DNA of 41,712 bases, taken from IMG/VR virus record IMGVR_UViG_3300021368_000689, positions 1 to 41,712 of that record; one strand, 5' to 3'. The DNA is from a virus. The position numbers and the translations under genes were made by a program. Under the pieces are notes generated by a model. The model saw nothing but the letters and a program-made list of their open reading frames with translations. It had not been told where the DNA came from and did no database searches. Shown piece after piece: positions 1 through 41,712 of the stretch. Every line of letters starts with the position of its first letter. Within the stretch, counting starts at the first letter, position 1.

Positions 1-62
1 TACCATATATAAAAGATGAAGTTACATCTATAATGATGTGGTTAAAAGACAACCAACAATGA
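1..62 (+). CDS. 3' end of an upstream gene (partial)
   Basis: The frame starting at base 3 is open from the window edge to a TGA at 60-62 and encodes about 19 residues ending in MMWLKDNQQ. Its stop overlaps the ATG of the next gene in an ATGA arrangement (59-62), the same coupling used between the next two genes. That coupling is the main reason to think this is a real coding end. Nothing can be said about function from so short a tail. Confidence 0.45.
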   Translation, partial: PYIKDEVTSIMMWLKDNQQ

Positions 63-316
63 GATATAAAGAATTTATAGTAGCAATAGCAATACAATCA
101 AGACATTCTAAAGTACCAACAGATTTTAGATTTGAGAATACAAAGATAATGATTGATCTTGATAAAGTAGTTTGGTGTAAACAATACTTTCATGAAGCAA
201 CTGATGAGTTTAAACATGATTATACAGATGTGTTTATTGAAGGACAAACAGAAGCAGTAACGCTACAGCATAATTATGATGAGTTTAAAAAACTCCTAAA
301 AAATAAAAGTAAATGA
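59..316 (+). CDS. Small hypothetical phage protein
   Basis: This 85-residue protein begins MRYKEFIVAI. I chose the ATG at 59 over the in-frame GTG at 38 because it overlaps the previous stop (ATGA) and follows an ACAACCAACA leader like those of other genes here. The protein is mixed charged with no signal peptide or membrane segment, and it ends in a Lys-rich tail. It is translationally coupled to the next gene by another ATGA overlap (313-316). Its place at the head of the packaging operon suggests a late role, but I do not recognise the family. Confidence 0.7.
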   Translation: MRYKEFIVAIAIQSRHSKVPTDFRFENTKIMIDLDKVVWCKQYFHEATDEFKHDYTDVFIEGQTEAVTLQHNYDEFKKLLKNKSK

Positions 317-831
317 TAGTAAAGTTATTTGATGTACAAAACAGTAAGATAGTATTAACAGAACATTGTTATGCATTACCATTTTTAAAGAAAGTAATGG
401 ATGAATATCCAGATACTTATATGCAGGTTTATCAATATGTATTTTATATGACCTGTCCTAACCCTGATATGAATCCATTTTTTAATTTACCAGAACATGA
501 AAAGGAAGATATTATAATTGAAGAAATACAATTAGAAGAGTCTCCAGAAGATGGTACAATTAGATATGCTTTAGATATGTGTAAGAAGTTATATGAAACA
601 CCTACCTATAGAGCATATGTAGGTATTAAATCTATGTTAGATAGATTAGCAAAGTATATGGAGGTAACTGCTATTGAACACGGCAGAGATGGTAATATAA
701 ACTCTATGGTTAATGCAGCTGCTAAGTTTGAGTCTATTAGACAATCTTATAAAGGTGCATTTAGTGACATGAAACAAGAACAAGAAAGCTCTGTGCGTGG
801 TGGTGCAGGTTTAGCTTATGACCAATTATAA
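313..831 (+). CDS. Conserved protein upstream of terminase; terminase small-subunit candidate
   Basis: The protein has 172 residues. The N-terminal part contains a hydrophobic/aromatic stretch, YVFYMTCPNPDMNPFFNLPE (about residues 43-62). I associate that pattern with short proteins preceding the large terminase in crAss-like and related Bacteroidetes phages. The C-terminal half is predicted helical (TYRAYVGIKSMLDRLAKYME, then a Gln/Glu-rich end). A helical protein of this size directly upstream of the packaging genes could be the DNA-recognising small terminase subunit, but no helix-turn-helix is clear by eye. That role is inference from position and shape. The start overlaps the previous stop by 4 bp. 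Confidence 0.7.
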   Translation: MIVKLFDVQNSKIVLTEHCYALPFLKKVMDEYPDTYMQVYQYVFYMTCPNPDMNPFFNLPEHEKEDIIIEEIQLEESPEDGTIRYALDMCKKLYETPTYRAYVGIKSMLDRLAKYMEVTAIEHGRDGNINSMVNAAAKFESIRQSYKGAFSDMKQEQESSVRGGAGLAYDQL

Positions 832-848
832 ATTTTAAAATCAACGTT

Positions 849-1304
849 ATGAACAAAAAACAAAAAAGAGAAAGAGCAGAAAAATGGTTTGCTGCTCATG
901 GTATTAATCCTAACACGCCAGATTCTGATGGTAATCAAAGAGTATTAGACATGCGTCCTACTCAAAGTTTTACAGAAGATATGGATGGTGTTATTAGTCA
1001 TCCTTGTACAATTACTGTAGAAGGATTTTTATTTTATGCACATGTAACTGTAGAGTTCAATGATGGTACAAACTCTTATGAATTCCAAGGTGGATCTGGA
1101 GGAGTAGGTGTAGGTGATTTAACATGTGAAGGTGTTATCTACTATGGTAATCAAGACACATTGTTAAAAGCTACAACATTTGGTGTTGCATTTGGTGCAG
1201 AAGATGGTGGTGTATGTCAAGTAACTTGGGGTACAAGCGGTAATGCATCAGCTGCTGGGATAGGTGAAGGCTTAGGTGCTTTTGGTGGAAGTGGATCATG
1301 GTAA
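849..1304 (+). CDS. Gly-rich protein of unknown function with GGSGSW C-terminus
   Basis: The protein has 151 residues. A short basic N-terminus (MNKKQKRERAEKWFAAHG) is followed from about residue 45 by alternating hydrophobic/polar beta-type sequence and a strongly Gly-rich C-terminal half ending GAFGGSGSW. There is no signal peptide. The ending recalls C-termini of VapA-type compact beta-barrel proteins and some lipid-interacting proteins, but this is resemblance by eye only. It lies between the terminase small-subunit candidate and the co-chaperonin, so it is expected to be expressed late. A minor virion component, a membrane-active protein or an accessory factor are all possible. Confidence 0.75.
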   Translation: MNKKQKRERAEKWFAAHGINPNTPDSDGNQRVLDMRPTQSFTEDMDGVISHPCTITVEGFLFYAHVTVEFNDGTNSYEFQGGSGGVGVGDLTCEGVIYYGNQDTLLKATTFGVAFGAEDGGVCQVTWGTSGNASAAGIGEGLGAFGGSGSW

Positions 1305-1316
1305 AAGCAAATACAT

Positions 1317-1442
1317 ATGAAATGGATCTTCTGCTATTGGGATGAACCAGAGTTTAAAAATAAAAAACCAAATAAAAATGAAACAAATAGTTATACCAGT
1401 AGGAAAAAGACTACTGATAAAAAGAAAAGCAGCGGAGAGTAA
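1317..1442 (+). CDS. Possible 41-residue overlapping ORF
   Basis: An ATG at 1317 opens a 41-codon frame (starting MKWIFCYWDEPEFKNKKPNK and ending at TAA 1440-1442). It fills the short gap after the Gly-rich gene and overlaps the first 65 bp of the co-chaperonin gene in another frame. The first 20 residues are not shared with any other gene and have a plausible aromatic/acidic-then-basic composition. The Lys-rich second half may only reflect the GroES-like reading frame shifted. It could be a real leader peptide or chance. Confidence 0.25.
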   Translation: MKWIFCYWDEPEFKNKKPNKNETNSYTSRKKTTDKKKSSGE

Positions 1443-1653
1443 AACTGCATCTGGAATAATTATACCTGAGATAGCTCAAAAAAAAGAGTTTAAAGGTACT
1501 GTTGTAGGTGTAGGTGCTGAGGTAGAAGAAATAAAAGTTGGTGATGAAGTTCAATATGCAGAACATGCAATGCCAACACCTATGGAGCATGAAGGTGTAG
1601 AACATTTACTTTTACAAGCAGGAGATGTATTTGCAATTATAAGATATGAGTAG
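1378..1653 (+). CDS. GroES-like co-chaperonin (Cpn10 family)
   Basis: The protein is 91 residues from the ATG at 1378. That start is preferred over the ATG at 1342 because it follows AAAACCAA with 6 nt spacing, as at four other genes, and places the Cpn10 fold at the N-terminus. Visible features are VGKRLLIKRK (residues 8-17), a mobile-loop segment with the GroEL-binding hydrophobic triplet (GIII, residues 26-29), then KGTVVGVG, KVGDEV and a C-terminal GDVFAII strand. The family caps GroEL so that substrates fold inside the chamber. Phage versions such as T4 gp31 help fold the major capsid protein. Its position just before the terminase and capsid genes fits that role; no GroEL is present. 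The 3' end overlaps the terminase start by 8 bp. Confidence 0.92.
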   Translation: MKQIVIPVGKRLLIKRKAAESKTASGIIIPEIAQKKEFKGTVVGVGAEVEEIKVGDEVQYAEHAMPTPMEHEGVEHLLLQAGDVFAIIRYE

Positions 1654-3838
1654 GACTATACCTACATATGATAATGGATCTTGGAGTACCACTGAATTTG
1701 AGAATGATGAGGTATTCCAAGAATTCATTTTTGACCTATTTAAAGTCCCTGGTGAATATAAATTTGATGAAACAAGTTTAATATTCAATGAAGAAGCCAG
1801 AAGATTTAATAAAGATGGTTTGTATTGTAGTGCACCATTTAGGTCAAAAGATTTTATGTCATATTGGGATGATCAAAAAAATAAATGCAGACAAGGAGTA
1901 ATTTATAAAAATAAAGGTAATACCTGGTATTTAACTAGAGATTACTATATGTGGTTAAACTTCTTACCAATATTTGATAAAGAAGAAAAGAAGTATGGTT
2001 TTGCTAAAGTTAGAGATGCACAGTATCATATGGCTTTATATGAGTTACTTGCAGAACTTAATAATCAACATTCAGCAATTCTAAAGAAACGTCAGATTGC
2101 ATCATCTTACTTCCACATGGGTAAGATAATTAATACGTACTGGTTTGAAGAAGGTAGTACATGCAAAATTGGTGCATCATTAAAAGATTATATAAATGAT
2201 AAAGGATCTTGGAAGTTTCTTGAAGAATATAAAACATTTCTAAATGAGCACACAGCTTGGTATAGACCAAGTAATCCAGAAAAAGTTTTATTATGGCAAC
2301 AACAAATTGAAGTTAAAGTTGGTAATAGAAAAACTTCAAGAGGTCTTAAATCTAAGATACAAGGTGCATCTTTTGAAAAGAATGCAACAACTGGTGTAGG
2401 TGGTCCTTGTTCTTACTTCTTTCATGAGGAGGCAGGTATTGCACCTAAGATGATGCAAACATATGAATACTTAAGACCAGCAATGTCTTCAGGTATGGTA
2501 ACTACTGGTATGTTTATAGCAGCAGGATCTGTAGGTGATCTAGAACAATGTGAGCCATTGAAAGAGATGATAATGAACCCATCATCAAATGACATATATG
2601 CCGTAGAAACTAATCTTATAGACGCAGAAGGGACTATTGGTATGGCAGGATTATTTTTACCAGAACAGTGGTCTATGCCCCCTTATATTGATTCTTATGG
2701 TAACTCACAAATAGAAGAAGCTATTGAAGCTATTGATATTGAAAGAGAAAGATGGAAGAATGAATTATCACCAGAACAATACCAGTTAAGAATATCTCAG
2801 AAACCTAAAAATATTGCAGAAGCATTTGCATATAGAAAAGCTTCAATATTTCCTCAAGGTATATTATCTAAACAACTTAAAAAGATTGAGGAAAAAGAAT
2901 ATTCATATGAGTTAATTGATTTAGAAAGAGAACAAGAAGGTATTATAGCAAAAAGAACAACTAAGCTACCAATATCAAAATTTCCAGTAGATAAGAAAGC
3001 TACTGACAAAACTGGATCTATAGTAGTATGGGAAAGACCTGCATCAAAAAAACCAGACTTTGGTTCATACTATGCATCTATTGACCCTGTATCAGAAGGT
3101 AAGACAACAACATCAGATTCTTTGTGTAGTATTTTTGTATATAAAAATGCAACAGAAGTTACAAGAGAAACAGCAGCTGGTGATATAGAACAATTTATAG
3201 AAGGAGACAAAATTGTAGCTGCATGGTGCGGTAGGTTTGATGATATAAATAAAACACATGAAAGACTTGAGCTAATTATAGAGTGGTATAATGCTTGGAC
3301 TATTGTTGAGAACAACATATCCTTGTTTATACAACATATGATTGCAAGAAAAAAACAAAGATATTTAGTACCTAAACAACAGATATTATTCTTAAAGGAT
3401 TTAGGTTCTAATAGAACAGTTTATCAAGAGTATGGTTGGAAGAATACAGGAACATTATTTAAGAGTCATTTAATATCATATGCTATTGAATATATTAGAG
3501 AAGTTACTAATGAAGATCTAGATGATACTGGATCTGTAATGAAGCAAACATTGGGTGTTGAAAGGATACCTGATCCAATGTTGATAAAAGAAATGTTAGC
3601 TTATTATCCTGGACTTAACGTGGATAGACTTGTTGCCTTTGGTGCACTAGTTGCATTTGTTAAAATACAACAGTCTAATAGAGGATACGCTAAAAGGCGT
3701 GAATCAGAGAGTGATTCTTTGGTAAATTCAGAAAAAATAAGTAAATTAAAGTATACCAGTGCGTTTAGAAATATAGGCCGTAGGTCTTCTGGTATGGGAC
3801 AAAAAATTAGAAGATCTGGTTTTAAAAATTATAAATAG
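1646..3838 (+). CDS. terL: Terminase large subunit (packaging ATPase and nuclease)
   Basis: This 730-residue motor drives DNA into the prohead and cuts it at the end of packaging. The ATPase half has a deviant Walker A, KKRQIASSYF (residues 147-156), in which the usual RQ-x-G-K-[ST] lysine position is Ser. The Walker B region is SYFFHEEAG with acidic residues E261/E262. The C-terminal RNase H-like nuclease shows the three expected acids: D480 in ASIDPVSEG, E555 in TIVENN and D660 in NVDRLVAFGAL. The C-terminus is very basic. The start overlaps the co-chaperonin gene by 8 bp, implying coupled translation. The length is within the large range seen for crAss-like terminases. The family call is secure; the packaging strategy cannot be read from sequence alone. 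Confidence 0.93.
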   Translation: MSRTIPTYDNGSWSTTEFENDEVFQEFIFDLFKVPGEYKFDETSLIFNEEARRFNKDGLYCSAPFRSKDFMSYWDDQKNKCRQGVIYKNKGNTWYLTRDYYMWLNFLPIFDKEEKKYGFAKVRDAQYHMALYELLAELNNQHSAILKKRQIASSYFHMGKIINTYWFEEGSTCKIGASLKDYINDKGSWKFLEEYKTFLNEHTAWYRPSNPEKVLLWQQQIEVKVGNRKTSRGLKSKIQGASFEKNATTGVGGPCSYFFHEEAGIAPKMMQTYEYLRPAMSSGMVTTGMFIAAGSVGDLEQCEPLKEMIMNPSSNDIYAVETNLIDAEGTIGMAGLFLPEQWSMPPYIDSYGNSQIEEAIEAIDIERERWKNELSPEQYQLRISQKPKNIAEAFAYRKASIFPQGILSKQLKKIEEKEYSYELIDLEREQEGIIAKRTTKLPISKFPVDKKATDKTGSIVVWERPASKKPDFGSYYASIDPVSEGKTTTSDSLCSIFVYKNATEVTRETAAGDIEQFIEGDKIVAAWCGRFDDINKTHERLELIIEWYNAWTIVENNISLFIQHMIARKKQRYLVPKQQILFLKDLGSNRTVYQEYGWKNTGTLFKSHLISYAIEYIREVTNEDLDDTGSVMKQTLGVERIPDPMLIKEMLAYYPGLNVDRLVAFGALVAFVKIQQSNRGYAKRRESESDSLVNSEKISKLKYTSAFRNIGRRSSGMGQKIRRSGFKNYK

Positions 3839-3853
3839 CCAAAATTAGTTTAG

Positions 3854-6613
3854 ATGAGAGTATTAAATGCAATGCAATTAAAAAATGGTGCAAAGGCAGA
3901 AGGAGGACCTACTTTTTCAAGTCTTACACAACCAACCCAGTTCCTTCCTTTTTCAAAGAAAACTGATGACTGGGCAGCTTGGAATTTAGATTGGCTAGAA
4001 CTTCAAGGTATAGAATTCTTGCGTATGAATGCAAGAAGACTTCTTAAAAATTATAAGTTAGCAAAAGGTATTATTGATAAATCAGATTACATTGTAGAAC
4101 CAGACAATGACTACAAAGAGTTGATGGATGTGTTAACACAAGAAAATGATTCAGCATTAGAATTAAAATTTTATCCTATTGTCCCAAATGTAATAAATGT
4201 ATTAACTGGTGAGTTTGCTAAAAGATATTCTAAAGTACAATTTAGAGCTGTAGATGATACTTCTTATAATGAGATGCTTGAAGAAAAGAGAATTCAGATA
4301 GAAGAATCTTTACTTGCTGATGCAGAAAAGAACTTAGTAATGAAGATGGTTCAAATGGGATTAGACCCTGCATCTGAAGAAGCTAAACAACAACTTAATC
4401 CTGAAAATCTTAAATCATTACCAGAGATAGAAGACTTCTTTAGTAAAGATTACAGAAGTATGGTTGAAGAGTGGGCATCCCACCAACTTGCAGTTGATGA
4501 AGAAAGATTTCATATGCAAGAACTAGAAGAAAGAGCATTTAGAGATATGCTTATTTCTGATAGAGAGTTTTGGCATTTCCGTATGTTAGAGGATGACTAT
4601 GACCTAGAGTTATGGAATCCTGTTTTAACATTCTACCAAAAATCTCCAGACCAAAGATATATTTCTGATTCTAATTATGTTGGTAAGATTGATCTTATGA
4701 CTGTGGCAGATGTTATAGACAGATACGGATATCTTATGAATGAAAAGCAATTAAAGTCTTTACAAAAGATATATCCTGCAAGATCAGCTCAATATCAAGT
4801 TAATGGTTATCAAAATGATGGTGCATACTATGATGCAACAAGATCTCATGAATGGAATACAAATATGCCAGGTCTTGCATACAGACAGTATACTAGTAAC
4901 TATTGGAATGATCCATCTATAGGTGGTGATATTGTTAGTGAGATATTAGATAACTCAGAAGATATGACTCCTTTAGATGAAGGTAACTTAATGAGAGTAT
5001 CTACTATTTACTGGAAAACTCAAAGAAGAATAGGGCACTTAACTAAAATAGAATTAGACGGAACTGTTACTCAAGAAATTATTGATGAAACATTCAAGAT
5101 TACTGAGAAAGCTGTATATGATACTTCAATATTTAAAAATAAAACTAGAGAAAACTTACTACAAGGAGAGCACATTGATTGGATTTGGATTAATGAAGTT
5201 TGGGGTGGTGTAAAGATTGGTCCTAATTTACCAGCAATGTGGAGATCCACGATGGGTGATAATATTAACCCAATATATGTAGGTATTAATAGAACTAAAC
5301 CAGGAAGATTACCTTTTCAGTTTAAAGGAAACAATACACTTTATGGGTGTAAACTTCCAGTAGAAGGTAGAGTATTTTCAGATAGAAATACAAGATCTAC
5401 TTCTTTAGTTGATTTAATGAAGGCGTATCAAGTTGGATACAATATGGTTAATAACCAGATTGCTGACATTCTAATAGATGAATTAGGTACAGTAATTATG
5501 TTTGATCAAAATGCTTTACCACGTCATTCAATGGGTGAAGACTGGGGCAAGAACAATTATGCAAAAGCATATGTAGCAATGAAAGATTTCCAAATGCTAC
5601 CTCTTGACACATCAATTACAAATACTGAGAATGCAACTAACTTCAATCATTATCAAACTCTAAACATGGAGCAGACTAATAGATTGATGTCTAGGATTCA
5701 ACTTGCAAATTATTTCAAGCAGCAATGCTTTGATGCAATTGGCATTAATCCACAGCGTCTCGGTGGTGCAGTATCAGCACAAACTGCTACAGGGGTTGTA
5801 CAAGCTATGCAACAGTCATATGCACAAACAGAAATGTATTTTGTACAGCATTCAGATCAGTTAATGCCAAGAGTGCATCAAATGAGAACTGACTTAGCAC
5901 AATATTATTATAGTTCTAATCCAAGTGTTAGATTAAGCTATATATCTTCAGAAGCAGAAAAAGTAAACTTTGCAATAAATGGCACGGATCTATTGCTTAG
6001 AGACTTTAATATTTTTGCTACAACTAAAACAAATCACAGAGCTATACTAGAAAATCTTAAACAAATGGCTCTTACAAACAATACTACAGGTGCAAGCATC
6101 TATGAATTAGGTAACATTGTCAAAGCAGACTCTATTGCTGAAGTACAAGATATCCTAAAAGACTCTCAAATGAGACAAGAAAAAGAAAGAGCTCAAGAGA
6201 TGCAACAACAACAAGAGATGCAGAAAGCTCAAATTGAAGCTAAACAACAAGAAGAACAAATGAAACTTCAAGTTGAAATGTCTGAAAATGAGAAAGACAG
6301 AAAGAATAATGTTCTACTTGCAGAGATTAGAGCTGCTGGATACGGATCTATGGTGGATATAAATCAGAATCAACAGTCTGATTATCAAGATGCTATGGCT
6401 GATATTAGAGAATCTCAAAGATATCAAGATCAACTTTCTATGAAAAGAGAGGAGAACGCTAGCAAGTCTACCATGGAAAATAACAGATTATCCGTTGAAA
6501 GAGAAAAAATAGCTGCTCAAAAAGAGATTGCACAGACTAAATTGGACATAGCAAGAGAAAATAAAAATAAATATGATGTCCAAAAATCAAACAAAAAGGA
6601 GGATAAAAATTAA
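3854..6613 (+). CDS. Portal protein
   Basis: The protein has 919 residues, 15 bp downstream of the terminase. Portals form the dodecameric ring through which DNA enters and leaves the capsid and to which the terminase docks. The evidence is position between terminase and scaffold, length, and a core of mixed alpha/beta segments. The region DWAAWNLDWLELQGIEFLRM (about residues 39-58) and the segment FYPIVPNVINVLTGEFAKR (about 106-124) resemble portals of crAss-like phages. The final ~150 residues are Gln/Glu/Lys-rich with strong heptad character, consistent with the helical barrel that projects into the capsid. The protein ends in a run of basic residues. Confidence 0.85.
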   Translation: MRVLNAMQLKNGAKAEGGPTFSSLTQPTQFLPFSKKTDDWAAWNLDWLELQGIEFLRMNARRLLKNYKLAKGIIDKSDYIVEPDNDYKELMDVLTQENDSALELKFYPIVPNVINVLTGEFAKRYSKVQFRAVDDTSYNEMLEEKRIQIEESLLADAEKNLVMKMVQMGLDPASEEAKQQLNPENLKSLPEIEDFFSKDYRSMVEEWASHQLAVDEERFHMQELEERAFRDMLISDREFWHFRMLEDDYDLELWNPVLTFYQKSPDQRYISDSNYVGKIDLMTVADVIDRYGYLMNEKQLKSLQKIYPARSAQYQVNGYQNDGAYYDATRSHEWNTNMPGLAYRQYTSNYWNDPSIGGDIVSEILDNSEDMTPLDEGNLMRVSTIYWKTQRRIGHLTKIELDGTVTQEIIDETFKITEKAVYDTSIFKNKTRENLLQGEHIDWIWINEVWGGVKIGPNLPAMWRSTMGDNINPIYVGINRTKPGRLPFQFKGNNTLYGCKLPVEGRVFSDRNTRSTSLVDLMKAYQVGYNMVNNQIADILIDELGTVIMFDQNALPRHSMGEDWGKNNYAKAYVAMKDFQMLPLDTSITNTENATNFNHYQTLNMEQTNRLMSRIQLANYFKQQCFDAIGINPQRLGGAVSAQTATGVVQAMQQSYAQTEMYFVQHSDQLMPRVHQMRTDLAQYYYSSNPSVRLSYISSEAEKVNFAINGTDLLLRDFNIFATTKTNHRAILENLKQMALTNNTTGASIYELGNIVKADSIAEVQDILKDSQMRQEKERAQEMQQQQEMQKAQIEAKQQEEQMKLQVEMSENEKDRKNNVLLAEIRAAGYGSMVDINQNQQSDYQDAMADIRESQRYQDQLSMKREENASKSTMENNRLSVEREKIAAQKEIAQTKLDIARENKNKYDVQKSNKKEDKN

Positions 6614-6685
6614 GTGTTAGCTATATACTGCTAAATATTTTATTTTTTTATCAAATATTATAAGTTTAATATAAAAGTTTATTCT

Positions 6686-6703
6686 TATATTATATATGTA
6701 TAG
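6686..6703 (+). promoter_or_regulatory. Promoter-like element before the scaffold gene
   Basis: The 120 bp gap after the portal gene contains TATATTATATATGTATAG, which closely resembles the TATATTATTATTGTATAG element at 21813. It sits 30 bp before the scaffold ATG, leaving room for a short leader. No clear TTG is seen at a -33 position, so the call rests on similarity to the other elements. Confidence 0.4.
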
Positions 6704-6733
6704 AAAGTATTAATATTAAAACCAACAAATATT

Positions 6734-8050
6734 ATGAGTACAAAGACAGAAACCGTGAATAGTAAGGTAGAAACTTTAGATATCAATTTAGATGAAATCT
6801 TTGATGCGGCACCAAGTGCTGCTGATGTTACACTACCTGAAGAAAAACCAAACAAAAACATTTTTTCTGGTCTTAAACAAGATGCAGATATGTCATTTGC
6901 AGATCCTGATAAGGATGATAAAGATGACCTAAATGCTAAAGTTGAGGCTAAAGAAAAAGAAGAAGACTCAGTAGAGCCAGAAGTATCTGAGCCAGAAGTA
7001 AATGCTGAGGAAGGAAAAGAAGTAAAAGAAGAAGTTAACATTGATGAGGTTATTAACTCTATAGATGAAGTAACTGAAGAAGATGAGAAAAAAGAAAAGA
7101 GAGGAAGAAAAAAGATATCAGGTATAAGTGATGTATTTAACAAGCTTATTAAAGATGACAAAATTGTTCCTTTTGATGATGATAAGCCGTTAGAAGAATA
7201 TACGGCAAAAGATTGGGAAGAGTTAATTGAAGCTAACTTAGAAGAAAAGGCAAATCAAGTTAGAAGAGAGACTCCCAAACAGTTCTTTGAAAGTTTGCCA
7301 AAAGAATTACAAATTGCTGCAAGATATGTAGCAGATGGTGGTCAAGACATCAAAGGTTTATTTTCAACTTTAGCTCAAGTTGAAGAACAAAAAAGCCTTG
7401 ATGTAAAAACTGAAAGGGACCAAGAAAGAATTATTACTGAGTATCTATCTGCAACAGGATATGGTACTACAGAAGAAATTGCTGAGGAAATAGAAATTTG
7501 GAAGGACTTAGGAAAGCTTGAGCAACAAGCTATGAAGTTTAAACCTAAGTTAGATAAAATGCAAGAGAAGGTTGTACAACAAAAACTTCAAGAGCAAGAG
7601 CTTAAGAAGAAACAACAAGAACAAGCATCTCAGCAATATATGAAAAATGTATACGAAACCTTAAAAGGTGGAGAATTAGGTGATGTAAAAATTGATAAGA
7701 AGACACAAGCTATGTTATATAATGGTTTAGTACAACCATCATATCCATCAGTAAGTGGAAAGAATACTAATTTATTAGGTCACTTATTAGAAAAGTATCA
7801 ATTTGTTGAGCCAAATTATGGATTGATTTCTGAAGCATTATGGTTATTGCAAGATCCAGACGGATATAAAGCAAAAATCAAAGCACAAGGAGCACAACAA
7901 TCCATAGAGAAAACGGTAAGAAAGCTCAAAACTGAGCAAGCTAATTCTGGAGGCACTACATCTTTAGGAGTTAAAGATAGTGAACCAGCTGCAGCAAGAA
8001 CAGCTAAGAGAAAGATACCAAGAGCTAATAACATATTTAAAAGAATTTAA
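6734..8050 (+). CDS. Scaffolding protein (head assembly)
   Basis: The protein has 438 residues and lies directly upstream of the major capsid gene. The first ~125 residues are highly acidic (Glu/Asp/Lys with VEPEVSEPEVN-type repeats) and likely disordered. The middle is helical and carries LPKELQIAARYVADGGQDIK (about 188-207), a pattern I associate with capsid-assembly proteins of crAss-like and T7-like phages. The C-terminus is basic (AARTAKRKIPRANNIFKRI). An acidic, helical protein with a basic tail in this position is the classic scaffold layout, with the tail contacting capsid subunits. AAAACCAA lies 8 nt before the ATG. There is no sign of a protease domain. The protein contains no Cys. 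Confidence 0.8.
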   Translation: MSTKTETVNSKVETLDINLDEIFDAAPSAADVTLPEEKPNKNIFSGLKQDADMSFADPDKDDKDDLNAKVEAKEKEEDSVEPEVSEPEVNAEEGKEVKEEVNIDEVINSIDEVTEEDEKKEKRGRKKISGISDVFNKLIKDDKIVPFDDDKPLEEYTAKDWEELIEANLEEKANQVRRETPKQFFESLPKELQIAARYVADGGQDIKGLFSTLAQVEEQKSLDVKTERDQERIITEYLSATGYGTTEEIAEEIEIWKDLGKLEQQAMKFKPKLDKMQEKVVQQKLQEQELKKKQQEQASQQYMKNVYETLKGGELGDVKIDKKTQAMLYNGLVQPSYPSVSGKNTNLLGHLLEKYQFVEPNYGLISEALWLLQDPDGYKAKIKAQGAQQSIEKTVRKLKTEQANSGGTTSLGVKDSEPAAARTAKRKIPRANNIFKRI

Positions 8051-8109
8051 TTAGACAATTAAATATAAAAACGGGAAATTAATATTAACAATTAAAAACA
8101 ATCAAAATT

Positions 8110-9729
8110 ATGGCAACTCCAGTTTTAAATAATGGGATTTTCCTACGTGATACAAGCTATAAAGCTAGTTCACATGTTGATTCGTATCACCTTACCCAGA
8201 TGCTTGGTTCTGCTGAGCCTATGGATATGGGACCAATTGATTTATGGGCTATGACCCAGAAGGTAGAAATGCCTTTATATCAAATGGCTTCTTTTGGTGG
8301 TAAGAATACAATTCTTGTGGACAACGCTAGAGGTGAGTATAAGTGGCAAACTCCTATTGCACAAGATCTTCCTTATATTGTGGCTGACATTGAACCTGCT
8401 AATGCTAGCAAAGGTATAGATGGAACTACATTTAAGATCAAGATCAACAAGAGAACTTTTGGACATGGTGACATTATTACTTATGATAAGTATAATGGAT
8501 TAGAATTGTACATTACTGCGGATGACATCATCCCAGCTGGTGACGGTTTTGTTTACACTGTTCAATTAGTTAACAACAACAACGCAGCCATTTTGGATAA
8601 CAAGTACCTTGCAAAAGGAACTAAGTTCTTCAGAAAAGGTTCTGCACGTGGTGAGTATGGAGAGAGATTCTCTGATATTGAAACAGGTTCTGGTTTCCGT
8701 GAGTTCTACAACTTTGTAGGAGGAGCAGAAGCACACGTTCACTATTCAGTATCTTCTAGAGCAGACTTAATGATCAAAGGTGGATTAAACGCTGATGGTA
8801 CAGTACCTGTTACAGAAATTTGGAGAAACTTCAATACAGATCCAAACAATCCATCAGTACCTAGTATTGAAGGACTAGTAGCATCTATGGGTAAAGCTGG
8901 TGCAAGAGAAGCATTTGAAAATGGAACTCTTACACGTACTTTCATTACAAATATGGAAGCAGCACACCTTTCTAAAATTGCTACGGATATTGAAACTTAC
9001 CTAATGTGGGGTAAAGGTGGTAGAATTAAGCAAGACGGACCAGATGACATCAGACTATCTGTTGGTTTATGGTCTCAGTTGGATAACTCTTTCAAGAGAG
9101 TATACAACAAGTCTTCTTTCACTCTTGACATGTTCAAGTCTGAGCTCTACAACTTCTACCAAGGTAAAGTTGAATTCAAAGGACCAGACCCACAAAGATC
9201 ACTTGTTGTACAAACAGGTATTGGTGGTATGCAACTTATCAATAAAGCAATTGCTGATGAGGTGTATGGTTCTGGTTTAGTACAAAATGCATCTGATATT
9301 GGAGCTGTTAAAGGTTCTGGTATGGACTTGGATTATGGTTTTGCTTACACAAGCTTTACTATTCCATTCTTAGCTAACGTTAAGTTTGTATTGAATCCAG
9401 CATTTGATAACTTGAATACTAATGACATTGAGAATCCATTAATTGATGGTAGACCTCTAAGTTCATATAGCTTCATTATCTTTGATGTAACTGATGAAGG
9501 AAATGACAACATTCACTTGTTGAAACTTTCTTGGGATAATCAACTTAAGTGGTTCTACCAAAATGGTACTATGGACTACATGGGAAGAACTCAAGGATTT
9601 GCTTCTTCTGGTAACTTCAATGGATATAGAGTATACATGACTCAGACCATGCCAGCTATTTGGGTTAAAGATCCGACTAAAGTTCTTAAAATTGTAATGA
9701 GAAACCCTGTTACAGGAGGATCATTCTAA
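8110..9729 (+). CDS. Major capsid protein
   Basis: The protein has 539 residues starting MATPVLNNGIFLRD. It is identified by its place after portal and scaffold, its length, its lack of Cys, and its ending in a strong terminator, as expected for the most abundant product. The sequence has no low-complexity regions, and its segments (GEYKWQTPIAQDLPYIV, IKINKRTFGHGDIITYD, GFREFYNFVGGAEAHVHYS) resemble capsid proteins of crAss-like phages; an HK97 fold is expected for the family but cannot be proven by eye. Codons ending in C for Asn, Phe, His and Asp are clearly more frequent here than in the portal or terminase genes, consistent with selection for high expression. Confidence 0.85.
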   Translation: MATPVLNNGIFLRDTSYKASSHVDSYHLTQMLGSAEPMDMGPIDLWAMTQKVEMPLYQMASFGGKNTILVDNARGEYKWQTPIAQDLPYIVADIEPANASKGIDGTTFKIKINKRTFGHGDIITYDKYNGLELYITADDIIPAGDGFVYTVQLVNNNNAAILDNKYLAKGTKFFRKGSARGEYGERFSDIETGSGFREFYNFVGGAEAHVHYSVSSRADLMIKGGLNADGTVPVTEIWRNFNTDPNNPSVPSIEGLVASMGKAGAREAFENGTLTRTFITNMEAAHLSKIATDIETYLMWGKGGRIKQDGPDDIRLSVGLWSQLDNSFKRVYNKSSFTLDMFKSELYNFYQGKVEFKGPDPQRSLVVQTGIGGMQLINKAIADEVYGSGLVQNASDIGAVKGSGMDLDYGFAYTSFTIPFLANVKFVLNPAFDNLNTNDIENPLIDGRPLSSYSFIIFDVTDEGNDNIHLLKLSWDNQLKWFYQNGTMDYMGRTQGFASSGNFNGYRVYMTQTMPAIWVKDPTKVLKIVMRNPVTGGSF

Positions 9730-9742
9730 GAACAACTTTAAT

Positions 9743-9775
9743 AAAGGGGAGGTGGGTAAAACCTCCTCCCTTTTT
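9743..9775 (+). terminator. Rho-independent terminator after the capsid gene
   Basis: AAAGGGGAGGT pairs with ACCTCCTCCCTTT (two-base bulge), closing a 7-nt loop and followed by TTTTTATTTTT. It begins 13 bp after the capsid stop. Confidence 0.85.
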
Positions 9776-9801
9776 ATTTTTAACCTTTAAAATAAATGAT
9801 C

Positions 9802-9996
9802 ATGGCACTAGATATTAAAAGACAAAACAAGACATATGAATTTTCTAATTCAGATGTTTCTAAAATACTTGCTTCTAAAGCAGTTGGTAAAGATGTCTTA
9901 GCTAGAGACCACGCAAATAATGCAGCAGCATTAGCAGCAGGTTTAGCAAAAGGTGATTTATATCACACTGCCGGAGCTTTAAAAGTAGTTGTTTAA
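9802..9996 (+). CDS. Small capsid-associated protein candidate
   Basis: This is a 64-residue protein starting MALDIKRQNKTYEFSN. The ATG at 9796 (adding MI) is an alternative, but MALD is a more typical phage start. The Ala-rich middle is followed by GLAKGDLYHTAGALKVVV at the C-terminus. An L-x-x-G-x-x-Y-x-T-x-G-x-x-x-V-V ending of this type is frequent in small phage head-decoration or fibre-tip proteins. Placed just after the capsid gene and its terminator, it could decorate or cement the shell. The Ala-rich centre and short length argue against an enzyme. Function is inferred from context only. Confidence 0.65.
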   Translation: MALDIKRQNKTYEFSNSDVSKILASKAVGKDVLARDHANNAAALAAGLAKGDLYHTAGALKVVV

Positions 9997-10012
9997 GAAG
10001 TCAAAAAACTTT

Positions 10013-10032
10013 AGCAAGGGTAAAACCTTGCT
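10013..10032 (+). terminator. Hairpin after the small capsid-associated gene
   Basis: AGCAAGG and CCTTGCT form a 7-bp stem with a 6-nt loop, 17 bp after the stop codon. Only a short TTT follows, so it is a weak terminator or an RNA 3'-end stabiliser. Confidence 0.5.
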
Positions 10033-10055
10033 TTAGAAATTAGTAATAATAAATT

Positions 10056-10071
10056 GTACATAATTATGTAC
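10056..10071. promoter_or_regulatory. 16-bp perfect palindrome in an intergenic region
   Basis: GTACATAATTATGTAC reads identically on both strands. It lies 43 bp upstream of the next ATG, in the only sizeable gap between the capsid-associated gene and the following operon. It could be an operator for a dimeric regulator, part of a promoter (TTGTACATAAT), or chance in AT-rich DNA. Confidence 0.35.
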
Positions 10072-10113
10072 TTTTGACTGTGAATAATAATTATTAATTA
10101 AAACCAAACAAAA

Positions 10114-11130
10114 ATGGAAGATTACACTATTGTAGAAAAATATCAGCAGGCTAAGAAACAGACTGTTGCTATACGTCCCTTTTTTAATCCTAATAAAGAA
10201 AACATGGGATTAGAGAAGTATGGATTAGCATTACATGACGGAGTATATCATGAAGAATCATTAGCATGTCTTGAAATGAATGGAGTCAAGAGATATGTTA
10301 CTGGTCTTAATGAGTTTGCACCTGAAGTTAAAATGCTACCACCAAAAGAAAAGAAAGCTAAGATTAAGGAGATTAGAAAAGTTGTTTCAGAGTTAGAAGC
10401 TGAATTAGCAGCAAATGTTGTTGATCCAGAAGATAAAGAGTTTTGGAACTTATTACAAATTATGCGTCCTGATAACTCTAAGTTCTGGGATAAAATCTCA
10501 ATCAAATGTGGAAATGAGCCAGTATTTTTAGATCCTGATTTAGATCCTTATGATAAAATTAAACTTTATGCTATAAAAGCTGGTGGATTTTCTATAGTAG
10601 CTAAGTCTTTAAAAGATGCTAAGCAAAGTCCTAAAGGTGTTAAATTCTTTTTAGATACTCTAGAAGAAAGTTTAACAACTAGAACAGAGCTAACAAAAAT
10701 TAGAAATAAAGCACTTGTAGAGTTGCAGACAATGTATGATGAAAACACTACTAAGTTAATGTATGTATCTAAGATATGTGATACTAACAGTTCTCAGTAT
10801 ACTAAAGCAACACCTAATGATGTGCTATATGAAAACATGGATGATTACATCAATGGTTCTGGAGCTGAGTCTAATAAGAAAAGAGCAGCACAAAACTTCT
10901 TGGATGTATCTACATTATCTATGGAAGAAATTAAAATTAGAGCTCTAATTAAAGATGCTTTATTTTATAGATTTATTGCAACAAAAGCAGGAGGATGGAT
11001 TGAGCCATTAGATAGTGGTGTAAGATTAGGTAAATCACCATCTGAATGTTTGGAGTTTTTAATGGATCCAGAAAATGAAGAGACATTATTATCTATATTG
11101 GATAAAGTTGAACCATATTGGAACTCATAA
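10114..11130 (+). CDS. Conserved phage protein in the head-to-tail module, function unknown
   Basis: This 338-residue, mostly helical, charged protein starts MEDYTIVEKYQQAKKQTVAI. A Lys/Glu-rich helix (about residues 78-105) is followed by a globular part with LDPDLDPYDKIKLYAIKAGG (about 139-158) and a C-terminal region rich in Asp/Glu. AAAACCAA lies 6 nt before the ATG, supporting the start. It is followed after 11 bp by the connector/ring gene, so the two are co-transcribed. There are no membrane segments and no catalytic motif that I can recognise. In comparable phages this position holds minor head or neck proteins; a structural or assembly role is likely but unproven. Confidence 0.75.
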   Translation: MEDYTIVEKYQQAKKQTVAIRPFFNPNKENMGLEKYGLALHDGVYHEESLACLEMNGVKRYVTGLNEFAPEVKMLPPKEKKAKIKEIRKVVSELEAELAANVVDPEDKEFWNLLQIMRPDNSKFWDKISIKCGNEPVFLDPDLDPYDKIKLYAIKAGGFSIVAKSLKDAKQSPKGVKFFLDTLEESLTTRTELTKIRNKALVELQTMYDENTTKLMYVSKICDTNSSQYTKATPNDVLYENMDDYINGSGAESNKKRAAQNFLDVSTLSMEEIKIRALIKDALFYRFIATKAGGWIEPLDSGVRLGKSPSECLEFLMDPENEETLLSILDKVEPYWNS

Positions 11131-11141
11131 AATAATACATC

Positions 11142-11843
11142 ATGGATAACAACACTCTTTTAATTAAACTAAAACAAAGGCTAAACAAGTTAGATAGTCA
11201 AGACTATGATAACATTGAATGTTGGCAATTTGTAGAGGCTTTTAACAAAGCACAATTAGAATGGTGTAGGAGAAATCTACATGGTGGTAATATGTATAAA
11301 GAAGGTGATGAGTTATCTAAAAGAAGAATAGATGATTTACAACCTTTATTAATTGAGTTATCTTTAACTGGAAATGTTTATGATGATTATTTTGAAGCAA
11401 CAAACTTTCCACTTGACACTTATCTAGAGTTTAAAAAAGTTACAACAAAAGCAAAAGATGATTGCTGTAATCCTAGATCTATGACAGTATATTTAGCTGA
11501 AGAAGCAAATGTACCATTGATTATGAGAGACCCGCTTAAAAACCCTGATTTTGCTTGGGGAGAGACTTTTTGTACAATGTTAGACAACAGAATAAGAATA
11601 TACAGGAAAAACTTTGATATAGTTGATCCTGTTTTAACTTATTATAGAAAACCTATATATATTCAAGTAGCAAATTGTGTTGACCCATATACAGGTAATA
11701 TAAGTTTAGTAGATGTAGACTGTGAATTTAAAGATGATTTAGTTGAAGTTATGCTAGATGATACTGCTGCCTTAATAGCTGGAGATATAGAGAATATGTA
11801 TCAGCAACAAAGAGGATTACAGCAGGCAGAAAGAAATAACTAA
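11142..11843 (+). CDS. Head-tail connector / ring protein
   Basis: The protein has 233 residues. The N-terminal helix-rich part (KQRLNKLDSQDYDNIECWQF, about 11-30) is followed by LEWCRRNLHGGN and a beta-rich C-terminal half with LTYYRKPIYIQ. A short, acidic helical tail follows (VEVMLDDTAALIAGDIENMY). This helix-then-beta plan and the position between capsid and tail genes match connector or ring proteins of short-tailed crAss-like phages, which stack beneath the portal. The exact tier is not decidable from sequence. Only 11 bp separates it from the preceding gene. Confidence 0.7.
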   Translation: MDNNTLLIKLKQRLNKLDSQDYDNIECWQFVEAFNKAQLEWCRRNLHGGNMYKEGDELSKRRIDDLQPLLIELSLTGNVYDDYFEATNFPLDTYLEFKKVTTKAKDDCCNPRSMTVYLAEEANVPLIMRDPLKNPDFAWGETFCTMLDNRIRIYRKNFDIVDPVLTYYRKPIYIQVANCVDPYTGNISLVDVDCEFKDDLVEVMLDDTAALIAGDIENMYQQQRGLQQAERNN

Positions 11844-11847
11844 TATA

Positions 11848-11884
11848 TTGTTTATTTGTAAAAATTGCGTATATTATTATTGTA
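11848..11884 (+). promoter_or_regulatory. Promoter-like element before the 494-residue structural gene
   Basis: TTG at 11848-11850 is followed after 19 nt by TATATTA (11870-11876). The surrounding GTATATTATTATTGTA is identical over 16 nt to the element at 21812. The predicted leader of about 90 nt includes the inverted repeat at 11881. Confidence 0.6.
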
Positions 11885-11897
11885 ACATGTTGTTACA
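11881..11897 (+). promoter_or_regulatory. Inverted repeat in the 5' leader
   Basis: TGTAACA and TGTTACA form 7-bp arms around a 3-nt centre, directly downstream of a promoter-like element. It could be a stabilising 5' hairpin of an abundant mRNA or an operator. Confidence 0.45.
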
Positions 11898-11972
11898 CCA
11901 GAGTAAACTGTCAAAATCAAATTTATTTATTAACCAGTGGGGGTAATGGTCCTCACACAAATTTTATTAATT

Positions 11973-13457
11973 ATGGCTTATTTTAATCATGCGTTTAACA
12001 AAACGTTTATTGCAGACAGCACTTTATTGACTGCTGGTACTGCAACAAGTGCGTTAACTGCTGGTCAGTTGGCTTTAGTAGATGGAGCAGATTGGGAATC
12101 CGTAGCATTACCTGGTGGAGCTGGTGTACCAGCTGTAACTGCAGGGGAACTTGCTTATGTGGTTCAAGGATCTTTCTATTCTAAAGACACTATTGGAAAC
12201 AATCCTGGACACGGTGGTTACAAAGAATCTGTAAAGTCTAAAGGTTTAAACCCTAGATATATTACAAGATTATGGAAAACAAACTGTCTTACTGCTAGCC
12301 AATCAACAGCTTCTTTATCTTTAGCTTCTGATTGTGCACCATGTGGTAAAACTCAATTTATGAGAATTGATGTAAAGGGTTCACCTGCACTTAGATTCTT
12401 AAATCACAATGCATACTCTATTGGTGATTCAGCTAATGTATGTTGCGTTGATGGACAAGAGTACATTGATCCTGCATTAGTTGCAGCTACAATGTCTAGT
12501 ATGGTATTATCTAATCCTCTTATCAAGCCTTTTGTTGCTGAAGGAGATTTAGATGGTGTATCTCAAAGTACTTTATCTGCAGCAGGTACTGGTTATGCTG
12601 TTGCTGATGGTGTTGCTACTTCTGGTAGTGCAACAGGTAGCGGTTTCAAAATTAACATTCTTACATTAGGTGCTAGTGATGCAATTGGTACTTACTCTGT
12701 TGCAGCAGTAGGTTCTGGTTATGTTGCTGGTGATGTACTTGATGTTGACGGTGGCGGTGGAAATGGTAAAATTTTAGTTGATGCTGTTTCTGAAGGTGGT
12801 GTTGTAGTTTCTGTAACTACTGCTGGTCAGGTTGAGCAGTCTATCTATACTATTGCACAAGCAATGGGAGAAGGTGCTGGAGCTTATGTTCCTTCAACTG
12901 ATCCTCATGGAGCATCTAAAGTTTCTGTAACTGTTCACTTCCAAGGAGCATATGTAGACACAGTATTTGGTAACTGTTCATTCAGAACTAGTGATCACTT
13001 TAATGCAGAGCCTGTTGAAATCATTGTATCTTTACTTGATGAGACTGGTAACCCATGTAATGACTGTGGCGTAGCTACTAACGTTGCTGGTTCAATGCAA
13101 CAAACTCAAGGAGAGCAAGTAATTAGAGATTTAATTCTTTCTGAAAGATACCGTCAGAGTCCTTTCAATTCAGGAAATGCTGATAGTTCAAGAATCAGAG
13201 AGATTGAAATGTCTTCTGAAATCCTTGCAGCTGTTGATAGAAGTGCAACTTATAGAGCATACTACATCCAGCATTCTGTTCCAAGATTCAACAACCCAAC
13301 TGGAGTGTTTGACAATGATCAGTACGTTTACAAAATTTATGTAAAATGTTCTGACGCTGCAGCACAAGGTCAGCTTGATGACTTATTTGAAGGTCTAAAA
13401 GCATGGGCTGGTGACAACGGTAACAAGATTGTTATTGAAGATAATGCAGTTTGGTAA
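11973..13457 (+). CDS. Probable abundant virion structural protein with an inserted repeat domain
   Basis: The protein is 494 residues from ATG 11973 (MAYFNHAFNKTF). The open frame extends to a GTG at 11937, but ATG 11973 has a normal AT-rich leader and a typical start. Flanking regions form the core, including LRFLNHNAYSIGD, a central DPALV segment, QVIRDLILSERYRQSPF and HSVPRFNNPTGVFDNDQYVY. I recall this pattern from environmental Bacteroidetes-type phages without an assigned function. Residues ~196-288 look like an insertion holding two copies of a GSGY-x-x-GD-type unit (GTGYAVADG, GSGYVAGDV). The gene has its own promoter-like element and strong terminator, and it is enriched in C-ending codons like the capsid gene, suggesting high copy. 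It has nine Cys, several in pairs. A tail tube or capsid auxiliary protein is possible. Confidence 0.75.
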   Translation: MAYFNHAFNKTFIADSTLLTAGTATSALTAGQLALVDGADWESVALPGGAGVPAVTAGELAYVVQGSFYSKDTIGNNPGHGGYKESVKSKGLNPRYITRLWKTNCLTASQSTASLSLASDCAPCGKTQFMRIDVKGSPALRFLNHNAYSIGDSANVCCVDGQEYIDPALVAATMSSMVLSNPLIKPFVAEGDLDGVSQSTLSAAGTGYAVADGVATSGSATGSGFKINILTLGASDAIGTYSVAAVGSGYVAGDVLDVDGGGGNGKILVDAVSEGGVVVSVTTAGQVEQSIYTIAQAMGEGAGAYVPSTDPHGASKVSVTVHFQGAYVDTVFGNCSFRTSDHFNAEPVEIIVSLLDETGNPCNDCGVATNVAGSMQQTQGEQVIRDLILSERYRQSPFNSGNADSSRIREIEMSSEILAAVDRSATYRAYYIQHSVPRFNNPTGVFDNDQYVYKIYVKCSDAAAQGQLDDLFEGLKAWAGDNGNKIVIEDNAVW

Positions 13458-13481
13458 TATATAACCAATCAAATTTTAATG

Positions 13482-13510
13482 AGAGCAGGGGAGAAATCTC
13501 CTGCTCTTTT
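13482..13510 (+). terminator. Rho-independent terminator
   Basis: AGAGCAGG...AG pairs with CTCCTGCTCT across a short AAAT loop, with a two-base bulge, followed by a TTTTTATTTT tract. It starts 24 bp after the stop of the 494-residue gene. Confidence 0.85.
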
Positions 13511-13533
13511 TATTTTATATTGTTCAGTTTTTT

Positions 13534-13543
13534 TTGTATATTA
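13534..13543 (+). promoter_or_regulatory. TTGTATATTA promoter-like element
   Basis: This exact decamer recurs at 17414, 21810 and 38556. Here it lies 24 bp after a terminator and 29 bp before the ATG at 13573. A TTG at 13520 is closer (14 nt) than the usual -33 spacing. Confidence 0.55.
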
Positions 13544-13572
13544 TCTATATAGTATCCTTAAATTGAACAGAA

Positions 13573-14154
13573 ATGGCAGATAGACATATATTAAGCTTAG
13601 AAATACCAACAGTATCTAATTGTAATCTATTATGTATTAAAGATACAAGTCAGTACTCTAAGGATCTAGCGGTTGACTGTGAAGAGTTACTAATAACACT
13701 TCCAGGATATTCTGTTCCGGTACTAATAAAAGTAGATAAGGACTTTGACATGTGCTTAACAGCATGTACACTTGCTCTGCAAAAAGAAAACTGTGGAACA
13801 AAGCAAGAAAATATACCAGATGGTATATATGTTATTAGATACAGTGTATCTCCTAACTCTAAAGTATACGTGGAATATAATCATCTAAGAGTAACAAGAT
13901 TACTTACACAATATTATGAAGTACTTTGTGATTTAGATGTCCAACCTTGTCAACCCGAATCTGAGAAAGCTGAGTTATTAGCAGAAATGCATTATATAAA
14001 AACCATGATAGATGCTGCAATATCAAATGTAGAATATTGTCAATCATCTGCTCAAGGAATGCAAATTTATAATTATGCAAAAGAAAGGCTAAATAAAATA
14101 ACTTGCCCTACAGGTAATTGTGGTGGTAGTAAAGGAAATTATTATATAGTATAA
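13573..14154 (+). CDS. Conserved Cys-rich tail-associated protein
   Basis: The protein has 193 residues. The N-terminus is MADRHILSLEIPTVSNCNLL, and residues ~82-104 contain PDGIYVIRYSVSPNSKVYVE. I associate both patterns with a conserved protein encoded near tail genes of Bacteroidetes phages. The C-terminal third is helical (SEKAELLAEMHYIKTMIDAA) and ends in CPTGNCGGSKGNYY. There are 11 Cys, in contrast to none in the capsid protein. It begins the transcript made from the element at 13534 and is followed after 12 bp by the Zn-binding mini-protein gene. The likely role is a tail or fibre-attachment subunit; this is inferred from neighbours. Confidence 0.7.
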   Translation: MADRHILSLEIPTVSNCNLLCIKDTSQYSKDLAVDCEELLITLPGYSVPVLIKVDKDFDMCLTACTLALQKENCGTKQENIPDGIYVIRYSVSPNSKVYVEYNHLRVTRLLTQYYEVLCDLDVQPCQPESEKAELLAEMHYIKTMIDAAISNVEYCQSSAQGMQIYNYAKERLNKITCPTGNCGGSKGNYYIV

Positions 14155-14166
14155 AACCAACAAATT

Positions 14167-14358
14167 ATGAGCAATTGTTCAATATGTGGGAAAAGGTTTA
14201 CATGTGGTTGTCAAAAAAAATATGATGCAAATGGAGCTGCAATTTGCAAGAATCCAGATGCATGTGCCAGTAACCCACAGAAAAAAGAAACAGCAGATTC
14301 TAGAGATTTATCTATGAATCTAGCAAAGCAAAAAATAATGGATTTGAAAAATGGGTAA
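14167..14358 (+). CDS. Small Cys-rich, putative zinc-binding protein
   Basis: The protein has 63 residues, with Cys at 4, 7, 13, 15, 27 and 33 arranged as C-x2-C, C-x-C and a later Cys pair, which suggests one or two metal sites. The C-terminal half is a charged amphipathic helix (SRDLSMNLAKQKIMDLKNG). AAAACCAA lies 6 nt before the ATG. Its 3' end overlaps the next gene by 8 bp. Small proteins of this form occur next to tail genes in related phages. It may be a structural clasp or a tail assembly factor; a regulator is also possible. Confidence 0.75.
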   Translation: MSNCSICGKRFTCGCQKKYDANGAAICKNPDACASNPQKKETADSRDLSMNLAKQKIMDLKNG

Positions 14359-14890
14359 ACCTAGAGAGATATCAAATGCAGAACAAGTAAAGCATGTAGC
14401 TTTGATGAAAGAAATCAAAGTAGAGCAAAACTTTGCTAACCAAGCATATGCAAACTTTAAGTCTGTAAAGTTTGGTATTGATTCATGTTGTTATACTGAT
14501 TTTCAGAATGCATTATTACAAAAAGAATTATGTGATTGGTTAAATAGCAAATCTGATAAAATTGTGGCATCCACAGAAGAACCAGGAGTGTTTGTAGAAC
14601 CATTGGCTAAGATAAATGTAAGAGCAAGTATGTCTTGTCCTTCAGTACCTTCTAATGTTTGTACAGTATTAGACTTAGAAGATATCTTAAATAATGACTC
14701 TACTTTTACTCAGTGTTTTTCAAGTTCTGCACAGGTTTGGACTATAACTCACAATTTAGGAGAATATCCTTCTGTTACTGTAGTTGATTTACAAAATAAT
14801 GTAGTAATAGGTGAGGTAGATTATATCAATGCAAATGTAATACGTGTATCATTCAGCAGACCATTTGCTGGGTGTGCATTTTTAAATTAA
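14351..14890 (+). CDS. Tail/fibre-adaptor protein with fibre-tip-like C-terminal domain
   Basis: The protein has 179 residues. The N-terminal half is helical with FGIDSCCYTDFQNALLQKEL (about 41-60). The last ~45 residues, from VWTITHNLGEYPSVTVVDL to FAGCAFLN, match the short beta module W-T-I-x-H-N-L-G-x-Y-P that is widespread in phage fibre and baseplate proteins. Seven Cys are present. The start overlaps the preceding gene by 8 bp, implying coupled expression, and two fibre genes follow. A link between the tail body and fibres is the simplest reading. Confidence 0.7.
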   Translation: MGKPREISNAEQVKHVALMKEIKVEQNFANQAYANFKSVKFGIDSCCYTDFQNALLQKELCDWLNSKSDKIVASTEEPGVFVEPLAKINVRASMSCPSVPSNVCTVLDLEDILNNDSTFTQCFSSSAQVWTITHNLGEYPSVTVVDLQNNVVIGEVDYINANVIRVSFSRPFAGCAFLN

Positions 14891-14931
14891 ATAGAACTAA
14901 AAATTATATATAACAATTAAAATTAAATAAA

Positions 14932-17343
14932 ATGGCAATACAATTTCTTTCGGGTCTGGACGTAGATGGTAACATTACGTTACAGAACTCCGCACAGTTA
15001 AAATCTGCTAGGATAGATAACCGTACCAGTGATCCAACCGGAAGTGATGGTAGAATCTATTTCAACACTAGCACAAATAAATTAAGACTTTATGATGGTT
15101 CTGCTTGGGTGGATTTATCTACTGGAGCAGATGATGATACTACATATGATTTATCAGGTGTAGGATCTACAAATGGAACAGCTGGTGTAAGATTAGCTGG
15201 ATCAGATGGAACTAATGATGATGTGCTTATTGTAGGTTCAGGAACAACTACTGTTACAAGGTCTGGTAATACTCTTACAGTAACTTCTAATGATAGTGCT
15301 TCAGGTACAGTAACTTCTGTATCAGGTGGTACTGGTATTCAAATTACCGGTTCTGCTTCTGTTACACCAACTGTTAATATAGATACAGCAGGTACGGACA
15401 ACGCAATTGAAGTATTAACTGCAGCTACTCCTGTTGGAAGTGATTATGTTTGGTTCTCAGATGTAAATGATGGTAATACCTTAAGAAAATCACTTATTTC
15501 TAATATGCCAGGCTTTGGTAAAGACGGTACAGTAACTTCTGTAGGGTCTGGAGCTGGTTTAACGGGTGGTACAATTACGGCTTCTGGAACTCTTGCTGTA
15601 GATTATCAAGGTGCAGATAACGTTGTTTTAGCTGCAGGAGATGGAACAAGTGTTACATTGCAAGATGGAGATGATTTCTTATTCTCTGATGCAACTGATA
15701 GTAATGCTAAATATGCAAATTTATCACAGTTAGCAACTTATATTAATGCAGGTGCAGGTTCTGTAACTTCTGTTGGTGTAAGTGGTGGTTCAACTGGAAT
15801 GTCATTCAGCAACTCTCCAATTACTACAAGTGGTACTATGACAATGAGTGGTACTTTAGATGTAGATAATGGAGGTACTGGATTTTCATCATATACAGTT
15901 GGTGATATTTTATATGCAGATGGAACAGCTTCTCTAAAAAAATTAGCTATTGGATCTGCAGGTCAAGTATTAAAAGTTAGTAGTGGTGTACCATCTTGGC
16001 AAAATGATAATAACTCAGGAGGTACAGTAACATCTATAACATTAGGTGCAGACTCAGGATCTGGAACAGCAATAACAACTTCAGGTACATTTACATTCTC
16101 AGGTGGTACAAATGTTACTACTTCTGTAAGTGGTACTACAGTTACAATTAATTCTACAGATCAATATCAAGGTACTGTAACAAGTGTATCCGCTGGAGCT
16201 GGTTTAACTCAGACAGGCACAAGCACTGTTAATCCTACAATATTAGTAGATTATGGTGCTAGTGGACTTATAAATGATGCACCAGGTGGAAGTGGAAATC
16301 CAGATGCTGATGATTACATATTAGTTGGTTTAGATTCTTCAAGTAATGGTGAGACAAGAAGTTATGCTTTTGCTGATGTTTCATTAAGCATTCTTGGACA
16401 GCCTACTGCTGCTTTAAGTATAGGTTCTCAAAAACTTATTTCAGTTGCAAATGGTACAGCTAGTACAGATGGTGTTAACTTAGGACAAGTTCAATCACTT
16501 GTTGCTGGAGTTGGTGTATTCCAAGGAGGATATAATGCATCTACAAACTCTCCTGCAATAGCAGGTTCAAGTAACATTGCACTTACTACGGGTGACTTCT
16601 TTGTTGTTACAACAGATGGTACTATATCATTTAATGGTAGTAGTGTTGATGTTGAAGTTGGTGATATGATTTATGCTAACACAACAATTTCAGCAAGTTC
16701 TAATCCGGCAGCTTCAAGTTATGCAATTGTAATACAAGATCAAAACATTGCAGGTACAGGAGCAAGTGATGGTGCAACAGAAAAAGGTGTTGCTGGATTT
16801 AACAGTGCAACATTTAGTGCTACAGCAAATGGATGGATTTCTGTTAAAGCAGGTGGTATTAGTGATGCTCAGTTAGCAAGTACATTTAACAAGATTATTG
16901 GTACTGACACAGATATTAATACTTCAGGTGTTGTTGTAATTGATCAGTTAAATATGACTGATGGTGTTATTCAATCACACTCTACAAGAACATTACCTGA
17001 TTCAACAACAGGTGCACGTGGTGTAACTGAAATTGCAACACAAACTGAAGTTGATACAGGTACTGATACATTTAGATATGTAACTCCAGCTACATTAAAG
17101 GCTCATATTGATAAGCAATCTTACAGTGCAACAGGTCCTGCAGGTAGTACAAATACATTTACAATAGCTGCAAGTACGCATGGTTTAGGTAGTGGTCCTT
17201 TTATAATTCAAGTTTATGAAACAAGTAAAGGAATACAAGTATTTACAGATGTAGAAGTTGGAGCTACTGGTGATGTTGCATTCAATTGGACAAATAATGT
17301 TACTGCAAACTTCTTGAGGTTTAACATAATGAAAGTAAGATAA
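14932..17343 (+). CDS. Tail fibre protein 1
   Basis: The protein has 803 residues. The N-terminus, MAIQFLSGLDVDGN, is nearly identical to that of the second fibre and probably anchors to the virion. The shaft is Ser/Thr/Gly-rich with at least five copies of a GTVTSVSxGxG-type repeat at residues ~125, 199, 276, 364 and 414. Near residue 700, TGARGVTEIATQTEVDTGTD with YVTPATLKAHI matches the classical phage tail-fibre repeat. The C-terminal ~70 residues form a tip-like beta module (GSGPFIIQVYETSKGIQVFT). There is no S74 peptidase. It presumably binds a host surface glycan or protein. It is followed by a terminator, so it can be transcribed separately from fibre 2. Confidence 0.88.
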   Translation: MAIQFLSGLDVDGNITLQNSAQLKSARIDNRTSDPTGSDGRIYFNTSTNKLRLYDGSAWVDLSTGADDDTTYDLSGVGSTNGTAGVRLAGSDGTNDDVLIVGSGTTTVTRSGNTLTVTSNDSASGTVTSVSGGTGIQITGSASVTPTVNIDTAGTDNAIEVLTAATPVGSDYVWFSDVNDGNTLRKSLISNMPGFGKDGTVTSVGSGAGLTGGTITASGTLAVDYQGADNVVLAAGDGTSVTLQDGDDFLFSDATDSNAKYANLSQLATYINAGAGSVTSVGVSGGSTGMSFSNSPITTSGTMTMSGTLDVDNGGTGFSSYTVGDILYADGTASLKKLAIGSAGQVLKVSSGVPSWQNDNNSGGTVTSITLGADSGSGTAITTSGTFTFSGGTNVTTSVSGTTVTINSTDQYQGTVTSVSAGAGLTQTGTSTVNPTILVDYGASGLINDAPGGSGNPDADDYILVGLDSSSNGETRSYAFADVSLSILGQPTAALSIGSQKLISVANGTASTDGVNLGQVQSLVAGVGVFQGGYNASTNSPAIAGSSNIALTTGDFFVVTTDGTISFNGSSVDVEVGDMIYANTTISASSNPAASSYAIVIQDQNIAGTGASDGATEKGVAGFNSATFSATANGWISVKAGGISDAQLASTFNKIIGTDTDINTSGVVVIDQLNMTDGVIQSHSTRTLPDSTTGARGVTEIATQTEVDTGTDTFRYVTPATLKAHIDKQSYSATGPAGSTNTFTIAASTHGLGSGPFIIQVYETSKGIQVFTDVEVGATGDVAFNWTNNVTANFLRFNIMKVR

Positions 17344-17361
17344 TTATAGTCTACTAATTTG

Positions 17362-17406
17362 AAAGGGGAGACATATATCTTAGGGATAAGGTGTTTCCCC
17401 TTTTTT
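17362..17406 (+). terminator. Rho-independent terminator between the two fibre genes
   Basis: AAAGGGGAGACA pairs with TGTTTCCCCTTT over 12 bp with one G-T wobble, closing an 18-nt loop and followed by TTTTTTATAA. Confidence 0.88.
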
Positions 17407-17413
17407 ATAAAAT

Positions 17414-17423
17414 TTGTATATTA
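17414..17423 (+). promoter_or_regulatory. TTGTATATTA promoter-like element before fibre 2
   Basis: The decamer begins 8 bp after the terminator T-tract and 24 bp before the ATG at 17438. If transcription starts 5 to 8 nt downstream, the leader would be about 8 to 10 nt. Confidence 0.55.
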
Positions 17424-17437
17424 GCAAATAAAAAAAG

Positions 17438-20233
17438 ATGGCAATACAGTTTTTATCAGGATTTGATTCAGATGGTAATAGTACAGTAACAGGTACGCTT
17501 TCAGTGAGTTCTATATCTAATGATAATAGTACTTATACTGGTATTCTTGTTTGGGATGGTAATGTATTAAAATATAGAACCAAAGCACAAATTAAATCTG
17601 ATATTGGTGCTGGTAGTGGTAGCATGTCAAGCTTTAATGTTAGCAATGGTACTTCAACTGGTTCTATAACTAATGGTGGTACACTAACATTAACTGCAGG
17701 TACTGGTATAACTGTTGGGCTTACTGGTTCAGGTGGTAGTGGTGTGTTTTCAATATCTGGTAACACTGCAAATGCATCTACAGTAGGAGTAGGTAATGTA
17801 AACGTAAATGGAGCAGGAGCTTATGATGGTTTACGTCTTTCATATTCAAGTGGTACAGCTACTTTAGGATTAGACCCACAAAGTTTACCTGGCTATACAG
17901 GTACTGCATCTGGTGCAGATACTGCTTCTATTAGTATGATCATTCATAATAATGATGATGTAAATAATGTAAATCAAGAGTTGGAGCTTGAAGTGCTGGG
18001 AGCAATGATTAATACTAATAATTATGTAAATAGTGTTTCATTCAACACAGGTAATGGTGTTTTAACATTAGGTAGAAGTGGTTTAAGTTCTCTTACTGTT
18101 GATTTAGATGGAAGATATGTAACAAGTTCAGGTGTAACATCTATTGCTACTACAAATGGTATTACAGGTGGTACAATAACCTCAACAGGTACTTTACAAG
18201 TAGATAGTACTGTAGTAAGAACTACAGGTACACAAAGTATTGCAGGTGAAAAAACATTTTCAAGTACAGCTTTCTTTACTAATGCAGGAGGAATAAGAAC
18301 TGACAAGGTAGGAACACAAGGTGGACAACAACTTGTACTTAATGCAGGTGAGTCAGCTTCTTATGCTACAAGTCAAACAAATGAGTTTGTTTATCTAAAT
18401 GCTGAGTCAGGAATACAGATAAATTCTTCTCCTGATAACTGGTCTTCTGGATGGGCTGGAAGAAAGACAACTACTATAAATAATACATCTGGTGATTCAT
18501 CATTTAGTAGAAATGTCAGTATGGGTGGTGATCTTACCGTTTCAGGTGGTGATATTACAATGAATGGTCCTAGAATACTTATAAGTAATTCTGCTAATGC
18601 AGGACATTTAAAACTTGGAGATACAGAAGAAGCAGATAGTGTATATCAAATGGATTTGATGGTAATGGGTACATCAAATGTAGTTTTAAGTGATGACTCA
18701 TTTATTTGTGTTTCTGGAGAAGCTAAGTTTACTCAAGGTCTTGAGGTAGGTAGTACATCACAATCTAACACCACTGTACTAGTAAGAGCGTCAGATACTA
18801 CAACAGCTTCAATAAAATTATATGGTAGCTCTCAAGGTAATGGTAATGTTTATGTAGGACAATCAGCTTCTTATGGTGGTGGTATGTTCTATAATGGAGA
18901 TGATAATCCAAATTTACCTCAAAATCCAGACACTGTTTCTTTCTATAATAAAAATAATGGAACTGAAACTGAAGTATTCAGATATCCATATAATAGTACT
19001 ACTGTTACTTTTGTAGGTGATATAAATGTTAATGGTGGAGATATAGTACTAGGCGGTACAGGTAGAATACAAGGTATTGATACTGTATCTTCAGGAACAG
19101 ATGCTGCAAACAAAACATATGTAGACAATGCTATTGCAGGTGTTCCACAAGGAACTGTTACTTCTGTAACATCTGGAAACGCAGATACAATAACAATTGG
19201 TGGTACATCAGCAGCACCTACTGTAGCAGCAAAAACAAAAGCGGTAAGTAACGGAGGAAAAGAACTTGCAACTGGAGCTGATATATATACATTTGTTGAG
19301 AGTTGGCAATTTTCAGCAGGTGGTGGAGATGTTACTGGTACAGCTCAGTTAGGTCAATCAGTAGTTTTAAGTTTAGGAAACTCTGGTGTATCAGCTGGTA
19401 GTTACACAAATGCAAACATTACAGTTGATGCAAAAGGAAGAGTTACTTCCGCTTCAAATGGTAGTAGTAGTGGTGGTATAACTGGATCTGGTACAGCTAA
19501 CTATATACCTAGATTTAGTGGTTCAACTACTTTAGCTAACAGTCTTTTATACCAAATTGGTTCTAGTAGTACACAAGGTTTAGCAAGTGCTTCAACTAAC
19601 TATTATTGGTATACAAGTGGTACTCCTTCAGCTAGTACAGGTACTGGATTTGCTATTAGATCTACAGCATCTACATATAATTCAGCTGAAATGAGAATCC
19701 AAAGTGGTGCTTCTGGAGTTAATACTACTGATGGTTTAACATTAGGTATGGGTGGTCAGTATAATTTTTACGCATATATGCAAAACCGTGAAAATGCTCA
19801 AACTTATTTTTATACCAATAATTCTATTAGAATGACCATTAAGGGAAGTAATGGTTATGTTGGTATATTAGATTCTACCCCATCATATCAACTTGATGTA
19901 AGTGGTACAATTAGAGCTACTGGTAATGTTATTGCATATTCAGATGTAAGATCAAAAGAAAATATTAAAACTATAGATTCTCCACTAGATAAAGTTTTAA
20001 AGCTTAGAGGTGTAGAGTTTAATAAAATAGGTAAGAAGAAAAAAGAAATTGGTGTTATTGCTCAAGAAATTGAAAAAGTATTACCAGAAGTTGTAAGCAC
20101 AGATGATGAAGGAATGAAGTCTGTAGCATATGGTAACATTGTGGGTGTTCTCATAGAAGCAGTAAAAGAGCAACAAAAACAAATAGAGACACTTACAGAT
20201 ATAGTAGAAGAATTAACTAAAAGAATAAAATAA
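17438..20233 (+). CDS. Tail fibre protein 2 with S74 self-cleaving chaperone domain
   Basis: The protein has 931 residues. The N-terminal MAIQFLSGFDSDGN repeats the anchor of fibre 1. The shaft is Gly/Ser/Thr-rich and shares repeat units with fibre 1 (SGVTSIATTNGITGGTITST; GTVTSVTSGNADTITIGG). The C-terminal ~100 residues form an intramolecular chaperone auto-processing domain (peptidase S74 type): YSDVRSKENIK with the expected cleavage serine S835, followed by DKVLKLRGVEF, IGVIAQEIEKVLPEVV and a terminal coiled coil (EQQKQIETLTDIVEELTKRI). In this family the domain trimerises the fibre and then cuts itself off before the conserved Ser. The gene has its own promoter-like element. The next ATG is 2 bp after the stop. 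Confidence 0.92.
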   Translation: MAIQFLSGFDSDGNSTVTGTLSVSSISNDNSTYTGILVWDGNVLKYRTKAQIKSDIGAGSGSMSSFNVSNGTSTGSITNGGTLTLTAGTGITVGLTGSGGSGVFSISGNTANASTVGVGNVNVNGAGAYDGLRLSYSSGTATLGLDPQSLPGYTGTASGADTASISMIIHNNDDVNNVNQELELEVLGAMINTNNYVNSVSFNTGNGVLTLGRSGLSSLTVDLDGRYVTSSGVTSIATTNGITGGTITSTGTLQVDSTVVRTTGTQSIAGEKTFSSTAFFTNAGGIRTDKVGTQGGQQLVLNAGESASYATSQTNEFVYLNAESGIQINSSPDNWSSGWAGRKTTTINNTSGDSSFSRNVSMGGDLTVSGGDITMNGPRILISNSANAGHLKLGDTEEADSVYQMDLMVMGTSNVVLSDDSFICVSGEAKFTQGLEVGSTSQSNTTVLVRASDTTTASIKLYGSSQGNGNVYVGQSASYGGGMFYNGDDNPNLPQNPDTVSFYNKNNGTETEVFRYPYNSTTVTFVGDINVNGGDIVLGGTGRIQGIDTVSSGTDAANKTYVDNAIAGVPQGTVTSVTSGNADTITIGGTSAAPTVAAKTKAVSNGGKELATGADIYTFVESWQFSAGGGDVTGTAQLGQSVVLSLGNSGVSAGSYTNANITVDAKGRVTSASNGSSSGGITGSGTANYIPRFSGSTTLANSLLYQIGSSSTQGLASASTNYYWYTSGTPSASTGTGFAIRSTASTYNSAEMRIQSGASGVNTTDGLTLGMGGQYNFYAYMQNRENAQTYFYTNNSIRMTIKGSNGYVGILDSTPSYQLDVSGTIRATGNVIAYSDVRSKENIKTIDSPLDKVLKLRGVEFNKIGKKKKEIGVIAQEIEKVLPEVVSTDDEGMKSVAYGNIVGVLIEAVKEQQKQIETLTDIVEELTKRIK

Positions 20234-20234
20234 T

Positions 20235-20489
20235 ATGGCTACATTTGCATCATCAGGAACTATTTATTTAGGTGCCCAATCCGGGGTAACCGTTAGCAGG
20301 AGTGTAGGTGCAGTAAGAGGTTACAGTCAAGGAAGTACAGTTACAATGAATGATGCTACTGTAAGATCTTTTGCAGCAAAATATAATTCTGGTACTACTA
20401 TAAAGATGAGTGACTTTCATGGCAGAACATATTTTGATGGGGATAAACCAAGTAAAGGTGATGATTTAGATTTTCCTATTCCAGCTTAA
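20235..20489 (+). CDS. Small beta-rich fibre- or tail-associated protein
   Basis: The protein has 84 residues starting MATFASSGTIYLGAQ. It carries two related SG-T-ϕ-x-ϕ units, SQGSTVTMNDATVRSF and SGTTIKMSDFHGRTY. I associate the SGTTIKMSDFxG pattern with small phage structural or fibre-associated proteins. The C-terminus is acidic. It begins one base after the fibre 2 stop codon and is surely co-transcribed with it. A fibre accessory or tip protein is likely; this is inference from context. Confidence 0.7.
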   Translation: MATFASSGTIYLGAQSGVTVSRSVGAVRGYSQGSTVTMNDATVRSFAAKYNSGTTIKMSDFHGRTYFDGDKPSKGDDLDFPIPA

Positions 20490-20499
20490 AAAAAATTAT

Positions 20500-20507
20500 T
20501 ATATTTG
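20500..20507 (+). promoter_or_regulatory. Bacteroidetes-type -7 element (TATATTTG) abutting a start codon
   Basis: TATATTTG fits the TAnnTTTG -7 consensus and ends 4 nt before the ATG at 20512, which would place transcription start at or next to the start codon. No TTG is evident at -33. It may be an internal promoter giving a leaderless mRNA, or a chance match in an A/T-rich gap. Confidence 0.4.
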
Positions 20508-20511
20508 AATT

Positions 20512-20895
20512 ATGACAACAACTTGGCACATAATAAAATACGACACTATAAATACATATACTGATTCTAATAATGATCAGTACAATGATGTTGTATCTGA
20601 AATACATTTTAAAGTAAAAATGACACATGATACAGCAGTAGATAATGATGGTGAACCAATATTTTCAGAACATTTAGATGTTATTAGATTAAATATTGAA
20701 GATCTTTCAGGTGGATTTGTAGATCATGATAATTTAACAGAAAGTGAAATTATTGATTTTGTAAAGGATGCATATGCTAATCCACCACATGAAGATGTTG
20801 CTAATGCAAAAGGTACAGAGCAACAAATATATGATAGATTAGAAAGAGCACTAGATTCATTAGTTGATGATTCAATTACAGAAAGAGTAATATAA
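20512..20895 (+). CDS. Small acidic phage protein, probably virion-associated
   Basis: The protein has 127 residues starting MTTTWHIIKYDTINTYTDSN. An N-terminal beta-strand pattern, W-x-I then D-V-V-S-E-I-H-F-K-V-K, is followed by an acidic helical C-terminal half ending LERALDSLVDDSITERVI. Its strand pattern followed by L-T-E-S-E-I-I-D-F-V-K recalls a family of short proteins that accompany tail genes in marine phages. The neighbour at 20895 shows a similar C-terminal layout, so they may be diverged relatives. The stop overlaps the next start (TAATG). Confidence 0.65.
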   Translation: MTTTWHIIKYDTINTYTDSNNDQYNDVVSEIHFKVKMTHDTAVDNDGEPIFSEHLDVIRLNIEDLSGGFVDHDNLTESEIIDFVKDAYANPPHEDVANAKGTEQQIYDRLERALDSLVDDSITERVI

Positions 20896-21422
20896 TGGCA
20901 ACAAGAAAAAAAATAACAAAGAAAAAAAGCACACCTAAAAAGTCTGTGGCTAAAAAACCTGCAGTTAAAAAAACTCCTGCTAAAAAAGCTGCTGCTAAAA
21001 AAGTTTTGAAGATCAGAAGATCTCCTGCAAAAGCTGTAAAAACAGTAATTAAAAGTCCTTTCAAAAAAGAAAAGAAAGGTAAAATGTTTATAAGATATTC
21101 TTTTGATATTGTTTCATTTGTAACAAATAAAAGTAATATTGTAGAACAAATCTTTTTTACATACAAAGGAACTTTAGTAATACCTCAAGAATTCAAAGAT
21201 AAAATTAAACCAAGTAATCACATTGTTGAGGGTTCATTAGCCATTCCTAAAGATATAGATCATCCATTAAATAAATTAGATTATAGAAGCTTAGAGAAAA
21301 AACAAACAATAGTTTGGTTAACACAGCTATTAAGAGATGGTTATATTGATGGCATGAAAGAAGTTATACATGAAGTAGTTTGGCCTGAAACAAAAAATAA
21401 TACTGAGGTTCCTTGGAAATAA
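20895..21422 (+). CDS. Protein with histone-H1-like Lys/Ala tail fused to a small phage domain
   Basis: The protein has 175 residues. Residues 1-~62 are a highly basic, low-complexity tail built of K-K-x-[AP]-x-K-K units (KKSVAKKPAVKKTPAKKAAA), like histone H1 C-termini and bacterial H1-like proteins that bind DNA non-specifically. Residues ~65-175 form a folded domain: beta strands (MFIRYSFDIVSFVTNKSNIV), then EFKDKIKPSNHIVEGSLAIP and a helix with IVWLTQLLRDGYIDGMKEV, ending in PWK. The domain resembles the preceding protein in plan. The gene overlaps its neighbour by 1 bp. DNA or RNA binding by the tail is very plausible; whether it acts in the virion, on host DNA or in nucleoid condensation is unknown. 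Confidence 0.75.
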   Translation: MATRKKITKKKSTPKKSVAKKPAVKKTPAKKAAAKKVLKIRRSPAKAVKTVIKSPFKKEKKGKMFIRYSFDIVSFVTNKSNIVEQIFFTYKGTLVIPQEFKDKIKPSNHIVEGSLAIPKDIDHPLNKLDYRSLEKKQTIVWLTQLLRDGYIDGMKEVIHEVVWPETKNNTEVPWK

Positions 21423-21442
21423 ACAAAAAATCATTATCTTTG
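21413..21442 (+). promoter_or_regulatory. Bacteroidetes-type promoter TTG-N19-TATCTTTG
   Basis: TTG (21413-21415) and TATCTTTG (21435-21442) are separated by 19 nt, a full match to the Bacteroidetes vegetative consensus. Start would be near 21447, giving a leader of about 30 nt before the ATG at 21476. The TTG lies in the last codons of the H1-like gene. Confidence 0.65.
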
Positions 21443-21475
21443 ATTTATAAATTATAATTTTTAAAACCAATTACA

Positions 21476-21739
21476 ATGGCAAGAGCAAAAGCAAAAAAGG
21501 CTAAAAAATTGACAGCCAAAGAATTAGAAGGTGTAAAAGATCTTCAAAATCAAATCAACACATTACTTATGAATATTGGTAATGCTGAGTTAGTAAAAAA
21601 CCAATTAGTCACTAGACACACAGAATTGCAAGCTGAGTGGAAAGACATGACTGTTGCATTGGAAGAGAAGTACGGTTCTGTAAACATTAGTTTAGAAGAC
21701 GGTACTATCACTGAAGCAGAAGAAGAAACAAAAGAGTAA
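21476..21739 (+). CDS. Small coiled-coil protein
   Basis: The protein has 87 residues. A basic Lys/Ala N-terminus (MARAKAKKAKKLTAKELEGV) leads into a long helix with heptad pattern through residue ~67. It ends EKYGSVNISLEDGTITEAEE, an acidic tail with a beta turn. AAAACCAA lies 5 nt before the ATG and a consensus promoter lies upstream, so the gene appears to be a separate unit ended by the terminator at 21765. A trimerising or chaperone-like accessory to tail proteins is possible. I do not recognise a named family. Confidence 0.7.
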   Translation: MARAKAKKAKKLTAKELEGVKDLQNQINTLLMNIGNAELVKNQLVTRHTELQAEWKDMTVALEEKYGSVNISLEDGTITEAEEETKE

Positions 21740-21764
21740 CACTCCCATAAATACTTAAGTAATC

Positions 21765-21811
21765 AAAAAATTTTAAAACCAGGCATTGTTTGTTTGGTTT
21801 TAAAATTTTTT
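21765..21811 (+). terminator. Strong terminator hairpin (17-bp perfect stem)
   Basis: AAAAAATTTTAAAACCA at 21765-21781 is the exact reverse complement of 21795-21811, closing a 13-nt loop. The 3' arm ends in six T residues that are also the upstream edge of the promoter-like element at 21810. The symmetric A/T ends could allow termination from both strands. Confidence 0.8.
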
Positions 21812-21827
21812 GTATATTATTATTGTA
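21810..21827 (+). promoter_or_regulatory. TTGTATATTA promoter-like element before the VWA gene
   Basis: TTGTATATTATTATTGTA shares 16 nt exactly with the element at 11869. A TTG at 21790-21792 is 20 nt upstream of TATATTA, within the loop of the preceding terminator. The leader to ATG 21869 would be about 45 nt. Confidence 0.6.
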
Positions 21828-21868
21828 TAGTTTACAACTAAACAGTAGTATTGTAAAATTAAGTATCT

Positions 21869-24115
21869 ATGATTCCAACAAGTTCAAGTGCCTCAACTAA
21901 CGGCTGTGATAATATATCATCCAATTGCGTAGTATGGCAAGGTCCAGATATTGCTTGCATTGATTTATGCACCGGTGATACAATAAGTGATGTTACAGCA
22001 AAGCTAGCACAAAAAGTTTGTGATATAATTACAGACGGTGTTAATTGTAATCCTGATCTAACAGGCCTTGATCTTACATGTTTAAATATACAGGGTACCA
22101 CACCTACAACATTAGTTCCTGTTTTACAGGCAATGGTTAACTCTATATGTGGTACATCAAAAAGCTCTAGTCAAACACCTACACCTAGCAGTAGAATGTC
22201 AAGTCAGCAGCAAGTAGAAACAAACTTGCCAATGATGACTTTACCAGCTTGCTTACAATACAATGACCCAAGTGGTAATCCAGTTACACAATTACGCCTT
22301 GATGAATTTGCAACACTTATAGCAAATCAAGTATGTACCAACCTACAAAGTATTCAGGCTATAAATACAACTCTATCCAACTATGATGCTAGAATATCTA
22401 CACTAGAACAGTGTGTTTTACCATGTAATCAGGTTGTAGCAGAGAAACAAGTAATTCCTACTTGTATAATTAATGTAGGTCAGTTAACAGACGTATCAGT
22501 TTTACTCCTTGCTTTAGAAGTAAGGTTTTGTGCTTTAGAGACAGCTGTGGGTACTCCTGCTGCTATTAATGAAGCTATTAGTCAAACAACAATACAAGGA
22601 AGCACAGACATGCTTTCTACTAATGGAACGTATGCTAGTGTAACAGGATGGAAAAGCAGTCCTAGTTCTTTAGCACAAAGTGTTCAAAATGCATGGTCAG
22701 TAATTGATGACTTATATGCAGCAGTTACAAGTATACAAACAAACTGTTGTCCTACTGGATGTGATGCAATAACTTTTGCATATTCTACCGCAAATGTGTT
22801 AGATGCAAATGGCTTAATTGATTCTATTAACTTTGATTTTAGTGCATCAACAATTCCAAACAATTTTGTATCAGAGCCTGGTAAGTCTATTATAACACTT
22901 ACTGATGTTGATGGTAACAATACTACAGCACAAGTTAATGTACCTAATTTACAAACGTCATCTGCTGGATATAATTTCTTATTACCAGCAAATATTAATA
23001 AGTTTGGTGATATAACAGTATCTATTGATTTTGGTGTTACAGATGATATAACTACATGTGATTCAGTACAAGGTTCTGTTATAAGTAGTGTAATGCCTTG
23101 TCCGGCTTTACTTTTCTCAGGTATAACAGCAAGTGGTGCAATTTTAGAATTTACTAATATTTATGGAACATCAGCTGTATTTACAGTTAAAGTTACAGAT
23201 GCAAGTTCTGGAGTAGTAGTATTTACAGATACTCTTACTAATCAACCAGCAGGTGCATCTTCTAATATTACCGGGTTAAATGCAAACGTATTATACAATG
23301 TAGAACTAACAGTTGCTATACAAGGAGTAAGTAAAACTTGTCCTACGGCAGAACTTACTACTTCTTCTAATGCTGCACCTTGTTCAGCTGGTATGGACGT
23401 AGCATTTGTAATTGATTATTCATCTTCTATGGGAAGTGAAATTGATGATATCAAAACAGGTTTTGCATCATTAGTTAATACTATTGATACATCATCTGGA
23501 TCTAATAATTATAGAATTGGTATTGTTACTGCAGATGAAAAAGGTGGTACAGGACAAGTTCCAAATTACAATACTTGTGCAGATTATACAGCACTACCTT
23601 CAGCACAGAGAATTATTAATACTGGTACAGGAGCTACTCAATTTATTACAGCATGGGAAATGTTTGCTGATAATAATGGAACTACTGCACAAGCTCAAAT
23701 GGCTAAACTTAATCAAGGTGTAGATGGTACATGTGTTAACTTGGGTAGTGGTCAAGGTGCACCAGAACCAACTGATATGGCTATAGGTCAAATTATTGAG
23801 TCTAGTGAATTCTTAGGAGCATTTAGAACTAGTGTAGCTAAGTATGTAATTTGTATTACAGATGATTTACCAGGCGGCTCAGATGATCAATTTGGTCCTG
23901 TAGATTACGCATACATTGGAGCACTTACTACAACAGCTAATAATGCAGGTATTAAGATCTTTGTTTTAGGAGCTGGTGTTAATAAAACATACAATAACGG
24001 AGGAACAACAGTTTATCCATGGAGAGAACTAGCAATTAATACAGGTGGTAATTGGAATGTAGATGAAGATCCATCAACAATTAGTGCAGAAATAGTCTCT
24101 GGATGTGGATCATAA
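21869..24115 (+). CDS. Cys-rich VWA/Fn3 adhesin-like virion protein
   Basis: The protein has 748 residues. The N-terminal ~110 residues are Cys-rich with CVVWQGPDIACIDLCTGDTI (about 20-39), a pattern I associate with tail-linked proteins of environmental Bacteroidetes phages. A middle region contains helical segments. An Fn3-like beta sandwich spans about 410-505. A von Willebrand factor A domain spans ~510-748, with the metal-site motif D516-x-S518-x-S520 (VIDYSSSMG) and a later CITDD (D665). VWA domains bind protein or glycan ligands through a divalent cation. No signal peptide is present, as expected for a virion protein assembled in the cytoplasm. Twenty-five Cys are present. It probably projects from the tail and contacts the host; that role is inferred. 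Confidence 0.85.
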   Translation: MIPTSSSASTNGCDNISSNCVVWQGPDIACIDLCTGDTISDVTAKLAQKVCDIITDGVNCNPDLTGLDLTCLNIQGTTPTTLVPVLQAMVNSICGTSKSSSQTPTPSSRMSSQQQVETNLPMMTLPACLQYNDPSGNPVTQLRLDEFATLIANQVCTNLQSIQAINTTLSNYDARISTLEQCVLPCNQVVAEKQVIPTCIINVGQLTDVSVLLLALEVRFCALETAVGTPAAINEAISQTTIQGSTDMLSTNGTYASVTGWKSSPSSLAQSVQNAWSVIDDLYAAVTSIQTNCCPTGCDAITFAYSTANVLDANGLIDSINFDFSASTIPNNFVSEPGKSIITLTDVDGNNTTAQVNVPNLQTSSAGYNFLLPANINKFGDITVSIDFGVTDDITTCDSVQGSVISSVMPCPALLFSGITASGAILEFTNIYGTSAVFTVKVTDASSGVVVFTDTLTNQPAGASSNITGLNANVLYNVELTVAIQGVSKTCPTAELTTSSNAAPCSAGMDVAFVIDYSSSMGSEIDDIKTGFASLVNTIDTSSGSNNYRIGIVTADEKGGTGQVPNYNTCADYTALPSAQRIINTGTGATQFITAWEMFADNNGTTAQAQMAKLNQGVDGTCVNLGSGQGAPEPTDMAIGQIIESSEFLGAFRTSVAKYVICITDDLPGGSDDQFGPVDYAYIGALTTTANNAGIKIFVLGAGVNKTYNNGGTTVYPWRELAINTGGNWNVDEDPSTISAEIVSGCGS

Positions 24116-24131
24116 AATAAAAAATTAAAAA

Positions 24132-24689
24132 ATGGCATCTAATTGTAAAAGTCAAAATTGTGGTTGCGCTGATACAGCTCTAACAAATCCTTGCTCTTAT
24201 ACTGATTGCAGTGTAGGTAGTGAAAGATGTGTAGAGATACAATGTGCAGAATGTGTAAGTTATTGTGGTACATCATTTCAAATTGGTGATGCCGGAGCAC
24301 AAATTGTAATTAACAAAGGAGAAAGATTAGATTCTATTATTCAAAAGTTTGCAATGATTTTAGCAAATGGATTAGGAGCTTGTTCATCAGATGATTTACA
24401 ACATGATCCATATAATGTATTTGCAGGTACTATTACAAGTTCTACTGCAGATATTTTATGGAATGGTATATGGAGTAATAGTACTGGTATTAACATTTAC
24501 TATGACTTACAAGTAAATCCACAAGGGTGGGTATTAGCAAATCCTACACCCATTGTTACTTCATCAAATAACTTTACTATAACTAATTTAGTAGCCGGTA
24601 CAGCATATAAAGTTAAAGTTGTTGATGCCGGAAACTCAGCTGCTTGTAAACCAATTGAAATTTTGTTTTCTACTTTGGCAGCATCATAA
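24132..24689 (+). CDS. Cys-rich Fn3-domain tail protein
   Basis: The protein has 185 residues. The first ~50 carry nine Cys (NCGCADTALTNPC, then CVEIQCAECVSYCG), a pattern I recognise from phage tail-associated proteins. A middle helix (RLDSIIQKFAMILANGLGAC) is followed by a fibronectin-III-like domain from about 97 to the end, with the typical FTITNLVAGTAYKVKVV strand-turn. It lies 16 bp after the VWA gene and before a strong terminator, so the two form one transcript. The N-terminal layout parallels that of the VWA protein, suggesting they attach to the same structure. An adhesin or tail decoration role is inferred. Confidence 0.75.
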   Translation: MASNCKSQNCGCADTALTNPCSYTDCSVGSERCVEIQCAECVSYCGTSFQIGDAGAQIVINKGERLDSIIQKFAMILANGLGACSSDDLQHDPYNVFAGTITSSTADILWNGIWSNSTGINIYYDLQVNPQGWVLANPTPIVTSSNNFTITNLVAGTAYKVKVVDAGNSAACKPIEILFSTLAAS

Positions 24690-24736
24690 AAAATACAACA
24701 GTGGTGGTTTGTTGGTTTTCTACTACAAACGTTGGG

Positions 24737-24770
24737 AAGGGGCTGGTTTTCACCAGTCTCTTTTTTTTTA
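24737..24770 (+). terminator. Rho-independent terminator
   Basis: GGGGCTGGT (24739-24747) pairs with ACCAGTCTC (24752-24760) with two wobbles around a short loop, followed by nine T residues. Confidence 0.88.
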
Positions 24771-24772
24771 TT

Positions 24773-24780
24773 ATATTTAT
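24773..24780 (+). promoter_or_regulatory. Possible promoter element (TATATTTA)
   Basis: TATATTTA lies directly after the terminator T-tract and 17 bp before the ATG at 24798. It differs from the TAnnTTTG consensus at the last base and is the weakest member of the set. Confidence 0.35.
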
Positions 24781-24797
24781 CAAAATATTTTTAACTT

Positions 24798-26021
24798 ATG
24801 GACAACTATAAACAAAAAGTAATCAACTCATTAAAGTGGAAAAAAAACACCACTATATCTGCAAAAAGATGCGGTATGAATGAAGATGATTATATTAAAA
24901 TCAAAAAAGAAGTATTACAAGAAAGAAAAAGGGAAAAGAAAAAAAGTAAGTTTTTCCATAAAGCTGCAGAAAATTCTCAGCTTGTAGAGTCAATTGACTT
25001 AGATAAGGGAGAAGGTAAAATATCAGGGACCTTTGACCATGAACCTAAAAGTGCAGAAGAGATCATAAAATTACTTAAGATAGATACAAATACATGGAGA
25101 CTATCACAGTATTGGAATAAACAAATGGGAGACCATTGGAGAGTTTCTGCTCTTGTTTCACAAATAAAAAACCCAGAAGAAAAGTTATTTGAAAATTTAC
25201 TTGCTACTTGGAAACCTAAGACACACAAGATTCCAAAAGTTAATTTAAGTAAAATAAAAAATGATGATCCTGTTTGTGGTGTTATGTCTTTACAAGATAT
25301 TCATTTTGGTAAGGAAGGTAATGATACTATAGATAAAGATTTTGAGGATACAGTTAAGTACCTTATGCAGAAAGCAGCACCAGTAAATTATATAGAAAGA
25401 ATGTATTTTGTAGTTGGTGGTGATCTAATTAACATGGATACATTTGAGGGAACAACAACAAGTGGTACAGGACTAGACAATTGTATGACAGCAACAGATG
25501 CTTATGTACAAGCTTTTGATGCTATGCACTGGGCAATAAAATTTATAAAAGCTTATTGTAAAGAGTTGGTAGTTGTATATGTTCCTGGTAATCATGACAG
25601 GTTATCTTCTTTCCATTTAGTACACGCTTTATCAAAGTCAATTGAAAGTGATGAGATAACATGGGATATTAAGTATGAAGAAAGAAAAGTTCATGTATGG
25701 CATAATAATTTTAATGCATTTGAACATGGTGATAAACGTAGTAAAAATAACCCTCTAATATATGCTTCAGAGTATCCAAAAGAATGGGGTGCTACTACAA
25801 ATAGAACTTTATTTAAAGGTCATATACATACAGACAGAAAGGTAGAATATATGACTTCTAATGAGACAGCAGGATTTATTGAAAAGACTTTACCCAGTCT
25901 TGGTAAAACAGATTATTACCATTATAGTAACAAATACGTAGGTAACAGAAGATCTGGTAAACTAGAAATTCAACATCCAACAATGGGTAATATATGTGTT
26001 TTAACCTATCAAGCCTTATAA
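24798..26021 (+). CDS. Metallophosphoesterase (Mre11/SbcD-like calcineurin fold)
   Basis: The protein has 407 residues. The core carries all the signature motifs of binuclear metallophosphoesterases: DIH (167-169), GGDLI (D209), GNHD (264-267), EHGD near 313, and GHIH (341-344). The ~155-residue N-terminal extension is basic and helical, beginning with a segment like a small DNA-binding helix-turn-helix (ISAKRCGMNEDDYIKIKKEV). Family members are nucleases of the SbcD/Mre11 type, nucleotide phosphatases or phosphodiesterases. The partner ATPase SbcC/Rad50 is not in the window. The gene is isolated by a terminator on each side and sits amid tail genes, so it looks like a self-contained cassette. 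Host DNA degradation or late DNA processing are both plausible. Confidence 0.88.
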   Translation: MDNYKQKVINSLKWKKNTTISAKRCGMNEDDYIKIKKEVLQERKREKKKSKFFHKAAENSQLVESIDLDKGEGKISGTFDHEPKSAEEIIKLLKIDTNTWRLSQYWNKQMGDHWRVSALVSQIKNPEEKLFENLLATWKPKTHKIPKVNLSKIKNDDPVCGVMSLQDIHFGKEGNDTIDKDFEDTVKYLMQKAAPVNYIERMYFVVGGDLINMDTFEGTTTSGTGLDNCMTATDAYVQAFDAMHWAIKFIKAYCKELVVVYVPGNHDRLSSFHLVHALSKSIESDEITWDIKYEERKVHVWHNNFNAFEHGDKRSKNNPLIYASEYPKEWGATTNRTLFKGHIHTDRKVEYMTSNETAGFIEKTLPSLGKTDYYHYSNKYVGNRRSGKLEIQHPTMGNICVLTYQAL

Positions 26022-26023
26022 AG

Positions 26024-26059
26024 ACCTCACTTTTAATTTCATTAAGTGGGGTTTTTTTT
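26024..26059 (+). terminator. Rho-independent terminator after the phosphoesterase
   Basis: ACCTCACTT pairs with AAGTGGGGT over 9 bp (one G-T) around an 11-nt loop, ending in eight T residues that merge into the next promoter-like element. Confidence 0.85.
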
Positions 26060-26067
26060 GTAAATTA
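26058..26067 (+). promoter_or_regulatory. TTGTAAATTA promoter-like element
   Basis: The element differs by one base from the TTGTATATTA decamer. It begins inside the T-tract of the terminator and lies 14 bp before the ATG at 26082. Confidence 0.45.
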
Positions 26068-26081
26068 TAAATGTAGACTGT

Positions 26082-26648
26082 ATGATTAACAATTTTAAAA
26101 AACCCAATTTAAATGCTCCAAGGTACAGAGCTAAAAGATTAGGGTTATTAAATAAAGAAACATATGATGAATTCAAAGAGAAAAAACCTTTGTATTCAGA
26201 GATAGATAACGGAAAATTAAAATTAATAATTAAAACATATAATGAAAAATTATGGCAAGGAGTTATAGATAATAGAGGTGGTGTAGAATTACCTGATTCT
26301 TTAGGTTACCTATTCATAGGCACATGTCCAAAAGCAAACACGGTAAATACAAATTATGCACTATCTCAACAATACGGTAAAGTCTTGCAGAACAAAAATT
26401 GGGAAACAGATGGCAACTTAGGAAAAATATTTTATACAAACTGGTCTGCTAAGTATAGGTTTAAAAACCGTGAGCTTTGGAGATTTACAGCTTGTAGAAA
26501 GTTTAAAAGAGCTGTTGCTCAGAGTTACCCAAAAAATTGGACAAAGTATGTAGTAATGAAAAATAAATATAGAGTAGCACATCTCTATGATGAGGCACCA
26601 GAGAAAACCAAACAAGCTCTTAAGAATTATAATGAATTTGAAATATAA
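26082..26648 (+). CDS. Conserved crAss-like phage protein of unknown function
   Basis: This is a 188-residue basic protein beginning MINNFKKPNLNAPRYRAKRL. The run GVELPDSLGYLFIGTCPK (about 67-84), then NTNYALSQQYGKVLQNKNWE (about 89-108) and KIFYTNWSAKYRFKNRELW (about 114-132), form a strongly conserved pattern I recall from crAss-like genomes next to ring or tail genes. There is no recognised catalytic motif. The many Arg/Lys and aromatic residues would suit nucleic-acid or virion-interior contacts. It starts the transcript leading into the ring proteins, 5 bp before the next gene. The family is familiar, but its function is not known to me. Confidence 0.75.
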   Translation: MINNFKKPNLNAPRYRAKRLGLLNKETYDEFKEKKPLYSEIDNGKLKLIIKTYNEKLWQGVIDNRGGVELPDSLGYLFIGTCPKANTVNTNYALSQQYGKVLQNKNWETDGNLGKIFYTNWSAKYRFKNRELWRFTACRKFKRAVAQSYPKNWTKYVVMKNKYRVAHLYDEAPEKTKQALKNYNEFEI

Positions 26649-26653
26649 ACAAT

Positions 26654-27328
26654 ATGTCAACAATAGCAGAAGTAGTATCAAGAGTAAGAGGTCAGGTTAA
26701 AGCTGAAGTCCAAGACGCATTTATTACAGACAGATACATATACAGTTTGATAGAAAAGTTTGCTCAAGTATTAATGAGAAGGCAAGACTATGCAAACAAA
26801 CTAATGAAATTTAATTCAGTTTGGAAAGCTCTTCCTTACGTTGAACTTATTGAGGTTGATAAAGTAGAAGCAGGTTGTGCAGGTATTACAAGCGGATGTA
26901 CAATCAAAAGAACAAAAGTTAGGCTTCCTGAGATGATTGAAGGTTACTGGGGTCCACTAATTAGAACAGTTAGTTCTATAGATGGCTCACAAGAATTACA
27001 AGCAACTCAACCAGGCACGTATACATCAATGACAAAAACAACTACATGGAAATATAATAAGGCTTTATATTTCTGGTGGTTAGATGGATATATCTATTGC
27101 CCAAATATAGAATGGGATGCAATTAAAGTAGAGGGTGTATTTAATTCAGATATTACAAGATGGAATTGTGATACAGAAGATGACTGCACACCTAGATATG
27201 ATCAACCTATTTATATTCCAGAAGCCTTATTTGCAGAAATTGAATCACAAGTTATACAGACTATGGTTGGTACAATGCAGATACCTTCTGAAGATTCAGA
27301 TAATAAACGTAATATAAATAGACAATAA
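26654..27328 (+). CDS. Ring / tail-stabilisation protein 1
   Basis: The protein has 224 residues. The helical N-terminus (STIAEVVSRVRGQVKAEVQD, then DRYIYSLIEKFAQVLMRRQD) followed by a beta-rich body, FWWLDGYIYCPNIEW and a short helical C-terminus match the plan of crAss-like ring or tail-stabilisation proteins. These form stacked rings between portal and muzzle in short-tailed virions. The 3' end overlaps the next gene by 1 bp (TAATG), typical of subunits made in fixed ratio. Family placement is by remembered pattern and position, so the exact ring is uncertain. Confidence 0.7.
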   Translation: MSTIAEVVSRVRGQVKAEVQDAFITDRYIYSLIEKFAQVLMRRQDYANKLMKFNSVWKALPYVELIEVDKVEAGCAGITSGCTIKRTKVRLPEMIEGYWGPLIRTVSSIDGSQELQATQPGTYTSMTKTTTWKYNKALYFWWLDGYIYCPNIEWDAIKVEGVFNSDITRWNCDTEDDCTPRYDQPIYIPEALFAEIESQVIQTMVGTMQIPSEDSDNKRNINRQ

Positions 27329-28290
27329 TGGGAGTATCAAATAAATATAGAACTTTTAGCCAGTTAATGGAAGATGTTTCCATTGACTTTTCTACATACG
27401 CTTTAGAAGGTATGATAGAACCTCAGCAGTTAATTAAAGTTGCTACACGTGTAAATTATGACTTAGGATTACGTATACACAGAACTAAAGAGGTGGTGCT
27501 AGATATTGAACATGGTAAAGCACAACTACCTATGGATTTTGCATATATAAATTATGCATTTAGATGTGGTTCATATACAATTAATAATACTATGCCTTCA
27601 GGCACACATGTAGAAACATTTAATGATGTACCTTATGTACCTGCTCCTGGTGATAGTGCACCATGTGATGATGAAACTAAATGTAAAGATGTTTGTGTTG
27701 TCAAAACATGTGACAATAAAAATGAATATCAGCTTGTACAAAGAGTGGGTCCAAATCAATATAGACAATTTACTAGTTGGACACAATTAAGAATTCAAAG
27801 TGTAAATGATCCAACTTGTTTTTGTCCTGCATTAGGAGCTCAAGCTTTAGATATAGCAGAAATTAAAGATGGATTTTTACTTACAACTTTTAAGACAGGA
27901 AAGGTATATATTAGTTACCAAGGTGCTATGGAAAATGCAGACGGAGATCTACTTGTGTTAGATCATCCTTATTGTAATGAATATTATGAATATGCAATAA
28001 AACAAAGAATATTAGAGAATATGATTTTCCAAGGTGAAAATGTATCTCAGCAATTAGGATTTATAGAAGGTAAATTAAGAGCTGCAAGAAACAATGCGTT
28101 AGGCTTTATTAATACACCAGACTTTAGAGAAATGCAAAAGATATGGACAGTTAACAGAAGAGCACAATATCATAACTATTATAATATGTTTTTGAGTTAT
28201 GCTCCTGTAAACCCAAGAGTTGCAGGACCAGCTGTTGTAAGTAGCAGCACACATTCTGCTACAACTAGCACATGTGACACTTGTAACTAA
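27328..28290 (+). CDS. Ring / tail protein 2
   Basis: The protein has 320 residues. The N-terminal part, RTFSQLMEDVSIDFSTYALE followed by MIEPQQLIKVATRVNYDLGL, is helical and resembles crAss-like ring proteins. An internal Cys-rich loop (CDDETKCKDVCVVKTC, about 112-127) and a CDTCN C-terminus stand out; there are ten Cys. The middle strands (YQLVQRVGPNQYRQF) look like the interlocking beta arms seen in neck proteins. It is coupled to ring protein 1 by a 1-bp overlap and lies 17 bp upstream of the muzzle-like gene. Confidence 0.7.
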   Translation: MGVSNKYRTFSQLMEDVSIDFSTYALEGMIEPQQLIKVATRVNYDLGLRIHRTKEVVLDIEHGKAQLPMDFAYINYAFRCGSYTINNTMPSGTHVETFNDVPYVPAPGDSAPCDDETKCKDVCVVKTCDNKNEYQLVQRVGPNQYRQFTSWTQLRIQSVNDPTCFCPALGAQALDIAEIKDGFLLTTFKTGKVYISYQGAMENADGDLLVLDHPYCNEYYEYAIKQRILENMIFQGENVSQQLGFIEGKLRAARNNALGFINTPDFREMQKIWTVNRRAQYHNYYNMFLSYAPVNPRVAGPAVVSSSTHSATTSTCDTCN

Positions 28291-28307
28291 AAATATTTTA
28301 ACCTGTT

Positions 28308-31300
28308 ATGGCAAAGAAAAAGTCTACAAAAGCTAATAATACAAATAAGCAGAGGGCTGCAAAAACTTCCTCAAGCGTATCTACAAATTCATTCACTAAA
28401 GGAATGAACAAAGATATCACGCCTTCTTTTGAGCCAAACACTTCTTGGTATCATGCAGTTAATGCAGCTAATAACAGTGCAGATGGTGATATTGGTGTAA
28501 TTGGAAATGAGCCAGCAAACTTACAATGTGGTGTTATCCCTTATACAGTCATAGGGGCTATACATAGATACGGAGATGAATGGATAGTTTACTCTACAGA
28601 TGACATTAGTTCAGAGATAGGTAGATTTGATGATAGTGAATGTAAGTATGAAACTATTGTAAATGATCCTTGTTTAAATTTTAACAGAAAGTTTTTAATT
28701 ACTGGAGCAGCAAAAGAAAATTTTGACTGTTCATGGCAAGTATATTGGGATGATGGAAATAACCCATCAAGATCTATGAACATTGATGATGTTCCTTACT
28801 TGCAAGATATAATTTCTGCACCAGGTGATCCTTGTATTGAATATCAAGACACTCCTTTCCTAGACTGTGAAAAAATAAGATTACACCCATTAGTTGATAC
28901 TCCTTGTATTCAGCTCACAAAGGCTACAGATGGAGGTACAATATTAAATGGTGCATATCAAGTATTTATTGCATATACAGAAAATAGTCAAGTTATAAGT
29001 GACTATATAGGTATATCTAATATTCAGACTATCTGGTCTCATGAAGGGTCCAATGGTTCCTTAGATGTGAAATTTGATGGTTTAGATAAAGATTACTTTT
29101 ACTTTGATTTGGTGTTGTTAATTAGACAACAAGGACAAATATATACAAAGAAAATAGGAAACTATAGTACAGAAACTAAATTTGTAAATATAGATTATAT
29201 AGATTCTTCTTTAACTTCTGTTTCTTTTGAAGAATTATTTAGACAATCTCCTGCTTATGAAAAATCAGAAGCAATGTATGTTGTCAATGATTATTTAATA
29301 AGGCAAGGACCTACAGAACAATTTGATTTTAACTATCAACCATTAGCAAATAATATTATAACTAATTGGGTTGTTAATGAAGTAAGTCAAGAATATTACA
29401 TACAGTCTGGGAATAAAATTGGTTTTATGAGAGATGAGCAGTATGCTTTTTTCATAAGATGGATTTACAATACAGGTGAAAGATCTTTTTCATATCATAT
29501 TCCTGGTAGAGCTCCTCAAAATTATACTTTACCAAATGGAAATGTTGTAGATGAACGTGATAATATATTTGGTACAAACACAATAGATCCTGCAGGAGAT
29601 CCTGTTTTTAAAGTTTATAATACAGGAACTATAGATTCATTAGTAACTGAAATACAACCTGATGGTTCTACAGTCATAGCTAGAGGTAAAATGGGTTACT
29701 GGGAGTCAACAGAAAAATACCCAGATAAAAAGCCAGAAGTATGGGGAGATTTATGTGGTGAGTTTATTAGACATCATAAAATGCCTAATGAGATGATAGG
29801 ACCACAGTTACATATAACAGATGGTTCTGATACGGGTATAAGAATATTAGGTGTAGAGTTTAGCAACATTGAAAGACCAAAATTTAATGACGGAACATAT
29901 ATACCAAATATTGTTGGTTATGAAATATTAAGAGGTTCAAGATTAGGTAATAAGTCCATACTTGCCAAGGGTATGTTTAAGAATATGCGTAAGTATACTT
30001 TACCAAATGCAGATAATCTTTTAGGTAATGCTCAAGGATTATATCCTAACTATCCATATAATGATTTAACACCTGACGTATTTCATGTAGCAGCTAAAAC
30101 TGAACTACAACCTGACGGCTCTATTGAAGTAACTAAGAGAAAAACAAAAGGATGTCCTAGCGGTGGTCCATTTAATGACTTTGGTGATTATCCTGCATTA
30201 ACTGGTCATACAGAAGATGTATTTACATTTCACTCACCTGAGTTAATGTTTACTGAACCATATTTAAATGCATATGAAAGTGTATTCTATGGTCAGATAT
30301 CTGGACAGTCAAATGGATATTTTACAAACTCTGAAGGTCACCCAGGATTCAAATTATTAAGAAACATTAGTGCAATACTTGGAGGTCTTGTTGGAGTTGG
30401 TTATGCTATTAGAAATATCAATGGTACACCAAATACTCAGGCAATGCCAGTACAAGGTATTAATAATGCATTTCCTGAATGGTTTATTAATGGAAAAGAA
30501 CAAAAAGGTGGTGGTGGTAATGTTACTGCAACTGTTCCACCTGCAGTAGCTACAGCATTTTTAAATAGTAGAAGTGGTGGTCAAATAAGTGGTGACAATA
30601 ATGAAAAAGGTGGACCAGCTTGGACAGATGCAAATGAATCTATACAGGATTATGTAGATGCTCAAGGTGGAGGTGGTGGTATACTAGGAAACTTTTTAGA
30701 TGGGTTATTAGATTTATTTACGGGTGGTATAAGTACATTAGGAGATGCTGCAGGTTTAAATAAAAGTACCCAGCAAAGATTGCAAGAACAAGCATTAACA
30801 AATATAGAAGAAACTGCAAGAGATCCAAATGGTGGATTAATGGGTGGTGGTGCTCAAGAAGGTGTAAGACTAGATACTTCTGAGTCAAACCTTGCTCCGT
30901 TATTTAAGAAAGCTATGGCATTAATTTTAATGCAAAAGAACATTGCTGTAGGTGGACAAGAAATTATTGATTTAATATATAATTTAAGTAGCTTTAGACA
31001 ACACGTTTTAAAATACAATTCTCACGGTTTCTTTAATGCTTTTACTTCAGGATCATTAAACAATTTATTTAGAGTAAAAAATAATGCCTCTAATTATATA
31101 GGTTCTTCTTTTCAAACATTTGATAATAACCAATATAAAATAAATAATTTATTTAGACCAACTACGGTAGCTATTTCTACGGCACAACCTATACCTTCTA
31201 ACTATGGTGTACAAGATACATCAAGATTTGCACTGGGAGGACGTGTACTTATGAATGGTACTACTCAAACAAATTGGAATGGTAAATCAGATGAAGATAG

Positions 31301-34300
31301 ATTATTAAGCATTGAAGGTCCGTATAGTGAGCCAATATCTGCATTATATGGTGCATTAAAATTTAATATAGACAATCAGTATGGTCAGCTTGATGGTATA
31401 AGACAAGTACCAATGAGAGGATGTGTAGAAAGAATAGATTTTACATTACCGGATGCATATAAGTACACAAGCAAACCTATTTTTGGAGGTGATGTATTTA
31501 TTGCTAGATATACTGAAAAATGTATAATGCCAATTTTTACAGACTACTTAATGGGTCAGTATGATGGTTATCCTTATGATTATTTTAAAAGATATAATCT
31601 ACCATATCCTAGATTCTGGATTAATAGTAGAAAGTTTGATATGGCAGGAATGGCAGCAACTGTATCAAGTTTAGGATTAAATCAAGTTTTTGGTACAGGT
31701 CCTCTTGATCAAGCTACAGTTCCTAATGAAATGTATTATTTAGATAGAGGAGACACTTGTGGTTGGGGATTATTATCATTTATGGGTGATGAATTAAATA
31801 GTGCATTTGCAATGAACCATGCATATATGTATTCTCATATTAATGGTATTAATGATTTTTATGTAGAGTCAGAAATTAATTTACCTTATAGAGATTATGA
31901 AGAACCTAAAGAAAGAAGATTTTATGAAACATATACATACAATGACTTAGGAGATTTATTTCATGCAGAAATTCAGAAGTATGATAATTTTTATAAATAT
32001 GATGAATCACTTAGCCCTTCAAAATTTGTTACACAAAATACTACGTTTGCACAGATACAGTCAAAGGAGTATGATCCAACTATTGCAGAAACATGCTTTA
32101 CATCATATCCAAAGAGACTTATATATTCTTTACAAGCTAATGAAGAAGATAAAAGGGATTATTGGAGACAATACTTATATGCAAACTACAAGGACTTTAA
32201 GAACAGAGTATCAGTTATAAAATCATATAGTAAGACGGGGGCAATAATGTTTTTCCCTTATCAGTCACCTCAGCTTTTGCAAGGTATTGATACTTTGAGA
32301 ACTGATGCTAACACAAAGATTACTATAGGTGATGGAGGCTTATTTAATCAGAAATTGCAAAATATAGTAAACTCTGATCTATCTAATGAGTATGGATCAT
32401 TAGAAAGCCACAGAGGTGTTATGAATACACCTGCTGGTTTATTTTATATTTCACAAGCTCAAGGTAAGATCTTCCAATTTACACCAGCAAAAGGTTTAGA
32501 AGCAATATCTAATGCTGGTATGAAGTGGTGGTTTAATAAATACTTACCATCTAGATTTATAAGACAATTCCCTGAATCAGAAGAAACAGAATGGGCAGAC
32601 AACCCTGTAGTTGGTGTTGGTTGTCAAGTAATCTATGATCCAAATGATGACATAGTTTACTTTATGAAAAAAGACTATTCTTTAAAACCAGAATGGATTG
32701 CAAATGCAACATTTACAGATAGAGCAGTTAAACCTATATCTATAGACACAGGATTACCAAAACCAATATTAGTAGACATAGGAGATCCTATATACTTTAA
32801 TGATTGCTCTTGGACAGTAAGTTATGACCCTAAAGCAAAAGCATGGATATCATTTCATGATTGGCATCCTGAGTTTGCTTTACCTAGCATTAATCATTTC
32901 TTTACTACTAAGACAATAGATAGTCAAGTACCAATTTGTCCACCAGGATATAGTTTTAATCCTACAACTGGACTATGTGAGTTTATTCAAAATATACAAG
33001 AGCCTGCGGATATATTAGTAGAAGAAATAGCAGCAACAATTAGTGGTGGTCCACAGAACTGTTTGCTAGATATTGTTATTGCACTTGATTCTTCAGGTAG
33101 TACTAATAGTGGATGTAATGGTAATAATCCTAATTATACACCAATGGTATTTGACGCAACAGGAGCTCAAGTACCTGGTACAGGTGTTCTTGGAAACAAT
33201 TGTAGATCATCAGCAGAATTAAGATGGTTAGATGTATTTTTAAATAATCCATTGATAAATGATGCTTTAGATGCAGGCTCAATGCAAATTGGTTTTACAA
33301 ATTGGGCTACTAATTCAAATCAATATCTTGTAAATAATACATCTTTATATACTGGTGTTGGCGGTGGAGGTACATGGAATAATGGAGTAGACAGCGTTTC
33401 AATAATTAATTGGTATACTGCTAATTGGAATGTACCAAACCCTAATAATACAAGTGCTAATAATGCACTTGGAACAGCATCACCAACATCAGGAAATGGA
33501 GCATTATCTTTATTAAACAATAAAACTCAATCTCAATTATCTGCTAGTTATCCTGCAAGGTCACAAGATTCAACATTTAAACAAATAGTAATTTGTATAA
33601 CTGATGGTACTAACGGTACTGCACCAAACCCTGCTGTCAGTCAATTTCAAACTCCATTAGCTGGTGGAGCTAATAATGGTGCTTGGGCTAATGCTAATTT
33701 AGGTGATCCTAATAAACAAGAAATATGGGGAGGTTTTGTAGGTAATGGTGATAATGGTATACCTGGTAATGCAGCATTACTAAACTCTATTAGTGGTACA
33801 ACTTATTCACAACCTGGAGTACCTTCTGCTCCATTTCAGTTTACAACAGATGCTTTAGACTCTGCAGGATTGGATGCAACTGCAAATGCAATTGCTGGTG
33901 CGGTTTGTGATATACCATTTACTTGCTCATGTCCGGCTGGATATGAATTAATTTATGTAGGAGCAAATGGATTTAACGATGCTGTAACTGGTGTGTGTGA
34001 TGATTTAACTCCACCAGTATGTAGAAAAGCATCTTGTAGCTGTCCACCTCCTCCTACAAACTTTACAAGTACATTAATAGGAACGTGTCCTGATACTTTA
34101 CCTGAGTTAGCTTATATAGGTGATCCAAACTGGGTAGACCCTACACCACCTATATGTGATTACTACTATGCAGATACAGTAATACCTAACTATAGAGTTG
34201 GTTCATTCTGGAGACATAATGTAAGATGTGACTTGTTTGCTAACTATTATGGTGTTAGCTATCCTTGGGAAATAGAATTAATTTCTAATACTGGTCAAGC

Positions 34301-34817
34301 TGTCAATACAATTAGAAGTATAGAGTATCAATTAGAAACGTATGTATACAAAGGTGAGCCAGAGTATAACATGTGTGGTGGTGATAAATGGGAAGATTTA
34401 CTATTTAATTTTGATAGAGCTATTATTTATAATAATGATCAAGTATCAGGTTTATTAAATATTACATCACAACCATTTAATGATCCATGGGGTGAATTGC
34501 AATATCCTATTATTGCACCTAACAGCATGACAATATTAGCATCTAAAGTAGAACACAAATTTAGATTTAATCAGTTCTGGGATATTACAAATGATAGAGG
34601 TGAGTTTAGCAATGCAGAACAATCTGTGTTTGATACACAATGTAATGGTTACATAAGACCACTTAATGCAACTAACCTAGATTACTTTAAACCAGAGACA
34701 CAGCGTAAGAAGTTTAGACATTATTCTAATCACGTTCTTTTAAGAAGACAAGAATCAGGAGATAGAAAAATGTTACTAAGATTAGAGAATACTAAGTTAT
34801 TACTATCAATGAGATAA
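28308..34817 (+). CDS. Giant muzzle/tail-hub-like protein with internal VWA domain
   Basis: The protein has 2169 residues. The N-terminal NSFTKGMNKDITPSFEPNTS (about 27-46), then WYHAVNAANNSADGDIGVIG, matches the start of muzzle or tail-hub proteins of crAss-like phages. The first ~1550 residues are repetitive beta-rich sequence plausible for a large propeller-like body, with Gly-rich insertions near 735-880. A VWA domain spans ~1585-1865, with D1594-x-S1596-x-S1598 (ALDSSGS) and CITDG (D1766). Cys-rich turns (CPAGYELIYVGANG, CSCPPPP) follow it. The C-terminal ~280 residues return to structural beta sequence ending in a basic helix. In the family this protein closes the tail tip. The VWA insertion probably binds a ligand outside the tip, which is an inference. 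The next gene overlaps by 1 bp. Confidence 0.8.
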   Translation: MAKKKSTKANNTNKQRAAKTSSSVSTNSFTKGMNKDITPSFEPNTSWYHAVNAANNSADGDIGVIGNEPANLQCGVIPYTVIGAIHRYGDEWIVYSTDDISSEIGRFDDSECKYETIVNDPCLNFNRKFLITGAAKENFDCSWQVYWDDGNNPSRSMNIDDVPYLQDIISAPGDPCIEYQDTPFLDCEKIRLHPLVDTPCIQLTKATDGGTILNGAYQVFIAYTENSQVISDYIGISNIQTIWSHEGSNGSLDVKFDGLDKDYFYFDLVLLIRQQGQIYTKKIGNYSTETKFVNIDYIDSSLTSVSFEELFRQSPAYEKSEAMYVVNDYLIRQGPTEQFDFNYQPLANNIITNWVVNEVSQEYYIQSGNKIGFMRDEQYAFFIRWIYNTGERSFSYHIPGRAPQNYTLPNGNVVDERDNIFGTNTIDPAGDPVFKVYNTGTIDSLVTEIQPDGSTVIARGKMGYWESTEKYPDKKPEVWGDLCGEFIRHHKMPNEMIGPQLHITDGSDTGIRILGVEFSNIERPKFNDGTYIPNIVGYEILRGSRLGNKSILAKGMFKNMRKYTLPNADNLLGNAQGLYPNYPYNDLTPDVFHVAAKTELQPDGSIEVTKRKTKGCPSGGPFNDFGDYPALTGHTEDVFTFHSPELMFTEPYLNAYESVFYGQISGQSNGYFTNSEGHPGFKLLRNISAILGGLVGVGYAIRNINGTPNTQAMPVQGINNAFPEWFINGKEQKGGGGNVTATVPPAVATAFLNSRSGGQISGDNNEKGGPAWTDANESIQDYVDAQGGGGGILGNFLDGLLDLFTGGISTLGDAAGLNKSTQQRLQEQALTNIEETARDPNGGLMGGGAQEGVRLDTSESNLAPLFKKAMALILMQKNIAVGGQEIIDLIYNLSSFRQHVLKYNSHGFFNAFTSGSLNNLFRVKNNASNYIGSSFQTFDNNQYKINNLFRPTTVAISTAQPIPSNYGVQDTSRFALGGRVLMNGTTQTNWNGKSDEDRLLSIEGPYSEPISALYGALKFNIDNQYGQLDGIRQVPMRGCVERIDFTLPDAYKYTSKPIFGGDVFIARYTEKCIMPIFTDYLMGQYDGYPYDYFKRYNLPYPRFWINSRKFDMAGMAATVSSLGLNQVFGTGPLDQATVPNEMYYLDRGDTCGWGLLSFMGDELNSAFAMNHAYMYSHINGINDFYVESEINLPYRDYEEPKERRFYETYTYNDLGDLFHAEIQKYDNFYKYDESLSPSKFVTQNTTFAQIQSKEYDPTIAETCFTSYPKRLIYSLQANEEDKRDYWRQYLYANYKDFKNRVSVIKSYSKTGAIMFFPYQSPQLLQGIDTLRTDANTKITIGDGGLFNQKLQNIVNSDLSNEYGSLESHRGVMNTPAGLFYISQAQGKIFQFTPAKGLEAISNAGMKWWFNKYLPSRFIRQFPESEETEWADNPVVGVGCQVIYDPNDDIVYFMKKDYSLKPEWIANATFTDRAVKPISIDTGLPKPILVDIGDPIYFNDCSWTVSYDPKAKAWISFHDWHPEFALPSINHFFTTKTIDSQVPICPPGYSFNPTTGLCEFIQNIQEPADILVEEIAATISGGPQNCLLDIVIALDSSGSTNSGCNGNNPNYTPMVFDATGAQVPGTGVLGNNCRSSAELRWLDVFLNNPLINDALDAGSMQIGFTNWATNSNQYLVNNTSLYTGVGGGGTWNNGVDSVSIINWYTANWNVPNPNNTSANNALGTASPTSGNGALSLLNNKTQSQLSASYPARSQDSTFKQIVICITDGTNGTAPNPAVSQFQTPLAGGANNGAWANANLGDPNKQEIWGGFVGNGDNGIPGNAALLNSISGTTYSQPGVPSAPFQFTTDALDSAGLDATANAIAGAVCDIPFTCSCPAGYELIYVGANGFNDAVTGVCDDLTPPVCRKASCSCPPPPTNFTSTLIGTCPDTLPELAYIGDPNWVDPTPPICDYYYADTVIPNYRVGSFWRHNVRCDLFANYYGVSYPWEIELISNTGQAVNTIRSIEYQLETYVYKGEPEYNMCGGDKWEDLLFNFDRAIIYNNDQVSGLLNITSQPFNDPWGELQYPIIAPNSMTILASKVEHKFRFNQFWDITNDRGEFSNAEQSVFDTQCNGYIRPLNATNLDYFKPETQRKKFRHYSNHVLLRRQESGDRKMLLRLENTKLLLSMR

Positions 34818-37800
34818 TGAAGAAGAAGTTTACAACAATAGAATCAAGAGGGTTGCCTGGAGGACCAAATGAACAGTTTACATACATCACTGGTGTGTTC
34901 TCTATGGATGGATATAAGTCAGATAGTCCTGATGTAAACAACCCTTTTAATATTATACCTTCAGGTGATATAACTATGAAAGGTGTAGACTTTCCTGTTA
35001 TGGGTATAGATAACTTAGGTAACAGCAAGATGATGGAGCCAGGTAAAGACTATGAGTTTCCTGGTGATATGGTATTTGAAGTACCAGCAATGAAGCTTGG
35101 TGGTGGAGGCAGATGCTGGCCAGGATTTACACCTGTTCCAGGAAAAAAAGCATATAGTAAAGGAAGTTGTAAGAGAGCCTCAGACGGTATGGAATTACCT
35201 ATGGCACAGAAAGGAATGTTTGATTTTGATTTTAGTGATGTTAAAGAAGATATTAGATCTATAGGTGATTATATGCAGGGTAAACAAGGTTTTGTACCAG
35301 ATATACTTACTGATAACAAACCCACCAAGAAACAACTAAGAACAGTAGCATCTTATTTAAGCCCTAAAAACTGGGAGTATACTGGTAAACCTTTACCTAA
35401 TTATAATGAGTATAATAGTTTTGATGATGCTTTTGAAGCAGCAAGAAATGATTTAGGTAAACAACAATTCTTTTTATATGATGGTAAAAGACATACCACA
35501 AACTATAGAGGAGAAACAGCAGATCCAGAAACAAAAGAAATATTAAGAAGATTAAAAGAGGAACTTCCTCCTGAACAGTATGAAATATTTGAAGGTGTAT
35601 GGATACAATCACATCAACCTAATTTGTCAACAGAAGCTGACACAAAAGATTTTTATGTACCGTTTTCTCCAGCAGGGATTGGTTTTGATGATTTACCTGA
35701 TACAAGCAAAGGAAGAAGACCTCATGTAAATGTATTAGATCAAAATGAAACAGTTTATCAAAGAAAGTATGATAATCCAGAATACCAAGCATTAAAATTT
35801 TTAGATGAGCTTGTTCATAGTATACAACTAAAGGATAAAGGAACTGCTGAGATGCTTAAAGATTTAATTCTAGACTCTTCTATGCACGGTTCACACGGAG
35901 CTTATTCTACAGAAGGTACAATGGAAAATGAAGCACATAAAAAAATGTATCCTGAATTAAGAGATTATTTTTTAGGTATTGGTGAAAAACCTGATTTTTT
36001 AAATAAATCACAAGAAGGTGGAGCTACTATATCCCAATATGAAGAACCAGCATGGTATGAAAAAGCAGTTGATTATTTAGCAAGTCCTATGACAGCTTTA
36101 GGTTATACTGCTAGAAATCAAGATTTACCAGATAGCTTGCCCATTAATGTAGAGAATAGAAACACATTTGATAGTATTATTGATGCAGTTAATCCATTTG
36201 CTTGGGCAAAGTATGCAGCATCTGCAAAACGTAATGTAGATCAAGGGGAATACCTTGATGCAGGATTTGATGCATTAGGTGCTATTCCAATTGTTCCTGC
36301 ATGGTTAGCAAAAGGAAAGAATGTAGCTAAAAATTTACCACTAGATAAACTTGATGATTTAGTTGAAGTAGTTACTACAAATGGGTCAGTAAAAAAGATA
36401 CCAAGGAAAGATGCCATAAAATTAAATAGAGTTGAAGATGCTAATGTAAGTAATACATCTTTTAGTAATTATGAAGATGGAAACTGGTTTGCAGATGAAC
36501 TAAGTGAGTTTTATGTTAATAGAACAAAAAGTGCTGTGGGTCCTGTTGATTCAAAGTATGATCATATAACGAGGTATCTTTATCCAGAAGACCCTAGAAG
36601 ATTAATAACAATGTACATGGATCCATCAGATGCTAAAAACTTTAATGTAGCTAAAGGTACAGCAACTGAACGAGCACTAAACATGAGTGGTGGTATGGGT
36701 AATATGCCACATCCAAAAGAATATGTTATTCCTCCTGCTCTTGTTAAACAAATAAGAGAAACTGGTAAAATTCCAGGTGCTTCTACTTTTATAGGTGATG
36801 CTGATCAAGTTATGAAAAATTTGTCTGATTTTTATAAGAAGTATGGTGGGGATATTAGTGAATTAGATAAAAAGCAATTAGGAGGATTATTAAAACAATT
36901 AAAACCATATGCTAAAAAAGGACTTAAATATTTAGATGACTTTGTAAAAAATAACTTTAAGGAAGCAGACAATGCTAAAAATTTTGAATTTAAAACTTTA
37001 CCCGGCATTGAATCTAAACAATTAATAAAAGTTGTGGATGGTCAATTTAGTCAAATTGATTACCAACATCTTATTCCAACAGCAGATGAAATTGCAGATA
37101 TAGGTAAAAGAACTAGAGAAAGATTATTAACTGATAAGTTTATAAAAAATAATATGGAAGCTACTGGAAACAGTAGGGATGAGATTATAGGTTATGTTGA
37201 TGATTTTGTAAAAGAGTTTGAAAATTCTGTTCTTCAATTTGGTAAGTTAGCTCCTGATACTGGTGGTTTATATAGCAAAGGTAAAATTATTATAGATCCA
37301 ACTAATCCATATATTACTAAAAATAAAGTACTAGGAACTCTTGAACATGAAATAGAACACATGTTTAGTGATGTAGCAAGACAAGGAAGTGATTTGTACA
37401 AGCATCCAGTTTTTAAACTTGTTGACAGGACGGGAAGACCTGATGAAGCTCTAGTAAAAAATATAAGCCAACCTTTTGAACAACAGGTTAGATTTAGAAA
37501 AGCACTTAGTTGGTTAGAAAAAAATGCAGGTTTAAAACCAGGCGGGAATGTAACAGATGATCAAGTTAAAAAATTAACAGATGCAATAACAAATTGGTCT
37601 AAAGAAGCAGGTGAAGATTTTGCAGGCAAAGGTGGATTTGCTGATGTACAACATCTTTTTAGTAATCTAGATGCAAATCAGTTTTTAAAGGAAGGTCAGT
37701 ATCTACTGCCAAATGCAAAACAAACAGCAGATATAACCAAACCCAATGTGAGAAATGCAATAAAAGATATGTTAAATAAAACATATGCGGCTATACCAAT

Positions 37801-38524
37801 TGTAGGGGCAGGAACAGCTGCGGCAACACAAGAATATCAAGGTGGAGGAGAAAAGACTTTAAACTTTGATAATATCTTAGATTACATAGTTGATACTAGA
37901 GGTGGAGATAGAGATACTTGGGGAGCTGCTGCAGATACAATAGCTTTTCATGAATCTAGTCCATGGTATAGAATGGACCCAAGAGCAAGACAATACCCTA
38001 GTGGTCCTGGTAGAGGTTTATTTCAGTTTGAAGGTCCATCATTAGAAACGGCACAAAAAAGATATAAGAATATTGCTAAGGCCAAAAATTTTAATATTGA
38101 TCCTGCAATCTTAAATGTAAAGTCAGCAGATGAATTAACACCGGAACAGCAATATACTTTATTCTTTGCAAATTTAATTGAGTCAAAAGCAACATTAGCT
38201 GATTTTGCAAAAGGTGATTTAAGCTTAGAAGATTTGTGGTTGCAAGGACATAAAAATATAGAAAAACCTGGTGATAGGGCTTCTTTTTTAGAAAGTAAAA
38301 GTGCAGCAGAAAAAGAAGGTATCAAAGGTGGATATACATCATTTAAGCCTGGTGGTGAATTAAGTGTTTATGACGTATATAAAAAGTATGTAATGGGTGG
38401 TGCTAATGATGAAGCAAGTAAAGATATATATGATAGATTAAATAGAATACACTATATGGATGCAAAGAGCTCAGGAATGTCAGTACCTAACTACATTCTT
38501 ACACATATGATTAAGAGTTCTTAA
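34817..38524 (+). CDS. Multidomain cargo/ejection protein with zinc-peptidase motif and lytic-transglycosylase-like domain
   Basis: The protein has 1235 residues. The N-terminal ~130 residues (PSGDITMKGVDFPVMGIDNL, EPGKDYEFPGD) resemble leader regions of crAss-like cargo proteins. Residues ~150-390 form a domain containing FLDELVHSIQ (D330-E-L-V-H334), which looks like a zincin HExxH whose first His is Asp, with a later NEAH. A second region has LEHEIEHMFSD with an intact HExxH (H844-E-I-E-H848). The last ~230 residues begin near AADTIAFHESS (E1046, candidate catalytic Glu) with GRGLFQFEG, typical of lysozyme or lytic-transglycosylase folds. The protein would be ejected with DNA and open the peptidoglycan. 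GG-E segments occur at ~400, 1008 and 1177. Peptidase activity is unproven. Confidence 0.78.
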   Translation: MKKKFTTIESRGLPGGPNEQFTYITGVFSMDGYKSDSPDVNNPFNIIPSGDITMKGVDFPVMGIDNLGNSKMMEPGKDYEFPGDMVFEVPAMKLGGGGRCWPGFTPVPGKKAYSKGSCKRASDGMELPMAQKGMFDFDFSDVKEDIRSIGDYMQGKQGFVPDILTDNKPTKKQLRTVASYLSPKNWEYTGKPLPNYNEYNSFDDAFEAARNDLGKQQFFLYDGKRHTTNYRGETADPETKEILRRLKEELPPEQYEIFEGVWIQSHQPNLSTEADTKDFYVPFSPAGIGFDDLPDTSKGRRPHVNVLDQNETVYQRKYDNPEYQALKFLDELVHSIQLKDKGTAEMLKDLILDSSMHGSHGAYSTEGTMENEAHKKMYPELRDYFLGIGEKPDFLNKSQEGGATISQYEEPAWYEKAVDYLASPMTALGYTARNQDLPDSLPINVENRNTFDSIIDAVNPFAWAKYAASAKRNVDQGEYLDAGFDALGAIPIVPAWLAKGKNVAKNLPLDKLDDLVEVVTTNGSVKKIPRKDAIKLNRVEDANVSNTSFSNYEDGNWFADELSEFYVNRTKSAVGPVDSKYDHITRYLYPEDPRRLITMYMDPSDAKNFNVAKGTATERALNMSGGMGNMPHPKEYVIPPALVKQIRETGKIPGASTFIGDADQVMKNLSDFYKKYGGDISELDKKQLGGLLKQLKPYAKKGLKYLDDFVKNNFKEADNAKNFEFKTLPGIESKQLIKVVDGQFSQIDYQHLIPTADEIADIGKRTRERLLTDKFIKNNMEATGNSRDEIIGYVDDFVKEFENSVLQFGKLAPDTGGLYSKGKIIIDPTNPYITKNKVLGTLEHEIEHMFSDVARQGSDLYKHPVFKLVDRTGRPDEALVKNISQPFEQQVRFRKALSWLEKNAGLKPGGNVTDDQVKKLTDAITNWSKEAGEDFAGKGGFADVQHLFSNLDANQFLKEGQYLLPNAKQTADITKPNVRNAIKDMLNKTYAAIPIVGAGTAAATQEYQGGGEKTLNFDNILDYIVDTRGGDRDTWGAAADTIAFHESSPWYRMDPRARQYPSGPGRGLFQFEGPSLETAQKRYKNIAKAKNFNIDPAILNVKSADELTPEQQYTLFFANLIESKATLADFAKGDLSLEDLWLQGHKNIEKPGDRASFLESKSAAEKEGIKGGYTSFKPGGELSVYDVYKKYVMGGANDEASKDIYDRLNRIHYMDAKSSGMSVPNYILTHMIKSS

Positions 38525-38555
38525 ACCTTAAAAATTAGTGATTCTGGTTAATTAT

Positions 38556-38565
38556 TTGTATATTA
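38556..38565 (+). promoter_or_regulatory. TTGTATATTA promoter-like element
   Basis: This exact copy of the recurring decamer lies 13 bp before the ATG at 38579. Unlike most copies, no terminator hairpin precedes it, so it would be an internal promoter boosting the second and third cargo-like genes. Confidence 0.5.
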
Positions 38566-38578
38566 ATAATATAATATT

Positions 38579-40462
38579 ATGAGTGTGAATCTAAACAAAA
38601 TAAGTTTAAAACAGATGGGAGGAGAAGGTCAACCACAAGTTGATCCTCAAGTTATGGAGATATCCCAAACTATTAGTGCTTCCGTACAAGACGGTCAAAG
38701 CCCGCAAGATGTTGTTGCTATGCTTTTACAAAATCAAGTAGATCAACAACTTATTGCACAAGCTTTAATGATGGTTGGTATGGTAGAAGAAGACATCATG
38801 ACTTTATTTGAGCAAATAGAAAGAAGCACTCAACCATCAAAACCAGAAGAAGTTAATGCTAATCCTGAGCTACTTGCAAGGAATGAAAGCATTGCTGAGC
38901 AAGAAGAACAAGCTGCCCAACAAGATCCAATGATGGGGATGGCAGAATCTGGTATAGAAATAAAACCAGAAAACAAAGGTAAATTTACAGCATGGGCTAA
39001 GAAGCGTGGTATGACTGTAAAAGAAGCTTATAGAAAAGTATTAGCTAATAAAGATAAGTATCCACCATCTATAGTAAAGATGGCAAACTTTGCACGTAAT
39101 GCTTCTAAATGGAAAAAAGCTAAAGAAGGTATAGAGTTAAAAGGAAAGTTTGTAAATGGTGTTTATATACCAGATGAAGATGAAATAACTACAGCAGCTC
39201 TTACAAGTGAAGATGCATTAAAAGCAAACTTGGCTAGAAAAGATAGCTATTACATGAGAGATCCTCAACTTTCTGTTATGCCTGTTATGCCTCCAAAAAC
39301 AGTTAACCCATTGTTTGATATTATTTCTACAGTTGGAACTGTATATAATGATATTAAAGGAGAAACTTCTGATTGGGATGAATCAATGGCTGCATATAAA
39401 GCTGCTATACCAGGTTATTATAATTACAATGTAGATACCTCAAATGTTTATTCTGCAGAAAATCAAGCAAAAATCAAAGATTGGGCTGCTGCTCAAAAAC
39501 AAGAATGGGAGTATCAAACTGCTGAAAGTAAAGCAAGAGCTGATAAACAAGTTCAAAGTTATCTTGGTTCTGGTAATCCTACTTTTCAAGAATGGTTAGA
39601 AGATAACCCTGATGTAACAGATATAAATACAGCACAAGCAATGTATGATGCTGTCTATAAAAAATTATTTGGTGGTCAAATCTTACAAGGTGGTGGTCAA
39701 CCTTTTGTTGGTCCTCCAACTTTTGAACAATATCAAGCAGATCAAATGTTTGGGTCATCTGGTGTAGTTGTAGGTGATACACCTGAATTTGATGCTGATG
39801 CAGATGGTATACCTGATTATATAGATATTGACGGTGGACAAGGTACGGGTGTACCAGCTTATGGCACTGTAGATAGACCTGATGTAGATGCAATGTTTGG
39901 AGAGATTGAAACTCAACCAGATGTATCTATTGGATTAGGTGATGCTATAACAGGAGGTTTAGACGCATTAGGAGATAACCCATACTTTAGAGCAACTGCA
40001 TCTATACTTGGAGGAGTATCAGACATAGCAGGTTTAGGAAATAGATTATTTTTTGATAATAAACTATTCAATGAAGCAATGGATGAGCAAGAAACTAGGT
40101 CTGGAGCTGATTATAAATTTGCTACAAAAACTTCTGGAGCAAGAAGTAAAGGACAAAGAAGAGTATTAGATGGAGTTCTTGGTTCTGAAGCAGACAGAGT
40201 AACAGGTAACTACTTTGCTTTTGCAGGAAGCCCTTATAGTTTTACAGCTGAAGAGGGTGGTGAAACATTTAAACAACATATGATGTTTGATCCTAAAACA
40301 GGTAAAGGTTATAAAGCTAATGTACCAGCTGATCATGAGAGAATGGCTGAGATGGGATACTTACATAAAGATGAAATGAAACAAGGTGGTGAAGTAGTAG
40401 AATTATCACAAGATATGATAGCACAACTAATTGCAGCTGGTGCTGACATAGAAATATTATAA
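38579..40462 (+). CDS. Cargo-like virion protein 2
   Basis: The protein has 627 residues. The Gln-rich helical N-terminus is followed by KGKFTAWAKKRGMTVKEAYR (about 133-152) with NFARNASKW. I associate this basic motif with large virion proteins of many crAss-like and other Bacteroidetes phages. The middle includes Gly-rich linkers and an acidic DADADGIPDYIDIDGG stretch (~402-417), which looks like a calcium-binding thrombospondin-3-type repeat. The end carries EEGGETFKQHMMFD and KQGGEVVELSQDM. No enzymatic domain is visible. Its place between two other large cargo-like genes suggests packaging inside the head or tail and ejection with DNA; that is inferred. Confidence 0.75.
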   Translation: MSVNLNKISLKQMGGEGQPQVDPQVMEISQTISASVQDGQSPQDVVAMLLQNQVDQQLIAQALMMVGMVEEDIMTLFEQIERSTQPSKPEEVNANPELLARNESIAEQEEQAAQQDPMMGMAESGIEIKPENKGKFTAWAKKRGMTVKEAYRKVLANKDKYPPSIVKMANFARNASKWKKAKEGIELKGKFVNGVYIPDEDEITTAALTSEDALKANLARKDSYYMRDPQLSVMPVMPPKTVNPLFDIISTVGTVYNDIKGETSDWDESMAAYKAAIPGYYNYNVDTSNVYSAENQAKIKDWAAAQKQEWEYQTAESKARADKQVQSYLGSGNPTFQEWLEDNPDVTDINTAQAMYDAVYKKLFGGQILQGGGQPFVGPPTFEQYQADQMFGSSGVVVGDTPEFDADADGIPDYIDIDGGQGTGVPAYGTVDRPDVDAMFGEIETQPDVSIGLGDAITGGLDALGDNPYFRATASILGGVSDIAGLGNRLFFDNKLFNEAMDEQETRSGADYKFATKTSGARSKGQRRVLDGVLGSEADRVTGNYFAFAGSPYSFTAEEGGETFKQHMMFDPKTGKGYKANVPADHERMAEMGYLHKDEMKQGGEVVELSQDMIAQLIAAGADIEIL

Positions 40463-40464
40463 TT

Positions 40465-41712
40465 ATGGCAAAAGTTAAGATAAATAAATTACCAAAAGGT
40501 TATGAGCTAGTTGATGGCAAAGTCAAAAAGAAGGCTTTGAAAAGAGATGGTGGTATGGTAACCGGTGATCAAGCTGACTACGGTTTGGTTACAACTCCCC
40601 AAGAGTTTTATGGAGATACAAACTTCAATAACAATGAAGATAACTCTGTAAGATACAGCTTGTCTAGTGTACCTAGAGAAGATGCTAATATAGAAGCTGA
40701 AGGTGGAGAAACTGTTTTAACAGATTTAAGTGGTAATGGTCAGTTTGGATTATATGATATTACAGGCCCAAGACACTCTCAAGGTGGTGTACCTATGTTT
40801 TTGCCAGAACAGTCTTTTGTTTTTTCTGATACTAGTTCTATGAGAATGGGTAGAGATGAGTTAGCAGAGTTTGGTATAGAATCAAGAAAGAAAAAAACAC
40901 CAGCAGATGTTTCAAGAAAGTTTAGACTTAATAATTATTTAGCTGAAATAAATGATCAGTATGCAGATGAAATATCTACAAGAAGTGCTGAGATGATGTT
41001 GAGCAAAAATATGAATAGCTTATCCAAATTAGCATTTGGTCAAGAGCTTAAAAAAGGTTTTGAGGATGGTGTACCTTTAGCAGCATTTCCATACTTACAA
41101 CAACAAGGAATTGATCCTATAGATTTTACTGCAAAGATAGAAGAGCAAACCAGACAGCAAGCTGAATTAAACTTTATTGCTTCTTTACCTCCTGAGCAAC
41201 AAGATCAAATTTTGCGGTTACAAGCTATGATGCAAAATATTGAAAATCCTGAGCAAGGTCAAGTTCAACAATCTCCACAAGAACAAAGTGTACCTGATTC
41301 AGAAGGTGCACCTAACACTGCTGATGTAGCTATTGCTAATGAAGAGCTAACTGCTACAGTTAAAGAAGGTGGTGAATTAGATCAATATCAACAAAAGGGA
41401 GAAGTCAAAATCCAAAATGTAGGATTAAGAAATCCAAAACCTGGAGAAAGTCTTAATGACTACTATAAGGATATTGGAATGGAAAAGATGATGAAGGATG
41501 ATGAAGCAGGTAACTTTGTATGGAATACAGAAACTATGAGTTTTGTACAAGTTGATGAACAATCTAGAAATGAGGGTAATGAAGCTCCTGTTCAAAATGA
41601 AGAAGGATCTAATAATCCTGAAAGTGAACAAGTGACTACAGAAAATCCATTGCCACAAAATCATCCTAAGTATGATTTATTTAATGAGAAATTAAAAGCT
41701 GGTTATAAGCTG
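40465..41712 (+). CDS. Cargo-like virion protein 3 (runs off the window)
   Basis: The open frame starts at ATG 40465, 2 bp after the previous stop, and remains open for 416 codons to the window end. It begins MAKVKINKLPKGYELVDGKV. Residues ~76-125 carry EGGETVLTDLSGNGQFGLYD, then HSQGGVPMFLPEQSFVFSD. This is the pattern GGE...H-S-x-G-G-V...S-F-V-F-S-D that I recognise in crAss-like cargo proteins. A Gln/Glu-rich helical linker follows (about 215-300), then another EGGEL (~300). The rest of the domain architecture lies outside the window. Confidence 0.75.
   Translation, partial: MAKVKINKLPKGYELVDGKVKKKALKRDGGMVTGDQADYGLVTTPQEFYGDTNFNNNEDNSVRYSLSSVPREDANIEAEGGETVLTDLSGNGQFGLYDITGPRHSQGGVPMFLPEQSFVFSDTSSMRMGRDELAEFGIESRKKKTPADVSRKFRLNNYLAEINDQYADEISTRSAEMMLSKNMNSLSKLAFGQELKKGFEDGVPLAAFPYLQQQGIDPIDFTAKIEEQTRQQAELNFIASLPPEQQDQILRLQAMMQNIENPEQGQVQQSPQEQSVPDSEGAPNTADVAIANEELTATVKEGGELDQYQQKGEVKIQNVGLRNPKPGESLNDYYKDIGMEKMMKDDEAGNFVWNTETMSFVQVDEQSRNEGNEAPVQNEEGSNNPESEQVTTENPLPQNHPKYDLFNEKLKAGYKL

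Follow-up and report, generated by a model that had tools for sequence, protein, structure and literature searches.

What a phage gains from one very large chain that seems to join peptidase-like and wall-lytic regions is the question raised by an ORF in the virus record IMGVR_UViG_3300021368_000689. The window analyzed is the whole 41.7-kb sequence (41,712 nucleotides), possibly a fragment of a larger genome, and features hallmarks of crAss-like phages (ring proteins PF25702 and PF24228; portal, terminase and capsid genes). The ORF (34817-38524, plus strand) encodes 1235 aa; its reading frame, described in an earlier note made from the letters alone, was re-checked and confirmed. The start codon overlaps by 1 nt (TAATG) the upstream 2169-aa ORF, and the N-terminus of the protein agrees with the start of the family described below. 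The ORF is flanked by the following genes:

28308..34817, plus strand: gene of a muzzle-like tail protein of 2169 aa, directly upstream of the 1235-aa ORF (phrog_37948/phrog_15100, virion structural)
38579..40462, plus strand: downstream cargo gene (phmmer 7.9e-8 to crAss001 C1, gp45; NKGKFTA region common to both)
40465..41712, plus strand: next cargo-type gene, running off the window end (E=4.5e-4 to phi17:2 gp041, 351-456)

The muzzle-like protein matches gp043 of the cultured Cellulophaga phage phi17:2 at 2e-47, and the crAss001 muzzle gp44 weakly. The ORFs starting at 38579 and 40465 look, from their sequence, like split cargo, and the order muzzle, 1235-aa-type gene, C1-like cargo genes is kept. 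Elsewhere in the window, the gene pair 14932-17343 / 17438-20233 includes a tail-fibre-like gene product bearing a Peptidase_S74 chaperone domain; over its first ~30 residues this product shares 53% identity with the beginning of the upstream gene's product. Stretches resembling von Willebrand A were spotted by eye in the products of 21869-24115 and 28308-34817 (DVAFVIDYSSSMGS and DIVIALDSSGS, respectively).

The main feature of the protein, missed by the earlier note, is that a constant N-domain and a constant C-tag enclose freely exchanged modules.

34841..35101, plus strand: constant N-domain, residues 9-95, with which almost every complete C-tag protein begins; present also in phi17:2 gp041 (hhalign 97.6%)
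38339..38521, plus strand: constant C-tag, residues 1175-1235 (alignment A4)

The C-terminal 71 residues of the 1235-aa protein, used as scan query, detected 63 C-tag loci, yielding 49 proteins with an intact start, 539 to 2276 aa long, all ending in the C-tag. The gene preceding them is large, and encodes a muzzle wherever readable; in two loci (L055 and L066) the N-domain-type start and the C-tag reside on adjacent genes. The shortest relative (L080, 539 aa) is made up of N-domain, SLT and C-tag. According to local profiles, 41/49 relatives carry a wall-related domain, binding domains such as LysM being counted. Pfam searches of the interiors of 31 relatives identified LysM (13/31), SLT (12/31), YkuD (8/31), PG_binding_1 (6/31) and ART-PolyVal (2/31) domains, and Peptidase_M91 in one; ADP-ribosyltransferase exoenzyme domains also occur among the C-tag proteins. 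HExxH motifs number 26, against 0.56 expected, and are carried by 18 of 44 nonredundant relatives (~40%), so that proteins of this slot can do without a zincin. The muzzle of L002 is 83% identical to that of the window at its C-terminus, yet the adjoining L002 protein has neither the zincin module nor the domain termed D2 below, while phages of 61-64% muzzle identity again have the zincin module, at 65% identity; modules are therefore exchanged between fixed ends. A Cys4 zinc-ribbon-like stretch (KCxxCxW...CHKCG) was noticed in the L002, L004, L036 and L070 proteins, at about residues 95-230, right before a short peptide which recurs at module boundaries.

35195..35215, plus strand: boundary peptide LPMAQKG, residues 127-133, family pattern [LVIM]PxAQxG

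This pattern occurs 63 times in the 44 nonredundant relatives, against 0.15 copies expected; 21 copies lie at the end of the N-domain and 42 are internal, several right before known modules (in the L004 protein the peptide starts at residues 223, 494 and 712). The pattern is also found in downstream cargo genes, and spans three consecutive cargo genes. GG doublets, tried as boundary marks, are not enriched. The peptide may serve as linker, packaging mark or cut site.

The motifs reported earlier in the 1235-aa protein are all in place (DELVH at 330-334, HEIEH at 844-848, FHESS at 1044-1048, GRGLFQFEG at 1065-1073). HEIEH belongs to a large module:

36866..37813, plus strand: gluzincin-type metallopeptidase module, residues 684-999, with H844, E845, H848 and E888 (alignments A2 and A13)

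A HEIEH motif arises in about 1.6% of shuffles of the 1235-aa protein. The columns invariant in alignment A13, the most distant rows of which are 20-25% identical to the window protein, are G817, H844, E845, H848, E888, R892 and one Leu. The view of HEIEH as an intact zincin-type site is thus borne out, both His, the Glu and the downstream E888 being kept in distant relatives. E888 as third zinc ligand fits the zincins of polyvalent proteins, in which a Glu downstream of HExxH plays this role (PMC5512222). In AF2 models a short beta hairpin precedes the helix which bears HEIEH (835-855), and E888 lies on another predicted helix (877-904). A HEIEH devoid of a third ligand, the outcome which the earlier note had set against its own reading, is at odds with an invariant E888 in a downstream helix, but this geometry comes from low-confidence AF2; confidence is low over the whole zincin region, and both fold and site geometry are to be taken as unproven. 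The zincin family profile matches proabylysin in the PDB at E=0.016, over a strand and the HExxH helix; the match to the MPTase domain of N4-like vRNAP is weak and not significant (E=2.4). Foldseek with a 731-residue model gave no PDB match with E<1, and the whole protein, searched by sequence in Pfam, PHROG, NCBIfam and the PDB, had no significant matches across the zincin, D2 and beta-rich modules. Structure alignment by VIA-align covered mostly helical parts of the model, and missing zincin or ADP-ribosyltransferase (ART) rows are uninformative there. As judged from conserved residues, the module holds a gluzincin-type site and is a predicted peptidase.

DELVH had been taken for a zincin which lost its first His. 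It belongs to a family of its own:

35474..35989, plus strand: D2, residues 220-391, of a zincin-like family lacking the first His, with E331, H334, Q337, E370 and H374 (alignment A14)

The motif in itself means little, xExxH being present in 68% of shuffles of the 1235-aa protein (not significant), and its significance derives from family conservation. Position 330 varies among D, S, N, E, I, M and V across the seven rows of the alignment and is never His, and D2 is not classed as a canonical HExxH zincin for this reason; E331, H334, Q337, Y363, G367, E370, A373 and H374 are constant. No family member has the first His; all keep instead H374, four residues (one turn) past E370, and therefore no decay took place in the window protein. 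A permuted metal site formed by H334, E370 and H374 is plausible. The AF2 model of D2 alone has a pLDDT of 56, with helices at 321-341 and 369-385; Foldseek found no match to it, and nothing else matches this model. Scans detected D2 relatives in several other phages, none in bacterial genomes and deposited phages. The family (xExxH...ExxAH) is also found at L101 2986-5010, L106 4437-6464, L107 3-1598 and L109 2986-5010, in phages not crAss-like in appearance, where the neighbours of the D2 genes are presumably T4-type baseplate-like genes, by recognition alone. In L100 4969-9405, a histidine-phosphatase-like domain (residues 71-226; alpha-ribazole phosphatase family, 9e-16) is fused in one protein with D2, N-domain-like and zincin stretches.

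The region 400-750, formerly described as a linker of unknown fold, holds at least two modules, one of which is modelled with good confidence:

36026..36325, plus strand: exchangeable module of hydrophobic character, residues 404-503, hydropathy highest at 480-498
36353..36856, plus strand: compact beta-rich exchangeable module, residues 513-680, ADP-ribosyltransferase-like pattern (alignment A3)

The most hydrophobic stretch of the 1235-aa protein falls within the former. In the latter, AF2 pLDDT is ~80-94 over most of the module, and R538, E540, GNWF (555-558), Y566, R595 and E635 are invariant. An Arg on a strand, a GxWF strand leading into a Tyr-bearing helix, and a Glu on a late strand together resemble ADP-ribosyltransferases in sequence pattern. 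Pfam, PDB and hhalign lend no support to ART identity; hhalign comparisons to ART families were negative, but the same test also missed the kinship of two accepted ART families, and its negative outcome carries no information.

The C-terminal part had been assigned to lysozyme or transglycosylase folds on account of its FHESS and GRGLFQFEG motifs.

37853..38341, plus strand: lysozyme/lytic-transglycosylase-like domain, residues 1013-1175, candidate catalytic E1046

The domain recurs in L002, L056 and L023, with an invariant HES...GRG(L/M)FQFE pattern, from which E1046 is proposed as candidate catalytic residue. The family matches PHROG 3108, and scores 16-20 bits (19.9 for residues 1013-1175) to Phage_lysozyme2 (PF18013, phage tail lysozyme), below the curated cutoff of 28.2. 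It also matches the stand-alone, 190-aa gp41 of Methylophilales phage MEP301, itself a weak match to SLT and PF18013. The one good BFVD match to the model (A0A8B6T3V8, E=1.2e-5) has its length of 190 aa in common with MEP301 gp41. Structure alignment (VIA-align) picked MltE, MltC, phiKZ gp144, phi6 lysin and 9udh at weak Z values (3.3-4.2). Weak lines jointly favour a lysozyme or a transglycosylase; the earlier assignment gains from the PF18013 scores, the Z values and MEP301 gp41, and is tempered by the curated cutoff.

In phi17:2 the equivalent slot after the muzzle is occupied by gp042, which matches PF18013 at 9e-32. Its counterpart in Cellulophaga phage phi4:1 is gp041, while phi4:1 gp040 corresponds to phi17:2 gp041, bearer of the N-domain; phi4:1 gp041 and gp040 both carry a virion-protein annotation based on MS/MS proteomics. 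Of all the evidence for virion-borne wall enzymes encoded in this slot, this is the strongest, although indirect for the window protein. phi17:2 gp042 and phi4:1 gp041 are like the 1235-aa protein in their position after the muzzle and in the wall-lytic domain, which in the window protein is a putative one. In phi17:2, in contrast, functions are split, gp042 being the lysozyme and gp041 carrying the N-domain, and neither gp042 nor gp041 matches the C-tag and zincin profiles.

In crAss001 the gene directly after the muzzle encodes C1 (gp45, PF25725 crAss_CARG1), a demonstrated capsid and tail cargo (PMC10172136). The position is the same as that of the window gene, but the NKGKFTA region of gp45 is matched by the next window gene and not by the 1235-aa protein, and gp45 does not match N-domain, C-tag, zincin and lysozyme profiles. 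The 1235-aa protein was rejected as C1 homologue, as it does not match PF25725, to which gp45 scores 2.3e-66; the N-domain as portal-bound C1 domain was unsupported against both the PDB and gp45. The crAss001 structure paper describes cargo proteins and an ejection model and names no wall enzyme, its text mentioning neither lysozyme nor peptidoglycan (PMC10172136). Direct transfer of this model is unjustified, because neither N-domain nor C-tag was found in gp45.

Closer likeness is found to polyvalent proteins, which combine zincin, ART and lysozyme domains, and for which zincin processing has been proposed (PMC5512222). Shared are the very large chain, the HExxH zincin with a downstream Glu, a lysozyme/transglycosylase-like domain, the ART domains (here in relatives) and the location beside virion genes. 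The combination of several unrelated activities in one chain, by which polyvalent proteins are defined, is suggested here by conserved zincin ligands, a muralytic-like domain and further modules. Constant N-domain and C-tag, the fixed slot after the muzzle and a D2 without the first His set the window protein apart. The 2017 survey of polyvalent proteins does not mention crAss (PMC5512222). Like the MPTase of N4-like vRNAP, which belongs to an ejected giant protein, the window zincin has an HExxH, but the window protein has no RNA polymerase.

We hold it likely (probability about 0.75) that the protein is a packed and ejected cargo of polyvalent type, which opens the wall, the zincin of which most likely processes its own chain, and the interior modules of which are exchangeable. 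The protein would be packed in the head or tail of this crAss-like virion, N-domain and C-tag serving as putative address labels for packaging, and would be ejected early through the muzzle; delivery into the host with the DNA we infer from gene position and the phi4:1 MS/MS annotation. In the periplasm the lysozyme/transglycosylase-like domain is predicted to open peptidoglycan locally. The HEIEH gluzincin may then process its own chain or a neighbouring cargo protein, as precedent suggests, and thereby free modules, the cutting of a host protein being a second possibility. D2, the hydrophobic segment, the beta-rich domain, the zincin and the lysozyme-like domain are exchangeable between phages. 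The earlier idea of one chain uniting a zincin and a lyase-like domain survives through the conserved ligands, the muralytic likeness and the cargo block, stripped of its DELVH and linker readings. The opening of the wall, also proposed there, is consistent with the position in the cargo block, while subsequent cleavage of a host or phage protein stays conjectural; self-processing seems at least as likely.

That the zincin is rather an effector, cutting after entry a host protein involved for example in defence or transcription, and not its own chain, we consider somewhat unlikely. Interior modules turn over quickly, as would be expected of host-targeted weapons; Peptidase_M91, which Pfam describes as an effector protein family, is present in one relative, and ART-PolyVal and ADP-ribosyltransferase exoenzyme domains are found in others. 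Polyvalent precedent, on the other hand, leans to processing, as with P1 DdrB (PMC5512222), and zincin-bearing members have about twice as many internal boundary peptides per residue (rate ratio 2.1; p 0.002 by permutation, with no control for phylogeny), although other members have them too. A bolder version of self-processing, in which the ends are labels, [LVIM]PxAQxG peptides are cut points for embedded zincins, and D2 is a metallopeptidase-like domain with a permuted site, is unlikely as a whole; if true, one injected chain would give rise to a wall enzyme and separate intracellular effectors. Quite improbable is a structural or tail protein whose single enzyme is that acting on the wall, zincin and D2 being non-catalytic scaffold or packaging domains. 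The MPTase region of N4 is needed for encapsidation and the vRNAP is packaged unprocessed (PMC5512222), and D2 lacks the canonical first His; yet at 20-25% identity all three zinc ligands, the general base and R892 have stayed invariant, none of which a pure scaffold would need. An endolysin with added domains, acting in late lysis at the end of infection, would account for the lysozyme-like domain and its stand-alone homologue in MEP301, but is very improbable given the position in the muzzle/cargo block, the MS/MS-annotated virion proteins at the equivalent phi4:1 position, the hydrophobic and effector-like modules, and boundary peptides common to other cargo genes.

crAss-like phages are among the most abundant phages known. 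The novelty of the present locus is the fixed-end, exchangeable-interior design in crAss-like phages, along with a D2 family without the first His; no report of this C-tag protein family was found within the limited set of literature searched. The route of crAss-like phages through host peptidoglycan is left unexplained by the crAss001 structure paper (PMC10172136), and the slot after the muzzle provides, with its domains delimited, a candidate for the enzyme by which environmental crAss-like phages enter. The constant ends are candidate packaging signals, and the interiors a catalogue of candidate injected effectors.
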